A stretch of 64,000 nucleotides of DNA from an uncultured bacterium (lineage in GTDB: Bacteria > CAIJMQ01): positions 7,657-71,656 of the forward strand of contig CAIJMQ010000121.1 of the NCBI GenBank assembly GCA_903821905.1, given 5' to 3'. The notes under the pieces are model-generated. The model was not told the origin of the DNA and did not search any database. It worked only from the letters and a program-made list of their open reading frames with translations. The stretch's first letter is position 1; the number at the start of each line of letters is the position of its first letter. The position numbers and the translations under genes are program-made. Positions 1 through 64,000 of the stretch are shown piece by piece.

Positions 1-318
1 TTTTGCTAAATATCGAGCATGGAATTTATCATCCACAATTTGTACATCTTTAATTCGTATGTCTGTAGGAAGCATACTATTCAAAGCTTTCTTTAGATTA
101 AAAACGTTGAAATCTTTTTCTACCTTAAAATTCGCAACCTGACCTAAAGCATGTGCCCCTGAATCAATTCTCCCCTGCCCTGCTATAGTAATTTTTTCAT
201 GAAATATTTTTTCAAGTTTCTTTTCGATTTTTTCTTGGACTGTTATTTTCGTTTTTTGTCTCTGCCAACCGTGATAGTTAGTGCCTTCGTATTCAATAGT
301 GAGTTTATAATTAACCAT
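1..318 (-). CDS. truA: tRNA pseudouridine synthase A, N-terminal part (cut by window edge)
   Basis: Translating the reverse strand from the ATG at 316-318 gives 106 residues that run off the left edge. It opens with MVNYKLTIEYEGTNYHGWQRQ, the usual TruA start, and has GRIDSGAHALGQVANF at residues 49-64. D52 in that motif is the catalytic aspartate that attacks the target uridine; the usual motif is GRTDSGVHA, so T and V are changed here to I and A. TruA makes pseudouridine at tRNA positions 38-40 in the cytoplasm. The gene is divergent from the hydrolase at 399, with 80 bp between them and no convincing promoter that I can pick out. Confidence 0.93.
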   Translation of the reverse strand, partial: MVNYKLTIEYEGTNYHGWQRQKTKITVQEKIEKKLEKIFHEKITIAGQGRIDSGAHALGQVANFKVEKDFNVFNLKKALNSMLPTDIRIKDVQIVDDKFHARYLAK

Positions 319-398
319 ATTTTAATATTTGAATTCTAAATTATTTAGCATTTTCCCATACTTTATATCTTCGTTCAACAAATGGTAGAATAAATAAA

Positions 399-1022
399 AT
401 GCTGCTGGAAAAACTAATAGTAGGTCCTATAGAAACCAATTGTTATGTAATTGGCTGCAAGAAAACTTTAGAAGGAATAGTTATAGATCCCGGAGCAGAC
501 GGAGAAAAAATTTTAAGGGTTATTAAAAGAAATAAGCTGAAAATTAAGTATATTGTTAACACGCATGCACATATAGACCATATCGGAGCCAATAAATATC
601 TAAAAGATGCACTTGGGTCGGAAATTTGTATGCACGAAAAAGATATAAAATTTCTAGAGAATCCTTCCTTGAATCTTTCCGTTTTAATTGAAAGGGAAAT
701 ATCTTTTCCGTATCCGGATATAATACTTACTGCAAGTTCTCAGATAAATATAGGGGATTTGCAAATATCAGTCCTACATACACCCGGACATACACCTGGA
801 AGCATATCTCTTGTTATGAATGAATGCGTATTTACGGGAGATACTCTGTTTTCGGGAAGTATAGGAAGAACAGATTTCCCTTTGGCTAACTATTCTCAGC
901 TTATGAGGTCTATAAATAAAATATTGGCTCTGCCGGAGAATTCCCATATTTACCCTGGGCATGGACCTTCTTCCCAAGTGGGTATAGAAAAAAGAGAGAA
1001 TCCTTATTTAAAAAATAAATGA
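399..1022 (+). CDS. Metallo-beta-lactamase-fold hydrolase (glyoxalase II-like)
   Basis: This 207-residue protein belongs to the small MBL-fold hydrolase group related to glyoxalase II and YcbL. The metal ligands are all in place: THAHIDH gives H56, H58, D60 and H61, with H131 (TPGHTPGS), D148 (FTGDTLF) and H188 (YPGHGP). The length is normal for the compact form that lacks the glyoxalase II C-terminal domain, so a thioester or similar substrate is likely but cannot be named. There is no signal peptide, so it is cytoplasmic. The stop overlaps the ATG of the next gene (ATGA at 1019-1022), which suggests translational coupling with the Xer recombinase. No clear Shine-Dalgarno precedes the ATG. 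Confidence 0.88.
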   Translation: MLLEKLIVGPIETNCYVIGCKKTLEGIVIDPGADGEKILRVIKRNKLKIKYIVNTHAHIDHIGANKYLKDALGSEICMHEKDIKFLENPSLNLSVLIEREISFPYPDIILTASSQINIGDLQISVLHTPGHTPGSISLVMNECVFTGDTLFSGSIGRTDFPLANYSQLMRSINKILALPENSHIYPGHGPSSQVGIEKRENPYLKNK

Positions 1023-1897
1023 AGAGAATTGAAGAATTTTTGCAGTTTTTAACCGTCGAGAAAGGTCTTTCTAGAAATACCATACAAGCATACCAAGCCG
1101 ACCTAAGAGATTTTTATGACTTCCTTTCTAAAGCAACAATCTCTTGGGAAAATGTTAATTATCCCCTTCTAGTTTCATATATAGAACTCCTTAGAAAAAA
1201 GGGTTTTTCTTCTTATTCCATTGCACGTAAAGTTTCTGCTATACGCAGTTTCTTTAAGTTTTTATCTGGTCAGAAATACATAAAAGAAGACCCGACTATG
1301 ATTTTAGAATCATTCAGAAGAGAACGGCATCTTCCGCTCGTTCTATCTGTCAGCCAAATAAATTCAATACTTGAAAATATCGATACCGTTAAACCATCAA
1401 ACCTGAGAGACAAAGCACTCCTGGAACTGCTCTATGCTACAGGCGTCAGGGTGTCCGAAATTGTAGATTTAAAAATTGAAAACATAGACATAGAAGTTGG
1501 ATATGCAAAAGTTCTGGGAAAAGGCTCTAAAGAAAGAATCGTTCCCATAGGGAAATATGCAACAAAATGGTTAAAGAAATACTTAGAAAACATAAGACCT
1601 GCTTTCAATAAAGGCATAGATTCAAAGTATGTATTCCTAAACAAAAGAGGAATGAAACTCTCCAGGCAGAGCATATGGAAGATAATTAAAAAATATGGAA
1701 GAAAGAGCGCAATCCCTAAAATTTCTCCCCACACTTTCAGACATTCTTTTGCTACACACTTATTGGAAGGAGGAGCAGATCTCCGCTCAGTTCAGGAAAT
1801 GTTAGGGCATGTAGATATATCAACAACACAGATTTATACTCAATTAAACCGAAAAATACTGAAAGAAATCCACAAGAAATATCACCCCAGAGGATGA
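1019..1897 (+). CDS. xerC: Xer-type tyrosine recombinase (XerC/XerD family)
   Basis: At 292 residues this has the length of XerC/XerD. An N-terminal SAM-like core-binding domain (about 1-90) is followed by the catalytic domain. The full active site is visible: R144 (TGVRVSE), K168 (GKGSKER), H238 and R241 (SPHTFRHSFATHLL), H264 (MLGHVDISTTQIYT) and nucleophile Y273. The family resolves chromosome dimers at dif together with FtsK. I cannot tell XerC from XerD, or from a single-recombinase XerH/XerA-like system, by sequence alone. No mobile-element features surround it, so a housekeeping role is more likely than a phage integrase. The last 16 bases overlap the end of the convergent oppF. Confidence 0.9.
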   Translation: MKRIEEFLQFLTVEKGLSRNTIQAYQADLRDFYDFLSKATISWENVNYPLLVSYIELLRKKGFSSYSIARKVSAIRSFFKFLSGQKYIKEDPTMILESFRRERHLPLVLSVSQINSILENIDTVKPSNLRDKALLELLYATGVRVSEIVDLKIENIDIEVGYAKVLGKGSKERIVPIGKYATKWLKKYLENIRPAFNKGIDSKYVFLNKRGMKLSRQSIWKIIKKYGRKSAIPKISPHTFRHSFATHLLEGGADLRSVQEMLGHVDISTTQIYTQLNRKILKEIHKKYHPRG

Positions 1898-2946
1898 GTC
1901 TGAGATACACCCTTTAAGTCTATTTCGTTACTCCTATGACATGCAGCAAAATGGGGATGTTCTTTGTTATCCACCTTATTTTCTAAAAGCGGCGGGATAT
2001 CGCGGCACCTCTGGATTACATATTTACAGCGTGGTGCAAATGGACAGCCTCGTATCTCCTTAGAAAGGTCAACAACCTCACCTGAAACGGTTTCTTCAAG
2101 CCATTTGCGGTGTGGGTCAATATCAGGAACTGCTGACAGCAATGCGCTTGTATAGGGATGTCGCGGCTTATTAAAAAGTGCTTCTGTTTGGGCTACTTCT
2201 GCCAATTTCCCTGCATACATTACCACTACTCTATTACAGATGTATCTGACAACACTCAAATCGTGAGTAATAAAAATATAAGTAAGATTCATTTTTTTCT
2301 GCATATCTTCAAGAAGATTAAGAATTTGTGCTTGCACGGATACATCCAAAGCAGAAACCGGTTCATCTGCCACTACCAGTGAAGGATTTAAAGCCAATGC
2401 ACGGGCTATACTTATTCTTTGTCTCTGACCGCCACTAAATGCATGCGGATAACGCCGCGTATAACGCGGGTCAAGCCCCACTAAACTCAATAGTTCTTCA
2501 ACTCTTTTCTCGCACTGTTTTTGATTCCACCCATAAGCTCTCAGTGGCTCTGCAATCAATTCCATCACAGGCATACGGGGATTAAGAGACGAATATGGGT
2601 CCTGGAAAATCATCTGTATATCGCGCCGTACTGATTTTAGTTCTTTTTTCTCTAATATCGCCATATCAACCCTTTTGCCTTTGACTGTCTTTAAAAAAAC
2701 ATTTCCTCCGGTGGCATCTAAAGCACGCAATATAACTTTTGCAACAGTAGTTTTTCCGCATCCGCTTTCACCTACAAGACCAAGAGTTTCTCCCGGATAA
2801 ACAGAAAAAGTGACATCATTTACTGCCCTAACATATCCTGTTACCTTACCTAAAAACCCCTTTTGGAGTGAGAAATACTTCTTCAACTCTTGTACTTCCA
2901 AAATAGGTTCAATATTTTTTTTATCTTTATTCTCTAAGTTCTTCAT
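1882..2946 (-). CDS. oppF: Oligopeptide/dipeptide ABC transporter ATP-binding protein (OppF/DppF-like)
   Basis: This 354-residue ATPase has Walker A GESGCGKTT (59-67), the ABC signature FSGGQRQR (170-177) and Walker B LVVADEP (190-196). Its C-terminal tail, GCPFAPRCKYVIQRC, is the cysteine-bearing oligopeptide-transporter C-terminal domain that binds an iron-sulfur cluster in several family members. It is the second of two ATPases that power peptide import from the cytoplasmic face. It is the last gene of the operon, and its start overlaps oppD by 20 bases. OppF rather than OppD is preferred from gene order and the long pre-Walker segment (LQKGFLGKVTGYVRAVNDV). Confidence 0.93.
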   Translation of the reverse strand: MKNLENKDKKNIEPILEVQELKKYFSLQKGFLGKVTGYVRAVNDVTFSVYPGETLGLVGESGCGKTTVAKVILRALDATGGNVFLKTVKGKRVDMAILEKKELKSVRRDIQMIFQDPYSSLNPRMPVMELIAEPLRAYGWNQKQCEKRVEELLSLVGLDPRYTRRYPHAFSGGQRQRISIARALALNPSLVVADEPVSALDVSVQAQILNLLEDMQKKMNLTYIFITHDLSVVRYICNRVVVMYAGKLAEVAQTEALFNKPRHPYTSALLSAVPDIDPHRKWLEETVSGEVVDLSKEIRGCPFAPRCKYVIQRCRDIPPLLENKVDNKEHPHFAACHRSNEIDLKGVSQTHPLG

Positions 2947-3991
2947 CGGAATATTGGAAACAGTTTACATAGTGACCAGAACTTATTTCTGTTCTGCCAG
3001 GTATTTTTTCATGACATTTCTTTCCTACCACTTTTTTACAACGAGGATGAAAAGCACATCCAGAAGGTAAAGTATAAGAGTCAGGAACCGAACCTTCTAT
3101 AGGATGTATTTTTTCTTTATTCCCGCTTAATCGGGGTATGGACTCAAACAAAGCTTTAGTATAGGGATGGCAAGGATTGTCAAATATATTCTCTACGGGA
3201 CCTTCCTCCACTATTCTACCAAGATACATAACATACACATGGTCAACCATATGCGCAATAACCCCGAGATTATGAGTAATAAGCATAAGAGATAATGAAA
3301 ACTCTTTCTGCATACTTTTCATCAAACTAAGAACTTGAGCCTGAATAGTAACATCAAGTGCAGTAGTTGGCTCATCGGCTATCAATATTCTAGGATTACA
3401 GGCGAGTGCCATAGCAATCATTGCCCTCTGCCGCATTCCGCCGCTAAGTTGAAACGGATAATCATCAACTCTAACTTTAGGGTCAGGAACACCTACAAGG
3501 TCAAGTAGTTCTATTGTTCTCTGGCGAGCAGCTATTTTATCCATATGCTGATGAATAATAAGAGCTTCAGAAATCTGATTGCAAATCGTGTAAACTAAAC
3601 TAAAGGCAGCCATTGGTTCCTGGAATATCATCGCTATTTCTTTCCCTCTTATACTGCGTATTTCTTTGCCATCCGTGGTAAGCTTGGTTAAATCCTGTAT
3701 AAGACCATCTTTTCTTTTAAAGTTAATCTCGCCCGTTATGATTTTTGCCGTGCGTGGTAATATCTGCAATACGGAATAAGCGGTTATCGTTTTACCACAA
3801 CCACTCTCTCCTAATATACCAATCGACTTACCAGACCAAACTTGGAAGTTAACTCCATTTACTGCGTTAACCGTACCTTCATCTAAATAAAACTTAACCC
3901 TTAAATCTCTCACATCAAGAATAAGGTTTTTTTCTTCTTGTATAACTTTGCCAGTATTAGATTCTTGAGACTTCAAAGTTTTAGATAACAT
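2927..3991 (-). CDS. oppD: Oligopeptide/dipeptide ABC transporter ATP-binding protein (OppD/DppD-like)
   Basis: The product is 354 residues with Walker A GESGCGKT (61-68), signature LSGGMRQR (182-189) and the Walker B region LIADEPTTALD. The C-terminal GCAFHPRCKKVVGKKC is the cysteine cluster of oligopeptide-transporter ATPases. It pairs with OppF to form the heterodimeric motor. It starts 18 bp after oppC ends. The N-terminus has about 20 extra residues before the ABC fold, so a later start is possible, although no better ATG with a ribosome site stands out. Confidence 0.93.
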   Translation of the reverse strand: MLSKTLKSQESNTGKVIQEEKNLILDVRDLRVKFYLDEGTVNAVNGVNFQVWSGKSIGILGESGCGKTITAYSVLQILPRTAKIITGEINFKRKDGLIQDLTKLTTDGKEIRSIRGKEIAMIFQEPMAAFSLVYTICNQISEALIIHQHMDKIAARQRTIELLDLVGVPDPKVRVDDYPFQLSGGMRQRAMIAMALACNPRILIADEPTTALDVTIQAQVLSLMKSMQKEFSLSLMLITHNLGVIAHMVDHVYVMYLGRIVEEGPVENIFDNPCHPYTKALFESIPRLSGNKEKIHPIEGSVPDSYTLPSGCAFHPRCKKVVGKKCHEKIPGRTEISSGHYVNCFQYSDEELRE

Positions 3992-4009
3992 AATTTATGT
4001 CCTCAATAA

Positions 4010-5143
4010 TTAACCATTTGAATAGGGATCAGCTGCATCCCTTAACCCGTCTCCAACAAAATTAAATGCCAACACAATAACAATCACAAATATTCCCGGG
4101 AATAGAAGCCATGGTGCCATAGCCACAGCTTGTATATTCTGTGCATCCTGAAGCAACACTCCCCAACTCACAATCGGCGGCCTGAGTCCTATCCCCAGGA
4201 AACTAAGAGCAGTTTCACCGAGTATCATACCGGGAATAGCTAATGTCGCAGAAGTTATGATGTGACTCATAAAAGAAGGCAGCAAATGTCTAAAAATTAT
4301 TTTTGATTCGCTAGTTCCACATAGCCGCGCAGCAATAACAAAATCTTCTTCTCTTAAAGATAGAAATTTTCCTCTTACCACCCGTGCCAATCCTGTCCAT
4401 CCCAAGACAGACATAATAAGAGTTATTCCAAAGTATACGCCTAAAGCAGACCAAGTAGCTGGAAGTGCAGCTGCAAGCGCCATCCACAATGGAATACCCG
4501 GGATAGACATGAGAGTCTCAATAATACGCTGGATAACATTATCAATTAGACCTCCATAATATCCTGCAATTCCACCAAGAATTATGCCCAATATGAAACT
4601 CAATGCAACACCTATAAATCCTATAGATAGAGAAATCCTTGATCCATAAATCACGCGACTTAATAAGTCACGACCCAATCTGTCGGTTCCCAGCAAATGT
4701 ATGTTACCTCTTTCTGCAACACCAAAAAGATGTATATCCATCTCCCAAATACCCCAAAATTTATATCTAGAACCATGCACAAAAAAATGGATGGGACATA
4801 TGGCAGAATAATCCGCAACAGTTTTCCCTTCCCATGTTTTCGTATCAAAAATTTGTCTGGTTTTGTATACAAAAGGACGCAGGTGAAAATTCCCTTGTTT
4901 ATCAATAAAATGGACTCTTTGAAGCGGTGCTTGAACATAGTCCACATCTCTAAAAAATGGTTCATACGGAGCAACAAATTCGCAGAATATCGCAACAAGA
5001 TAAAAAATAATCAGAACAACCATTGAAACAACAGCTAATTTATGGCGTCTGAATCTCCACCACATCAAACGCCATTGTGAAGCTACAAATAGTTTTTCTT
5101 CTTTAGAAGTTTTCTTAATGTCTATTTTATTTTTATTATTCAT
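4010..5143 (-). CDS. oppC: Oligopeptide/dipeptide ABC transporter permease (OppC/DppC-like)
   Basis: This 377-residue inner-membrane permease has an N-terminal membrane segment at about residues 35-55. A long periplasmic insert follows (about 60-150), then the core BPD_transp_1 membrane domain. The coupling EAA loop reads FVIAARLCGTSESKIIFRHLLP, and the end FLGIGLRPPIVSWGVLLQDA is typical of OppC/DppC. The periplasmic insert of about 90 residues between the first and second membrane segments is longer than in E. coli OppC, a form known in some oligopeptide systems of uncultured bacteria. The start overlaps the oppB end by 8 bases. Confidence 0.92.
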   Translation of the reverse strand: MNNKNKIDIKKTSKEEKLFVASQWRLMWWRFRRHKLAVVSMVVLIIFYLVAIFCEFVAPYEPFFRDVDYVQAPLQRVHFIDKQGNFHLRPFVYKTRQIFDTKTWEGKTVADYSAICPIHFFVHGSRYKFWGIWEMDIHLFGVAERGNIHLLGTDRLGRDLLSRVIYGSRISLSIGFIGVALSFILGIILGGIAGYYGGLIDNVIQRIIETLMSIPGIPLWMALAAALPATWSALGVYFGITLIMSVLGWTGLARVVRGKFLSLREEDFVIAARLCGTSESKIIFRHLLPSFMSHIITSATLAIPGMILGETALSFLGIGLRPPIVSWGVLLQDAQNIQAVAMAPWLLFPGIFVIVIVLAFNFVGDGLRDAADPYSNG

Positions 5144-6122
5144 ATCTGATACGCGGGTCGGAAATCACAAGTAAAATGTCCGACAAAAGTGTCCCAATCA
5201 CAGTCAAAGTACTTATTATCAATATAAAACTCGCAGCAAGGAACATATCTTGGTTTAAAAGGGACTCTAAAAGCAAAGGGCCAACAGTCGGAAGTGATAA
5301 TACGATTCCCACGATAGCTTCTCCGGAAAATAAGTAAGGTAGCGTCCACCCTACTGTACTGATAAATGGGTTTATAGCTATACGAACCGGGTATTTAAGA
5401 AGCAATTTTATAGGCCCTACTCCCTTGGCACGGGCAGTCCTCACATATGGTTTTTCAAGCTCGTCTATCAAATTGGCACGTAGAATACGAATTGAACCGG
5501 CTACACCACCGGTGCCTATCACAACAACCGGAATCCAAGCGTGTTTCAAAAGGTCTACAAACTTCCCCCAACTCCAAACAGCAACGGAATATTCTGGAGA
5601 AAACAATCCTCCGACACTGACTCCAAACCATTCAAAAGCCACGTACATCAAAACAAGGGCAAACATAAAAGCAGGCGTAGCAAGCCCGATGAAACCTAAA
5701 AAAGTAAACGTATAATCGCCGACAGTATAACGTTTCACTGCCGAGTAAATACCGATAGGAATTGAAACTACCCATGTAAAAATCATTGATAAAAAAGTAA
5801 GTATAAATGTATATCCTATTCTTTCCCATATAAGCTGATTCACCGGTAAATCATCGTGTGAAAAAGACCGTCCCATATCTCCATGAATAAATCCTGTTAT
5901 CCATCTTAAATATTGAATATACAATGGCTTATCTAAACCATACTGCGCCCGTAAAGTCTCAATACGTTCCATACTTATCTCTTGACCTTCCAATTGTAAT
6001 TGCTGCAATCTGGATGTTAAAGCATCACCCGGAGGTAATTGAATAAGGATAAAGGTAATAATTGATATGACAATCAGAGTGATTATCATTGTGAGTATTC
6101 GCCGAATAAGATAATTGGTCAT
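5136..6122 (-). CDS. oppB: Oligopeptide/dipeptide ABC transporter permease (OppB/DppB-like)
   Basis: The product is 328 residues and starts with MTNYLIRRILTMIITLIVISIITFIL, the standard first membrane helix of OppB/DppB. The PPGD segment at residues 30-33 follows, as usual for the family. The coupling loop is YVRTARAKGVGPIKLLLKYPVR, and the C-terminus ends ISDPRIRYE, also typical. It forms the translocation channel with OppC. The gene begins 37 bp downstream of the binding-protein gene. Confidence 0.93.
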   Translation of the reverse strand: MTNYLIRRILTMIITLIVISIITFILIQLPPGDALTSRLQQLQLEGQEISMERIETLRAQYGLDKPLYIQYLRWITGFIHGDMGRSFSHDDLPVNQLIWERIGYTFILTFLSMIFTWVVSIPIGIYSAVKRYTVGDYTFTFLGFIGLATPAFMFALVLMYVAFEWFGVSVGGLFSPEYSVAVWSWGKFVDLLKHAWIPVVVIGTGGVAGSIRILRANLIDELEKPYVRTARAKGVGPIKLLLKYPVRIAINPFISTVGWTLPYLFSGEAIVGIVLSLPTVGPLLLESLLNQDMFLAASFILIISTLTVIGTLLSDILLVISDPRIRYE

Positions 6123-6159
6123 AGTAATTTCACTTCATTGAATTAATTGTAATTACTTT

Positions 6160-8166
6160 TTATTTTTCCAAATACCACGTTTCCGGATAATACGGCAAAC
6201 TCCATCTGCAATCCCATCCCCAATAACCGCTTTTGGGCACATTATGTAACTTATTACTTACAATTAGAGGATGAGGAGCAATTCCAACCGTTCCTATTGT
6301 CCAAACATTCTCTGCATTTGAACGCAGTATTTTTTTCCCTAATTCTATGCGTTTTTGCTCATCAAAAGTTGTAATCATCTCCATCCACCAACTATACAGT
6401 TCTTTAATCACGGGGGGCGGTTCTTCACCTTTATCCCCATTGGTTAAAAACCACCTTGTCCAACTACTCCACATGCCCGTCTCCCAGTTTAGATTCATTG
6501 GTACAAACCAGTAAGGTTGAGAGGGAAAAAGTATGTCTGTGCACCGGTCAGCATGCCATAGCGTCATATTCATAAGAGAACCTGTAGCTCTACTATTTAC
6601 AATATTATATTGTTGAGCTCCGGAAATTTCTCTTAAAGCTATATCAATACCTATATTCTTCCAATACTCAACAACGAGTTCCATAGTCAAACCTTTAGGT
6701 GTCTCCATGGGAGTCCATTCAAGTGTAATATCAAGCGGTTTACCATTTGGACGTTCCCTCATATCGTCCCCATTTCTATCAATTACTCCCATCTCATCCA
6801 AAAGTTCAGAAGCCCTCTTGGGATCATATTCAGCATAGGCTTTAGCAAAATCCTCTTCATAGAACTCACTGGTAGGGAGAACTGTTGTCTGCCTAGGAAT
6901 TCCGTGACCGTAATAAATAATCTGGTTAATCTCTTCTCTATTAATTGCGAGTGATAACGCCCTGCGGAATCGTGAGTCCCAAAACATTTCACGCAGTTCT
7001 TTATCGGGAGAATTAAAGTTGAATTGTATAGCAACATCTGTTCCCATAACACTACGCCACATATAAGTTTTATAGTTTCCTTTCTTTTCATGTAATTTAA
7101 ATAGAGGAATATCCGATATTTGAGTTTGTTGTCCTGCAAAAGTAGCCTGACCTGTAGCCGCTTTTGCAGTCATCATGTCCTCGTTTTGCACAAAATGTAT
7201 TTCTATCCTGTCAATGTAAGGAAGTTGATTACCTGCAGGGTCAATCTTAGGATAATAAGGATTGCGTTCTGCTATTAGAAGGGTTGGCGTCTTTTTTACT
7301 ACGATAAATGGCTGCATGGATGGACATTTAACTTCCGGCTCATCAAGTTTAGCCATAAAATTATAATATTGAGTCCACTCATAAAAACCACGTTTTTTTA
7401 CTTCTTTCATTAGCTCTTCTCTAGGAACAAAATCAGGATGATAATTTTTCAAGTGATGAAAGGGCGGCGAAAACCCATCGGTAGAATTTTGTTGTGCCAG
7501 AAAATTAATGATATAAGGGTTAGGAACTGCTGAATGCAAAGCAACCGTATAATCGTCTATTTTTTCGAACTTCATTAGTTCTCCACCCATCTTCCAATTC
7601 CTGGAAATTGTTACTGTCTGCTCTTTATTTTGCAATACATGGTCATAATAGAACATAATGTCATCTGCCGTATATGGATAACCATCCGACCATTTCATCC
7701 CTTCCCTCAAATGTAGAATCAACGTCTTACCATCGTCTTTAAATTCCCACCCTTTGGCAAGGTTTGCCTGTATGCCTTTGACTTCCGGGTCCATAATAAG
7801 CAGCATCCCTGGAGGATTCAATAGTCCACCTTCTCCAAATCCGCCAGTTGAGAAAACAACAGCTGTACCACCATATTGTCCTATTCTTTCACACGGTTCT
7901 ACTACGATAGGGTCTTTAGGAAGTCTCTTTTCTACAGGTGGCAGTTTTCCGCTTTTAACTGCTTCATCCAACATTGGAGATTGATGAAACTTTGTAATAC
8001 CAAGTTCGGAGGCGGTTTTTGGGTCATGGAACCAGCTTTCAGGCCAAGTATCTTTAGGTATAACTTGCCCTTGTACAAATTGAGAGGTAAAAAGAAAAGC
8101 AAATATTGCAAAAAATGTTGTTATCTTGGCCCGACTATTAATAATAGACCTGTATATTGAATACAT
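6160..8166 (-). CDS. oppA: Extracellular peptide-binding protein (SBP_bac_5 family)
   Basis: This 668-residue secreted protein has a signal peptide (hydrophobic core at about residues 14-30, cleavage probably near FVQGQ). The solute-binding family 5 fold is recognised from the segments GMKWSDGYPYTADDIMFYYDH and FRRALSLAINREEINQIIYYG. No lipobox cysteine is visible, so the protein is probably soluble in the periplasm. At 668 residues it is longer than OppA/DppA (about 535), as in a subgroup that carries extra C-terminal tryptophan-rich segments. As first gene of the transporter operon it should set the specificity; peptides are likely, but other family-5 ligands such as oligosaccharides cannot be excluded. 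Confidence 0.88.
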   Translation of the reverse strand: MYSIYRSIINSRAKITTFFAIFAFLFTSQFVQGQVIPKDTWPESWFHDPKTASELGITKFHQSPMLDEAVKSGKLPPVEKRLPKDPIVVEPCERIGQYGGTAVVFSTGGFGEGGLLNPPGMLLIMDPEVKGIQANLAKGWEFKDDGKTLILHLREGMKWSDGYPYTADDIMFYYDHVLQNKEQTVTISRNWKMGGELMKFEKIDDYTVALHSAVPNPYIINFLAQQNSTDGFSPPFHHLKNYHPDFVPREELMKEVKKRGFYEWTQYYNFMAKLDEPEVKCPSMQPFIVVKKTPTLLIAERNPYYPKIDPAGNQLPYIDRIEIHFVQNEDMMTAKAATGQATFAGQQTQISDIPLFKLHEKKGNYKTYMWRSVMGTDVAIQFNFNSPDKELREMFWDSRFRRALSLAINREEINQIIYYGHGIPRQTTVLPTSEFYEEDFAKAYAEYDPKRASELLDEMGVIDRNGDDMRERPNGKPLDITLEWTPMETPKGLTMELVVEYWKNIGIDIALREISGAQQYNIVNSRATGSLMNMTLWHADRCTDILFPSQPYWFVPMNLNWETGMWSSWTRWFLTNGDKGEEPPPVIKELYSWWMEMITTFDEQKRIELGKKILRSNAENVWTIGTVGIAPHPLIVSNKLHNVPKSGYWGWDCRWSLPYYPETWYLEK

Positions 8167-8183
8167 ATAATAATTTAACCTGG

Positions 8184-8212
8184 ATTATATTCACTCTTCA
8201 ACGATTAATCAA
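8184..8212 (-). promoter_or_regulatory. Sigma-70 type promoter of the opp operon
   Basis: On the minus strand the -35 element TTGATT (8207-8212) is followed after exactly 17 bases by TATAAT (8184-8189). The oppA ATG lies about 18 bases further on, so the leader would be very short. Spacing and -10 match the consensus fully; the -35 matches four of six bases. Confidence 0.72.
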
Positions 8213-8225
8213 TAGCGCGGAGAAG

Positions 8226-8253
8226 TTGCATTCCAAACGAATTTATGTATAAT
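8226..8253 (+). promoter_or_regulatory. Sigma-70 type promoter of ileS
   Basis: TTGCAT (8226-8231) is followed after 16 bases by a perfect TATAAT (8248-8253), with TG directly before the -10 box. The predicted start near 8260 leaves a leader of about 30 bases before the ileS ATG at 8292. It is arranged back to back with the opp promoter in the same 125-bp intergenic space. Confidence 0.7.
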
Positions 8254-8291
8254 ACGCAGTTACATTAAACGGTTTACAATCGTTATAAGCT

Positions 8292-11063
8292 ATGGTTAAA
8301 ACAATAAATAAAGAAGATTATTCCCATACCTTAAATCTGCCTAAAACCAGATTTGATATGAAAGCCAATTTACCTCAAAAAGAACCCCTCACCCAGAAAT
8401 TCTGGGAGGAAAATGACATATATCATAAGATGCTTGAAAAAGGTAAAAAGAAATATATTCTTCATGATGGTCCACCTTATGCTAACGGAGACATACACTT
8501 GGGACACGTTATAAATAAAGTTTTGAAAGATATTGTAATCAAATATAAATCCTTAGAAGGTTATTCTACTCCTTTTACGCCGGGTTGGGATTGTCACGGA
8601 TTGCCCATAGAACTGCAACTATTCAAGAAACTAAATATCAAGAGAAAAGAAGAGATTGATGTCTTAGAGTTTCGAAAAAAAGCAAGAGAATATGCTCAAG
8701 GTTATGTGGAAATACAAAAAAACCAGCTTAAGAGATTAGGTGTAATGGGAGAATGGGATAGCCCATATGTCACAATGGATTATTACTATCAAAGCAAAAT
8801 CATTGATGTATTCAAGGAACTTTCAGAGAAAGGCTATATTTATTTAGATAAAAAACCTATTTACTGGTGTGTTTCCTGTGAGACTGCTTTAGCTGAAGCA
8901 GAAGTAGAATATTTCCCCCACACATCAGACTCTATCTGGGTAAAATTTCCTCTATTATCTTTAAAAGATACGTTTGTTATTGTTTGGACAACTACACCCT
9001 GGACTATTCCAGCCAATTTGGCAGTAGCTTTACACCCGGATTACGATTATGCATTGGTCCAGATTCAGAAAAAAGAAAAATGGATTATTGCAAAGGATTT
9101 AGTTGCTACTGTAATGGGACAATTAGGAATTAAAGATTATGAGATTAAGAAAATAAATAAGGGGAAAGAATTGGAAGGGTTGGAATACAACCACCCTATC
9201 TTGGACAAGAAAGGCAAAATAGTAAACGCCAATTATATAAGTTTGGAAGAAGGAACCGGATGCGTTCATATAGCACCTGGTCACGGACAAGAGGATTACC
9301 TTACAGGAATAAAATATAAGTTGCCTGTTTTTTCCCCTGTAGACGAAAAAGGTATTTTTACCGATGAAGTTCCAGAATTCCACGGAAGACACGTTTTTCA
9401 GGCAAACTCTTACATTGTGGAGTTATTACTTAAAGAAGGGGTACTTTTAAAAAGCGATAAGATAGAACATTCTTATCCGCACTGCTGGCGATGTAAAAAA
9501 CCTGTAATATTCAGAGCATGCAAACAATGGTTTATCGGTGTAAATATTAAAAACTTAAGAGAACGTGTTTTAAAAAGTGTGAAACAAGTTCAGTGGGCTC
9601 CTGAAATTTCCATAAATAGAATGGAAGGCATGCTTAAAGTTCGTCCCGACTGGTGCCTTTCGCGTCAAAGATTATGGGGAGTTGGAATACCTGCTGTTTA
9701 TTGCGAAAAATGCGGCAAAGAAATACTTGATAGCCGTATAATGAAAAACGTAAGCGATATAATCAAAAAAGAAGGAGCAGATGCTTGGTTCAAGTACGAA
9801 GTTGAGAAATTCCTACCAAAAGATTTTTCGTGCCCAAAATGCAAAAATAAACAGGGATTCAGGAAAGAGAAAGATATACTCGACGTATGGTTTGATTCCG
9901 GCATTTCACATGTTGCGGTTCTTAAAGATTCCGATGATTTGAGCTGGCCTGCCGACATGTACCTTGAAGGGAGCGACCAGCACAGGGGATGGTTCCAAAC
10001 ATCACTCCTGACCTCTGTCGCTTTATATGACGAACCTCCATATAAAGCAGTCCTTACTCACGGTTTTGTAGTAGATAGTGAAGGTAAAAAGATGTCAAAA
10101 TCCGTGGGGAATGTTACTAACCCGCAGGTTATAGTTAACAGTCACGGTGCAGATATTTTGAGATTATGGGCTATATCTTCTGACTGGGAAACCGATATAA
10201 GGATTGGAGATGAGACATTAAAAAGATGCGTTGAAGCTTACAGAAAAATGCGGAACACCGCAAGATTTATGCTGGGTAATCTATACGATTTCAAATATCC
10301 GGAGAATGCACTACCCCAATCAAAATGGTTAGAGATTGATAAATGGGCATATAACCGCTGCCTTATGCTTCTTGAAGATGTAAGGCAATCATACCAAAAG
10401 TTTCAATTCATCAAGGCATATCAGACAATCTATCAGTTTTCAAATATAGATATGAGCTCCACCTATTTAGACATACTTAAGGACAGGTTATACATTTTAC
10501 CATCGGATTCAGATGAGAGACGTTCAGCTCAAACCGTTTTATATTTTATTCTTAGAACTTTAACCCAACTTACTGCTCCATTTATGTCTTTCACGGCAGA
10601 AGAAATATGGCAAAGTTTTAATTTTAAAGAAAAATCCGTATTCTTAACAGATTTACCCAAAAGACAAGAAATTGACCAAAAACTGGATAGTAAATGGGAA
10701 AAAATATTAAGCTTGAGAGAAGCCGTTCAGAAACACCTTGAAGAGACACGTCAGAAAGAGTTGATCGGTAGTTCTTCAGAAGCAGAGGTCATCCTATATG
10801 TAAAAGACTCCTATATTAAATCGCTTGATATTTCTAAAGAAGATTTGGCAACTATCTTTATAGTATCAAATGTAGGAATAGAAGATTTCAATAAAGTTAG
10901 TGAAGAAATCCAGGAAACAATTGAAGGAGTGAAAATTAAAATCAGAAAAGCAAAAGGTGAAAAGTGCGCCAGATGTTGGAAGTGGAGTGAAGGAGTAGAT
11001 AAAACAAAAGAATTCCCTAAACTTTGTTCGAGATGTGTTAAAATAGTGTCCACTTTAAGGTAA
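8292..11063 (+). CDS. ileS: Isoleucyl-tRNA synthetase
   Basis: This 923-residue class Ia synthetase has the HIGH-type motif PPYANGDIHLGH at residues 61-72 and KMSKS at 600-604. The CP1 editing domain lies between them, with the threonine-rich VWTTTPWTIPANLA at about 231-244. At the C-terminus, CARCWKW and a final CSRC form the zinc site of the bacterial-type enzyme. The start fits because the N-terminus SHTLNLPKTRFDMKANLPQKEP aligns with the E. coli start region. The cytoplasmic enzyme charges tRNA-Ile and edits misactivated valine. It heads a four-gene plus-strand cluster with the zinc protein, lspA and lgt; ileS-lspA linkage is common in bacteria. Confidence 0.97.
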   Translation: MVKTINKEDYSHTLNLPKTRFDMKANLPQKEPLTQKFWEENDIYHKMLEKGKKKYILHDGPPYANGDIHLGHVINKVLKDIVIKYKSLEGYSTPFTPGWDCHGLPIELQLFKKLNIKRKEEIDVLEFRKKAREYAQGYVEIQKNQLKRLGVMGEWDSPYVTMDYYYQSKIIDVFKELSEKGYIYLDKKPIYWCVSCETALAEAEVEYFPHTSDSIWVKFPLLSLKDTFVIVWTTTPWTIPANLAVALHPDYDYALVQIQKKEKWIIAKDLVATVMGQLGIKDYEIKKINKGKELEGLEYNHPILDKKGKIVNANYISLEEGTGCVHIAPGHGQEDYLTGIKYKLPVFSPVDEKGIFTDEVPEFHGRHVFQANSYIVELLLKEGVLLKSDKIEHSYPHCWRCKKPVIFRACKQWFIGVNIKNLRERVLKSVKQVQWAPEISINRMEGMLKVRPDWCLSRQRLWGVGIPAVYCEKCGKEILDSRIMKNVSDIIKKEGADAWFKYEVEKFLPKDFSCPKCKNKQGFRKEKDILDVWFDSGISHVAVLKDSDDLSWPADMYLEGSDQHRGWFQTSLLTSVALYDEPPYKAVLTHGFVVDSEGKKMSKSVGNVTNPQVIVNSHGADILRLWAISSDWETDIRIGDETLKRCVEAYRKMRNTARFMLGNLYDFKYPENALPQSKWLEIDKWAYNRCLMLLEDVRQSYQKFQFIKAYQTIYQFSNIDMSSTYLDILKDRLYILPSDSDERRSAQTVLYFILRTLTQLTAPFMSFTAEEIWQSFNFKEKSVFLTDLPKRQEIDQKLDSKWEKILSLREAVQKHLEETRQKELIGSSSEAEVILYVKDSYIKSLDISKEDLATIFIVSNVGIEDFNKVSEEIQETIEGVKIKIRKAKGEKCARCWKWSEGVDKTKEFPKLCSRCVKIVSTLR

Positions 11064-11100
11064 TTACACAATTAAATATAAATAACGGAGGTTAAGACAC

Positions 11101-11472
11101 GTGAAAGCAAAGGAATTGAAGATATTTAAAGCAATACTTACAAAAGAAAGAGACAAAACATCTAAAGGATTAGATGAAAAAGAAAAAAATAGCATCGGAA
11201 AATCTCTTAAAGATTCATCCGGTGAAGTTTCTTCATATAAAGTTCATATGGCAGACCTTGCTTCAGACAATGCCGAAGAAGATACTTCTCTTGACCTTTT
11301 ATCTTCAGAGGAAAAACTTCTTAAACAGATACAAAAAGGATTAAAAAGAATAGAGGAAAAAGCTTATGGAAAGTGCACCAAATGCGGTCAAGATATCAGT
11401 ATGAAAAGATTAAAAGCTATCCCCTATGCAGAATTATGTCACATATGTCAAGAGAAAGAGGAGCAAGGATAA
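11101..11472 (+). CDS. DksA/TraR-type C4 zinc finger protein
   Basis: This 123-residue protein starts at a GTG, supported by a strong ribosome site (GGAGG at 11087-11091, nine bases upstream). A coiled coil comes first, then a zinc finger with C92, C95, C113 and C116 (CTKCG and CHICQ). At the coil tip, ADLASDNAEED keeps one aspartate (D56) and the following alanine (A58) of the DksA tip, but the second aspartate is not at the E. coli spacing. Such proteins enter the RNA polymerase secondary channel. Whether this one works with ppGpp is unknown. The end overlaps lspA, so the two are probably co-translated. Confidence 0.85.
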   Translation: MKAKELKIFKAILTKERDKTSKGLDEKEKNSIGKSLKDSSGEVSSYKVHMADLASDNAEEDTSLDLLSSEEKLLKQIQKGLKRIEEKAYGKCTKCGQDISMKRLKAIPYAELCHICQEKEEQG

Positions 11473-11918
11473 CCGCCGTATTAATTTTAGTTTTGGACCA
11501 AATTTTAAAATTCCTTCTCTATAATAAAAATTTGATAAAGGAAGAATCCGCTATAATTAAGTGGTTGCTTTATATCGTTCCGGCATCTCATAACCCCGGC
11601 ATAGCATTCGGTTTCTTTAGGAATCACGGTAATTTATTCATAATTCCAGCATCCATAGCTGTTTTATTTATATTTTTCATATATTTGCAGACGAGTACAC
11701 AAAAAACTCTTTTTAGATGGGGACTCCTGTTAATCTTAGCAGGGGCAATAAGCAATCTTATAGATAGAATTATTTACGGTTCTGTGATAGATTATCTACT
11801 GCTTAATAAATTCCCCTACTCTTTTAACATTGCTGATTCATCTATACTGACAGGAGTGGGGCTGATAATAATAAAACTTATGAAAGATTCAAAAATACAA
11901 AAAGAAAAAAATATTTAA
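11445..11918 (+). CDS. lspA: Lipoprotein signal peptidase (signal peptidase II)
   Basis: This is an aspartic protease of the inner membrane that cuts prolipoprotein signal peptides. Recognisable family motifs are LDQILKFLL near the N-terminus, NPGIAFG, GAISNLIDRIIYGSVIDYL (first catalytic Asp in NLIDR) and FNIADSSILTGVGL (second catalytic Asp). Four hydrophobic helices are evident. The reading frame is open from 11373, but the first 24 residues there are only the other frame of the zinc-protein gene. I prefer the ATG at 11445, giving 157 residues (MSRERGARITAVLIL); an ATG at 11436 is an alternative. It overlaps the upstream gene by 28 bases. Confidence 0.92.
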   Translation: MSRERGARITAVLILVLDQILKFLLYNKNLIKEESAIIKWLLYIVPASHNPGIAFGFFRNHGNLFIIPASIAVLFIFFIYLQTSTQKTLFRWGLLLILAGAISNLIDRIIYGSVIDYLLLNKFPYSFNIADSSILTGVGLIIIKLMKDSKIQKEKNI

Positions 11919-11924
11919 TCTAAA

Positions 11925-12713
11925 ATGCATCCTATACTTTTTAGAATCGGTTCATTGGAAGTTTATTCTTATGGTGTTTTATTAGTAATAGCTTTCTATA
12001 TAAGTTTATATTTTTTAACCACAGAAGCAAAAAGGAAAAAAATAGACACGCAAACAATATTAGACATTGCGCTTGTAGCGATTATATCGGGAATCCTTGG
12101 AGGAAAACTCGCTTATATTATTTTAAACCTTCAGCTTTATATTCAAGAACCTTTTGATATAAATTTATGGCGTGGCGGTTTTATATTTAACGGTGGATTT
12201 TTTCTATCAATATTAACAGTCTTCATCTATGCAAAGAAGAAAAAATTGCCTTTTTTATTCATTATAGATTTATTTATCCCTTACGCTGCTTTAGGAGAAG
12301 CAATAGGCAGGATTGGCTGCTTCCTGAACGGTTGTTGTTACGGTAAACCAACAAAACTGCCGTGGGGACAAGTATTTACCCTGGACTCGCCGGCCGGTTT
12401 TCGCTACGGAGCCTTGCCGTTACAACCCACACAATTATATTCTTCATTTTTTTTATTCATCCTTTTCTTGATACTCAAAGAAACAAGAGACCACCAGAAA
12501 TTTACAGGACAGACATTCCTCTTGTATTTGATTTTTTATCCCACCTTCAGATTCTTTCTGGATTTCTTGAGGGGCGATAGATTGGGGCCATTTTTCTACA
12601 ACTTAACACTCTTTCAGATAATATGTATTGGAATAGTTATGATTGCTTTAGCGATTTTTACTTTCAAAAAGAGAAACAACCACTCAATACCCACCAACCT
12701 CACTAACCGATAG
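11925..12713 (+). CDS. lgt: Prolipoprotein diacylglyceryl transferase
   Basis: At 262 residues with about seven membrane helices, this enzyme transfers diacylglycerol from phosphatidylglycerol to the lipobox cysteine, the step before LspA. The signature GRIGCFLNGCCYG is at residues 128-140, and the N-terminus MHPILFRIGSLEVYSYGVLL is typical. In the loop that usually reads HGGLIG, this protein has NGGFFLS (N89), so the histidine important in E. coli Lgt (H103) is replaced; other family members also vary here. The gene starts 7 bp after lspA, so lipoprotein maturation is encoded as a unit. It ends 3 bp from the convergent protease gene with no terminator between. Confidence 0.93.
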   Translation: MHPILFRIGSLEVYSYGVLLVIAFYISLYFLTTEAKRKKIDTQTILDIALVAIISGILGGKLAYIILNLQLYIQEPFDINLWRGGFIFNGGFFLSILTVFIYAKKKKLPFLFIIDLFIPYAALGEAIGRIGCFLNGCCYGKPTKLPWGQVFTLDSPAGFRYGALPLQPTQLYSSFFLFILFLILKETRDHQKFTGQTFLLYLIFYPTFRFFLDFLRGDRLGPFFYNLTLFQIICIGIVMIALAIFTFKKRNNHSIPTNLTNR

Positions 12714-12716
12714 TCA

Positions 12717-15224
12717 CTAATCCATTAAATCCACAATCTTAACTAAAGGTTTCAGAGACCATCTTACTACGGTCTTAAGACGAGGATGTTCTGATATAAA
12801 AGAAGCAATTCTTGGACCTACTTTGTAATATGTTCCAACAAATATCTTTCCTAAAGAATTAGTCAAAAGATAATCATCTCTAAACTCAGATAACACCCTA
12901 ACCTCTCTTGCCATAGGTGTTCCGTAACACGCCGTGGCTATGAAACAACCTGACAGTGAACCGGCACCACCGCCGCCGCCGCCACCACCACCACTACCAT
13001 CACCGCCACTGCCGTCTCCTGTATCGCCCTCTGCCATCGTAGTAATCATACAAGGCGAAGAATAATCCGTATCAATACCGAAAGTATCTACAGCTGTTAC
13101 CCAGTAATAATAAGTGGTCGCAGGAGTAAGAGTACTAATATCGTAAAAATAATTATTCGTTATAACCGCACCGTTAACTTTTTCTTTTATTCCTGTTAAG
13201 GAAGTGCTCCTGTAAACGTTATATCCTGCCAATACAGAACTTACTACGGAATTCCACCTTAGGGACACATATGTTCGTCCTGCTGTGGCTGTAAGACCGG
13301 TAGGAACGCTAATAAGAGAGAACAGAGCTGTATCTTCTACGTCAGCTGGATTACCTGTTCCATCATCAGCATCATGATAAGTCACGGTTATGATATCATT
13401 ATGATGAACCTGAAGTTTTCCATCTGCTGCAGCAGTCCCTACTTCCAAATTGATTGAACCTGTAAAAATACCGGTAGAATTACCTGTTTCGGTCAGGGTT
13501 TTAACTTCAGCAACAGCTTCTGTAGTAGATGTAAATTTCACAGTAGTAGTATCGGGACCACCTGTTGTATTCAAATCACCATCCAAAACAGTAACATTGA
13601 CCACGCCACCAGCAGAGTAAGAATCTCTGTCAAGCCAGACTGAACCAGCACCATTACGGGATAGTGAAACAGCCCATGATGGATTTGTTGTACTTGTATC
13701 TCCGGCATTCATTATAATTAACACTACATTGTCATAAGTATCGTAAGCTAAATCTACATATCCATCCTTGTGAGCGTCCAAAGAGAATGGATGGTCAGTA
13801 CGTATTCCGGCTTTCTCGGTCACTAAGTTCACCGAGTAATCCGTGGTGTTATCAAGTCCATTAAAATAGACCCAGTAATTCGCAACTGCAGGGTCTAATG
13901 CAATGGTAACGTAATCCGTAGCCCATTTGTCCATCCACGCATCATAGTTGACATTAGTGCTGTCTATTGTAAATGGAATTCCGTCTGTAACTGCATCATA
14001 TTGATACTCAAGCCATACTCCATCAAAAGTTGTTCCTGTAAGTTTAGCTCTATAATCAGCTCCGTCAGTATACATATCCTCCAAAAAGAAATTAGCCTCC
14101 GTGAATACATTGAATTCGTCTATAATGCTGGAACCATACCCTCCTAACACAGTGTTTATTGCTGTAAGTCCATCGGTTGTCTGACATTGCTCCCAAATTT
14201 CTTTGATTATAGCATCTCCGCCTCCGCTGAAATCTTCTGATAATCTCTTGGCAAAAATGAAGTTCCCGTATTCGTGTCCTCCATCAAATGTTTCTAAACC
14301 ATAACTGTCGCTGAATTGAAACCAATACGGTAAGTAGTTATAGTTATCATTTACAGCCGGCCAAACAACATCTTCCATATAAGTAGATGTTGTTTCCATC
14401 CACCAGACTTCTTCGTTTGCATCATAACTAAATTGAACTGCATGGAAGAACTCGTGAGCTGCTGTGACCTTCGCTGCTCCATCAGCAGGAATAGGGTCAT
14501 CATTTGGCGGCGCCCAACTATAACTCTTATTTACCGCAATATAACTGTAGGAAGGGGTTGCAGGAGATTGCTCAGGGCACGTGTATCCATATAATCCAGT
14601 ACCCAAGTCATAAATATAGACATCATATTTTCCATCCCCGCCATTGTTGGATGCAGCCAAATCGCTTGGCGGCGCATTATATCCCAAATTGGTCACTTCC
14701 TCAGTATAAGCAGTTTCAAAATAGCTGGATATTTTTGTGGCATAGGCAAGTGTAACGGCATTTGCTCCTGAGGTGTTGTAGTGTACTATGAAATGTGCAG
14801 AAGGGAAAGTTGAAGGGAAAGTGTCAACAATGCTGCCCTCACATATTAAACCATCATCCGGCCTTAGAAGAATATTACATTGCAGAATATCCTGTGTTTC
14901 TTGACTTAATTTATTCCAGTTCTTTTTTATCTCCAAGATTGTCGGCGTGCCGCTTTTTCTAAACTTCGCATCCTCGGCAGATAACACATATTTCGTGCCG
15001 GATAACTTTTCCGGTTTAAACACCGCCCACGCCTTGTTTAATATGTATTCGTCAATCGTTATTTTTTGGGCTTTATAATCCGCCTGAATTCTCTCTACGG
15101 CACCAACCTTATTCCGGCTTTTAAGTGTTTCCGCTCCGGTGGGGGCAACTACTGCAAACATTGAAAACAATACTGTTAAAACCAACGCTATGCTTAAAAC
15201 TTTTTTCTTATTTATTCTTTCCAT
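12717..15224 (-). CDS. Secreted zinc metalloprotease with FN3 and CFI-box C-terminus (MXAN_6640-like)
   Basis: This 835-residue protein has a signal peptide (residues 8-31, cleavage near TGA-ET). The catalytic region contains AAHEFFHAVQF with HEFFH at 257-261. WWMETTSTYMED follows, and E277 could be the third zinc ligand, as in gluzincin-type secreted proteases of the MXAN_6640 group. Next come a beta-sandwich domain (about 535-640, DSYSAGGVVNVTVLDGDLN) and a fibronectin type III domain (about 645-735). A glycine-rich linker leads to a 77-residue CFI-box domain from residue 759 (GCFIATACYGTPM). It is the last gene of the protease operon. Export by a type II-like system is my inference. Confidence 0.83.
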   Translation of the reverse strand: MERINKKKVLSIALVLTVLFSMFAVVAPTGAETLKSRNKVGAVERIQADYKAQKITIDEYILNKAWAVFKPEKLSGTKYVLSAEDAKFRKSGTPTILEIKKNWNKLSQETQDILQCNILLRPDDGLICEGSIVDTFPSTFPSAHFIVHYNTSGANAVTLAYATKISSYFETAYTEEVTNLGYNAPPSDLAASNNGGDGKYDVYIYDLGTGLYGYTCPEQSPATPSYSYIAVNKSYSWAPPNDDPIPADGAAKVTAAHEFFHAVQFSYDANEEVWWMETTSTYMEDVVWPAVNDNYNYLPYWFQFSDSYGLETFDGGHEYGNFIFAKRLSEDFSGGGDAIIKEIWEQCQTTDGLTAINTVLGGYGSSIIDEFNVFTEANFFLEDMYTDGADYRAKLTGTTFDGVWLEYQYDAVTDGIPFTIDSTNVNYDAWMDKWATDYVTIALDPAVANYWVYFNGLDNTTDYSVNLVTEKAGIRTDHPFSLDAHKDGYVDLAYDTYDNVVLIIMNAGDTSTTNPSWAVSLSRNGAGSVWLDRDSYSAGGVVNVTVLDGDLNTTGGPDTTTVKFTSTTEAVAEVKTLTETGNSTGIFTGSINLEVGTAAADGKLQVHHNDIITVTYHDADDGTGNPADVEDTALFSLISVPTGLTATAGRTYVSLRWNSVVSSVLAGYNVYRSTSLTGIKEKVNGAVITNNYFYDISTLTPATTYYYWVTAVDTFGIDTDYSSPCMITTMAEGDTGDGSGGDGSGGGGGGGGGAGSLSGCFIATACYGTPMAREVRVLSEFRDDYLLTNSLGKIFVGTYYKVGPRIASFISEHPRLKTVVRWSLKPLVKIVDLMD
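12784..12950 (-). repeat. CFI-box coding repeat, copy 1
   Basis: This 167-bp stretch, coding for the conserved core of the CFI-box domain of the metalloprotease, is closely similar at DNA level to 16121-16287, with differences mostly at third codon positions and no length change. It marks a duplication or gene conversion inside the operon. Confidence 0.8.
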
Positions 15225-15229
15225 AATTT

Positions 15230-15997
15230 TTACCTCGGTCCGGCAGGAACAACCTGCTCATATTTTGTTCTATTAATTAAATTTGGACTTACCTCTCCTT
15301 TATTTTCTACCTTTACGGAATAATGCGAGATGATAATATCTTGCGGTGAAGGAATCCTGGGATATGAATTTACCCGTGTTGCCGTATAACAATCCAATAA
15401 ATAATAAGAATTCTCTTTTTTTATTTCCAGACGGGTAAAATCCTCCGGTTTAATATTATATTTCTCTTTTGCCTCATCTGTCCATAATCCCAAATGTCTT
15501 TTTGTAAATATCTCCTCATCCTGTGCAGAAGAAGATAACCCATATAATTTCAGATATATTTCAAATAAATTAATAACGTCTCTGTCTTTCTCCGGGCTGA
15601 TGTTTTTCCCGTAATTTTCCAAAAATTTATTGAAATCTTCGGGAGATAAAAAATAAATCTTTTCGGAAGTGATTAAAATACAAAAATCGGGATTTATTCT
15701 AACAAGCCAATGTTCAACAGGAATAGACGGATATTTATAACGGTATCCTATTTGATATTTCTTGTTCCAATCTTCCCCATATTTTTTATTTAAAGCAAAT
15801 TTTGCGGTTTCAGCAGAGTCATTAATATTATAAGGATTGGACAAAGAATCGAAATTACTTGTTGTGACAGACCCCTTTACATCCGGGACTGCACTGCTTT
15901 TGCTTGAACATCCCGCCAAACAACCTACTCCCATGAATATTATTATCCCTATGATGCAATTTTTAATAGCACAGTTTAATATCTTCCTTTGAAGCAT
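15230..15997 (-). CDS. Putative lipoprotein of unknown function
   Basis: This 255-residue protein has a type II signal peptide: a hydrophobic stretch at residues 14-28 and lipobox LAGC ending at C30. The mature protein begins with serine residues (SSKSS), so outer-membrane sorting is plausible. The rest is charged and rich in aromatic residues, for example KYGEDWNKKYQIGYRYKYPSIPV and EHWLVRINPDFC. I do not recognise a family. It sits between the C25-fold gene (35 bp upstream) and the metalloprotease gene (5 bp downstream), so it may help localise or chaperone the two secreted proteins. Confidence 0.75.
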   Translation of the reverse strand: MLQRKILNCAIKNCIIGIIIFMGVGCLAGCSSKSSAVPDVKGSVTTSNFDSLSNPYNINDSAETAKFALNKKYGEDWNKKYQIGYRYKYPSIPVEHWLVRINPDFCILITSEKIYFLSPEDFNKFLENYGKNISPEKDRDVINLFEIYLKLYGLSSSAQDEEIFTKRHLGLWTDEAKEKYNIKPEDFTRLEIKKENSYYLLDCYTATRVNSYPRIPSPQDIIISHYSVKVENKGEVSPNLINRTKYEQVVPAGPR

Positions 15998-16032
15998 TTT
16001 TAACTTTACCGGAAAAAAGGGGTGGTTCTATT

Positions 16033-19000
16033 TTAGTCATTCTTTTCTCGGGAAACCACCAACTTTTCCGAAAAATACACTATCGGTTTCAACCCTGCTC
16101 TTACAAATTCTTTAAGTAAAGGATGTTCTGATATAAAAGAAGCAATTCTTGGACTTACTTTGTAATATGTTCCGACAAATATTTTCCCCAACGAATTAGT
16201 TATCAAATACTCATCTCTAAACTCGGATAACACTCTAACCTCTTTCGCCATAGGTGTTCCGTAACACGCCGTGGCTATGAAACAGCCGGATAGCTTGCCA
16301 ACTCTACCGCCGCCGCCACCATTGGTGCCGGTGTCAGTGCCATCTCCGCCGCCATCGCTAGTTCCACCTCCGCCTTCATCTTCCCCTGCCCCGGTATATG
16401 CCGGGGTTCCAAGCCAGGCAAGAATCGCAGTCATAACTCCGCTTCTGATGTGCTGATCGGAAATTGCTTCAAAACCCCAAGGTAAAAACACACTGGCACC
16501 CCGTCCCTGATAATAAGCTGTTCCTGCGGTTCCGAAGAAAGGCGTATCTCCTATACTACCTTCTATAGTATCAGGTCTTCCTCCGCCGGAAAAATCGTAT
16601 TCAAATATCTTTCTTACAATAGGAGTATCGGTTTCCGGTTCAGCATCAACAAATAAAAATTGGTTCTGGGCACCGTAAGGTCCTGCAATATCAATACCGT
16701 AATTATCGTCTATTACAGGATTTCCAGAAATACTCTTTAGTTGTGTTAAATTTCCATATCCTAATGAAGAATAAACGTCGCTAATATGCATATAGCCGGT
16801 TAGAAACGTATTCAGTATCGAACTGGTATCATTCTTTCTTTCACACCAATATGCATTTTCTGATCTACCTGCACAACCCAAATCCAAGAGGATACCTTGA
16901 CCAGATAAGAACAGCCGACCTGCATGATTATCCAGATAATCTTCTAAAAGAGCTTGTTCCGGTCCAGTAAGCGTCTCTGTCATCCATATCGGGGTATCAG
17001 GAATATCATCATCATAAAAATAGGGACGCCAGTATCCGTTATAATCACCGGTCAGCCATATAACTTTATCATAATTATCCAGAAGGCCATTGTAGATTTC
17101 ACCGTTCATTAAAGCATCGCCAGCATCTGTACCACCCCAAGCATCATCTTTTCCGGGATAGTGTGTCAGAGTATCATCAAAATCTACGTGCCAAATATCA
17201 TAGGATTGCCCCAAATCATCAAGCGTCTTCAGATACCAGTCCTCATAACCATAAACAATATTACTTGGTACCGCAGAAGTAATATCAATCATAGCATTAA
17301 AATAATATGAAATAAGAGGATAACCGAAATCATCATCTACAACTAAAATACCGGTATTAGTAGGAGTAAATTCATTCACTTCCTGAACATAAATCCAGCT
17401 TTCTTTTTCCCACCAGGTGCCCCAGTTAGAGGCAAGATTATCATATCCCGGCTGTTCGACCTTTACAAAATAATATCCGGGGACAGTATTTAAAGTAGAG
17501 AAAGTATAATCTGCAGGTGAAGCAGGTGCAGGAAAATCTATTCCTATATCTCTTCTTATATCCATCCTCGTTATTTTTACCGGCGGAATTGAAGAGCCTA
17601 CCGGTCTTCCAGGTGTTGTTATACCTACAGTAGTGACTGCAGAGCCGCCGGTCGGTATTTCATCTACTCCTATATCGTGTGATTCGTATTGAGGCAACTT
17701 AGTCCTTAAATTACTAAGAGCTAAACTTGGCGCTGAAGTCTGTGTTTCTATCGGTGTAAGTTGAGGATATGGAATCGGCAAAGCAGGGTCTCCGAATAAT
17801 GTATATTCCCAAACTGTTTTCTGGCTTATGAAATGAGTCATATCGTTATTTTCTATAAAAGAATTAATAGGGCCTTGTGCTAATCCCCCAGGCACAGTCG
17901 GGGAACCGTAAACCAAATCGCCTATGTATTTGGGGGCATTATTGAAACTTCTCATCGTATAGCTCAACAACTCATCCATATCAAAAAGTCTATCCTGATA
18001 TAACACACCGTTATCGAAGAAAGGAATAATTCCTTGCCAGGCGGAACTAGTTAAACCGATATATGCTATACCTCCGCCTGTGGGAGATTCAACCACCGCT
18101 TCTCCAAAGGAAGGAGTGTTTCTGTCAAATCCTCCACTGCCACTGTTTCCATGACTGTACATACCTGCATTAGAAACCACAATCGGTATCTTGGAATCTG
18201 ATGAAGTGTAGCCCAAAACATCGTCTCTATCTATGCGGCTGCCATCAAAGATTAAAGTAGTATCAGTTCCGTATCCCAATTCAAAAAGAAGACCGCAATC
18301 GGTATCATTAAGATAAGGAGCCACTGAAATGTCATTAAAATCATTACCCGCTACACCATCATTCCAATTTGTATGTCTAAGTTTCGTAATGTTGTTACCT
18401 TCAAAAAAACCTTGATTGGTAATATCAGCAAGGACAAACTCATCCCAGAAAGCAAATACGCTCGGGTGAGAATCCCCTCCTGCAGTTACAACTTTTCTGA
18501 ACCAATTAGACCATGCATTAGGAACCGCAACAGCGGTAAGGTAATTGTTACATTTAGTAAATATAGCTTGTGCCTCGACTAAACCGTTATCGTGTATCTC
18601 GTATCCGTCACCAGGTATAGGATGTGTAGTATCCGAAAGATCTTCGGCTTCCAAACCAACAGCAGACGGATCACCCAAAACCAGAAGACAGGTATCCGTA
18701 TTATCTAAAATTTGGTAAGTAGCACCAATAGGAGCTGCAGTACCAGTGCCACCAGCAGTCGCAGGGGGATTGCCATCAGAAACTATCCACAATTCATCAC
18801 CTACCCATCCACTAGCAACCCATGTTTTAGTACTATCACATACATCACACTCATCGAAATTATAAGGGTTAAGACCTGTATCAGGTATAGCAGTAATCTC
18901 CGTAACGGTTCCGCTATCTTCAACAGGGAGAAGGTCATGAACGGGTATTCTCCCGACTCTCAAGTTCGGTACCCAGTCTATTCCACCACCAGTACTACCA

Positions 19001-19713
19001 CCATAATCAGGCGACGCATAGAAAAAATCGGTGGGAAACCAAGTGCCATCGCCGAAAGGATATCCGGGATACGCGCTAAAATTCATCCATACATACCAGC
19101 TTTCCGGGACACCGTTGAAAGTCATAGCTCCACCGCTACCGGCACCGGTTTCACCCAAGAGAAGCAGATATAGAAATTTGGGATGATTAATGCCGCCGTT
19201 ATTAAAATCCCAGCTGTTCAGGGGTATAAAAGCACCTGTAGCATCCTGAAGTATATTAAAAGCATATACATAATCGTCTATGCCGTTTGTTTGAGTTCCA
19301 TCGGGTAAACCTTCCGTTTTTAGTTGAAGCAACCCTCTTAATAATTTAACAATACAGAGATTGGGAAGGGGAGTCATTCCGGGAGGAGGATAATCGAACC
19401 CTGTAGGAATTAATGTAGGAGTAGCGGGAACAGGCGGTGGGTCTGCAGGAGAAGGTTCGAGTACACCCGAAGGCAAGTTATCGTAAGCGGCAACTATATT
19501 CTCTACTGTAACATAAGCTCCGTACATTGGTTTTGCTTGACCTACGTCTCCAGCATTTTGATGCATTGTAAGAAAACTTTGGGCTACTGTTTCAAATTTT
19601 GCGGACGTTATAATCAAAAGTTCATAGTCATAGGCTTTAACGATAGTAGAAAAAGAAAATAGAATAAGTAAACCCAAAGAAAATTTTATTAACAAAAATC
19701 TATTTTTCGTCAT
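16033..19713 (-). CDS. Gingipain-like (peptidase C25 fold) secreted protein with CFI-box C-terminus, catalytic residues apparently lost
   Basis: This 1226-residue exported protein has a signal peptide ending near VKA-YDY (residue 27). Residues 28-650 follow the C25 plan: YELLIITSAKF at the start, the VGRIPVHD segment (253-260), and FGDPALPIP at about 640-648, which matches the usual end of the caspase-like domain. Where gingipains have GHG (catalytic His) this protein has G480-Y481-G482, and where they have the nucleophile Cys it reads VVSNAGM (N515, A516), so it is probably not a working cysteine protease. A second alpha/beta domain follows (about 780-1110), then an acidic and glycine-rich linker and a CFI-box (1143-1226). 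Its start overlaps the upstream propeptide gene by 4 bases. Confidence 0.82.
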   Translation of the reverse strand: MTKNRFLLIKFSLGLLILFSFSTIVKAYDYELLIITSAKFETVAQSFLTMHQNAGDVGQAKPMYGAYVTVENIVAAYDNLPSGVLEPSPADPPPVPATPTLIPTGFDYPPPGMTPLPNLCIVKLLRGLLQLKTEGLPDGTQTNGIDDYVYAFNILQDATGAFIPLNSWDFNNGGINHPKFLYLLLLGETGAGSGGAMTFNGVPESWYVWMNFSAYPGYPFGDGTWFPTDFFYASPDYGGSTGGGIDWVPNLRVGRIPVHDLLPVEDSGTVTEITAIPDTGLNPYNFDECDVCDSTKTWVASGWVGDELWIVSDGNPPATAGGTGTAAPIGATYQILDNTDTCLLVLGDPSAVGLEAEDLSDTTHPIPGDGYEIHDNGLVEAQAIFTKCNNYLTAVAVPNAWSNWFRKVVTAGGDSHPSVFAFWDEFVLADITNQGFFEGNNITKLRHTNWNDGVAGNDFNDISVAPYLNDTDCGLLFELGYGTDTTLIFDGSRIDRDDVLGYTSSDSKIPIVVSNAGMYSHGNSGSGGFDRNTPSFGEAVVESPTGGGIAYIGLTSSAWQGIIPFFDNGVLYQDRLFDMDELLSYTMRSFNNAPKYIGDLVYGSPTVPGGLAQGPINSFIENNDMTHFISQKTVWEYTLFGDPALPIPYPQLTPIETQTSAPSLALSNLRTKLPQYESHDIGVDEIPTGGSAVTTVGITTPGRPVGSSIPPVKITRMDIRRDIGIDFPAPASPADYTFSTLNTVPGYYFVKVEQPGYDNLASNWGTWWEKESWIYVQEVNEFTPTNTGILVVDDDFGYPLISYYFNAMIDITSAVPSNIVYGYEDWYLKTLDDLGQSYDIWHVDFDDTLTHYPGKDDAWGGTDAGDALMNGEIYNGLLDNYDKVIWLTGDYNGYWRPYFYDDDIPDTPIWMTETLTGPEQALLEDYLDNHAGRLFLSGQGILLDLGCAGRSENAYWCERKNDTSSILNTFLTGYMHISDVYSSLGYGNLTQLKSISGNPVIDDNYGIDIAGPYGAQNQFLFVDAEPETDTPIVRKIFEYDFSGGGRPDTIEGSIGDTPFFGTAGTAYYQGRGASVFLPWGFEAISDQHIRSGVMTAILAWLGTPAYTGAGEDEGGGGTSDGGGDGTDTGTNGGGGGRVGKLSGCFIATACYGTPMAKEVRVLSEFRDEYLITNSLGKIFVGTYYKVSPRIASFISEHPLLKEFVRAGLKPIVYFSEKLVVSREKND
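16121..16287 (-). repeat. CFI-box coding repeat, copy 2
   Basis: Second copy of the repeat at 12784-12950, in the C25-fold gene. The two copies share long identical runs, for example the segment coding for ATACYGTPMA. The proteins outside this domain are unrelated. Confidence 0.8.
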
Positions 19714-20456
19714 TTTTTATTCTCTCCACGACTCTTGGTGGATTGATAGTTGACTGTTATTTCCGCATCGGTAATAAGTATTGCGCGGTTTGAATTAGGG
19801 ATATACTGCATAGGGAAAAATTTGATGAATACATATCGGTTATTGTTATCTTGTCCAGTAGAATAGGAAACTAAATTGCCAGGGAAGAAAGATTCTGAGT
19901 CACATGTCTTGCATTTGTTATAACTCTTATTTTCGTTTTTCCCGGTTGTGGTTTGTTTTCCGCCAGAAGTTTTAATTTGTTTTTCAGTATCGGCAGTTTG
20001 TTTTACTTTCTGCGTTTGTGTAACAGGCATAGGATTAGCAACAATATTCAATTTGTTCAAAATAGGTCTGTAAGAAACGCTGCTGACGCTTACTCCCGAA
20101 ACTTCGCTGTTTATAGGTAAAGTGACTACGAATGACTTGAAAGGAAGCATTGGCTCGCCCGGATTGCCGTAAGGTTTTAAACCTTCTACCCTCACATAAT
20201 CTTTGCCTTTTACATTATTAAGTGAAGTTTGAGCTGTATCCAAGCTGAAATGCAGTATTTCTGTTTGTCCTCCTATACTGCGGACACTGCCTTCTGCGGA
20301 TTTGGAAGTTAAAACGCCCGTGCCCTCCATACTGGATATTACAGGGCCAAAAAATAGTGTTTTTGGGGGATTATTTTCAGCAAGAATGTAAGAACCGGCA
20401 GAAAGGAAAAGGAGAATTACCGTACAACCCAATAAGAACAATTTTTTATTTTTCAC
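19710..20456 (-). CDS. Stand-alone gingipain-type propeptide-like secreted protein
   Basis: This 248-residue protein begins at a GTG with a moderate ribosome site (AAGGAT) and carries its own signal peptide (residues 5-26). The mature part resembles the N-terminal propeptide of C25 proteases. It has the GNPGEPMLPFKSFVVTLP segment (about residues 91-108) and, near the end, YVFIKFFPMQYIPNSNRAILITDAEITVNY, which matches the propeptide's closing strands. In known gingipains this domain is fused to the protease and acts as inhibitor and chaperone; here it is a separate gene overlapping the C25-fold gene by ATGA. A low-complexity polar stretch (about 145-190) separates the two conserved parts. Assignment is by pattern, not a profile search. 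Confidence 0.72.
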   Translation of the reverse strand: MKNKKLFLLGCTVILLFLSAGSYILAENNPPKTLFFGPVISSMEGTGVLTSKSAEGSVRSIGGQTEILHFSLDTAQTSLNNVKGKDYVRVEGLKPYGNPGEPMLPFKSFVVTLPINSEVSGVSVSSVSYRPILNKLNIVANPMPVTQTQKVKQTADTEKQIKTSGGKQTTTGKNENKSYNKCKTCDSESFFPGNLVSYSTGQDNNNRYVFIKFFPMQYIPNSNRAILITDAEITVNYQSTKSRGENKK

Positions 20457-20516
20457 TATTCTATATCCTTTTTGGTAAAGCCGTTAATGAATTTTAACTA
20501 TTTTTAAATTTACAAG

Positions 20517-20569
20517 ACTGAAGATTTTAGAACTAAAAGTCCATTTTGTCAACAATTTTCTTCAGTTCT
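20517..20569 (-). other. Alternative hairpins in the protease operon leader
   Basis: ACTGAAGA (20517-20524) is the exact complement of TCTTCAGT (20559-20566). AGAACT (20529-20534) is the complement of AGTTCT (20564-20569). The right-hand arms overlap, so only one stem can form at a time in the transcript. This could be a regulatory leader, but short AT-rich repeats of this kind also arise by chance. Confidence 0.3.
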
Positions 20570-20582
20570 ACTGTATCTTATG

Positions 20583-20598
20583 TGCAACTTGCGTGCCA
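20583..20598 (-). promoter_or_regulatory. Sigma-54 promoter of the secreted-protease operon
   Basis: The minus strand reads TGGCACGCAAGTTGCA. It matches the sigma-54 consensus TGGCACG-N4-TTGCA at every defined position, with GG and GC separated by exactly ten bases. Transcription would begin near 20572, about 115 bases before the GTG of the propeptide gene. Sigma-54 promoters need an NtrC-type activator, and one with an intact GAFTGA loop is encoded at 58235-59632. Confidence 0.82.
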
Positions 20599-20619
20599 TT
20601 TAATGTCAACTTCAACTTA

Positions 20620-20640
20620 ATGAACTTAAAAAATGTTCAT
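20620..20640. promoter_or_regulatory. Dyad ATGAAC-N9-GTTCAT upstream of the sigma-54 promoter
   Basis: A perfect 6-bp inverted repeat with a 9-bp spacer lies 22 bases upstream of the -24 element. It could be a binding site for an additional regulator. There is no second copy at the pilin promoter, so the link to sigma-54 control is weak. Confidence 0.35.
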
Positions 20641-20700
20641 ATATAGTTACCTTAACCGAATTTTTTGTACTTACCACTTTTCTTTATGAGTTTTTGAATG

Positions 20701-20718
20701 TGTGAATATTATCTCACA
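20701..20718. promoter_or_regulatory. Putative activator site TGTGA-N8-TCACA (protease operon)
   Basis: TGTGAATATTATCTCACA is an 18-bp dyad centred about 112 bp upstream of the -24 element, a normal enhancer distance for sigma-54 activators. The same arms and the same 8-bp spacer recur at 57159-57176 upstream of the other sigma-54 promoter. The arms resemble a CRP site, but CRP sites have a 6-bp spacer between these five-base arms. Confidence 0.6.
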
Positions 20719-20809
20719 ATTGCGAGCTATTGGTTACACTCTAACCCTTCACACTCTGCGAGGTCAGATGACAGAAATCAGAAACCAGATTTTTTATCTG
20801 TTCTCTGTC

Positions 20810-21328
20810 TTACTTCTTCTCCCATCTCGAAGCTGTGAAAGTAGCTTCAAGATATGAGCTATCCTTTGGAGAATTTATCTGTATTTCCTTTATCTTCAGA
20901 TTATAAGGAGAATTTTCAAGAGTAAAAAGATAATTGACGAGGTTCTGCATAGTGAAGTTTTTCATTTTAACTTCTACGCTTACTTCTTGGGAATCTTCCT
21001 TTTCTTTTACAGAAGAAGGGACAGATTTAATAGAAGAGATGTTTTCGGATAATCCTTTACTTTTTGCTATTCTTTCTACTAATGAAAAAATACTCTCGCC
21101 TTCTTTAGATAAAGTTTCATCAGATGAATATTCTTTTTTAACGCTTAAGTATTCTGTTTTAAGTGTTTCCATTTCCCTTACTTCTTGCTCTTTTTTAGGT
21201 ATTGCAGTTTTTAAAACTTTTATACGATTAAATGTGGGGAGTACGAAAAATATCGAATACAGCAGAATAAATACAATACCCTCTGCTAAAAAAACTAATA
21301 GTTTTCTATTTCTTAAGTAATCTTTCAT
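20810..21328 (-). CDS. gspM: Type II secretion GspM-like inner-membrane protein
   Basis: This 172-residue protein has one N-terminal membrane helix (residues 11-30), a coiled-coil stretch (about 35-65) and a small periplasmic ferredoxin-like domain. Segments such as KMKNFTMQNLVNYLFTLENSPYNLKIKEIQIN are typical of GspM/PilO-type proteins. It normally pairs with GspL in the inner-membrane platform, and here gspL lies directly upstream with a 4-base overlap. It is the last gene of the 19-gene run; no good terminator follows. Confidence 0.82.
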   Translation of the reverse strand: MKDYLRNRKLLVFLAEGIVFILLYSIFFVLPTFNRIKVLKTAIPKKEQEVREMETLKTEYLSVKKEYSSDETLSKEGESIFSLVERIAKSKGLSENISSIKSVPSSVKEKEDSQEVSVEVKMKNFTMQNLVNYLFTLENSPYNLKIKEIQINSPKDSSYLEATFTASRWEKK

Positions 21329-22758
21329 TTTTCACTTATTTTTTTCCCAGACACAACATCGGGACGGACAGCGTTAACTTTCAATTTGAACGTCACACCT
21401 TTATCAGTCCTTTGAATTTCAACATCTATACCTGAAAAAAGTGGTAAATTTCCAAAAGTCTCTTTTATTTTATCAATATCTGCAGAAGATGAAGCACTAC
21501 CAGAAATTGTTATATTGTCATCTTTTAATTTGAAGGAATCCAGTTCTATCTGTAGGTTTTTATCTATATTCTGAGATATTACCCTTAAGGCTTCAAGTGG
21601 GCTTAAAAATTCTGATTTTGACTGAATTGCACTATTTTTAAGACTGTTGATTCTGGATTTCATCTGAAGAAGCGGGGTTCTTGTATCCGTAGCTTCAGGA
21701 AAAGTTTCTCTAAAAATATTTTCTACCCGGGAACTTAGCAAGTTAAATCTTTTTTCGTAGATACTCCTTTCAAACTGAAGCCTGAAACTGAGTATAATTA
21801 ATACAAGAGTTACAAGAAAAAAGCTAAATCGTATTCCTTTCCTTTCCTTTTCCTTAAGAACTGATGGATAGAAATTTATTGAATGTGGTCTTAAGCTTCC
21901 ATAACTGGCATAAAGTATTTCCGGGGTAAAATTTAAATCTCCTTGCTCTACAGGTAACGCAGTATTAAGCTCTACAGATTTTACAGTAATATTAAAATTT
22001 TTAGTCAACCAATCACATGTTTTCGTTTGTTCTTCTAGTGCCTGCAGACCAGAAAAGTAAATTTTTCCGAGCCCGCTTTCAAAAAACTCAGAACCTTGGG
22101 AAAGTAAAACAGTGCTGATTTCTCTTTTAAGTTCTGACTTCTCACTTATAAGGTTTTTTCTCCCGATGGGAATCTCCCTCAAATCTGTAAGTTGCCTATT
22201 CTTAAGTATAGAGAAAATATATGTTGAGTTCTCCCCTATATATAACCATAATATGTTTTCCTTTATTTGAACATGAGATGCAAAAAGGTTAACAAGAGTA
22301 AGCGGGGTAAGATAGATCTCGTTACATGCTAATTCTGCAGAATTTATCAATTCTATCTGTTCATTCAAAATATCCTCTGGGATAACGAAAGTCATAACTT
22401 CCAGATTATTATTTTTTGCATGAACAGGATAAAAAAATACTTTTGTATTCTCCACAGGAATAGGAATATGCGGTTCTACGGCAAATCGTATGCTCTCCCT
22501 GATTTTGGATATTCTTCTATAAGGGAATGCGATTTTCCTTATATAAACAGATGACATCGGCAAAGAACAAATAGCTTGTACTGATACTGCTTTGTTATCT
22601 GAAACAAATTTTTTAATAAATTCTACTGCCTTGTCTTTATTCCCGGCTTCTATTTCATATTCCTTATAATCTTTTATAAAAACCTTATCTTTCCCGATAT
22701 GGAAAAACAGGAGTTTTAATTTGTTCTTATCTTTTTGAAAGGAAAGTAATTTCTTCAT
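21325..22758 (-). CDS. gspL: Type II secretion GspL-like protein (PilM/PilN-type architecture)
   Basis: This 477-residue protein has a cytoplasmic actin-like domain (about 1-300), including AFPYRRISKIRESIRFAVEPHIPIP. One membrane helix follows at about 315-330 (FSFFLVTLVLIILSF), then a periplasmic coiled coil and a ferredoxin-like domain (about 380-470). The architecture equals GspL, or PilM fused to PilN. It should anchor the secretion ATPase and contact GspM. It lies 43 bp downstream of gspK, so the set gspG-H-I-J-K-L-M keeps the classical order. Confidence 0.83.
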   Translation of the reverse strand: MKKLLSFQKDKNKLKLLFFHIGKDKVFIKDYKEYEIEAGNKDKAVEFIKKFVSDNKAVSVQAICSLPMSSVYIRKIAFPYRRISKIRESIRFAVEPHIPIPVENTKVFFYPVHAKNNNLEVMTFVIPEDILNEQIELINSAELACNEIYLTPLTLVNLFASHVQIKENILWLYIGENSTYIFSILKNRQLTDLREIPIGRKNLISEKSELKREISTVLLSQGSEFFESGLGKIYFSGLQALEEQTKTCDWLTKNFNITVKSVELNTALPVEQGDLNFTPEILYASYGSLRPHSINFYPSVLKEKERKGIRFSFFLVTLVLIILSFRLQFERSIYEKRFNLLSSRVENIFRETFPEATDTRTPLLQMKSRINSLKNSAIQSKSEFLSPLEALRVISQNIDKNLQIELDSFKLKDDNITISGSASSSADIDKIKETFGNLPLFSGIDVEIQRTDKGVTFKLKVNAVRPDVVSGKKISEK

Positions 22759-22801
22759 TTTGATTTGGGATACAACGGTAGAATATAGAATTCATTATTC
22801 A

Positions 22802-23860
22802 TCAGTTTTCTTTCCAAAATTTCACTTTAACATCGGACTGGTTTCTCTCTACAATCGCGATCACTTTTTTTTCTATTTTACCAACTTTAGTTTGTGCTGT
22901 GATAGTAAAAATATTGCTTTTAACATCAAAAAGTCCTGCTCCTGATATTTTCCCAACCACATCTTCAGGGAAAAATTCTTTAAGCTCTGACAGTTCGTAA
23001 AAAGGACTACCAATTCTATATTCCATTATATCAGTAATTATAGCATCATCTATAATTTCAACTGTTTCTGTTCCCTTATCTCCAGAAGAAGAAATACAAG
23101 CTTGAATTGTAGATTTAAGTACTTCTTTGCCGGCAGTATTGATATTTATTTTCCCATTGGTAAAAACAGTTATAAAATTTACCAACCCCGTATCACCGTT
23201 ATAATTTTCTTTAGTTATACCCTTTATCATCATGACTTCTTCAACCGTATCAAGAGGAGCGTTCTTGCAAGGATATGGAAGAGGTAATTCTGCATAATAA
23301 TCACTTTCAGCTCCTTTATTTTCACCAACTGTCACAGATGAAAGTACGGTAACTTCATCATCAGCGTCTATCCAATCTATGATAGCGGGGACAATCGAGT
23401 ATTCTAAGCCGATGTTATCGCAAAGCTCAAACATCTGCTCAATCCTTAAAGTTTTTCTTTCATTTCTTGCATTAAGATAATTCAAGTTTATCTTCCCGCT
23501 TTCGTCTCCTATATTTATTTTTACAATTCCGTCATCAAAGGTCAATTCCCCCTGTTTAGCCCAATCCTCTCCTAACCCGTCAATTTTCAAATCCTCGTCA
23601 TTTTTAAGCACTGCAATACCATAATTTATTCCGCCTTTAGCTAAAGCAGAAGCTTTAAGAGAATCAATGGAATTTTGCAGAAGAGAAATCTCCTGATTCA
23701 TTTTGGTGGATAAATTAATCGTTAAAGCACTTAAGACAGCCAGCATAATCAATGTAAAAATAAGTACCATTCCTTTTCTGCAGGATTGGGAACCGAGAAT
23801 TACAGGTTGAATATTATGATTTTTAGTATTCTGACTTCTAATTTTGGATTTGTTACTCAT
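22802..23860 (-). CDS. gspK: Minor pseudopilin GspK
   Basis: The length of 352 residues is normal for GspK. A 30-residue leader ends at the cleavage site G30-MVLIFTLIMLAVLS. As in other GspK proteins, the position +5 glutamate is missing (isoleucine here). The globular part contains the family markers FDDGIVKINIGDESGKINLN, PAIIDWIDADDE and the helix-hairpin region ININTAGKEVLKS. GspK caps the pseudopilus with GspI and GspJ. The leader is unusually long and rich in Asn, Lys and Ser. Confidence 0.92.
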   Translation of the reverse strand: MSNKSKIRSQNTKNHNIQPVILGSQSCRKGMVLIFTLIMLAVLSALTINLSTKMNQEISLLQNSIDSLKASALAKGGINYGIAVLKNDEDLKIDGLGEDWAKQGELTFDDGIVKINIGDESGKINLNYLNARNERKTLRIEQMFELCDNIGLEYSIVPAIIDWIDADDEVTVLSSVTVGENKGAESDYYAELPLPYPCKNAPLDTVEEVMMIKGITKENYNGDTGLVNFITVFTNGKININTAGKEVLKSTIQACISSSGDKGTETVEIIDDAIITDIMEYRIGSPFYELSELKEFFPEDVVGKISGAGLFDVKSNIFTITAQTKVGKIEKKVIAIVERNQSDVKVKFWKEN

Positions 23861-23865
23861 AGGAT

Positions 23866-24450
23866 TTATATTCCCGTTGGGATATAGATTATTGTTGTAA
23901 ATTTTTCTTTGTGTAATGAAGTTAATGTAATTCTGACAATTTGCAGCTTTTGCCCTTCCTTTATAGAATCATACCAATTGTGCCCGTCTGAATATTTGAA
24001 ACTAAAATCCTTTAAATCTTCGCTCCAAACATATGATTTAAAGATTACATTTTCTTCCAACGAGAAATTTATTAGAGGTTCTTCTTCTCTTGTAAGTAAA
24101 TTTTGACCCTCATCATTGGTAATAAATTTATAAGTAATTTTCATTAAACATGAAAAAGGGAAATATATAGACCCTGCTGTGGTATAGAAACTAAAGGTTT
24201 TTTCATCTCCTTCAAATGATTTTGTATCAGAAATAGAATAAATTGAAGATATCTCATTATCCATTCTATTAAAGATATTTCTTGCAACGTAGTAATCTTC
24301 TTCCTTTGTGTCCCATTTTTCTAATGTATTCATAGTTAAAGAGTAAGTGGAAATAATTACCAAAAATATAAGGCTTGAAATTGCTAAAGCAATGAGAACT
24401 TCAAGGAGAGTAAAGCCTGAATAAATACTTCCTTTTTTTTGTTTCTTCAT
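23866..24450 (-). CDS. gspJ: Minor pseudopilin GspJ
   Basis: This 194-residue prepilin has the leader MKKQKKGSIYSG and the cleavage motif G-FTLLEVLIALAISSL with Glu at +5. The mature part has EEDYYVARNIFNRMDNEISSIYS, as in GspJ. It sits between gspI (1 bp) and gspK (5 bp), which supports the assignment by order. It is expected in the tip complex of the pseudopilus in the inner membrane and periplasm. Confidence 0.88.
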   Translation of the reverse strand: MKKQKKGSIYSGFTLLEVLIALAISSLIFLVIISTYSLTMNTLEKWDTKEEDYYVARNIFNRMDNEISSIYSISDTKSFEGDEKTFSFYTTAGSIYFPFSCLMKITYKFITNDEGQNLLTREEEPLINFSLEENVIFKSYVWSEDLKDFSFKYSDGHNWYDSIKEGQKLQIVRITLTSLHKEKFTTIIYIPTGI

Positions 24451-24451
24451 A

Positions 24452-24856
24452 TTATTTCTTTATCCCAGCCTGCTGAATATTTGCGGATAGGCAATAAGTA
24501 TTAAGGACAATTTTTGTGTTTTCTGGGCCAGAGATAACTATCTTTACGCTTTTTAATCCATCAATTTCCGTATCTTCTACTTTTCTCATCCAAGAGAATT
24601 CAGGATAGTCTGAAAAATCACCATCTTCGTCTCCTGTAATAAGATTTTCTTGTGTAAAAGTATTGGTGAGAATTTCGTTCCCTAAAAATATAGCAGTCGT
24701 ATAATAGCTTGAATGCATCCCTTCCCTTAAGGACAAGAGCTGCGAATGAATTAAAACAACCAGTGTAATGCTTACTATGGCAAGAGAAATTAGCACTTCA
24801 AGGAGAGTAAAACCTTTATTTTTTATTAAAAACCTAAGATTGAATTTTCGTCTCAT
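24452..24856 (-). CDS. gspI: Minor pseudopilin GspI
   Basis: This 134-residue prepilin has the leader MRRKFNLRFLIKNKG and the motif G-FTLLEVLISLAIVSI. The short globular domain contains YPEFSWMRKVEDTEIDGLKSVKI, a pattern typical of GspI. The first 23 bases overlap the end of gspH. GspI nucleates the GspI-J-K tip. Confidence 0.88.
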   Translation of the reverse strand: MRRKFNLRFLIKNKGFTLLEVLISLAIVSITLVVLIHSQLLSLREGMHSSYYTTAIFLGNEILTNTFTQENLITGDEDGDFSDYPEFSWMRKVEDTEIDGLKSVKIVISGPENTKIVLNTYCLSANIQQAGIKK

Positions 24857-25424
24857 ATTCTTGCAGATATCCTAATTCAATATGACTCTGACCTGTTAAA
24901 GGATTTACAAAAAGCGTGTAGGATTTTTCTTTCTCATCAATAAAATGTATGGTAACAGGTCCAACAAAACCGGAGGGATGAAAAATTAAAGGCGTTATTC
25001 CTTCAGTAATTTTATTACCTTCAGAATTTATTATATCCTGAACCTTCAAATAAGAGCTTATTCTTCTTGTACTAAGAATATTCTCCTCTTTATCTTCCCC
25101 TTCTAGTAAAGATATAGCCTTTAACTCATTTTTATCCAAATCAAATAGTAGGAGAATTTCTTCATTTTTGACTTGTGCTAAATTATATAGATATTTTATA
25201 GTCTGGGATATATTTTCAATATCTCTTTGTCTATCTAGTTTTGATTTAGGAATTTTAAGATTCGGCAAGACAAGAGCAAGGACCATACCAATAACTAAAA
25301 TAACAAGGGACAATTCAAGAAGGGTAAAACCATTATTACCTATTAAAGATTTTTTTTTGATATTATTACTCCAGATCCCAGGAATAGATATCCGCATCGA
25401 AGCCTTCCCCGCCCTCCTTACCAT
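24834..25424 (-). CDS. gspH: Minor pseudopilin GspH
   Basis: The open frame gives 196 residues, with the cleavage motif NNG-FTLLELSLVILVIGMVLAL at about residue 33. The start is uncertain. The first ATG overlaps gspG by 59 bases and gives a leader of 33 residues; a second ATG at 25397 (MRISIPGIW) overlaps by 32 bases and gives a leader of 24. I see no good ribosome site that decides between them. The family is clear from the single N-terminal helix and the small, mostly beta-strand domain. Confidence 0.85.
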   Translation of the reverse strand: MVRRAGKASMRISIPGIWSNNIKKKSLIGNNGFTLLELSLVILVIGMVLALVLPNLKIPKSKLDRQRDIENISQTIKYLYNLAQVKNEEILLLFDLDKNELKAISLLEGEDKEENILSTRRISSYLKVQDIINSEGNKITEGITPLIFHPSGFVGPVTIHFIDEKEKSYTLFVNPLTGQSHIELGYLQEYETKIQS

Positions 25425-25806
25425 CTCTTCCCAGAGATATTATGTCATAATCATTTTGTATCCCCGGGCACAAATAAATAAAAGGATTACCCCATGCATC
25501 CAAAGGAACTTTCCCTTTTTCTAAATATCCGCCCTCATCGTAATTTTCAGGAATTTTTCCTGTAGTTGGTTTTTCTATCAAAGCTCTCAACCCCTGTTCA
25601 GTGGAAGGATAAAAACCGCAGCTCAATTTAAAAAGCTTCAAAGCCTGCTCAAGATTACTAATTTGAATCTTTGTTGTTTTAACTTTTGCGTTCTCGAATT
25701 GGACCATAAACTTCGGAGATACAATTGCTACTAATAAACCAATGATGACAATTACTACCATTATTTCGATGAGGGTAAACCCTGCTTGATAATTTTTTAT
25801 TTTCAT
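25366..25806 (-). CDS. gspG: Major pseudopilin GspG
   Basis: This 146-residue prepilin has the short leader MKIKNYQAG, cleavage before FTLIEIMVVIVIIG and the strongly conserved GspG body: FYPSTEQGLRALIEKPTTG, VPLDAWGNPFIYLCPG and the C-terminal SLGRDGKEGGEGFDADIYSW. The last segment is the calcium-binding loop. It forms the shaft of the type II secretion pseudopilus. It starts only 2 bp after prmC ends, which places a secretion gene directly after the translation-termination genes. Confidence 0.95.
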   Translation of the reverse strand: MKIKNYQAGFTLIEIMVVIVIIGLLVAIVSPKFMVQFENAKVKTTKIQISNLEQALKLFKLSCGFYPSTEQGLRALIEKPTTGKIPENYDEGGYLEKGKVPLDAWGNPFIYLCPGIQNDYDIISLGRDGKEGGEGFDADIYSWDLE

Positions 25807-25808
25807 TG

Positions 25809-26672
25809 TTATTCTCTCCTTGCAATCACTATTCTATCTATACCACTATAGTCTTTTTTTATAACTATGTCTTCAAAATTTCCTTTACTTTGTATAAGAT
25901 TCTTTACAGCTTCTGCCTGGTCATAACCTACTTCCATTATAAGATATCCGCCTTTCCTAAGAAGAAACTTACCACCTTCTATCAGTAATGGATAAAAATA
26001 AAGGCCGTCATATCCTCCATCTAAAGCTTCTTTTGGCTCATATCCCAATTCGGAAGCTAAATCACTTAACTGGCTGCTCCTAATATAAGGGGGGTTACTC
26101 ACTAAAGCATCTATTCTACCTTTCCACTTCTTGTCATTAAAATAATCCCAGAGATTGCAATTAATGAAAGACACTGTATTTTCCATGTTCAATCTTTTCC
26201 TATTTTCGAAAGCAACATTAATAGCTTTTGATGAAATATCAGTAGCATATACATAAATATCTTTATTGTATTTAGCTAATGATAAAGCAATATTCCCACA
26301 ACCAGTTCCCACGTCAACTATAGTATGCTGACTGGCATCTTGAAGTGGAAAAAGTTTTAATGTTTCCTCTACTAGAATTTCTGTTTCTGGACGCGGGATT
26401 ATTACATTTTCATTTACTATAAAATCCAAAGACATAAATTCTTTTTTGCCTATAATGTAAGCTAAAGGATAATGTTGAGCTCTTTTCTTTATTATGCTTG
26501 AAAATTTTTTAACGACAGAATCGGAAAGTTCTCTTGACGGATGAGAATAAACATAACTTTTATCTTTACCCAGTAAATGCGATAGCAAAATTACGGTTTC
26601 AATATGTGGACTATCTATATTGGATTCTTCTATCGGTTGAACACCTAAAGATATAACATTTTCCAATTTCAT
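25809..26672 (-). CDS. prmC: Release factor glutamine methyltransferase
   Basis: This 287-residue SAM-dependent enzyme has motif I DVGTGCGNIALSLA (120-133) and the substrate motif NPPY (193-196, in SNPPYIRSS). It methylates the glutamine of the GGQ loop in release factors. The gene start overlaps the end of prfA by 4 bases; this pairing is widespread. Confidence 0.95.
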   Translation of the reverse strand: MKLENVISLGVQPIEESNIDSPHIETVILLSHLLGKDKSYVYSHPSRELSDSVVKKFSSIIKKRAQHYPLAYIIGKKEFMSLDFIVNENVIIPRPETEILVEETLKLFPLQDASQHTIVDVGTGCGNIALSLAKYNKDIYVYATDISSKAINVAFENRKRLNMENTVSFINCNLWDYFNDKKWKGRIDALVSNPPYIRSSQLSDLASELGYEPKEALDGGYDGLYFYPLLIEGGKFLLRKGGYLIMEVGYDQAEAVKNLIQSKGNFEDIVIKKDYSGIDRIVIARRE

Positions 26673-27745
26673 TTTTGTTCAGCCTCTAATTGTTCTTTCA
26701 AAGGTTCTGTTATCAGTTCCAGTTTACCATCCAGAAGATCTTTTAATCTATAAATTGTAACATTTACTCTGTGGTCTGTAATCCTTCCCTGAGAAAAATT
26801 ATACGTCCTTATTTTTTCACTTCTATCACCGGTTTTTATCTGGTTTTTCCTCTGCTCTGACATTTCCTCTGTTTGTTTATCCGTATAGTATTGAATAAGT
26901 TTCGCTTTAAGTACTCTTAAAGCCCGGGCTCTATTTTGATGTTGGGATCTTTCGTCTTGGCATTGAACTCTTATTCCCGAAGGTTTATGGAATATGCGAA
27001 TTGCTGAAGATGTCTTGTTAACATGTTGACCGCCAGGACCTGAAGCTCTATATGTATCTATTTCCAAATCTGCAGGATTTATCTTTATCTCCATTTCTCC
27101 CACTTCGGGAAGAACTGCTACCGTAGCTGTTGAAGTATGTACTCTTCCTAAAGATTCTGTCTCTGGAACCCGTTGGACCCGATGGACTCCTGATTCATAC
27201 TTTAGACTTGCCCATGTACCTTCGCCTTCCACTACATAAATTATTTCTTTTAATCCCCCCCTATCGGAAAAATTAGAGTCCATTATTTCTATTTTCCATC
27301 CCTTTCTCTCGGCAAATTTTGAATACATCTTGAACAAGTCTCTGGCAAAAAGAGATGCTTCATCACCACCTGTCCCTGCTCTTATTTCCATAATCACATT
27401 ACCCTGTTCTTCCCTGGAAATAGGTTTTAAAAGAGTATTCCATTCTTTCTGTAAAGTTTTTTTTCTTTCTTCCAATCCTTTTAGTTCTTCTTCTACAAGA
27501 CCAACCATATCTGAATCTTTCTCTTTGTTAAGCCACTTTTTTAGATTTTCGATTTCGGAAATTGTCTTCTGATATTCTTTGAAAGTTCTTATTTTAGGTT
27601 CTAATTCTTTTACAAGGCGGCTGTTTTCTTTCAATCGGACTGGGTCTTTGATTATTTCAGGTGAAGAGAGGATAGCAGTAATTCTTGTATACTCCTGTTC
27701 AATCCTTTGTCCTTCTATATTTATATCCATGCTATTTAGAACCAT
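26669..27745 (-). CDS. prfA: Peptide chain release factor 1
   Basis: At 358 residues, this protein has the GGQ motif at 238-240 (GPGGQHVNKTSSAIRI) and the RF1-type codon-recognition tripeptide P193-E194-T195, PxT rather than the SPF of RF2. It therefore reads UAA and UAG. The N-terminal ATG at 27745 may be used, but the ATG at 27730 (MDINIEGQRI) is also possible. It lies 76 bp downstream of rpmE in the common order rho-rpmE-prfA-prmC. Confidence 0.96.
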   Translation of the reverse strand: MVLNSMDINIEGQRIEQEYTRITAILSSPEIIKDPVRLKENSRLVKELEPKIRTFKEYQKTISEIENLKKWLNKEKDSDMVGLVEEELKGLEERKKTLQKEWNTLLKPISREEQGNVIMEIRAGTGGDEASLFARDLFKMYSKFAERKGWKIEIMDSNFSDRGGLKEIIYVVEGEGTWASLKYESGVHRVQRVPETESLGRVHTSTATVAVLPEVGEMEIKINPADLEIDTYRASGPGGQHVNKTSSAIRIFHKPSGIRVQCQDERSQHQNRARALRVLKAKLIQYYTDKQTEEMSEQRKNQIKTGDRSEKIRTYNFSQGRITDHRVNVTIYRLKDLLDGKLELITEPLKEQLEAEQK

Positions 27746-27821
27746 TGTGTAGTATTTAACAGTTAGTAACCAGTAGCCGGATAGACCAGGTTTTTGTTTT
27801 TTCTAAATATTTCACTAATTA

Positions 27822-28031
27822 CTATTTTGACTGTTTCTTGCCATATTTTTTTTCAAATTTTTCTACTCTTCCTGCTGTATCTACAAATTTTTGTTTACCA
27901 GTAAAAAAAGGATGACATTGAGAACATATATCTACTTTCATCTCTTTTTTTGTGGAGTGAGTAACCACTGCATTTCCACAGGCACATCTTACTGTAATTT
28001 TTTCATATTGTGGATGTATATCTTTTTTCAA
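27822..28031 (-). CDS. rpmE: 50S ribosomal protein L31 (zinc-binding type)
   Basis: This 69-residue protein carries the zinc cysteines of the C+ type (CACG and [21 protein letters not shown]). The start codon is TTG (28029-28031). It is supported by a strong Shine-Dalgarno (GGAGG, about 8-9 bases upstream) and by alignment of [11 protein letters not shown] with the L31 start. It lies 35 bp after rho. The presence of the cysteines suggests that a zinc-free paralogue, if any, is elsewhere. Confidence 0.95.
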
Positions 28032-28066
28032 GTTCGCTTCCTCCTTTTTTTAATTTTGCATTTTTA

Positions 28067-29359
28067 TCATACTTCCTTTAAATTCATGCTTTTCAAAAAC
28101 TCCTTATTACCTTTGGTCTTACTTAGTCTTTCAAGAAGCAATGTCACTTTTTCTACCAGACTCAATGAGGATATTGCTTTTCTCAACATGTATATTTTTC
28201 TCAAATCGTCTTCTTCTATTAAAATTTCCTCTTTTCTTGTCCCTGAACGTTCTATATCTATAGCCGGGAAGATCCGTTTATCAACAAGACCTCTGTCTAA
28301 AATCAATTCCATATTCCCCGTACCTTTAAATTCTTCAAAGATAACATCATCCATTCTACTGCCTGTATCTATTAAACATGTACCTATGATAGAGAGGCTT
28401 CCACCTTCTTCAATATTCCGCGCAGCACCAAAAAACCTTTTCGGTTTAATAAGCGCATTGGAATCAACACCACCTGATAATAGCTTTCCGCCAGGTGGCA
28501 TAATAGCATTATGCGCTCTGGCTAAACGAGTTATAGAATCCAACAGTATTACAACATCTTTCTTGTGTTCCACTAATCTCTTTGCCTTATTAAGAACAAT
28601 ATCCGCTATCTGTATATGTCTCTCCGGAGACTCATCAAAAGTAGCCGCTATTACTTCCCCTTTTACCGAACGCTTCATATCTGTTACTTCTTCAGGCCGT
28701 TCTCCTATAAGTAGAATAAATTGAATTGTTTCGGGATCATTCTTCGTTATTGCATTTGAAATTTTTTTCAGAAGGACCGTCTTGCCAGCACGCGGAGGAG
28801 ATACAATTAACCCTCTTTGTCCTTTCCCAATAGGGATAAGCATATCAATAACTCGGGTAGATAGTTCTTCAGGTGTAGTTTCAAGCATAAAGCGAGGTTC
28901 TGGGAATATAGGGGTTAATTCCTCGAAAATCTTTATTTCCTTTGCATTTTCAGGATTATCGTGATTAACTCCGTCTACCCTCACAAGAGCGGGATACTTT
29001 TCATTTTCTTTAGGTGGTCTAACCTGACCTGAGACTAAATCGCCTGTGCGCAAAGAAAACTTTCTAATTTGTGAAGGGGAAATGTAAATATCATCCGAAG
29101 AAGGCATATAGTTAAATTTCATAGAACGTAAAAATCCAAATCCTTCGGGTAGAATTTCAAGAACACCTTCACCAAAAATATACCCATTTTTTTCGCTCTG
29201 TTTCTTGAGAATTTCCATTGACAGTTCATCTTTATTTTTACTTTTGCTACTTTTTATACCCATATCCCCAGCTAAACCTTCTAGTTCTTTTACGGTTTTC
29301 TGTTTCAGTTCACCCATATTTACGCTTATACTTTTATTAACTTCTAATTCTTGACTCAT
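28067..29359 (-). CDS. rho: Transcription termination factor Rho
   Basis: This 430-residue RNA helicase has an N-terminal Rho_N domain (about 17-55), a cold-shock-like RNA-binding domain ([16 protein letters not shown] from residue 64) and the ATPase domain with SPPRAGKT at 187-194. Further conserved parts are [15 protein letters not shown] and [26 protein letters not shown]. The ribosome site is excellent (AAGGAGGAA, 7 bases before ATG). The few strong intrinsic terminators seen in the window fit Rho-dependent termination, but that is only suggestive. Confidence 0.97.
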
Positions 29360-29393
29360 ATGTATTCCTCCTTACTCCTTTAAATTTTGTTTA

Positions 29394-30014
29394 TCAATGA
29401 ATTTTTGATTGTTTATTTTTAGTTTTAAGATTAGTACTTATTTGTTTCACCTGGCATTCTGTATCTTTAAATGTACCATTGTTATCAACTATAAAATGAG
29501 CTTTTTTCGCCTTTTCCGCTAAAGGTAATTGCGATTCTATTCTCTGTTTAGCTTCTTTTAGAGATAACCCTTTTTCTTTTCTTAAAGTCTCAATCTGTGC
29601 TTTTTGCTTTCTAACAACCACTATTATCTTGTCCACCATATTTTCCATTTTAGCCTCAAAAAGAAGTGGTATGTCTACTACTACCCATTCCCTATTACTT
29701 TTTCTAAGTTGGTTTAATTTGTCCTTTATTATTTTTTTAACTGACGGATGAATAATACTTTCCAGTTTTTTTCTCTTGCATGGATTACTAAATATTTCCT
29801 GTCCGAGTTTCTTTCTATCTATGTAAGAACTATCTTTTAAAATCTCTTTACCAAAGTACTGAACTACTTCCTCCCATGTTTTTTCACCAGGACAAAGAAA
29901 TTTATGAGCAATCTTATCGGCATCTATTATCTCCGCTTTTAGGAGCGAGGAAAACATTCTTGCTACTGTTGTTTTCCCCGTAGCTACGCTGCCTGTAATT
30001 CCAACGATTTTCAT
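29394..30014 (-). CDS. coaE: Dephospho-CoA kinase
   Basis: The length of 206 residues is normal for CoaE. P-loop GSVATGKTT is at residues 8-16, followed by IIDADKIAHKFL and, later, VVDIPLLFEA, which are CoaE hallmarks. It performs the final phosphorylation in coenzyme A synthesis. In many genomes coaE is near polA; here it follows a gene for a 5' nuclease domain alone (80 bp gap), which preserves half of that linkage. Confidence 0.95.
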   Translation of the reverse strand: MKIVGITGSVATGKTTVARMFSSLLKAEIIDADKIAHKFLCPGEKTWEEVVQYFGKEILKDSSYIDRKKLGQEIFSNPCKRKKLESIIHPSVKKIIKDKLNQLRKSNREWVVVDIPLLFEAKMENMVDKIIVVVRKQKAQIETLRKEKGLSLKEAKQRIESQLPLAEKAKKAHFIVDNNGTFKDTECQVKQISTNLKTKNKQSKIH

Positions 30015-30094
30015 TCATCCTTCTTAAGTTGAAGTGGGACTGAAAGATAAATCAATTACAAAAGTTTTATTTTAAAAGAATAGTTCCCTTTTCT

Positions 30095-30994
30095 TTAAGA
30101 GAAAAGAGTTGGTTCAACTTCTTTCTTAAATTTTTTAAATTCTAAGCCTTCAAATATTCTGTTCAACAAAGCCCAGTCTGGAATTGTAACCATTAATTCA
30201 TCGACACTTACTTCTACAGGTACGTTTTTATCCAAAATGAGCAGTTTTTTATTATTTAATGCGATGTTGAAATTGTTCTCTAAACTGGTTCCTACTTTTT
30301 TGTTTTTAATTCTCTCTTTAGAGGAAACCACATCTTCCAGAAAGCCAAACTCATTGAGAAGTTCCTTAGCAGTTTTTTCCCCTATTCCAGGAACTCCGGC
30401 TATATTATCTACCGAATCACCAATTAATGCAAGTAGGTCCGGAATTTTTTCCGGCAAGACACCGAATTTTTCTCTAACTTCCAAAGGCCCAAACAAATTA
30501 TCTTCTTTAGAAGAGTTTAAAACATTTATTTTATCAGTAACTATCTGGAGCATGTCTTTATCTGAAGTAACAATTAGTATCTTATCAAAATCATCTCTAA
30601 ACTTAGAAGCCAAGGTTGCAAGTATGTCATCGGCTTCGTACCCGTCCGCCTGCAAACATTTAAGATGAAAAGCATCCAGTATCTGGCTAATTCGTGGCAG
30701 TTGGCGATGTAAATCATCTGGCATTGGAGGACGATTTTTCTTGTAGTCGGCAAACTGATAATGTCTGAAAGTAGGAGTTTTGCTGTCAAAACAAATTGCC
30801 ATATATTTTACATTCTTCTTATTAAGTAGCGACAACAGCATTTTTGTGAACCCATAAATAGCGCCTGTAGGAAAACCTTCTTTCGTAGTAAATTTAGGTA
30901 AAGCATGAAAAGCACGATAAATATAGGAACTTGCATCCAACAGATAAAGTTCTTTAATTGATTTGGTCACTATCAAACTTCTAACTTTTTGCAA
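30095..30994 (-). CDS. Stand-alone 5'-3' exonuclease (DNA polymerase I N-terminal domain type)
   Basis: This 299-residue protein equals the 5' nuclease domain of Pol I and ends before any proofreading or polymerase domain. The metal-binding acidic residues are in YLLDASSYIYRAF, CFDSKTPTFRHY, DGYEADDILATLA and VTSDKDMLQIV. The helix-hairpin-helix is ALIGDSVDNIAGVPGIGEKTAKELL. It should remove RNA primers and flaps. The stop is followed by coaE, not a Klenow part, so the protein is genuinely separate within this window. The ATG overlaps the secretin gene by 14 bases; a GTG at about 30970 is an alternative start. Confidence 0.9.
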   Translation of the reverse strand: MQKVRSLIVTKSIKELYLLDASSYIYRAFHALPKFTTKEGFPTGAIYGFTKMLLSLLNKKNVKYMAICFDSKTPTFRHYQFADYKKNRPPMPDDLHRQLPRISQILDAFHLKCLQADGYEADDILATLASKFRDDFDKILIVTSDKDMLQIVTDKINVLNSSKEDNLFGPLEVREKFGVLPEKIPDLLALIGDSVDNIAGVPGIGEKTAKELLNEFGFLEDVVSSKERIKNKKVGTSLENNFNIALNNKKLLILDKNVPVEVSVDELMVTIPDWALLNRIFEGLEFKKFKKEVEPTLFS

Positions 30995-32189
30995 AGAAGG
31001 GGTTACCTTGCGAATCTAAAACATGTACGGTTATGAAAATCAATAGATGTTGCCTATCTACGCTGTTTATTTTTTCCTGGAAAAAAGCTTTCCCGATAAT
31101 AGGTATATCACCAAGGAAAGGAACTTTAGAAATTAATTCTGTGGTTGCCTCATTCATCAATCCCCCAAGAACAATAGTAGTTCCATCATGTACATTAACA
31201 TTGGTAGTAGCATCTCTACTGGTAAAAGTTGGCGGGGTAATTGTAATCGGCGCTTGACCAGTTATTTGAGATATAATGTAAGAAGTTGTTCCTGCCTGCA
31301 TTTCACTTACTACAGGTTGCAAGAATAATCTGACAGATTGTGTAGGACGAATTACAGTAGGACTTACATATAAAACTATCCCAACATCGCGGTCTATAAA
31401 AGTCCAGTCATAAGTAGTAGTTGTTGTTGCTGTTGTCGTTGTTGTGCCCTCAGTGGCTGCTGAAGAAACATCAACACTATCTACATACCGAACGGTCGTC
31501 ACAAATCTTACATCTGCCGGTTCATTATTCAAAGTTGTTACTGTAGGTGCAGATAGAAATTTGGTATCTGCTCTGGTAGAAAGCATACGAAGTGTTGCTT
31601 GAAGCTGTGGATAATTAAAAGCTTGATAGGTCAGTTGTAAACCACCAGTACTACTACCAGTAGGAGCTGATACGCCCGATGTAATAGAACCACTAATTGT
31701 GTCGTAAGACCAGGCCGTACCCGCAATACCAGAATATCTCTCGTCTCTTCCAACAGGATTTGCCCAACTAAAAGATAAGGGGGTTACATCACCCCATTCC
31801 AACCCCAAATCCCTGAATGTTTTTTCTCCGACAATAATAAATTTTGCCTCTATAGCAACTTGAGGGGGAACAGTAAGGTCTTTTAGAAATTCATCTATCT
31901 TTTTTAAATTTGATGGGGTATTCCTAACTATTAATTGATTCTGACCTGGGAGAAGTGTAATTGAAGAACCTGGAGGTTGAGGAACAAGTTGATTAAGAAC
32001 CGCTACAATATCCATGTCTGAGGTTCCAGCACCTGTTCCTGTAGCAGCTGTAGTTCCAGCAGCTGTAGTTCCAGCTGCAGCAGGTGCCGCTGCTCCTCCA
32101 CCAACACCTACTTCTTGACTAAAAGTTTTTTCCATAGGAAGAATTATCAAAAAAGCTATTATAAATGTTAATGCTAACTTTCTATTCAT
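30981..32189 (-). CDS. Secretin, C-terminal pore-forming part (GspD/PilQ-like)
   Basis: This 402-residue outer-membrane protein has its own signal peptide (residues 4-25, TFSQEV). An Ala/Gly/Thr-rich linker follows (28-58), then one N1-like domain (ITLLPGQNQLIVRNTPSNLKKIDEFLKDL) and the secretin beta domain from about residue 108 (VPPQVAIEAKFIIV). The family signature VPFLGDIPIIGKAFF is at 356-370. No N0 (STN) domain is present; that domain is in the next gene upstream (32265-33899). It forms the outer-membrane channel for pilus or secreted proteins. Confidence 0.92.
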   Translation of the reverse strand: MNRKLALTFIIAFLIILPMEKTFSQEVGVGGGAAAPAAAGTTAAGTTAATGTGAGTSDMDIVAVLNQLVPQPPGSSITLLPGQNQLIVRNTPSNLKKIDEFLKDLTVPPQVAIEAKFIIVGEKTFRDLGLEWGDVTPLSFSWANPVGRDERYSGIAGTAWSYDTISGSITSGVSAPTGSSTGGLQLTYQAFNYPQLQATLRMLSTRADTKFLSAPTVTTLNNEPADVRFVTTVRYVDSVDVSSAATEGTTTTTATTTTTYDWTFIDRDVGIVLYVSPTVIRPTQSVRLFLQPVVSEMQAGTTSYIISQITGQAPITITPPTFTSRDATTNVNVHDGTTIVLGGLMNEATTELISKVPFLGDIPIIGKAFFQEKINSVDRQHLLIFITVHVLDSQGNPFFAKS

Positions 32190-32264
32190 TGGTTATACCC
32201 CTCTGTTTATTTTTTTCCTTTTTATTAAATTTTTTATAATTATTTATATATTTATAACAGCAAA

Positions 32265-33899
32265 TTAATTTCCACTGCTACTGTTGCTGCTTCCTCCGGA
32301 ACTATTCGATTGTCCGAATGTAATTGTGCTAAGCTGCATTGGAGTTGGTTGAATCTGCCCGTTAATAGTTGAACCAGACTGTAAGTCAAAAATTCTAGTT
32401 TCCAATGCTTCCAATGGGACATTATCAAGCCTATCTCTTGTGGATATCCAAATAACGTTGGGGTATATTTCATAGTCTAAACCTTTTGGACGAAGTACCA
32501 AGGATAAAACATCAGAAAGTGGCATATCACGCAATGAAGCAGTAATATTATAGGTTTTCTCTGGGGTTGCAGTGGTTGTTGCTCCTACTGCTCCACCAAC
32601 TACTCCAGCACCACCTCTTGCTGCACCACCACCTCCACCAGCTCCAGGCGGTCCACCAACTCCAGCACCACCTCCTGCTGCTACACCTCCAACCCCAGCT
32701 GTAGGTGCTGCTTCAAATATAGCTTCATCAATCATCATATTTATACCGCTCTGTTTTGAAAGAAATAATATAACAGATCTTAAATCAGCACCAGTAAATT
32801 CCAGAGAAACCTTTTTCTCTTTGGCTTTCTTTGTGATTTCTTCTATAGCAAGAGCTTCTTCATCTTCTACTGTTTTTCCCTTCTTTTCTTCTTTTACTCC
32901 ACCAACAACAGGCACATAAGCTTCATCAACTTTTAACCATTTCTTTTCTCTTTCGGCTTTCTCTTTTTCTACATCGACTATACGTTCTGCTTTTGCCTTA
33001 GAAACTTCTGCTTGAGAAATAAGTATTTCTATACCTGGGTAATCCTCTTTTTCTTTTAAAACTTGTCCCCATATTTCAATTGCCTTATCGTATTCTTTAT
33101 CTCTTAAATATTCCTTCCCTTTATTTACCATATTTTCTAGTTTCTCGGCATTATCTGTTTTCGCTCCAAACAATTTCATTTCTTCTGCAAGCTCCATATA
33201 CTTTATTGCTTCTGTATCTGTGGGATTTATAGCAAGTATTTTTTTGAGTTCATTAATAGATTCGTCATATTGTTTACTGCGATAGTATCTTTTAGCATTA
33301 TCCCAATATTCTCTCATTTGTCCTGTTCTTTCTAATGTTTCTTTGATGTCTGCGTTCTTCTTGGATTTCTCCATTGCAATTTGGGTTTTTTCTATATATG
33401 CAATAGCATCTTTGTCCTTGGGATTAATTACAAGGATTTTATTAAACTCAAAAAGCGCTTCTTCATATTTCTCCTGTTCATAATAGGAGGTACCTTTATC
33501 TATATATGTTTTCTTTTTCTGTTCCTTTTCAAATTGAATAATGTTTTGTTTCAATTCTGCTGTCTTCTTGGATTCTTCTTCACCTTTAATTATTGTATCT
33601 TCTGTCAATGCTTTCTTTTTATTGGCCATCTCATCGCTGCGAGCTATTATGCCCTTAATTTCCTCTGTCATTCCCGCAGGTGCGATTTTCAAAGCTTCTT
33701 CAAATTTTGACTTAGCTTGTTCAAATGCATTCAACTGTAAATATTCAAAACCTTCATCCAAAAGATTTTTCACCTGTTCCAGGTTTTCAGTTTCAGACTG
33801 CTGTTTTGTCTCTTCTTGTGCATAGACATAAATTGTACCTGAAAACATCAGAAGTACAAGAAAACACCCCACAAATCTTTTATTTTTTAGGATATTCAT
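32265..33899 (-). CDS. TPR protein with secretin N0 (STN-like) domain
   Basis: This 544-residue exported protein (signal peptide residues 8-27) has about four TPR units (roughly 40-290), including YIDKGTSYYEQEKYEEALFE. A charged segment follows, then a secretin N0-like domain split by a glycine/alanine-rich insert. The first half is VSLEFTGADLRSVILFLSKQ (about 362); the second half, ITASLRDMPLSDVLSLVLRP to IWISTRDRL, follows the insert (about 400-445). N0 domains normally start the secretin polypeptide and contact the inner-membrane platform. Lying 75 bp before the secretin gene, it looks like the detached N-terminal part fused to a TPR scaffold, and could also act as a pilotin or assembly factor. 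Confidence 0.8.
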   Translation of the reverse strand: MNILKNKRFVGCFLVLLMFSGTIYVYAQEETKQQSETENLEQVKNLLDEGFEYLQLNAFEQAKSKFEEALKIAPAGMTEEIKGIIARSDEMANKKKALTEDTIIKGEEESKKTAELKQNIIQFEKEQKKKTYIDKGTSYYEQEKYEEALFEFNKILVINPKDKDAIAYIEKTQIAMEKSKKNADIKETLERTGQMREYWDNAKRYYRSKQYDESINELKKILAINPTDTEAIKYMELAEEMKLFGAKTDNAEKLENMVNKGKEYLRDKEYDKAIEIWGQVLKEKEDYPGIEILISQAEVSKAKAERIVDVEKEKAEREKKWLKVDEAYVPVVGGVKEEKKGKTVEDEEALAIEEITKKAKEKKVSLEFTGADLRSVILFLSKQSGINMMIDEAIFEAAPTAGVGGVAAGGGAGVGGPPGAGGGGGAARGGAGVVGGAVGATTTATPEKTYNITASLRDMPLSDVLSLVLRPKGLDYEIYPNVIWISTRDRLDNVPLEALETRIFDLQSGSTINGQIQPTPMQLSTITFGQSNSSGGSSNSSSGN

Positions 33900-33902
33900 T
33901 CT

Positions 33903-35966
33903 TCAATTCTCCCTTTCCAAGATTTTCTCACTTTCATTTATTTTATTTTTAATTTGTTCCATTAACTGGGTTATGCTCTTTTCTAATTCGCTGTTTCCAA
34001 GTTCTTCAGTTACCTTCATTTTTGCACTATCTTCTTTTATGTTATTACTCTCTATGAATTGATGACTTTCCTGAGATTGCAATTCAACTCTTCTTGGTAA
34101 ATCATTCTTGTGAATAAAAGAGTTTACATCGCTTTCTATAGTTTTTACTACTTGTTCCTTTATCTGGGGAGAAGCCATTCCCACCGCATCCTTGAAAATT
34201 GATTCTGCTTTATCAAATTGTCCTTCTGCTAAATATTTCATTCCATTATCTATTACTACCTTTACCTTATCAAATTGTTGTTTGTTTTTATACTCGTCTC
34301 TTGCTTTTTCCACCAAATCAAGAGAAGAAAGTGCTTCCGAATACGTTGGATTCAAATTTAATACTTCTTCAAACTTTGCTTTAGCTAAGTCAAATTTATT
34401 ATCTTTCAAATACTCTTTACCTTCTGTCATCATTGTCTGCAATCTGGACTGATTAGCTTCTTCTTGGGATTTATCAAGCCGTTTTAACCATTCTTCGGCT
34501 TCAGAATAATCCGGTTTAACAGATAATGCCTTTTCAAAATTAGTTCTTGCTTTAGCATATTGATTCTTATTAAAATTATCTACGCCGCTAGCTATATATA
34601 CATCCGCTTGTTGTTGGAGCTTTCTATTATATATATTTTGTTTTGTCTTATCAATGTCATCCAGAAGAGTTTGAATCTCAGTTTGCTTATCTCCTGATGA
34701 AGCTATTTTCAACGCTTTTCTGAAAATTGCATCTGCTTTATCCAACTGTTCTGCTTCTAAATATTTTTTACCTTCAGTTATTAATCCTTCTATAACTCCT
34801 TTACTCTCATAATCCTTTTTTGCTTGTTCGGTTTCAGATAAATACTGCAGTACAAGTTCATTCCCTGGTCTAATTTGTAACGCCTCTAAAAATTTTTTCT
34901 TAGCTTCTTCAAAATTATTTGCAGTTAGGTATTCTTTTCCCCGTTTTATTAATTCGCCCAACTTGTTCTCTTCAATCTGTTGTTTTGCTTCGGATACAAT
35001 ATTTTCTATTCTTCCAAGGTTTGCGCCTGCCTGATATTTTTGTTTCAATTCAGGGACAGAAGCAAGTAATGATTCTATTTCCCCCCTTCTCTTTTTCTCC
35101 TGGGGTAACAAAAGTTTAAGAGCTTCATTAAGACCAGTTTCTGCTTCTTCAAACCTGCCCATCTTGAGATTGTTTTTTCCTTCTTCTATTTTACTATCAA
35201 TATTTGCAAGTAAATCTTTATCTTCTTTTGCCTGTCTTAATTTTTCAATCTTCTCTAAGTAACCCTGAGCTTTACTGTTGTCGGGTTGTAGTGTCAATAC
35301 TTCCTTTAATCCTTTCTCTGCTTCATCAAATGCCTCCATATTAATATTATTGCTTGCTTCTTCTAAAAGGTTCGATATGTGTTCAGCATTCATGCGGCGG
35401 CGTGCATTGCCTACTCGTACAAGTCCATCTTTAGCTTTACGATTATCTGGAAAAATATCAAGCGCTTTATTAAAACTGGATTCTGCCCCATCAAGATTAC
35501 TTGATTTTAAATATTCAAATCCTTGCATGATATAATTTTCAGATTCTTCTTTAGATTTTTTACCTTCATTTTTCTCTTGAAGTATTGCTATTTCTTTTAA
35601 AGATTGGGAAATTTTAATAGATATTTTCCCAAGAGAAGATGCTTCTCGGTAATAGATTTTAGCACTATTGTTTTTATCTTCAGAAACGAGGTTCTGCGCT
35701 TTATTTCCATATGAAGAAATTTGCTCGTTTACCAAATTCAAAGTGTTTTCTAATTCTTTCTTGGCTTTATCTGGTTCCTTGTTTTTGATAAATAGATTTG
35801 CTGCTTCAATAGACTTTTTTGTTTGTTCTTCAAAATTACGGATTAACGATATTTCTTCAGAACTAATACCGTTATCTGAATTATTACAATAAATATTTAT
35901 TACTGGAAATAACCCAGACAAAACAAATAAAAATAAAATTATCAAAAACGTTTTTTTAAAGTTCAT
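33903..35966 (-). CDS. TPR-repeat periplasmic protein
   Basis: This 687-residue protein has a signal peptide (residues 5-27) and about eight TPR-like units between residues 130 and 600. Each follows the pattern G-x-x-Y-L-x(4)-F-D/E-x-A-x-x-x-F-x-x-A-L-x-x-x-P, for example YIASGVDNFNKNQYAKARTN. No lipobox is seen (the only early cysteine is in NIYCNN). It lies between the GspC/PilP-like gene (4-base overlap) and the TPR-N0 gene (3 bp gap), so it probably scaffolds pilus or secretion assembly, comparable with PilF/PilW or Tgl-like helpers. That role is inference. Confidence 0.78.
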   Translation of the reverse strand: MNFKKTFLIILFLFVLSGLFPVINIYCNNSDNGISSEEISLIRNFEEQTKKSIEAANLFIKNKEPDKAKKELENTLNLVNEQISSYGNKAQNLVSEDKNNSAKIYYREASSLGKISIKISQSLKEIAILQEKNEGKKSKEESENYIMQGFEYLKSSNLDGAESSFNKALDIFPDNRKAKDGLVRVGNARRRMNAEHISNLLEEASNNINMEAFDEAEKGLKEVLTLQPDNSKAQGYLEKIEKLRQAKEDKDLLANIDSKIEEGKNNLKMGRFEEAETGLNEALKLLLPQEKKRRGEIESLLASVPELKQKYQAGANLGRIENIVSEAKQQIEENKLGELIKRGKEYLTANNFEEAKKKFLEALQIRPGNELVLQYLSETEQAKKDYESKGVIEGLITEGKKYLEAEQLDKADAIFRKALKIASSGDKQTEIQTLLDDIDKTKQNIYNRKLQQQADVYIASGVDNFNKNQYAKARTNFEKALSVKPDYSEAEEWLKRLDKSQEEANQSRLQTMMTEGKEYLKDNKFDLAKAKFEEVLNLNPTYSEALSSLDLVEKARDEYKNKQQFDKVKVVIDNGMKYLAEGQFDKAESIFKDAVGMASPQIKEQVVKTIESDVNSFIHKNDLPRRVELQSQESHQFIESNNIKEDSAKMKVTEELGNSELEKSITQLMEQIKNKINESEKILEREN

Positions 35967-36688
35967 TCTTTTATACGTTGGGACTCGCCCCCACTCTTCA
36001 ATTCGTATTTACCAGAATCTGATCTGGAGATTATAACTTTATTTTCATCAATACTCAATATCTTCCAACCTTCAACTTCATCTCCTGCGTTTGCAAAATA
36101 GGTCTTTTTTGTACTATCGTTTTGCAACATTGCTTGAAACCCTTTCTCTATAGGCATAATACCTGTTAATTTGAAAGGCATTATTACAATCGAAGGTATC
36201 AATCGATATTGCTTCACTTCGTCACTAAGTATAACAACATCCCGAGTAATAGACACCACTGTAAAATTCTCCACCTTGTCGCCGACTTTAGCTTTATAAG
36301 TATTGCCTGTTTGAGAATTTCCAAAAGTAGCGGTAAGAATACCTTCGGCATCAGAAACTACTCCAGTACATCCCAAATTCATCTGAGATGTAGCCGACCC
36401 TGATTTTTTAACATCCGTTGGAAAAAACATGTTTTTATCAATTAATGGCTGGTATTGTGAAAAATCTTTCTTAATTAAGTAGGTACCAAAGTTCGGTTCA
36501 TAAGGAGGAGGGGGATTAAGAGTTGTCCCTCCAGTTGGTTGTATTTTTATTTTGAAATCCTCAATTGCCTTGTTTCTATCTACCCCAGAAAATAAACGGA
36601 CTGCTGTAATTATCAATATAACTAAAAGGAGACCAAGAACTAATTTTTCATAATTTTCTTTAATCCACACTAATAGTTTATTAGACAT
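35963..36688 (-). CDS. GspC/PilP-like inner-membrane protein with two HR-type domains
   Basis: This 241-residue protein has one membrane helix (about 15-33) and a proline-rich linker. Two similar small beta domains follow: LGCTGVVSDAEGILTATFGN (about 105-165) and FKLTGIMPIEKGFQAML (about 172-235). Each contains a KVGD or NAGDEVEGW turn, as in the GspC homology region and PilP. Such domains bind the N0 domain of the secretin and bridge the two membranes. Two copies in tandem are unusual for this size of protein. It is the fourth component of the platform operon and overlaps the TPR gene by 4 bases. Confidence 0.75.
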   Translation of the reverse strand: MSNKLLVWIKENYEKLVLGLLLVILIITAVRLFSGVDRNKAIEDFKIKIQPTGGTTLNPPPPYEPNFGTYLIKKDFSQYQPLIDKNMFFPTDVKKSGSATSQMNLGCTGVVSDAEGILTATFGNSQTGNTYKAKVGDKVENFTVVSITRDVVILSDEVKQYRLIPSIVIMPFKLTGIMPIEKGFQAMLQNDSTKKTYFANAGDEVEGWKILSIDENKVIISRSDSGKYELKSGGESQRIKE

Positions 36689-36733
36689 TATTTTTTCAAC
36701 TTGGTCTTTATTCTTAATAAAGGAAATAATATA

Positions 36734-37564
36734 TCACGATTTCCCCCATCTGATTACGGATAGTCTTAATTGTACCTGTATCTTTTTTCCCCCTACAGAT
36801 CCAGTTTTAACAGTTCCCAATGTTTCCGATCTGGTTTGATCTTGAAAACGTCCTGCCCGAGGATCCATTGAAGCATCAGATATTCCTGTCATTTCTTTGC
36901 CTTCTATTATCGACGAGAGGGAAAAGTTCTTTACTATAAAAAATCCCTGGTCGGTATTTTCCAATGTAAATAAAAGTTTTGCTAAAGAAAGGATATCGCA
37001 TTTCACACTCAGGATTAATGGTATCTCCTCATACATGTCTGTTTTCGTTATTTCCCCCAACCCTATACTGTCTATTGAACTCACTCCTGTATCAATTAAC
37101 AAATTAACAATCATTTCAGTAAGGTATAGATTTTTTATTAGTTGGGGTGCTCCTTGGTCGGTCGGTAGACTATTATCTAATCCTAAACCTTCAGTAGTAA
37201 TTTCGATTCCTTTTTCTTTAGCTTTAGTTCCAATCCGCTCTTTTGTATTTTTTAATTCTTCCATAAAAAACAGAGATAAATTAACACCTTCCGGAATAGA
37301 TGACTCTTTTGCCACAGGTAAACTCTCTCTAATTTTTTTATATTTATCTGCTAATACAATGTTGTCTTTTTCCATGGCACTAATCAATTCGTCGGAAGGA
37401 AGATTGCCTGCGGAATAAATTTGTTGAAGCGTACTCTCTTTTTCTTTAAGCATTTTATTAGTTTCATTGTTATTTTTTAATAATAAATATCCAAACAAAG
37501 AAAATAATAAGACTATAATAAGCAAGGTTATTATATATGGCAATCCTTGTTTTAACATAGTCAC
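36734..37564 (-). CDS. pilO: PilO-like type IV pilus inner-membrane protein
   Basis: This 276-residue protein has one N-terminal membrane helix (residues 9-29), a coiled coil (33-90) and a periplasmic ferredoxin-like region. LTEMIVNLLIDTGVSSIDSIGLGE and LILSVKCDILSLAKLLFTLENTDQGFFIV are of PilO/GspM type. It overlaps the PilM-PilN gene by 4 bases, matching the pilMNO order of type IV pili. In most T4P systems PilO is shorter (about 200 residues); here the extra length is in the middle and tail. Confidence 0.78.
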   Translation of the reverse strand: MTMLKQGLPYIITLLIIVLLFSLFGYLLLKNNNETNKMLKEKESTLQQIYSAGNLPSDELISAMEKDNIVLADKYKKIRESLPVAKESSIPEGVNLSLFFMEELKNTKERIGTKAKEKGIEITTEGLGLDNSLPTDQGAPQLIKNLYLTEMIVNLLIDTGVSSIDSIGLGEITKTDMYEEIPLILSVKCDILSLAKLLFTLENTDQGFFIVKNFSLSSIIEGKEMTGISDASMDPRAGRFQDQTRSETLGTVKTGSVGGKKIQVQLRLSVIRWGKS

Positions 37565-39432
37565 TTCCCAATAACTATTTCAAGTGTAAATTTAACTTCT
37601 TCTTCTTTATCAACTGTTGCTTCTGCTGCTGATGTAGTCCCTCTGGCTCCTTTGACCGGTCCCCTAATTCCTTCTGTTGTAGCAGATCGACCTCCCGAGC
37701 TATCTGATGTAGATACTACAGAAGTTATTCCTACAGTTTTAAATAAAGGTGAAGTCTTTAACTTGTTAATATACTCATCAACCGTAGGATAAGAAGCAGT
37801 AGTCCCACTTAAAGATATTTTATCTGTTAATAATATGTTTCCATTTCCTTCTGGTAAGGGAGTTCCCGTATTCGGATTTTTTCCTCCAGTTGGCATAGTT
37901 CTGGGGTCAATAGGAACACCCTTAGAATTTCCTTCGGTATTCATTGCGGGCACTCTTCTATCTTCGCTTGGATTTGTTCTAACAGCACCTCTTACTCCTG
38001 TTGTTTCTCTCCCTGTTTCCAATGCTCCTGTAGTTATCTCCGTTATAGATATACTTGAAGGAGTAAGTTTAGAAATCTCAAGAAGTATTTTGGACAACTG
38101 CGATTTTTGTTTTAGAATCACTTCAATATTTTGAAATTTACTGATAATCTGTTGTCTCTCATTCTTCAATTCTTCAGCCTTAGACACATAGGGCTTGTAA
38201 TTTTTAAGAATCGGCTCAATCATATCAATTTTTTCTTTTGTTAAATTATAGCTTCTTGTACCCAAAACCAATATGATCCAACCTATCAAAAATATCATAA
38301 CAAAAGAAGAAATAAAGTATAACCTTTTATCCGCCAACTGTCTCTTGCTTAGTAGTTTCGGAGGCAATAGATTTATCTCAATTGAAAAATGCTTCAATGC
38401 CCTAAGAGCTAATCCAGTAACAACACAAAAATTACTTGCACTATCGGTTAGCTTAGCAGGGTCATAAGCTATTTTATTAAACGGGTTAATTTCTTTCACT
38501 TCAACTCTGAACGAATTTTGCAGGAGGTTTATAAGATTAACATCTTGGGGAAATTCACCCGATATGTATATATATTGAAAGTGAGTTACTTTTTCTACTT
38601 GAGATAAATAGTAATTTGTAGTCCTCTTAATTTCTGCTACTAAATCTTCCCAAACAGAAAGAATTAAAGGAGAAATATCTTTCACGCCTGCTTCCGACGT
38701 TACGTCGGAGCGGGCATACTTTTCAAGAATTTCTTCAGCTTTTTCAATATCCACTCCTTTTGACTCGGCGATTTTCTTAAGTATATTCTTCTTACCTATA
38801 GGCACTGCTCTGGTAAATGCCATTTCTCCCTTATTTTCAATAGAGACGTCAGTATAACTAAACCCGAAATTCACTAAAATTCCAACTTTTTCCTTAGGTA
38901 ACAAATCATTAAAAACAAGACAGTTATGCAAAGCAAGTGATGAAGTGTCTACAACGTCAGGAATTTTATTTATGGAATTCTGCAAAACTTTGAGCAAATC
39001 TTCCACAAAACTTTGTTTTATTGCTGCCATTAGTACTATTACGGGGCCCGGGACTTTACTAACAGGAGAAACTACTTGATAGTCCCATATAACTTCATTT
39101 AAAGAGAAAGGTACCTGCTGTTGAACTTCAAAAGATATTACTTGTTTTAATTTGGAATAGGATACCGGGGGAAGTTTCACTTTTCTTACAAAACTTATCT
39201 GCCCACCAACACCTAAAGAAATCTCATCTTTGGCAGAAGCCAATCCTTCAAAAATTTTAATTATATTAGCAGCTAATAATTTTTTATCGTCTTCTTTATT
39301 ACCTAAAGGAAGTTTTATTGACCTTGCCCCAACCAAAACCACGCCATTAGGGCCTTGGGCAAGTTTTGCTAAATTTATGCGGTCATCCCTGATTTCTATT
39401 CCTATACCTGATTTAGCTCTTCTTTTGGGCAT
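37561..39432 (-). CDS. pilM: PilM-PilN fusion protein of the pilus platform
   Basis: This 623-residue protein has a PilM-like actin fold (about 5-345). Recognisable parts are SGIGIEIRDDRINLAKL, VSYSKLKQVISFEVQQQVPF and IYISGEFPQDVNLINLLQ. A membrane helix at about 374-394 and a PilN-like periplasmic part with coiled coil and ferredoxin-like strands follow. The PilN part is interrupted by a low-complexity Gly/Thr/Pro-rich segment (about 490-545). In classical T4P, PilM and PilN are separate and bind through the PilN N-terminus, so a fusion fixes that contact. It is the first gene of the 19-gene run; no ribosome site is obvious. Confidence 0.83.
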   Translation of the reverse strand: MPKRRAKSGIGIEIRDDRINLAKLAQGPNGVVLVGARSIKLPLGNKEDDKKLLAANIIKIFEGLASAKDEISLGVGGQISFVRKVKLPPVSYSKLKQVISFEVQQQVPFSLNEVIWDYQVVSPVSKVPGPVIVLMAAIKQSFVEDLLKVLQNSINKIPDVVDTSSLALHNCLVFNDLLPKEKVGILVNFGFSYTDVSIENKGEMAFTRAVPIGKKNILKKIAESKGVDIEKAEEILEKYARSDVTSEAGVKDISPLILSVWEDLVAEIKRTTNYYLSQVEKVTHFQYIYISGEFPQDVNLINLLQNSFRVEVKEINPFNKIAYDPAKLTDSASNFCVVTGLALRALKHFSIEINLLPPKLLSKRQLADKRLYFISSFVMIFLIGWIILVLGTRSYNLTKEKIDMIEPILKNYKPYVSKAEELKNERQQIISKFQNIEVILKQKSQLSKILLEISKLTPSSISITEITTGALETGRETTGVRGAVRTNPSEDRRVPAMNTEGNSKGVPIDPRTMPTGGKNPNTGTPLPEGNGNILLTDKISLSGTTASYPTVDEYINKLKTSPLFKTVGITSVVSTSDSSGGRSATTEGIRGPVKGARGTTSAAEATVDKEEEVKFTLEIVIGK

Positions 39433-39524
39433 TTTTCTTATATTATATTAATTTAGAACAAATCACGTGAATATATCAATATTAACAAATATTGGCAAGT
39501 TAGGTCAAGGTGTGAACTACATTC

Positions 39525-39576
39525 ATTAAAGATTGAAAATTACAGATTCAAGTTTGATCATTGAAGAATCTTTAAT
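39525..39576. repeat. Inverted repeat ATTAAAGATT...AATCTTTAAT downstream of the giant gene
   Basis: The 10-bp arms at 39525-39534 and 39567-39576 are perfect complements, with an inner TTCAA/TTGAA pair. It lies 30 bases beyond the stop of the 3569-residue gene and could fold as a terminator-like hairpin, but no U-tract follows on the minus strand. The arm sequence also recurs at 58242-58253 and 61056-61065, so it may be part of a dispersed repeat. Confidence 0.4.
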
Positions 39577-39605
39577 CTTAAATTTTAAATTTTGAATTTA
39601 TTAAC

Positions 39606-42600
39606 TTATTCCCCAATCTCCCTAAAATACTTATAAAGATTATCAGGAGAAACCGTCGAATACGGCGGATGATTCGGGTCAACTACAGTAAATATTTTTC
39701 GTGCAGGTGTCTGGTCAAAATTATTATGATTATTTTGTTCTCTAGCTTGCACTTCAAATATATAAGTTCCTTCTTTTAACCCTAAATAACTTGCACTATT
39801 ATCTAACGGAACCCAACCAGTCCAACCGGAGTCTTTTCCTATTAAGTAATGTCTATATTCATAAGGCGGCATTCCACCTACTCCTGTAAATCTAAAAGTA
39901 ACATCTCCGGATGTCTGATCTGACGGGCCATAAGTAATAATAGTATCAGGAACTTCGGGAGATACATACCAGACCCAGATGACATCAGCGGAAACTCTTC
40001 GAGGAACAAGACTCTGGACACATGAACTTCCATTCTGGTCTTTTGCCTTCACCAAGAATCTGTACCATGTTCCCACTGTTAAATTTTCAAAAGAAGTGGA
40101 AGTTGCATCAGTCGTCCCAGGTACCAAACTCCAATCACCAATATCATTGGAAGGGTCATAATAAGAGGGATCATAATCAGTTGTCCACACAGTTCCAGTC
40201 CAATGTTCCAACTTACTTTTGTATCTGCATTCAGTCGTATCAATCTTAGTCCATCTAAACGAAGCATATGTGTGCGGGAACGGGTTTGACGGATATTGAG
40301 TAAGTATGACTTGTGGTACATCCGCATTAATTTGTATCGAATAGCCGTAAGTATTACTTGCCACCTGGAATTCTACAGGATGACCTGTTACTATTTCCAC
40401 AGACTCTGTATCGGCATGCGAATAGCCCATATTAGGTGTAATCCATACTGTTGTTGTATCATTTAAATCCTTTTTAACTTCCAAATTTCCTTCATCTTTT
40501 ATTCTAAACTGTATTAGATTTGTATCGCCGTTATCAAATTTTACATTTGCATATAACCACACAAAAGTATTTCTTGTTTCGTCTGTCTCTTTTATCACGT
40601 TTCCTACATGATAAGGAAGAATAGTTTCATCATATAATCGGATTTCACTACAGTCCTGCCATTGGCTCCAAACACGCGGTTCAGGAGACGTAGCAAGGCT
40701 GTATCTATACTGTGCACTGCCTTTATTAATTGATATCCCCGAACAGTCTGTGTCTTTCTCGTCAAATTCGATGGTAGCAGGATTGTGTCCTTTGTGTGAT
40801 GGGTCACCGACTTCAGCGAGATTCTCATTATTCCTATCTTTCACCTTTACTCTTACAGTTACGTCTTTGGTAGGTATCCATGGTGAATCGGTTTGGACAA
40901 TTTCCGTATTCCCACCATCCCATTCTACACACACTTCATCCCAATAATAGTTGTCGGTCTGTAGATAATTGGCAATAGAATCTCCGTTATTAATTTTTAT
41001 AGGGCCTTTTGTTGTTGCAGGCACATTTACCTGTTTCCCCGATTCCTGTGTTCCTGTTCCGCATACTAAATATGCGCCGGGCGGGGTTCTATCAAGTGTG
41101 AATGTTATAGGGCTGTAGCTATTCAAAGCATCCGATATAAGTTCCGGATAAGTATCTTCGACATCATTCTTATTTTTTACCGTTAGCTGAACATAGAAAG
41201 TGTGGTCGCCTGTACTAGTATCAGTAACATCATCAAAGATTTGTGATAGGTCAGGACAGTCATCAAGATCAAATGGCGGTGAATAATGGTCAGCGCTATA
41301 AATACTTGTTGAATCGTTTTCTTTGGTAGTGCCTGATACCTTATCCCAATCGGTATATATCCATTGCCCCGGCATAATATCAATTCCCGGTTGAATTACT
41401 TGTATGTCAGAATCCCAAACTGGTACAAAATGATTGCCACCCTCTTTATTAATAGTATAAATCTGAATTTGATATGACTTTAACGGCAAACCACTGCCGT
41501 CCACATCGAGATATTTCCATCTAAACTGCGGTGTAGCATCGTGGACAGGTGCCATAGCAGGGAAAGGTTCCCAACCGTCATCTTGGTCAACAGGAATCTT
41601 GTCTTTATCAACCACATACAATTCTCTTATTTGTAAACCCCAAGGATGTAGGCCTTGACCTAAATCAGGGCCTCTGAAAGCTGAGACATCTTTAGGAGAA
41701 GAGACACCACCTACTCTTGCCAGTTCTTTATATACTCCGGCACCGCCAGACACCACTGCTTCCAAACCGGAAGCAAGTTCAATTATAGTAGTATCTGCAC
41801 TGGGGTAACTCACACTTTTTAATTCATAAACCGGTTCTATATCAGTAGTGAAACTTCCAAAACTTACCTTTAAAGGACGATAAAGGTCGGTATCACTTGT
41901 ACCAGTAGTTGGGTTTGCTAAAGTAATTTCAGTATCACTTATCGCATAACTACCCAATACTGTGTATCCCGTATATCTATGCCCTTCTGGAGCTAATCTG
42001 ACTATCTGGCTATCGCCGCTGTCAACTACCCAGCATTCGCCGGTTGATGGGTCCACCGATACTGAGGTAGGTGAAGAAAATCCGTAGATTTTAGTGTGCA
42101 GATTGCCTGAACCGCTGATATCATATCCATTAGTTATTTCTTTATCCAATCTTACTATGTATGAATCTCCGCCATCTTCGCCCTGACAGGCAACCCAGCA
42201 ATCACCTGAAACAGGGTCAACAGCCACGGAAACGGGATTATTAAAGCCTTTTATTATTTTGTGAGAACCAACATCATTGGTTATATCATATCCGGCTGTA
42301 GTTATATCTGCCTCGCCAATATTACCCTTTATCCAGACAACAGTATCATCAGTATCAGTATTAGGGTCGTCATCAGCCACCCAACAATCACCGGAATTGG
42401 AATTAACAGATACTGATATGGGATTTAAAAATCCGTCTATACGCGCAAGTTCTCTGCCTACGGGAATAGTAAATGATGGAGTGACAAAACTAGGCTGATT
42501 GAGAAAAATGTTATAGGCAAAAATGCTATTTGTATCGCCGTCATCCTGCTGCCATACCGCTACCGCATTATTTCCACTCATCGCTACTTGAGGAGAAGAA

Positions 42601-45600
42601 GCTTCACCATTATCCTGCTCGATAAGCTGACTATCATGCCAAGTTGCTCCGCCATCACTTGAGTAATTGAAATAAATACTATTTGCAGTGCCGTCATACT
42701 GCTTCCATACTGCTACTGCAGTATCACTGTTTATTGCTATTTGAGGAGAAAAAGCCCAATCATTATCCATCTCAAGAAGCTGACTATCATGCCAAGTTGC
42801 TCCGCCATCACTTGAGTAATTGGAATAAATACTATAGACAGGACCATCATACTGCTGCCATACTGCTACTGCAGTATCACTGTTTATTGCTATTTGAGGA
42901 GAAGAAGCACCACCATTACCCTGCTCAAGAAGCTGACTATCACCCCAAGTTGCTCCGCCATCACTTGAGTAATTGGAATAAACACTACTACTTTGCTGCC
43001 ATACTGCTACTGCATTATTTCCACTCATTGCTATTTGAGGAGAATCAGCTTCTTCAGAACCCATCTCGAGAAGTTGACTATCACTCCAGCTCGCTCCGCT
43101 ATTAATAGAATAACTGGAAACAATATTACCTCCACCTATGCCTGTTCCCTTCGTTTTGACTATGCGGCTATTTCCAGTATCCGCCACATAGATATAGCCC
43201 GTGGAAGAATCGTAAGAAATACCCTCGGGACCACTAAACTGCCCAGCACCGCTACCTGCCGAGCCATAAGTAGTCCAGCCGGTGCCATCTATTTTGGTCT
43301 TAATTATGCAACTATTATCGATATCCGTCACATAGATATATCCTGTGGAAGAATCGTAAGAAATACCAGTGGGCCAACTAAATCCTCCTAATATAGTCCA
43401 GCCGCTTCCGTCTATTTTGGTTTTGACTATAGAGCTATTTCCCTCATCCGACACATAGATATATCCCGTGGAAGAATCGTAAGAAATACCATAGGGATAA
43501 GCAAATCCTCCTAATGTAGTCCAGCCGGTACCATCTATTTTGGTCTTGATTATGCGACTATTATCGGTATCCGCCACATAGATATATCCCGTGGAAGAAT
43601 CGTAAGAAATACCTCCTTCGATATAAGAAGTAAATCCTCCTAATGTAGTCCAGCCGGTACCGTCCATCTTTGTCTTGACTATGCGGTCATTGCCAGAATC
43701 CAGAACATAGATATATCCTGTGGAAGAATCGTAAGAAATACCCTCGGGACCACTAAACTGTCCAGCACCGCTACCATATGAACCATAAGCAGTCCAGCCG
43801 GTGCCATCCATTTTGGTTTTGACTATGCGATGATTGACGGTATCTGCTACATAGATATAACCCGTGGAAGAATCGTAAGAAATACCATAGGGATAATAAA
43901 ATCCTCCTAAAGTCATCCATCCCTCAGATCCCTGCCATACTGCTGCCGCATTATTTCCACTCATCGCTACTTGAGGAGACAAAGCCGCATCATTACCCTG
44001 CCCAAGAAGTTGACTACCACCCCAATACCAGCTTGTTCCGCCATTAATAGAATAGTTGTAATAAGTACTACTATTCTGCTGCCATACTACTACTACTTTG
44101 TTCCCATCCATTGCTATGTCAAGAGATGGTATAGGTCCCAATGTTGTTGCTGTTTCCTCCGCATTCCCAAAAGTAATAAGATTATCTATCATAGAGTTGT
44201 ACTGGGCTTTTATCCAGGCAGAGGAACGTGCTACATCGGAAATGCGGACTTCGTCTATTGTGCCGCTAAAATTTCGTTTAAAAGCGTTTTGAGGGTCTGC
44301 CCCTATCCAAAGGCCCGAAGCCGAGATAGGATTAGGGTTTAATGTTTGAACTGCAGTGCCAATATTTGTTCCGTCCTGATATAGTTTTAAATTAGTCCCA
44401 TTCCAAGTTCCTACAATGTTATGCCAAGTAGTTCCCAGAGATGGTGTAACATCAACCTTATTAGAGAGAGTAGTATCTGCTATTTCGAAAAGTATTCTGT
44501 TCTGATGAGCACTCAAACTGTAACCATTCGTGTCGGTAGTGATATCTTCGGTTCCTACAATATACATGTTGCTATTAGTAGTTCCGGTATCGCTAACCCA
44601 AGCTTCTAAGGTTCCTGCCGTATTAAGATTTAAACTCGCATTACTTCCCATATTTACTTTTACAGTAGATGGTAGCTGTAGAAAACCGAACTTCACGTTG
44701 TATGGAGTTGCCCCTCGAGTCATGTATTCCACCCCGATCTTAGAACTATATGACTGGTAGAAACATGAAAGGGTATCGTTGCTCGGAAAACTGGATTCAA
44801 ATAACGCCCTAAAATAACCGTCTTTGTTTATATCTGCAGTCCAAGTTAATTCAGTATCCGCACTGAATGCCCAGTTCCCGTCGGTATAAGTCGGTGAAGT
44901 GCTGTCGACATACCACTGATAATATTGTGCTGCCGTCCCGGTTGGTGCACCAAGCACCAGACAGTATTTTTGGCCCGCAAGAACGCTCAACGGTGTAGTT
45001 AGAATGTGAGTCCTCCATGCAGCGCCTCCGCCAGGCGTAAAACTCGAAATTGTCCCTGTGTATAAAGCAGAACCTGTCGGTTTATTCTGCGCATCGGCGG
45101 CGTATATTTTTACTGTGATTGGTACATTGTTTGTACCCGCACCACGCTGAAGATAGAATTCTACCCGAAACAGGTTGTCATTAATCGTCGATATAAAGGA
45201 TTGTGATTTCCAAGTAGTCGCCCCGTAAAAGGTTTCATATAAATCGCCACCAGATTCGTAAGATTGCATAGGTTGCCCACTAACACTCCAGTTTGTATCT
45301 GTCGGGTTGGTATCCCAAGTTCCATTCACGCATTTTTTGTAATAGATATGGACTGCAGTCGGTGCCCCTGCCCAAAAGCAGTACAGATTGTTTGTAGCGG
45401 GGTCCATGCTCAATACAGGCACCATCGCAGTAGCTGCACTTGCCTGCACCGCCGCCTCAGTTCCCCACAATCCAGTACTGCCAATACGCTTGTTGTACAT
45501 TATTCCTGTTGCTAAAGTATTGTTCAAATAGACGAGATATATATCATCACCGTTTGCCACTGCGGAATGACCATAACCAAGTTCTGCGTCTGCCATCGTC

Positions 45601-48600
45601 GTTTCTTCCGAACCCCAAGTAGAGCCGTTCCAGAGTTTACCTTTACCAGGCTGGCCATCTCTGGAATAGATTGCATAAACTTTTCCACCTGTCAGAGGCA
45701 GGATTGAAACTCTCCAAGTAGTATCATTAGTTGCTGAAAGTGCGTAAGGAAAACCGCTTGCGGTGCTCCAAGTGCCGTTGTTATTCGCATTTTTGAATAC
45801 TAATGGAAGGTATGTGGTGCTTGCCGCTGAAACAGAACGATACATCCCTATCCAAGCGTACCCATTGCTGTCAATTGCAATCATAGGAGCAAGATAATTG
45901 TAATTTCCTGGATTGGTTATTACAAGTTGTTCCGCGGCGTTCCAAGTTATTGAACCGTCACTAACAGGCGTTCCCCTGCGATAATAGATATAATTCGTGC
46001 CCGTAGGATAAGTAAATCGAACGTAGTGAACATAGGTGCCGTCGAAACAGGCTGAACCGCTGTAACCGTAAGCAGCACCTCCATTAACCGCCCCAACACT
46101 CGTAAAACTGCTCCAAGTCGCTCCGTCTGCGCTTGTCCTATAGCCAAAGTTTGTTCCATCAACATACCAAACCCAATGTAGACCTGCAGCATAGAAAGTT
46201 TTACGCTGGTTGGGATACTGTGTTGCACTTGATATAGTGCTTGTCCCTATCACAGTGCTTGCCTGCACTACTACAGGATCTTCAAGAAAATTTTGTGCTT
46301 TGGAAATTTCTCCAGCTGTTTCTATCGGCTTATTAGCTGATGTTTTAGTACCGTTATTTGCATATGTTGTAGAGTCTTTAATGGAAGATACATTTGGGTC
46401 ATCTTTCATATGGGTAACTAACTTGAAATTAGAATCCCAGACATTGGCTGCATCCTGCGCATCTGTAGCATCAGGATTGCCGTAATACATATATATAATA
46501 GTAGAATCCGTTGAACTTACTTTGGGAATTTTTACCCAAATTGTTGAGGTATCGGTCTCGTCCCATTTCTCTATTTCATATTTCAACGGGGTGTCTTCAG
46601 AACTAACAAACCTTATGTCTTGACCGGAATCTTGAGTATTGCTGTAATCTATACGGGTTGGATTAAGTTCTACACATAATGGGAAATCGGTTAAGTCTGT
46701 ATCTATTTTGGTGTGGTCTATAAAAATAGGTTTTCTGTATTGCCATTTGCCATGTGTCCCTTCAAGAATCTGACTATCATGCCAAGTTGCTCCGCCATCG
46801 GTTGAGTAGTTGGAATAGATGCTATTTGCAGCGCCGTCACTTTGTTGCCAAACCGCTACTGCAGTACTGCCACTCATTGCTATTTGAGGAGAATCGGCTT
46901 CTTCAGAACCTAGCTCGAGAAGTTGACTATCACCCCAGCTTGTTCCGCCATCAATAGAATAGTTGGAATAGATGCTATTTGCAGCGCCGTCATTCTGCTG
47001 CCATACTGATACTGCATTAGTACCACTTATTGCTATTTGAGGAGAAGAAGCCTCTCCGTTACCCCGCTCAAGAAGCCAGGGGATAGGAAACCATTGGGAT
47101 TGCGCACCTAAAGATTCTTTCAAAGGAGAAGCTATCACAATCTGGGTATCTGATTCAATACCTCCTATCATGTAGACATCAGTAAGATTATTACCAAAAC
47201 TTATATTTATACCGGTATCCAGTTCTGATGTATCGGTAAGGGTTATGGTAGCAGTTCCTATGGAATGATATTGGTTTATGGTAGCGTTGATAGTTTTATA
47301 TCCATCTTTGGATAGTTTAACCACTGCCGGAGCGTAACTTGGAGTTGTTTCATCATAATGCAGCGTTTCATCATAAACTGCTAAGGAATATACACCCTGC
47401 TTGGTGTCTAGCTGACCTAAATCTGTCCAATTATTAGGACCGTTATAACGATATACATGCCCGGATGGAGATGTTCCAGCATGCAGTTTGCCATTATAAA
47501 CTGCTAAGGACGTAACAGTATCATTGGAACCTAACTGTCCTAAATCTGACCATATCCCATGCTTTTCACTATCAAGACCATCATAACGATATACATGTCC
47601 GGACGGAGATGTCCCGCCATACAGTTTGCCATTATAAACTATTAAGGAATCTACAGATGTATTGGCACCTAAGGGAGGAATTAAGGGGCCTAAATGACCT
47701 AAATCTGTCCACTTATAACCGCCACCGCCACTAGTAATAGGACCATCGTAACGATATACATGTCCAGACGGATATGTTCCAGCATACAGTTTCTCACCAT
47801 AAACCCCGTCATCATAAACTGCCAATGAAAACACATGATTACCTAATCCGCCTACAGGTTCCCACGTAGTCCCACCATCATAACGATATACACCCCCGGA
47901 TGGATATGTTCCAGCATATAGTTGGTCATTATAAACTGCTAAGGAAAGTACATCCTCATCGGAACCTAATCTACCCACATCTGTCCAGCTGTGCCCCCCA
48001 TCGTAACGATATACTCTGGCCCCATTCGAACTATCTGTTCCGGCATATAGTTTGCCATCATAAACTACTAATGAATATACCGATGACCCTCCCAACCATG
48101 TATCTTTCCAAGTGCTACCATCGTAATAAAATACGCTCGCCTGATCAGCTGTTCCAACATACAGTTTGTTATTATAAACTGCTAAGCAATATGCACTACT
48201 ACCGGGATTACCGAATGGAGTGAACTTACCTAAATCTGTCCAGGTACTACCCCCATCGTAACGATATACCTTGGCCCTATTCGAACCAGACGATGCATAA
48301 GATCCACCATACAGTTTGAGATTTGGTTCGGGAGTAGCTACCCATGCCTCTCCATTTGAAGAATTGACAGAGATAGACTTAGGAGAATTAAAAACTTTTA
48401 CTTTCGAAACACCCGCATAACGAATATTTTCTTCATCGCCAAAAGTGACGAGATGGGCAGAAGGAGTATCGCACTCTGAATAATAAGATGCTTTAATCCA
48501 AGCAGAAGAACGGGCTATATTGGAAATGCGGACTTCATCAATCGTGCCTTCCATGCTTGAACCTATTCTAAGTGTTTTGTTTGCATCTCTTATGTATGCT

Positions 48601-50315
48601 GATATTGTTCCTGTGCCGTTTGGGGTTCCGTTTAAATAATGGGTTACTTCTGTTCCCGACATCCTAACTGCTAAATATTGCCAACCAAAAGAAGGGCTAC
48701 TCGTTGCCGGAACGGAATCAGATACAACACCACTGCCACCGGAGAATGACGGAATACCGTCGTCCAAATAGTAATCATATGGCGCAGGTATGTCATTCTT
48801 GGTCTTACCAACTAAACCTCTGTATCCTACAAAATCTGTAACTTTAACCCATAACGAAATTGTAATATTTCCGGTAATAGCTAAACTGGAGGAATCAGGC
48901 ACAATGATAGAATCTCCGGATGTAAACTCATCGGCTCCGTCTATTTGCGCTGCAGTATCTTTGCTAATGGAACCCAAAGGCGTGCCATCGTTACTGTTAA
49001 AGGTTGAATCATATCGAGTATCAGAAGAATCTTCCTCCAAATGCTGAACCATCATATAATTAGAATCCCACACATTTTCCGTATCTTGTGCATCTTGAGC
49101 ACTAGGATTGCCGTAATACATATATATAATAGTAGTATCTGCTGAGCTTATCTCCGGCACTTTTACCCAGACTACAGAATTGCTACCTTTATCCCATTTT
49201 TCTATTTCGTATTTTAATGGATTGCCTTCGGAATCAGTGAATCTTATATCTGCACCAGCATCTTTTGTATTATTGTAATCGATGCGGGAAGAATCAAGTT
49301 TCACACACAGCGGGAAATTCTCTAAATTTGCATCTATCTTGGTATAGTCTATGCTGAGTTTTTTCCTGAAATTCCATTTTTCATATTTAACTACTGAACC
49401 ATCTCCTGTATTAGCAGCCCAAGCTGTATCGTATTCAGTATTGGTTCTATCAGAAATAGAATTGGCAGATACATCTTGAGGAGAAACGGATGTTTTGTCT
49501 CTGAACCTGTCTATATGAATGAGTGCGGTATCTTGACCAATAATAGAATGGTCGGCTGGCAAGCCAGAGATAGTGGTAAGAATATTGGGATTGGTTGTTT
49601 TATCTATATCTTTTATTTCTAAAACATAGGTGTTGGTTTTAGCTCGGTTATCGCTCTTAAAATCTATTTTCATTCCCGGCAGAATGCCGGTATCTTCGCT
49701 GTAAAGGTTGAACATGGTATCGCCGGCATCAAAACTACTGTAATAATAAGGCGTTACTATTGCAGTATCGGGAGGTTCTATCCTGCCCTCACTGGCGAGT
49801 TGGGTAACTGACGAATCTTCATCTGATTTATCTGTTATCCATACTCTCTCATTGCTTTGATTGGCAGAAACGGCAACCGGTTCGGCAAATCCCCCTGCTC
49901 TCACTAGCTCCATATAGATAGGAGAATCTGTTACATCCTCGGTTTTGTTATTAAAATTATAGAATTCTACAATCCAAGAATCCTGACCATCACCATCAAA
50001 TTTTATGCTCTGAATCTCATAAACATTTTTTCTATCATCTCCGAAACTTAATTTTAAACCCGGATAGAATAAAGCTGTGGGATTAGTGTTAACTCTTATT
50101 TCACTATCTGTTAAACTTACGTCTTCTTTAGGGTCTCCTGCTACACTTATAACAGTCGGTGCGTGGCCTTCTTTGTAAAGACGGCTTACTTGCTCATTAC
50201 CTGTATCTGCTACCCACGCGTCTGAAAATGCGTATGAAGGGAAAAGAAGCGCAAGGATAATAACAAGTATTAAATTTTCCCTGAAGAATTTGTTTTTTAT
50301 TAATCTGTTATTCAT
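39606..50315 (-). CDS. Giant secreted multidomain protein (DUF2341, LamG, NHL and sialidase-type propellers)
   Basis: This 3569-residue protein has a signal peptide (to about residue 31, SYAFS-DAW). In order I see: NHL/Vgb-like strands (32-310); a DUF2341 plus LamG unit (about 313-628); YRYDGG propeller repeats (about 670-985); VWQQ repeats (from about 1080); a second DUF2341 plus LamG unit (about 1190-2050) that is split by a foreign segment (about 1344-1883); six NHL repeats (about 2128-2392); more VWQQ repeats (2400-2590); Vgb-like strands; and fibronectin-like C-terminal domains (about 2900-3569). There is no CFI-box, LPXTG or membrane anchor at the end. It is last in the pseudopilin operon, 32 bp after the giant GspK-like gene, so secreted cargo or a pilus-linked adhesin is the best guess. 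Confidence 0.85.
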   Translation of the reverse strand: MNNRLIKNKFFRENLILVIILALLFPSYAFSDAWVADTGNEQVSRLYKEGHAPTVISVAGDPKEDVSLTDSEIRVNTNPTALFYPGLKLSFGDDRKNVYEIQSIKFDGDGQDSWIVEFYNFNNKTEDVTDSPIYMELVRAGGFAEPVAVSANQSNERVWITDKSDEDSSVTQLASEGRIEPPDTAIVTPYYYSSFDAGDTMFNLYSEDTGILPGMKIDFKSDNRAKTNTYVLEIKDIDKTTNPNILTTISGLPADHSIIGQDTALIHIDRFRDKTSVSPQDVSANSISDRTNTEYDTAWAANTGDGSVVKYEKWNFRKKLSIDYTKIDANLENFPLCVKLDSSRIDYNNTKDAGADIRFTDSEGNPLKYEIEKWDKGSNSVVWVKVPEISSADTTIIYMYYGNPSAQDAQDTENVWDSNYMMVQHLEEDSSDTRYDSTFNSNDGTPLGSISKDTAAQIDGADEFTSGDSIIVPDSSSLAITGNITISLWVKVTDFVGYRGLVGKTKNDIPAPYDYYLDDGIPSFSGGSGVVSDSVPATSSPSFGWQYLAVRMSGTEVTHYLNGTPNGTGTISAYIRDANKTLRIGSSMEGTIDEVRISNIARSSAWIKASYYSECDTPSAHLVTFGDEENIRYAGVSKVKVFNSPKSISVNSSNGEAWVATPEPNLKLYGGSYASSGSNRAKVYRYDGGSTWTDLGKFTPFGNPGSSAYCLAVYNNKLYVGTADQASVFYYDGSTWKDTWLGGSSVYSLVVYDGKLYAGTDSSNGARVYRYDGGHSWTDVGRLGSDEDVLSLAVYNDQLYAGTYPSGGVYRYDGGTTWEPVGGLGNHVFSLAVYDDGVYGEKLYAGTYPSGHVYRYDGPITSGGGGYKWTDLGHLGPLIPPLGANTSVDSLIVYNGKLYGGTSPSGHVYRYDGLDSEKHGIWSDLGQLGSNDTVTSLAVYNGKLHAGTSPSGHVYRYNGPNNWTDLGQLDTKQGVYSLAVYDETLHYDETTPSYAPAVVKLSKDGYKTINATINQYHSIGTATITLTDTSELDTGINISFGNNLTDVYMIGGIESDTQIVIASPLKESLGAQSQWFPIPWLLERGNGEASSPQIAISGTNAVSVWQQNDGAANSIYSNYSIDGGTSWGDSQLLELGSEEADSPQIAMSGSTAVAVWQQSDGAANSIYSNYSTDGGATWHDSQILEGTHGKWQYRKPIFIDHTKIDTDLTDFPLCVELNPTRIDYSNTQDSGQDIRFVSSEDTPLKYEIEKWDETDTSTIWVKIPKVSSTDSTIIYMYYGNPDATDAQDAANVWDSNFKLVTHMKDDPNVSSIKDSTTYANNGTKTSANKPIETAGEISKAQNFLEDPVVVQASTVIGTSTISSATQYPNQRKTFYAAGLHWVWYVDGTNFGYRTSADGATWSSFTSVGAVNGGAAYGYSGSACFDGTYVHYVRFTYPTGTNYIYYRRGTPVSDGSITWNAAEQLVITNPGNYNYLAPMIAIDSNGYAWIGMYRSVSAASTTYLPLVFKNANNNGTWSTASGFPYALSATNDTTWRVSILPLTGGKVYAIYSRDGQPGKGKLWNGSTWGSEETTMADAELGYGHSAVANGDDIYLVYLNNTLATGIMYNKRIGSTGLWGTEAAVQASAATAMVPVLSMDPATNNLYCFWAGAPTAVHIYYKKCVNGTWDTNPTDTNWSVSGQPMQSYESGGDLYETFYGATTWKSQSFISTINDNLFRVEFYLQRGAGTNNVPITVKIYAADAQNKPTGSALYTGTISSFTPGGGAAWRTHILTTPLSVLAGQKYCLVLGAPTGTAAQYYQWYVDSTSPTYTDGNWAFSADTELTWTADINKDGYFRALFESSFPSNDTLSCFYQSYSSKIGVEYMTRGATPYNVKFGFLQLPSTVKVNMGSNASLNLNTAGTLEAWVSDTGTTNSNMYIVGTEDITTDTNGYSLSAHQNRILFEIADTTLSNKVDVTPSLGTTWHNIVGTWNGTNLKLYQDGTNIGTAVQTLNPNPISASGLWIGADPQNAFKRNFSGTIDEVRISDVARSSAWIKAQYNSMIDNLITFGNAEETATTLGPIPSLDIAMDGNKVVVVWQQNSSTYYNYSINGGTSWYWGGSQLLGQGNDAALSPQVAMSGNNAAAVWQGSEGWMTLGGFYYPYGISYDSSTGYIYVADTVNHRIVKTKMDGTGWTAYGSYGSGAGQFSGPEGISYDSSTGYIYVLDSGNDRIVKTKMDGTGWTTLGGFTSYIEGGISYDSSTGYIYVADTDNSRIIKTKIDGTGWTTLGGFAYPYGISYDSSTGYIYVSDEGNSSIVKTKIDGSGWTILGGFSWPTGISYDSSTGYIYVTDIDNSCIIKTKIDGTGWTTYGSAGSGAGQFSGPEGISYDSSTGYIYVADTGNSRIVKTKGTGIGGGNIVSSYSINSGASWSDSQLLEMGSEEADSPQIAMSGNNAVAVWQQSSSVYSNYSSDGGATWGDSQLLEQGNGGASSPQIAINSDTAVAVWQQYDGPVYSIYSNYSSDGGATWHDSQLLEMDNDWAFSPQIAINSDTAVAVWKQYDGTANSIYFNYSSDGGATWHDSQLIEQDNGEASSPQVAMSGNNAVAVWQQDDGDTNSIFAYNIFLNQPSFVTPSFTIPVGRELARIDGFLNPISVSVNSNSGDCWVADDDPNTDTDDTVVWIKGNIGEADITTAGYDITNDVGSHKIIKGFNNPVSVAVDPVSGDCWVACQGEDGGDSYIVRLDKEITNGYDISGSGNLHTKIYGFSSPTSVSVDPSTGECWVVDSGDSQIVRLAPEGHRYTGYTVLGSYAISDTEITLANPTTGTSDTDLYRPLKVSFGSFTTDIEPVYELKSVSYPSADTTIIELASGLEAVVSGGAGVYKELARVGGVSSPKDVSAFRGPDLGQGLHPWGLQIRELYVVDKDKIPVDQDDGWEPFPAMAPVHDATPQFRWKYLDVDGSGLPLKSYQIQIYTINKEGGNHFVPVWDSDIQVIQPGIDIMPGQWIYTDWDKVSGTTKENDSTSIYSADHYSPPFDLDDCPDLSQIFDDVTDTSTGDHTFYVQLTVKNKNDVEDTYPELISDALNSYSPITFTLDRTPPGAYLVCGTGTQESGKQVNVPATTKGPIKINNGDSIANYLQTDNYYWDEVCVEWDGGNTEIVQTDSPWIPTKDVTVRVKVKDRNNENLAEVGDPSHKGHNPATIEFDEKDTDCSGISINKGSAQYRYSLATSPEPRVWSQWQDCSEIRLYDETILPYHVGNVIKETDETRNTFVWLYANVKFDNGDTNLIQFRIKDEGNLEVKKDLNDTTTVWITPNMGYSHADTESVEIVTGHPVEFQVASNTYGYSIQINADVPQVILTQYPSNPFPHTYASFRWTKIDTTECRYKSKLEHWTGTVWTTDYDPSYYDPSNDIGDWSLVPGTTDATSTSFENLTVGTWYRFLVKAKDQNGSSCVQSLVPRRVSADVIWVWYVSPEVPDTIITYGPSDQTSGDVTFRFTGVGGMPPYEYRHYLIGKDSGWTGWVPLDNSASYLGLKEGTYIFEVQAREQNNHNNFDQTPARKIFTVVDPNHPPYSTVSPDNLYKYFREIGE
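42540..43110 (-). repeat. Tandem VWQQ/TDGGATW coding repeats
   Basis: About four near-identical units of roughly 140-155 bases encode the pattern SPQIAINSDTAVAVWQQ followed by YSNYSSDGGATWHDSQLLE. The S-x-D-G-G-x-T-W core is the Asp-box of sialidase-type beta-propellers. Related units recur near 43930-44110 and 46755-47080. The high DNA identity implies recent duplication or gene conversion. Confidence 0.75.
43140..43930 (-). repeat. Six tandem NHL-type coding repeats
   Basis: The phrase GTGGAAGAATCGTAAG recurs on the plus strand at about 43201, 43345, 43468, 43591, 43720 and 43864, spaced 144, 123, 123, 129 and 144 bases. All spacings are multiples of three. Each unit encodes GISYDSSTGYIYV, then a D-x-x-N-x-x-I-V/I-K-T-K end. 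Six units make one six-bladed NHL propeller. The repeat is part of the giant gene and is not a CRISPR array. Confidence 0.82.
44665..46285 (-). other. Foreign propeller-like segment inserted in a LamG domain
   Basis: Within the giant gene the second LamG domain is interrupted between GEISKAQNF and VKVNMGSNASLNL. The first DUF2341-LamG unit of the same protein runs straight through this point (AAQIDGADEFTSGDSIIV then SSSLAI). The inserted part of about 540 residues has sialidase or neuraminidase-like features (TSADGATWSSF, YLAPMIAIDSNGYAWIG), then a jelly-roll-like end (FFRVEFYLQRG-like strands near 45150). Insert boundaries are approximate. Confidence 0.65.
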
Positions 50316-50347
50316 AATCTTTTAATTTTTACTTTTACATTTTACTA

Positions 50348-53300
50348 CTATCTCTCCATTACCACTATATATTTCTTCTCGCCTAAAATCTCGTATGTTT
50401 TATGATCATGACTAACAGTTCCATTATCGCTTTCTCTAAGCGCCTGCCCCTGCGATATTATCGTGAAAACTTTGGATTTGGTTGTTATGAGATTTGAGAT
50501 TTTGGAGAAAGTATTTAAATCAATAGCCTTATGACCGGAGCTACCTTCTACATCCAAAATTTCCCCGATGGTGTGGAATGGGCTATTATTCTTTCTATGA
50601 GCTACTATAGAATCAGCAATATCTTTATCTATTCCCGGCAATGCCTGCAACACCACTGTATCAGCCGTGTTAATGTTTATTACTCCGTAGGTTTTGTATT
50701 CAGGAGCTAAAATGGCAGCGTCAAAATAAAGAGAAATGACATCAGTATCAGGCGGGGCAATCTCCAACTGGAGAAATTCACCATCACTTCCGCTAGGGAT
50801 TTTTCCTCCGATAGTTATCTGCCCAAAACAGGCAATATTATCTTCTGAAAAAGACACAACTCTGGTTTCGCCGGATGGCTCAACTCCTGTTGTCACTGTT
50901 ACCAGCATTGTATCTGAAACATCAATGCTATGTCTGGACACTTTGCCTGAAATATAGAGAGTATAAATACCGGTATCAGGATTAATTCGCTGATTTATAC
51001 CCCATGTCCAAATACCAGGACTACCACCCAGAGCGGAAATAGAATAAAAGGGTGTCAAAAATGTATCACCAGCTGGTTGTTCAGGATCCCATCCCACCCC
51101 AGAATAATATGTAGAATTCTCCGCTTCCAATCTCTTCGCAGATACTGTAATTTTATCGGCAAGCGCTCTGATTTCATCTATATAGTCATTGTTGCTATTA
51201 GATAAATAACCTAAACGAGACCATTCATTCGTAGTATCGCATATGCTTACTTCCTTTATATCCCCTATTGTAGCAAACGGCAAATTTCGTATTTCCATAT
51301 TAACATCCAAGGCTTTGTTATATATGCTATTTTCCCCACCCGGAGTTCCGCCTTTAATACTTGGCACTTCCGAATCAGCATTATTAAGATGCCAAAAATC
51401 ATCTACTCCATCGCCATCCAAATCATAAATAGCAGTCGGGTCATTTTTCTCCAGAGCTATAAATCCATACACAGGAGTAATAGTGTCAACTCCCGGAATA
51501 TTTTGAATATAACAGACCTGATTTATATCCTTTGCCCGATAATTGACCTGCGCCACGATTTTTCTGTCAGCCAATGGGCCTTTCCACAATGTAACAGCCT
51601 TAAGTGGAAAGAATATGTAATAGTTGGATGGCACTGAAATGCTAATGAGATCCCCATCCCAAGCCCACTTGGTATTTATAGTTATTTTATTTGAAGTATT
51701 ACTTATAATCTGTCGTGTAATCTGTCGTAGTTCAGCCCCACCACTTGTCGTATTAACTGTCATATTAGCCGTAATAGTTGCGCCTTTCCATTGGTCAACA
51801 TCCCAAGTTTTGGTAACTTCAGTTAAGGTATTGTTATCCACGCCCGTAGGAATTCCAGAATCTTCCCACTGTTTAGGAATAATCGGGGAATCTTCAAAGA
51901 TACCGCCCCTAAGAACAATTGTATCTCCTAAAACATTTTCTGCAATATTTACCGGGGAAGTAGAAAGTTGAAGCGCCCGAACGTGCTTATCAAGGTCAAC
52001 TCCGGGCCAAGTATTCTTAAAAGCTATGTTGTCAATTCCTGTCCCAAACCTAGCGCCTAGTTTCACATCAGGGTCCAGCATAAATTCTAAATTATCATCC
52101 CTGTCAACCGTCAATACCATATAATCTTTTGCTTCAATAATAGTATCATTAGGAATTCTTCCCACAAAACCGCCTGAAGTAGTAAGTTCCCATCCGCCAA
52201 TCTCTATATCTGTATCGGATATATTCACAAGCTCAACATATTCGCAGTCAGGTTGTTGTGAGAATTGGATATAACCAAGTCGGGCTCCCGTTTTTATAAT
52301 GTGATAGGAACAACCGATATTAATGGTCGGGCTCCAATTGCCATCTATCTCTACCGTATCGGAGGTATTATTAGTAATTGTGTGAGTCTGCCTTACTCCT
52401 GTACCGTCCATAATTTTAATAGTATCACCTACCCATTCGCCAGGTGTCCAACTATTTACTCCGGTTTTGGAACCATCCGTCAACCTGTTAATATCTGTGT
52501 CCGTAGCAGTTCCTTCTTCATCAAAAAGGTCAGGAGATGTTTTCAATACTACCGTGTAGTCACCGGGAACAAGAGGATGTCCATATTCCGGATTACTTAG
52601 CAGTTTTGGCACCCCCAAATCTTCCAGTAACCAACCGCCCATGTTATGCCCGCCAACATTATCCTCTGCTAAAACAGTATCATTTCGATCATCATTATTA
52701 TATATATAAACACCAAAACTATTATCTGTTGAAGGATAAACACAATCATCATAAGAAAGAACTCTGACCCTGTAGAAACCGCCACGTTCAAGATGAATTT
52801 TAGCGGTTATATCGGCGCCGGGCATTTTAGAATAAATGCCGGTATCAGGCGTATCTAAATACCAATTTGTTATCCCTAATTGGTTTGGTAGTGTTCCCAA
52901 TGGGTTCTGATTCTTGAAAAGGTCTTTCGCTTCCCATTGATATGCAGGCTTGACCATAATTTCATTTATCCGTATTCCTTCAATACCGCGCGCTATTGTT
53001 GGTGTTTCGGCTCCGGTTTCATCGGTAATTTTAAGAAAAGTGGAGACATTATCGGTATCGGCATAATCTATCGTATTAACTGCACATTGAGCCGCTAATC
53101 GTTTGATGTAATCATAGGTATAATCGGGAGAAGAACCAATCAAACCTTCCCAAGCATCATACATAACTGTATAAAGAGCCGTTGCATCTTTAACAAGATT
53201 TATATTCATCCTCAAAAACCCCGAATCATTTGTATTTTCATCTGAGGAATAGACGGTGATATAGGGGTCAATATCACCTAATGCAACACCAGCATCAGCT

Positions 53301-54253
53301 ATTTCTTCAACAACTATAAATGGGTCATCGTAGTTAGCCTCACCAGCATCACGAATACCATTAGGAATAATGGTATCCTTAAAATAAGGATCCCAAGCAA
53401 CAAATTCATATGGGTCATCTACCCCCTCGCCTGGTTCATCACATCCGGCATCTCCAATATATTCACCATGGTCGGGTCTACCATTACCGTTAAAATCCAT
53501 TGTTGTAACATCCCAATCAGCGTCGTTGTCTATTCCGTCATATTCTAAAATAATACTGTCGGCATCGTCATCAATATTTGGTTGCCCTGCCTGTGGAAAC
53601 GGTGGTGGTGTTACAATACCATCTAAACCATAACGACCACGATTTGTACCATGTACCACGCCATCTGCTAAATCCTGAGGATTGCCTAAACCCCAACCTA
53701 ATTGGGTGTTACCTGCATTGAAAAATCTTTCCAAACTTATTTCAAATGGCTTCCATCCTTGAACAGCACCTCTGTTCCCTGCAGTATTTATATTTATTTT
53801 ACTTGATTCATCGATTATTAGGACTGCATAACGACCAACTGTATCGCTGCCGGTATCATCGGTAACATATATCCATTTGGACTCGTTACCACCAGTCCCA
53901 TTATTTGTTACAGTTGTGTCATCTAAATTAACTTCCGAACCGCCGAAAACTGAAATATTAGAAACAGGAGTCGTGTCATACCCCCAATTTTCGCTGTATG
54001 CATCATATCCTGTATCGCCTCCGTCTGATTTAAGGACTGCAATTGCGTGGTCTATTCCCGATTTTGCGATGTAGGATGCCTTCAAACTGTTTACGTAATT
54101 GAATGCGGCTTTTTCTTCCATCCGCATTGTATACATAAATGAGACACCTATGGCTGAAAGAATAGCAATAATCGCAACAATAATAATAAGAGCCATACCG
54201 GATTTATTTTTAGAATCTGGAATAGTATCTTGAATTTTGAATTTATTTCTCAT
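50348..54253 (-). CDS. Giant GspK-like minor pseudopilin with lamin-tail and calcium-loop domains (1301 residues)
   Basis: The N-terminus has a prepilin leader, the cleavage site G19-MALIIIVAIIAILSAIGVS without Glu at +5, and KASYIAKSGIDHAIAVLKSDGG, all as in GspK. Normal GspK proteins have 300-350 residues. Here the body is expanded by Asp-rich, calcium-loop-like segments (DNDADWDVTTMDFNGNGRPD at about 240; DLDGDGVDDFW at about 943). It also has a lamin-tail-like domain (INEIMVKP at about 428; CEYVELVNISDTDIEIGGW at about 673) with a nested insert. The C-terminus keeps the GspK helix-hairpin part ININTADTVVLQALPGIDKDIADSI. It should sit at the pseudopilus tip. It overlaps the upstream prepilin by 4 bases. 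Confidence 0.82.
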   Translation of the reverse strand: MRNKFKIQDTIPDSKNKSGMALIIIVAIIAILSAIGVSFMYTMRMEEKAAFNYVNSLKASYIAKSGIDHAIAVLKSDGGDTGYDAYSENWGYDTTPVSNISVFGGSEVNLDDTTVTNNGTGGNESKWIYVTDDTGSDTVGRYAVLIIDESSKININTAGNRGAVQGWKPFEISLERFFNAGNTQLGWGLGNPQDLADGVVHGTNRGRYGLDGIVTPPPFPQAGQPNIDDDADSIILEYDGIDNDADWDVTTMDFNGNGRPDHGEYIGDAGCDEPGEGVDDPYEFVAWDPYFKDTIIPNGIRDAGEANYDDPFIVVEEIADAGVALGDIDPYITVYSSDENTNDSGFLRMNINLVKDATALYTVMYDAWEGLIGSSPDYTYDYIKRLAAQCAVNTIDYADTDNVSTFLKITDETGAETPTIARGIEGIRINEIMVKPAYQWEAKDLFKNQNPLGTLPNQLGITNWYLDTPDTGIYSKMPGADITAKIHLERGGFYRVRVLSYDDCVYPSTDNSFGVYIYNNDDRNDTVLAEDNVGGHNMGGWLLEDLGVPKLLSNPEYGHPLVPGDYTVVLKTSPDLFDEEGTATDTDINRLTDGSKTGVNSWTPGEWVGDTIKIMDGTGVRQTHTITNNTSDTVEIDGNWSPTINIGCSYHIIKTGARLGYIQFSQQPDCEYVELVNISDTDIEIGGWELTTSGGFVGRIPNDTIIEAKDYMVLTVDRDDNLEFMLDPDVKLGARFGTGIDNIAFKNTWPGVDLDKHVRALQLSTSPVNIAENVLGDTIVLRGGIFEDSPIIPKQWEDSGIPTGVDNNTLTEVTKTWDVDQWKGATITANMTVNTTSGGAELRQITRQIISNTSNKITINTKWAWDGDLISISVPSNYYIFFPLKAVTLWKGPLADRKIVAQVNYRAKDINQVCYIQNIPGVDTITPVYGFIALEKNDPTAIYDLDGDGVDDFWHLNNADSEVPSIKGGTPGGENSIYNKALDVNMEIRNLPFATIGDIKEVSICDTTNEWSRLGYLSNSNNDYIDEIRALADKITVSAKRLEAENSTYYSGVGWDPEQPAGDTFLTPFYSISALGGSPGIWTWGINQRINPDTGIYTLYISGKVSRHSIDVSDTMLVTVTTGVEPSGETRVVSFSEDNIACFGQITIGGKIPSGSDGEFLQLEIAPPDTDVISLYFDAAILAPEYKTYGVININTADTVVLQALPGIDKDIADSIVAHRKNNSPFHTIGEILDVEGSSGHKAIDLNTFSKISNLITTKSKVFTIISQGQALRESDNGTVSHDHKTYEILGEKKYIVVMER

Positions 54254-54915
54254 TGTCTGCTCCCCGGTATATTTACAACAGTAATGAAAGTGTCATGTCT
54301 TATATCGTCTTTCTCCGGCTCATATTGCATAACAAGAGTAATTTTTACTGCTTTAGGTAAAGCATAAATTCCCGGGGAAGTTGATATTGTAGCTCTCTCG
54401 AACTTGGAGGTAGTTTTATCCCAATATTCAAATTTAAGGTCACTCACACTACCAATTAATGCATCACTATCTTGATTCCCGTGTCTGGTATTAAAATCAA
54501 AATCAGTTGAATTCGAAGTATAATGTCTCATAACAGTATCCGCCTTATTATCACCTGCAGTACCATTCAACCAATACCCCACTTCACATAAATCGCCTTT
54601 TTCATTAGGGATAATAAAATAAAATTCATCTCCTATACTATTTGTTCGGTCTCCACTAGCCACATTCCAAAGTTCGTAATGAGCTCCTATCCTTTCATCT
54701 ACCATTGCTTGTTCTATTTCTCTTGACATCATATCAAGAGCAGCTCGTGCTTCTGAATAAATAAGCGCTTTGTTGGAGCCCCTTCTCTGAGAAAACAAAC
54801 TGCCCTGAAACACCGAAAATACGGTTGAAGATATAACCGCCAAAATAGCAACAACAACCATTACCTCTATAAGAGTCAATCCCATTGCGGATTTAAAAAT
54901 TTTTAATTTATTCAT
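54250..54915 (-). CDS. GspJ/PilW-like prepilin (second pseudopilin set)
   Basis: This 221-residue prepilin has the leader MNKLKIFKSAMG, cleavage before LTLIEVMVVVAILAVISS and Glu at +5. EARAALDMMSREIEQAMVDER and the following long beta-rich domain resemble GspJ. It overlaps both neighbours by 4 bases, so it is tightly coupled to the GspI-like prepilin and the giant GspK-like protein, repeating the I-J-K tip order. Confidence 0.84.
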   Translation of the reverse strand: MNKLKIFKSAMGLTLIEVMVVVAILAVISSTVFSVFQGSLFSQRRGSNKALIYSEARAALDMMSREIEQAMVDERIGAHYELWNVASGDRTNSIGDEFYFIIPNEKGDLCEVGYWLNGTAGDNKADTVMRHYTSNSTDFDFNTRHGNQDSDALIGSVSDLKFEYWDKTTSKFERATISTSPGIYALPKAVKITLVMQYEPEKDDIRHDTFITVVNIPGSRQ

Positions 54916-55463
54916 CGGTATTTCTCATAAAAAGGGTTTGAAATGTAAGTGATAAATGTATCGGCTCTTTCCTTATCAGCTTCCATCCAGTAAACAGCGA
55001 CATAAACTTTTTGGCTTAACAAAACATCGTCCCAATCTCCAGGTCGTCCAATAATTCCATTTCCGTTTGCATCCCAATCCTCAACTTTAATATATACATC
55101 CATCCCAGTAGTATCTCTATAGTCATATTCAATAAAAGGGAAATGATTAGTGTAATCTATTTTTGCATCTGTATCAGTAAATGGACCTGTATCTTGGCGT
55201 GCCAACTCAAAATATCCTACTCCATCAACATTGGTTGAAGCTAGATCATCGACTGTATCATAAATAGATGCGGCTGTTTTTATATTTTCTATTACTCTCT
55301 GGGCAAGAATACTTGCTGCTGAAAAGTTGGATGCTCTGCGGGAAGCTTTTAATCCGATAGGAAAAAGATTCGCCAATGCAACCAAAGCTATGGATAGGAT
55401 AGCAAGAGATATGGCAATTTCAAGAAGAGTCATACCCTTATTATTAATTCTTAACTTTTTCAT
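54912..55463 (-). CDS. GspI/PilV-like prepilin (second pseudopilin set)
   Basis: This 183-residue prepilin has the short leader MKKLRINNKG, cleavage before MTLLEIAISLAILSIALVALANLFPIGL and SILAQRVIENIKTAA, which matches PilV/GspI. An Asp/Asn/Gly loop (DWDANGNGIIGRPGDWDD, about 128-145) looks like a calcium-binding site and is absent from the first-set gspI. It overlaps both neighbouring genes by 4 bases. Confidence 0.82.
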   Translation of the reverse strand: MKKLRINNKGMTLLEIAISLAILSIALVALANLFPIGLKASRRASNFSAASILAQRVIENIKTAASIYDTVDDLASTNVDGVGYFELARQDTGPFTDTDAKIDYTNHFPFIEYDYRDTTGMDVYIKVEDWDANGNGIIGRPGDWDDVLLSQKVYVAVYWMEADKERADTFITYISNPFYEKYR

Positions 55464-55981
55464 TCTACTGTTACCCTTCCCGTAAGACTATTAAAGGTAA
55501 TTCTTTTAGTGTCAGAAGTAGATTCTTCCAAAAGAATAATCGATGCATTTGCCGTACATCCGCCATTTGGTTTAAATTCTATCCAGTATATATCTCCACC
55601 GGGAGGATAACTAAATGATGTTGAGAGTTTCCAGTCACTGGTAGAATCATCAAACTTCACAAATTCAGGTAATTTCTGCCAATTTTCTGAAACAGTATCT
55701 ACACCATTTTCATTAAGATAAATACCGACAGCTTGATTAACCGTATCCAAAACTGCCCTGTAATGTTTTCTATATGTAATAGCAGCTTCACGGCTTTTTC
55801 TTAAAGCGGACATAACCATATCGCTACCTGCTCTTAAATTACGGCCGCGCGCAAAACTTCTGAAAACCGGCATTGAAGCAGCAATTAATATAGCTATAAT
55901 CGCCACCACCACCATCAGCTCCATAAAGCTGAAGCCTGCTTTATTTGACCGGCAATTGATGGATTTTTGATTTTTATCCAT
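55460..55981 (-). CDS. GspH/FimT-like prepilin (second pseudopilin set)
   Basis: This 173-residue prepilin has the leader MDKNQKSINCRSNKAG and cleavage before FSFMELMVVVAIIAILIAAS, with Glu at +5. SDMVMSALRKSREAAITYRKHYRAVLD and RITFNSLTGRVTVE are the N- and C-terminal hallmarks of GspH/FimT. It lies 3 bp after the GspG-like gene. Confidence 0.86.
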   Translation of the reverse strand: MDKNQKSINCRSNKAGFSFMELMVVVAIIAILIAASMPVFRSFARGRNLRAGSDMVMSALRKSREAAITYRKHYRAVLDTVNQAVGIYLNENGVDTVSENWQKLPEFVKFDDSTSDWKLSTSFSYPPGGDIYWIEFKPNGGCTANASIILLEESTSDTKRITFNSLTGRVTVE

Positions 55982-55984
55982 AAT

Positions 55985-56629
55985 CTATTTCGCTTCTCTC
56001 CAACTCTTATTTACATCCCAGTTGTTTATGTCGTCGTTATGATCATGGTGAGCTGTAGGAAAAGTAGATTCATAATTTGCCGAATCCCCACCAGTTGAAT
56101 TTGAAGTTTTATTATCTCTCCCCATGGAGTAAATGTAATAACTAAGATTTCTAGCTGGTGCTACCCAACTACCATCGCCAGCTTTTGGGTAATCTGTGCC
56201 ATCAACCTGATTACATGCAGGAGGGCTACCAGGACAGATATCTCTAGGATGTTCATTTTTAAGATATACATAATCTTGTTTCCATGGGTCTTGCTCTATA
56301 CCTTTTATGTATGGACCATGCCAATTCTTAGCTTCAGGAGCGTTTACATCTACTCCTGTACCTGTATCTACTCCTGTTAACCAATCTTTTAACTCATGAA
56401 GTGTTGTGGGCGGATATCTTCCTGTATCCGTTTCATACATAGCAAGAGCGCCTTCTATGGCAGCGATGTCTGCTTCTGCTTTGGTTATTTTTGCTTTTTC
56501 TATTCTACCTGCTAAATTGGGGACCATTATTCCGGCAAGCAGAACTATAATAGCGATTACGACCATCAATTCCATAAGGGTGAAACCACCGTTTCTCATT
56601 GAAGATTCTGGAATCTGGAATTTTTTCAT
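55985..56629 (-). CDS. GspG-like prepilin (second pseudopilin set)
   Basis: This 214-residue prepilin has the leader MKKFQIPESSMRNG, cleavage before GFTLMELMVVIAIIVLLAGIMVPNLAGRIEKA (about residue 15) and GspG features: YETDTGRYPPTTLHELKDWL, WHGPYIKG, DPWKQDYVYL and SMGRDNKT. It is about 70 residues longer than GspG at 25366-25806. The additional part is Asp/His/Asn-rich at the end (HHDHNDDINNWD), possibly a metal site. It may be the shaft or a variant subunit of this pseudopilus. Confidence 0.85.
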   Translation of the reverse strand: MKKFQIPESSMRNGGFTLMELMVVIAIIVLLAGIMVPNLAGRIEKAKITKAEADIAAIEGALAMYETDTGRYPPTTLHELKDWLTGVDTGTGVDVNAPEAKNWHGPYIKGIEQDPWKQDYVYLKNEHPRDICPGSPPACNQVDGTDYPKAGDGSWVAPARNLSYYIYSMGRDNKTSNSTGGDSANYESTFPTAHHDHNDDINNWDVNKSWREAK

Positions 56630-56641
56630 ATTTTCTCCTCC

Positions 56642-57046
56642 TTATAAATTACCGAAAGTTATTGTCTTTGAAACTTTTACTGTCGTTCCATCGCTACCAG
56701 TAGCTGTGATAGTGTAAGAACCTGTTCCCGGAACAATAGAATAACTGCCTCCCCAAGGAGTTGTTGACACCTGATCACTGGAGATATAAGGACCTTGTCC
56801 GGTGGCAGTCCACAATTCACTCAAACTAGTTGGAAGTCTACCGTTATCAATCTGGAAAAGATTGACTGATTTGATAAGGACATCAATATCTGCAGTTGCC
56901 TTAGCTATTCTTCCCCTTTCTACGTTTTTGGCTACATTAGGTATCATTACTGCAGCAAGAATCATGATGATCGCAATTACAGCCATAAGTTCAATAAGGG
57001 TAAAGCCCATTTTCGTTATTGGTAATTTAACATCTTTCAGTTTCAT
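56642..57046 (-). CDS. GspG/PilA-like prepilin, first gene of the sigma-54 pilin operon
   Basis: This 134-residue prepilin has the leader MKLKDVKLPITKMG and cleavage before FTLIELMAVIAIIMILAAVMIPNVAKN. The short C-terminal part (DVLIKSVNLFQIDNGRLPTSLSELW, then a Gly/Thr-rich beta tail) resembles GspG without its calcium loop. A very strong ribosome site (GAGGAGGA, 7 bases upstream) and first position after the sigma-54 promoter suggest high expression, as expected for the main subunit. The next gene is 12 bp downstream. Confidence 0.86.
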   Translation of the reverse strand: MKLKDVKLPITKMGFTLIELMAVIAIIMILAAVMIPNVAKNVERGRIAKATADIDVLIKSVNLFQIDNGRLPTSLSELWTATGQGPYISSDQVSTTPWGGSYSIVPGTGSYTITATGSDGTTVKVSKTITFGNL

Positions 57047-57070
57047 TTCTTATCCTCCTCTTTTAATTTA

Positions 57071-57086
57071 GGCAATTTGTATGCCA
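57071..57086 (-). promoter_or_regulatory. Sigma-54 promoter of the second pseudopilin operon
   Basis: The minus strand reads TGGCATACAAATTGCC, with GG and GC exactly ten bases apart, TGGCA at -24 and TTGC at -12. Transcription would start near 57060, so the leader is only about 14 bases and consists almost entirely of the strong ribosome site before the ATG at 57046. Pilin genes in many bacteria use such promoters with the PilS-PilR pair; a kinase and NtrC-type regulator are encoded directly upstream here. Confidence 0.8.
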
Positions 57087-57158
57087 AAACACTAGTTCAG
57101 CTTACCTATTCATGTCTTTATATTCTAATTTATATTATACTCCAAATTATCTTACAAA

Positions 57159-57176
57159 TGTGAACTATTCTTCACA
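57159..57176. promoter_or_regulatory. Putative activator site TGTGA-N8-TCACA (pilin operon)
   Basis: TGTGAACTATTCTTCACA is a dyad with 6-bp perfect arms (TGTGAA/TTCACA) that spans the stop codon of the histidine kinase gene. It is centred about 82 bp upstream of the -24 element, a suitable enhancer position. The same arms and spacing occur at 20701-20718. Confidence 0.6.
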
Positions 57177-58199
57177 CTTTAGTAGCACATTAAAAGTTGT
57201 TCCTTTTCCTTCTTGGCTATCTACTTTTATGTCACCCCCTATTCTTTTTATGATAGCGTATGATATTGCCATACCAAGACCTGAACCTTCCTTGCCTTTG
57301 GTAGTAAAGAATGGCTCAAATATAAGACCTCTTTCCTTGGCTGGAATGCCTACTCCGGTATCGCAAATAGAGAGCTGAACATCTTTACCGTTCTCTTCTG
57401 AGTTGAGTTTTAATGTTCCCCCATCAGGCATTGATTGATAGGCATTAGAAATAATATTGAAAAGCGCTTGTTTTAAGCTTTCTCTTTCGCCTTGAATTTT
57501 AGATAACGAATCAGGTATTTGGTTTACAACATTTATTTTACTGTAGTTCTTTTCTGTTATAGATACTTCTTTTAGAATTTCCAGGATGATATCCTTTATA
57601 TTAACCGGTTCCAAGGTTAAACGTTCACCGGTTCTTGCAAACCTGAGTAGTTCTTCAGCTATTCTGTTCATTTTATCCGCCTCATCTTCCACTATTTGAA
57701 TTTTGTCATTTAAGTATTCATTTTCACCCGTTTTCTTCTTTAGAAGATAAGTGGCATTCTTGATTATTGCCAAAGGGTTTCTTATCTGATGGACTACTCC
57801 TGAAGCCATTTTTGCAAGGGATGCCAATTTTTCTTTCTGAAGAAGCTCTATCTGAGTGGAAAGAAGTTCAGAGCTCATGCTTTCCAGTTGCTGTGTACGA
57901 AGTTTTAGTTCCCTGTCCAATCTTTCGTTCATTTCTTTCATTTCTTTCTGGGCTTTGATAAATATGGAAGACAACCGGTCTAAATATTCAACTGTATAAG
58001 GATTTTTCCTGGTAATAAGACCAAAAGGAACAAGAAAAATGAGTATCAATATAAGTGAAAAAAGGAATCCTATTGCGAAGAAAAATATGGCTGGGAAATA
58101 TATTTTATTTGAAAGTTCGGGTTTTAGAACAAAGGGGATAAATGTAAGAATTCCTATTATCAGGATAAAGATTAGAAGGATATAAATGCCTTTACGCAT
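57165..58199 (-). CDS. Sensor histidine kinase (NtrB/PilS-like)
   Basis: This 344-residue kinase has two N-terminal membrane helices (about 5-24 and 33-58), a coiled-coil linker (80-125), the phosphoacceptor histidine H137 in VVHQIRNPLAIIKNA, and the ATP-binding boxes FNIISNAYQSM (N box), CDTGVGIP (G1) and GSGLGMAI (G2). No large sensor domain lies between the helices, so the signal is probably sensed within the membrane or by a partner, as in PilS. It starts 35 bp after the regulator gene, with which it forms a two-component system. Confidence 0.9.
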   Translation of the reverse strand: MRKGIYILLIFILIIGILTFIPFVLKPELSNKIYFPAIFFFAIGFLFSLILILIFLVPFGLITRKNPYTVEYLDRLSSIFIKAQKEMKEMNERLDRELKLRTQQLESMSSELLSTQIELLQKEKLASLAKMASGVVHQIRNPLAIIKNATYLLKKKTGENEYLNDKIQIVEDEADKMNRIAEELLRFARTGERLTLEPVNIKDIILEILKEVSITEKNYSKINVVNQIPDSLSKIQGERESLKQALFNIISNAYQSMPDGGTLKLNSEENGKDVQLSICDTGVGIPAKERGLIFEPFFTTKGKEGSGLGMAISYAIIKRIGGDIKVDSQEGKGTTFNVLLKCEE

Positions 58200-58234
58200 A
58201 GTCTTATAACCATTCCAAATTACAGATCAAAATT

Positions 58235-59632
58235 TCAATTCTCAATCTTTAATTGCCGGGGATCTATCCCGTATTGTTTCAACTTGTCATATAAATGTCG
58301 CCTTGAAAAACCGGCTATTTTAGAAGCTTTGGAAATATTACCTTCTACTTTTTTTAGTAGACTTAGAAGATAATCTCGTTCTGCTTTTTCTTTTATATCT
58401 TTGAATGAGTATTCTAAAGAAGATGAAACATTTTTACCATCTTCCTGAGTAACAACACTTTCCTGGCGGATAACAGCAGGCAGGTCTTGTAAATTTACAA
58501 TATTACCTCTAGAAAGCACCAAGACTGCTCTTATAAGATTTTCCAGTTCCCTGACATTACCAGGCCACTGGTATTTGTATAAAACGTTATATACTTCCTT
58601 AGAAATTTTCTTTAACGGTATATTATCTTCCTTGCTATATTTTATTAAAAAATGTTCTATTAACAATGGGATATCGTCTTTTCTTTCTCTTAGAGACGGA
58701 AGATTGATAGATACAGTATTTATACGATAATAAAGGTCACTGCGGAATTTATTATTCTCTATTAATTTCTCTAAATTCTGATTGGTAGCCGAGATTATCC
58801 TTACGTCTACTTTTATTGGCGCAATTCCACCTACACGGATAAATTCTCCTGACTGTAAAAAACGTAAGAGTTTCATTTGTATAGAAAGAGTAAGGTCTCC
58901 TATTTCATCCAAAAATATAGTTCCTTCATCTCCAATTTCAAAAATACCTAACTTTCTTTTATCTGCACCGGTAAAAGCACCTTTTTCATGACCAAATATT
59001 TCAGATTCTAAAAGTGTTTCCGGTAATGCGCCACAATTTAAAATTACAAAATTTTTATCTTTTCTTAAACTTCTCTTATGAATGGCGTGGGCAACTAATT
59101 CTTTTCCCGTCCCGGATTCACCTCTTAAAATGACAGGAACTTTTGATTCTGCAACTTTTTCAATAAGGGAGTAAACTTCATGCATGCATTTAGTATCACC
59201 CACCAATTCTTCAAATCCGGTTTTTTTCTCAAGTTCTTCTTTTAGGTATATGTTTTCCTCTTTAAGTTTTCTATGCTCCAAAGCACGTCTTATCGTATAT
59301 AGAATTGCGTCCGGATTAAAAGGCTTGGTAATGTAGTCGTATGCTCCCAACCTTAAAGCTTCAACTGCCGAATCAAAACTACCGTAAGCCGTAACAAGTA
59401 TTACTGGGATATCGTATCCACTTGAGCGAACCTCTCTTAAAAATTGAAGACCGTCCATCTGTGGCATTTTAATATCTGAAACTACTAAAGATATGTTTTC
59501 TTGGGATAATATTTTTAATCCGTCTTTTGCTTTATCGGTTTCTAAAGAAATGTACCCCTCTTCCGTTAAAATAGAAGAGAGGGTTTTCCTCATGTTGGGT
59601 TCATCTTCCAGGATTAAAATTTTTTCTTTCAT
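58235..59632 (-). CDS. NtrC-family sigma-54-dependent response regulator (PilR-like)
   Basis: Counted from the ATG at 59632 the protein has 465 residues: a receiver domain with phosphoacceptor D53 (VVSDIKMPQMDG), an AAA+ domain with GESGTGKE at 171-178 and the intact sigma-54 contact loop GAFTGA at 218-223, and a Fis-type helix-turn-helix (NISKASKIAGFSRRHLYDKLKQYGID). An upstream ATG at 59686 would add 18 lysine- and leucine-rich residues, less like a receiver start; neither has a strong ribosome site. It is the natural activator for the sigma-54 promoters at 57071-57086 and, by the shared dyad, 20583-20598. Confidence 0.92.
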   Translation of the reverse strand: MKEKILILEDEPNMRKTLSSILTEEGYISLETDKAKDGLKILSQENISLVVSDIKMPQMDGLQFLREVRSSGYDIPVILVTAYGSFDSAVEALRLGAYDYITKPFNPDAILYTIRRALEHRKLKEENIYLKEELEKKTGFEELVGDTKCMHEVYSLIEKVAESKVPVILRGESGTGKELVAHAIHKRSLRKDKNFVILNCGALPETLLESEIFGHEKGAFTGADKRKLGIFEIGDEGTIFLDEIGDLTLSIQMKLLRFLQSGEFIRVGGIAPIKVDVRIISATNQNLEKLIENNKFRSDLYYRINTVSINLPSLRERKDDIPLLIEHFLIKYSKEDNIPLKKISKEVYNVLYKYQWPGNVRELENLIRAVLVLSRGNIVNLQDLPAVIRQESVVTQEDGKNVSSSLEYSFKDIKEKAERDYLLSLLKKVEGNISKASKIAGFSRRHLYDKLKQYGIDPRQLKIEN

Positions 59633-59751
59633 TTTTAATTTTTTAGGCTTTAGGTTATTTAGTTTCTTGAATAAATTATACACCAATAAACAAGATGGAT
59701 AAAACAGATTTAAAAAGGATAATCTTAAGAATAAGGAAAAGTTAAATTTTA

Positions 59752-61044
59752 TCAGCCACCGATAGAACCGGCGATCTTTATGAGTGGCAGGTAAAGCGCA
59801 ACCACTATAAACCCGACTACAACTCCCATAATTATAATCAAGAATGGTTCCAGAATAGAGGTAAGACCTTCAACTGCTACGTCTACATCTGCTTCATAAG
59901 CATCTGCTACTTTCATTAACATAGTATCCAAAGCACCTGTTTCTTCCCCTACATCGACCATATTTATTACCATAGATGGGAAAAATTTTGAGTCTTCCAT
60001 AGGACGCGCAATCGATTCCCCTTCCCTTACAGCATCGTGGACTGATATCACATTTTTCGCTAAGACTTCATTGCCTGAAGTATCTTTTACAATATTCAAT
60101 GCTTGAAGTACAGGAACACCGGAGGTTATTAGAGTGCCAAAAGTACGGGAAAACCTTGCTATTACGCCTTTTTTAATAAGAGGACCAAAAATTATAAGTT
60201 TAAGTTTTAAAGTATCGAGTAGATATCTTACCTTTTGAAATTTACTCACAATTATTTTAAACATTATTACTAAAAATATAATACCTGCAAATCCCCATAC
60301 AAAATTGGGGACAAGAAATGCTTTACCGGTAACAGCACCTACCGTATTTAATAGAATTTGCGTCGGAAGAGGAAGACCAGCTTCGCCACCAGTAAGTTCT
60401 TTTAAAGTATCCAGGAATTTAGGAATAACAAAAATTATAATCACTGATAGAATTCCAACAATTGCACAAGTAACCAGAATAGGATACATCATGGCCCCTT
60501 TTATTTTTCTTTGTAGACTCATATCTTTTTCAAGGAATTGGGCTGTTCTTTCAAGCACTTGTTCAAGAACGCCTCCTACTTCTCCGGCCTTTATCATATT
60601 TATGTAAAGTTTAGAGAAAGTACTAGGATGACGGGACAATGCTTCCGAGAAACTACTGCCTCCCTCGATACTTTCCACGATGTCATTCAATATGTTTTTT
60701 AAAACCCCTGCTTTAGCCTGCTCTCTCAATATGTTTAGGCTCCTTACAACAGGTAAACCTGCATCAATAAGAGTAGCTAATTCACGAGTAAAAGCCGATA
60801 AATCTTTTAGATTAACTTTCTTAGAAAAACCAGGAAAACTTAGGCGAAACTGCATTCCTTCAGAAGCTTTTTTCTGTTTTGCAGCACCGAATTTTCCTTG
60901 AGTCATTGCTTGTTCCTTAATAGAAGTAGGGAAATATCCCATATCTCTCAGTTGTGCTGTTGCAGTGTTGACATTAGTAGCTTCTAGAAAACCCTTGATT
61001 TCTTCCCCATGAATATCTAAAGCTACGTAACTAAAATTAGACAT
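59752..61044 (-). CDS. Inner-membrane platform protein GspF/PilC
   Basis: This 430-residue membrane protein has the duplicated T2SSF domain. The first copy starts at about residue 80 (DLSAFTRELATLIDAGLPVVRSLNILR), the second at about 280 (FSRTFGTLITSGVPVLQALNIV). Each is followed by membrane helices, and the end FLIIIMGVVVGFIVVALYLPLIK is typical. It couples the motor ATPase to pilin assembly. The ribosome site AGGAG is 7 bases before the ATG. The gene is 74 bp after the ATPase gene and is the only GspF-like gene in the window. Confidence 0.94.
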   Translation of the reverse strand: MSNFSYVALDIHGEEIKGFLEATNVNTATAQLRDMGYFPTSIKEQAMTQGKFGAAKQKKASEGMQFRLSFPGFSKKVNLKDLSAFTRELATLIDAGLPVVRSLNILREQAKAGVLKNILNDIVESIEGGSSFSEALSRHPSTFSKLYINMIKAGEVGGVLEQVLERTAQFLEKDMSLQRKIKGAMMYPILVTCAIVGILSVIIIFVIPKFLDTLKELTGGEAGLPLPTQILLNTVGAVTGKAFLVPNFVWGFAGIIFLVIMFKIIVSKFQKVRYLLDTLKLKLIIFGPLIKKGVIARFSRTFGTLITSGVPVLQALNIVKDTSGNEVLAKNVISVHDAVREGESIARPMEDSKFFPSMVINMVDVGEETGALDTMLMKVADAYEADVDVAVEGLTSILEPFLIIIMGVVVGFIVVALYLPLIKIAGSIGG

Positions 61045-61118
61045 TTATTACTCCTATTAAAGATTGAATCTTAAATATTTTTGTCATTGTGATTTCCGAA
61101 TTCTACATCTCACTCCTT

Positions 61119-62825
61119 CTATGCATTTGTCCCTCTTATAACTTCTTCGATAGTCGTTAATCCTTTTTTTATTTTATCCAAGCCGTCATCTCTAAGTGTT
61201 CTCATCCCATGTTGTAACGCTGCACTCCTAAGTTTACTAGTAATTGCTTTTTCTATGATTAATCCTCTGATCTCCTCATTCATAAGCATTATTTCGTATA
61301 ACCCGGTTCTACCAACATAACCTATATTGTTGCAGACAGGACATCCTTTAGCTCTATAGAATTTGATACCTTCTACATCTTTTCTAATCACACCTAGCTT
61401 TCTTAATTCTTCATCAGGAGGAGTATATTCTTCTTTACACTGCTGACATAGAACTCTTACCAACCTTTGTGAAATAACTGCTTCAAGAGTAGATGCAATC
61501 AGATAAGATTGTACTCCCATATCCAGAAGTCTTGTAATTGTGGAAGGAGCATCATTTGTATGCAGAGTAGAAAAAACCAAATGACCTGTAAGAGATGAAT
61601 GGATAGACATTTCTGCCGTAGGTAAATCTCTAACTTCTCCTACTAGAATTATATCGGGGTCTTGTCGTAATATGCTACGTAAACACGAATCAAAAGTAAG
61701 CCCAATGGCTGTATTTATAGAAACCTGTACTAGTCCTTCTATATCATATTCGACAGGCTCTTCGGTAGTAATTATTTTGACATCAATGCTGTTAAGTTCT
61801 ATAAGTGCGGCATAAAGAGTAGTTGTTTTCCCGCAACCAGTCGGTCCCGTTACAAGAACTATGCCGTTAGGTTTTCTTATAATTTTTCTTATCTTCTCTA
61901 AATCAGTTTTCTGAAACCCAAGCTCATCTAAAGAATGCCTTAAGACAGATTTATCCAAAACTCTCAATACAACAGATTCCCCAAAAACTGTCGGAAGAGT
62001 AGAAACACGCATATCGATTTCATTACCTCCCATATGCAGTGCTATCCTTCCGTCTTGAGGTTTTCTTCTCTCGGCGATATCCATCTGCGCCATAACTTTG
62101 ATTCTGGTTGTGACCGGTATAGCAAAATGTTTGGGAGGAGGTAACATTTCATATAGGACACCGTCTACCCTGTATCTTATTTTAAACTGGTCTTCGAAAG
62201 GTTCAAAATGGATATCACTTGCTCTATCCTTAATTGCCTGAATGAGTACCAAGTTGACTAATTTTATTATTGGTAATTGTCTTGCCATTTCTTCCAAAGC
62301 CGCAAGATCGGTTACTTCTTTTTCTTCGTGTTTTACATCTGTAGCTGTAGCTTCAATCTGTTTCAATAATTCCTCTACACTCTCCGCCTGTACGCCATAA
62401 AATCTTTCAATAGCACTATTAACATCTTCTTCGTTGCTTCTTAAACCTCTTACCTCGCAATCAAGCATGAATCTTAAATCGTCTAATATCTGAACATTCA
62501 TTGGGTCTCCCATTGCTACTATTAAAGTATTACTCTCCATACGTATAGGTATAATTTTATAAGCTTTAGCAATAGGGCCTGGAACTCTATCTAATAAATC
62601 TTTAGGGATTTTTACCTTGCTTAAATCTACTTCTTTCATACCAAGTTGGACACTTAGCACAGAAAGAATATCTTCCTCATTAACATAGCCTTTCTCTACA
62701 AGAATCTTGCCCAATAATTTACCTTCGCTTTTTTGTAAAGATAAAGCTTCATCCAATTGGTCTTCAGTAATTAAACCTTTGTCCTTCAGGATTTCGCCTA
62801 TGAGGTGTTTTCTGTCAGCAGTCAT
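61119..62825 (-). CDS. Pilus assembly/secretion ATPase GspE/PilB
   Basis: This 568-residue ATPase has an N-terminal MshEN domain (about 1-145), a linker and a catalytic domain with Walker A GPTGCGKT (327-334), Walker B DIILVGEVRD (391-400) and the His box FSTLHTNDAP. The zinc site is C460, C463, C495 and C498 (CQQC and CPVC). It powers pilin extension or secretion. It begins within the last 4 bases of the pilT gene. Whether it acts as PilB or GspE cannot be decided, since both kinds of pseudopilin are present. Confidence 0.95.
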   Translation of the reverse strand: MTADRKHLIGEILKDKGLITEDQLDEALSLQKSEGKLLGKILVEKGYVNEEDILSVLSVQLGMKEVDLSKVKIPKDLLDRVPGPIAKAYKIIPIRMESNTLIVAMGDPMNVQILDDLRFMLDCEVRGLRSNEEDVNSAIERFYGVQAESVEELLKQIEATATDVKHEEKEVTDLAALEEMARQLPIIKLVNLVLIQAIKDRASDIHFEPFEDQFKIRYRVDGVLYEMLPPPKHFAIPVTTRIKVMAQMDIAERRKPQDGRIALHMGGNEIDMRVSTLPTVFGESVVLRVLDKSVLRHSLDELGFQKTDLEKIRKIIRKPNGIVLVTGPTGCGKTTTLYAALIELNSIDVKIITTEEPVEYDIEGLVQVSINTAIGLTFDSCLRSILRQDPDIILVGEVRDLPTAEMSIHSSLTGHLVFSTLHTNDAPSTITRLLDMGVQSYLIASTLEAVISQRLVRVLCQQCKEEYTPPDEELRKLGVIRKDVEGIKFYRAKGCPVCNNIGYVGRTGLYEIMLMNEEIRGLIIEKAITSKLRSAALQHGMRTLRDDGLDKIKKGLTTIEEVIRGTNA

Positions 62826-63892
62826 TTTTTAGATGTCTCCTCCTGCAATTTAGTCTTCATAGACTCAATATCAACACATCGAGTCATTACTTCTTCATAA
62901 GAAATCAGTCTTTGCTGGTAGAGTTTAAGAAGATTGTCGTCCATTGTCATCATTCCATATCGTGCCCCAGTCTGAATAAAAGAAGTTATTCTATAAGTTT
63001 TCCTTTCACGTATAAGTGCCTGAATTGCCGGTATGGCAACCATTATCTCAAAAGCAGCTACTCTCCCCTTTCCGGAAGGTTTAGGTATTAATTGTTGCGA
63101 GATGACACCAACAATATTAGAAGCCATCTGGACACGGGCTTGTTCTTGTTGTGCAAGAGGGAAAGCATCTATTACCCTATCAACACTCTGAGCAGCACCT
63201 GTTGTATGAAGAGTAGCAAAAACTAAATGTCCGGTTTCTGCAGCCATAAGAGCAGCTTCCATAGTTATCAAATCTCTCATTTCTCCCACAAGAATAACAT
63301 CAGGGTCTTGTCTTAACGCTCTCATAAGTCCTTCTTTGAAACTTGTTACATCTGAACCTATCTCCCGCTGCGTAACGATACTTTTTTTGTTTTCATGGAA
63401 ATATTCTATCGGGTCTTCTATAGTAACTATATGACAATCCATTTTTACATTTATAAAATCTATCATCGTAGCTAAAGTTGTAGTCTTACCACTTCCCGTT
63501 GGACCTGTAACCAAAATAAGTCCACGGGGACGATATAGAAGTTCTTTAATTTTATCTGGCAAACCAAGTTGTTCGAAACTCAACAATCTATAGGGTATAA
63601 GTCTTAAAGATAATCCTATGGTTCCTCTTTCGTAAAAAACAGCTACTCTGAATCTGGCTAAATCCCCAAAGCTAAACCCAAAATCTGTATTTCCTAACTC
63701 TCTTATTCTTTTTTGATGGATAGGCGTGGTAATACTTCTCATAAATCTTTCAGTATCTTCAGGTTTTAAAGGAGGATAATCCAGTTCATGCAATGAACCA
63801 TGGATTCTTAAAACAGGAGGTTTACGTACTTTTAGATGTAGATCGGAAGCATCTTCATCAACAACAATCTTTAATAACTCGGATATTTCCAT
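62822..63892 (-). CDS. pilT: Twitching motility/retraction ATPase PilT
   Basis: This 356-residue ATPase has the PilT-type N-terminus (LLKIVVDEDASDLHLKVRKPPVLRI), Walker A GPTGSGKT (130-137), Walker B DVILVGEMRD, and the retraction motif in the form AIQALIRERK; the usual AIRNLIR is thus partly changed. PilT depolymerises the pilus. Its presence shows that at least one machine encoded here can retract, unlike a pure type II secretion system. The ribosome site GAGGT lies about 9 bases before the ATG. Confidence 0.95.
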   Translation of the reverse strand: MEISELLKIVVDEDASDLHLKVRKPPVLRIHGSLHELDYPPLKPEDTERFMRSITTPIHQKRIRELGNTDFGFSFGDLARFRVAVFYERGTIGLSLRLIPYRLLSFEQLGLPDKIKELLYRPRGLILVTGPTGSGKTTTLATMIDFINVKMDCHIVTIEDPIEYFHENKKSIVTQREIGSDVTSFKEGLMRALRQDPDVILVGEMRDLITMEAALMAAETGHLVFATLHTTGAAQSVDRVIDAFPLAQQEQARVQMASNIVGVISQQLIPKPSGKGRVAAFEIMVAIPAIQALIRERKTYRITSFIQTGARYGMMTMDDNLLKLYQQRLISYEEVMTRCVDIESMKTKLQEETSKK

Positions 63893-63920
63893 TTCAACTT
63901 ACCTCACTTTATAAAATTTA

Positions 63921-64000
63921 TTATTCTTCCACATCCACGATATCACTTTGAGTAGTTGATATGACTTCTTCTATTGTGGTTATACCTTTACAAGCCTTAA
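63921..64000 (-). CDS. C-terminal end of another PilB/GspE-type ATPase (cut by window edge)
   Basis: The minus strand from 64000 to the TAA at 63921-63923 encodes the last 25 residues, KACKGITTIEEVISTTQSDI followed by an acidic tail. The segment GITTIEEVI is the conserved end of PilB/GspE ATPases (compare GLTTIEEVIRGT at the end of the ATPase at 61119-62825). The gene is 28 bp upstream of pilT. It would make a third motor ATPase in the cluster. Only this short piece is visible. Confidence 0.75.
   Translation of the reverse strand, partial: KACKGITTIEEVISTTQSDIVDVEE

Follow-up and report, generated by a model that had tools for sequence, protein, structure and literature searches.

Are the pilus operon and the secreted-protease operon in the window, the whole stretch of 64,000 nucleotides analysed here, controlled by one regulator? 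A preliminary description, made from the letters alone, proposed a single regulon for a pseudopilus and CFI-box proteases. In the genomes searched, the same long control sequence precedes only these two operons, so one pilus-side regulator probably turns on both. Judging from the sequences, this regulator is likely to be a PilS/PilR pair, which would fire the operons for the pilus and for secreted putative proteases through a shared element and two sigma-54 promoters (Table 1).

The genome that contains the window (G000) comprises 1.30 Mb in 121 contigs and is 84% complete. Conservation within its family (G000 to G003) is not deep, as these are only four genomes, three of them from one genus. 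The search for the element covered 9.8 Mb, from seven genomes of the class, and all genome-wide searches were pattern searches.

Table 1. Coordinates in the window of the genes and control sequences of the two operons.
Feature	Position	Strand	Remarks
MXAN_6640-family putative metalloprotease, HEFFH motif, CFI-box-CTERM	12717..15224	minus	NF045524, NF041770
255-aa unassigned protein	15230..15997	minus	same operon as proteases
Peptidase_C25 homologue with CFI-box-CTERM	16033..19713	minus	PF01364, NF041770
First protease operon gene: secreted Propeptide_C25 protein, GTG start	19710..20456	minus	Pfam PF08126
Sigma-70-type promoter TTGACA-N17-TAAAAT	20524..20552	minus	3' of protease sigma-54 site
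Protease operon sigma-54 full consensus, TGGCACGCAAGTTGCA	20583-20598	minus	matches TGGCACG-N4-TTGCA throughout
Protease operon sigma-54 promoter core, TGGCACGCAAGTTGC	20584..20598	minus	counterparts TGGCATGTAAATTGC in G003, TGGCATATAAATTGC in G001
Protease operon proximal dyad, TGTGAGATAATATTCACA	20701..20718	minus	in preliminary description; exactly 20 bp from distal dyad
Protease operon predicted 33-bp upstream activator element, AGTGTAACCAATAGCTCGCAATTGTGAGATAAT	20708..20740	minus	26/33 identical to pilin element
Protease operon distal dyad, TGTAACCAATAGCTCGCA	20721..20738	minus	missed in preliminary description; counterpart of pilin dyad
Remaining pilus gene run: pilins, GspJ- and GspK-like, 3569-aa giant protein, PilM/PilN, TPR proteins, secretin	30981..56629	minus	
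First pilin operon gene (T2SSG/N_methyl pilin)	56642..57046	minus	domain matches
Pilin operon sigma-54 promoter core, TGGCATACAAATTGC	57072..57086	minus	one mismatch; kept in G001, G002, G003
Conserved GAGTATAATA, possible sigma-70 -10 element	57133..57142	minus	TTCACA of dyad would be -35, spacing 19
Pilin operon predicted 33-bp upstream activator element, AGTGTGAAGAATAGTTCACATTTGTAAGATAAT	57146..57178	minus	aligned with protease element
Pilin dyad, TGTGAAGAATAGTTCACA	57159..57176	minus	overlaps last codons and stop of PilS-like gene in G000
PilS-like histidine kinase	57165..58199	minus	
PilR-like activator: receiver, Sigma54_activat, AAA lid, HTH_8, GAFTGA	58235..59686	minus	

Both operons have predicted sigma-54 promoters

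Both promoters contain GG-N10-GC within TGGCAYR-N4-TTGCW, and every genome encodes one RpoN. The protease site agrees with the sigma-54 consensus at all defined bases, as originally claimed. G000 has three copies of its exact core, TGGCAC-N5-TTGC, and the two besides the protease promoter both fall within open reading frames; other TGGCA-N6-TTGC sites inspected in this genome are mostly intragenic.

Upstream of the pilin promoter lie genes for PilT-, PilB- and PilC-like proteins, a PilR-like activator, and a PilS-like kinase, and the protease promoter is preceded by a type II secretion gene cluster, GspG-GspM. With homologues of pilB, pilC, and pilT next to it and genes for PilM/N and a secretin within it, the pilin operon looks like that of a type IV pilus, and the earlier word pseudopilus was imprecise. 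The 3569-aa protein encoded within the pilus run (39606-50315, minus strand) has NHL repeats, DUF2341, and laminin-G-like domains and is possibly a giant pilus-associated adhesin.

The two promoters share a 33-bp element

When the sequences 5' of the two operons were locally aligned in the direction of transcription, AGTGTGAAGAATAGTTCACATTTGTAAGATAAT (57178-57146) matched AGTGTAACCAATAGCTCGCAATTGTGAGATAAT (20740-20708) at 26 of 33 positions, with no gap. Among 20,000 dinucleotide-shuffled pairs, 0.08% scored at least as high as this alignment, whose score of 20 includes three further flanking positions. The preliminary description had placed dyads at 20701-20718 and 57159-57176, with centres about 112 and 82 bp from the -24 GG; both are present there, and we measured 113 and 83 bp. 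Pairing these two dyads was a mistake of register, as the homologous registers lie 20 bp apart and the alignment makes the dyad at 20721-20738 the counterpart of the pilin dyad. The idea that both sites occupy the same helix face loses its support with that pairing, since the centres in the corrected register are 50 bp (4.8 turns) apart and the distance of the pilin dyad varies in relatives.

The dyads have arms of 5 bp, a spacer of 8 bp, and a second site at exactly 20 bp, in keeping with NtrC-type upstream activator sites. Such sites are inverted repeats of 4-6 bp with spacers of 3-8 bp (PMC3333781), and NtrC-type activators usually have two or more of them (PMC11841059). Tandem sites about two turns apart fit activators of this type (PMC11841059; PMC3333781).

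The element is specific to the two operons

The 1.30 Mb of G000 contain three copies of the exact dyad TGTGA-N8-TCACA and none of its reversed control. This count is unremarkable, because about 1.4 copies are expected from base composition; the remarkable part is placement: two of the three precede sigma-54 promoters, and chance would put about 0.0006 copies into 2 x 250 bp of such sequence. Thus, the genome-wide dyad search that had been suggested as a check returned the pilus and CFI-box protease promoters and also a copy in a kinase coding sequence. We rejected this third copy as a regulatory site: it encodes CDPFFT in a histidine kinase F-box. Across 60 genomes, counts of the exact dyad were low, scattered, and uninformative alone, and a weight matrix built on only the pilin dyads failed to set the protease site apart.

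A 28-bp consensus, allowing at most three mismatches, gave seven matches in 9.8 Mb, all at pilus or protease promoters of G000-G003 (reversed control 0; about 0.2 expected). Both G000 sites and some relatives were known when this consensus was drawn up, and the G000 sites match by construction, so the independent part of the result is the absence of other matches. A composite of sigma-54 site and dyad gave five matches (control 0), at both operons in G000 and G003 and at the pilin operon in G002. Across the genomes searched, the specificity of the element is near-absolute, and a motif spotted by eye has become a 28-bp element with almost no false matches. A search of Rfam gave no match, and a search for an IHF site gave one weak match only.

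A sigma-54-like promoter at dnaK in G000 (TGGCATAGATATTGC; L257 9403-9417, minus strand), near another enhancer-binding-protein gene, is intergenic but lacks an element of the 33-bp type. An extra sigma-54-like site, TGGCATAGAA(A/G)TTGC, stands 3' of the GspK-like gene in G001 and G002 (L112 7628-7642, minus strand; L114 11533-11547, plus strand) and 5' of the giant gene in G002; no element was found at these sites, and in the window the GspK-like and giant genes are about 33 bp apart without such a site. Intergenic DNA of these genomes is filled with dispersed repeats of types GACAGAGGACAGAAGACAG and CTGACTTCTGTCATCTG, as seen in L118 on the upstream side of the C25 operon.

Conservation in related genomes

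The order pilR-pilS-element-promoter-pilin is common to G000-G003. In G001, G002, and G003, TGTGCAAAATAGTTTACA starts 228, 118, and 89 bp, respectively, before TGGCATA-N4-TTGC and is positioned 3' of the kinase stop codon; the pilin site therefore cannot be put down to coding constraint. At the pilin promoter of G000, the counterpart of the proximal protease dyad survives by half (TGTAAGATAAT). The protease promoter is kept in G003, where it has two element copies, and in G001. Its distal dyad is conserved in one G003 copy and 2 bp shorter in the second copy and in G001; its proximal dyad retains the TGTGAG half in both genomes but not the other. G002 has the pilin site only, and searches there found neither the first gene of the protease operon (propeptide) nor GspL. 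Loss of the dyad in relatives had been named as grounds for abandoning the original proposal; the exact dyad is indeed not conserved, but the wider element is.

G004 and G005 have the same pilR-pilS-pilin order and a related, conserved dyad, TGTGAG(G/A)AAAAGGTAACA, that overlaps the kinase stop codon; their pilin regions contain no clear sigma-54 site. Evidence for co-regulation is confined to the family, because the G005 protease promoter has neither the element nor a sigma-54 site.

PilR is the best candidate for the activator

The PilR-like protein combines a receiver, Sigma54_activat, a Fis-type HTH, and GAFTGA, as expected for an activator of the NtrC/PilR type, and the adjacent kinase and pilin genes are kept in relatives. 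We propose that the two-component pair (57165-59686, minus strand) senses a signal and that phosphorylated PilR would then bind the 33-bp tandem-dyad enhancer 5' of both sigma-54 promoters. By DNA looping, PilR would contact sigma-54 polymerase and fire both promoters, its targets being the type IV pilus operon that follows the pilR/pilS genes and the putative protease operon beside the type II secretion cluster. We infer PilR as the binding protein, activation by its binding, and the looping step.

A strong sigma-54 interaction domain marks four activators of G000, PilR and three others, and three of the four belong to family-wide orthologue groups. One of the others could bind the element while PilR acts elsewhere; two groups that serve as examples (G000:C6/G001:C40/G002:C10/G003:C97 and G000:C7/G001:C4/G002:C6/G003:C15) are kept in the four family members with GAFTGA intact. 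Two lines of evidence make PilR the better candidate and this alternative an unlikely one. First, only pilR adjoins the element, and it does so in every family member, whereas the genes for the other two activators in G000 sit by purA/LpxD-like genes and by grpE/dnaK, which has its own sigma-54 site. Second, the PilR proteins of these genomes have in common the recognition helix SRRH(L/F)Y(D/E)K, which differs from those of other activators. The poor conservation of the second dyad half-sites counts against the proposed mechanism.

Alternatively, sigma-70-type promoters could drive most transcription, with the element an operator for a repressor or other regulator and the sigma-54 sites secondary. 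Three species keep TTGACA-N17-TA(A/T)AAT 3' of the sigma-54 site at the protease operon, G003 and G001 in the perfect form TTGACA-N17-TATAAT; GAGTATAATA is likewise conserved beside the pilin element, where TTYACA of the dyad precedes it by 18-19 bp. We consider this reading improbable as a whole, because the sigma-54 core is kept at all seven promoters of the pilus and protease operons in the family, stands immediately 5' of the ribosome-binding site at the pilin operon, and has there a sigma-70 competitor with poor spacing. The sigma-70-like promoters might nevertheless carry much of the transcription of both operons. Binding of the dyads by a CRP/FNR-type regulator is most improbable: their TGTGA...TCACA arms equal the CRP half-sites, but the spacer is 8 bp rather than the 6 bp of TGTGA-N6-TCACA, a core AATAG and a tandem partner at 20 bp are conserved instead of an exact palindrome, and the dyads lie upstream of sigma-54 promoters.

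At glnALG of E. coli, a single activator works on promoters of both the sigma-54 and the sigma-70 type (PMC3870243). It is conceivable, albeit doubtful, that one activator here fires the sigma-54 promoters and shuts or reshapes the sigma-70 promoters at both operons, so that a change of sigma factor at exactly two promoters would switch the lineage from a basal to a surface-active state. The sigma-70-like site of the protease operon is 3' of the sigma-54 site, in contrast to glnALG (PMC3870243), and any repression by the activator here would be hypothetical.

Relation to known systems

PilS/PilR-sigma-54 control of pilins in Pseudomonas, Myxococcus, and Geobacter likewise involves genes for an NtrC-type regulator and a kinase beside pilus genes and a sigma-54 promoter with upstream sites before the pilin gene, and the PilR/sigma-54 mechanism itself is textbook knowledge. 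The element described here is not known to match a published PilR site. Also unlike those systems, the same site precedes a protease operon, and the host lineage is small and uncultured. Another parallel in architecture is NmpR of Myxococcus xanthus, with two tandem dyads 5' of sigma-54 promoters and one promoter within the preceding kinase gene, but the NmpR dyad is GCGCA-N5-TGCGC rather than TGTRA-N8-TYRCA and the target set differs (PMC11841059). More broadly, governing the cell exterior is a recurring role of sigma-54 (PMC3162934). The proposed regulon is precise and testable, for a lineage known from metagenomes only.

Proteins of the protease operon

The shared element links type IV pili to CFI-box-CTERM exoproteins encoded beside type II secretion genes and offers a handle on the purpose of CFI-box proteins. 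Two proteins of the operon, the C25 homologue and the metalloprotease, score above the NF041770 cut-off for CFI-box-CTERM. Five such genes are present in G000, and these two alone stand behind the element. One regulon for pilus and proteases is well supported by the 33-bp element, its conservation, and its specificity, but the wider link to CFI-box proteins in general is not supported.

The name proteases is itself secure only in part. The metalloprotease keeps HEFFH, but the G000 C25 homologue, by alignment, lacks the catalytic pair of a gingipain-type C25 cysteine protease (the His of GHG and a Cys). The G001 protein has both GHG and Cys; at these positions the G000 homologue shows GYG and lacks the Cys, and thus may not be an active protease. 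The homologues of G003 and G005 also align without the Cys, and a PDB sequence search with the C25 protein returned nothing useful. In G000 and G003 the C25 propeptide has its own gene; in G001 and G005 it shares a single long frame with the peptidase.
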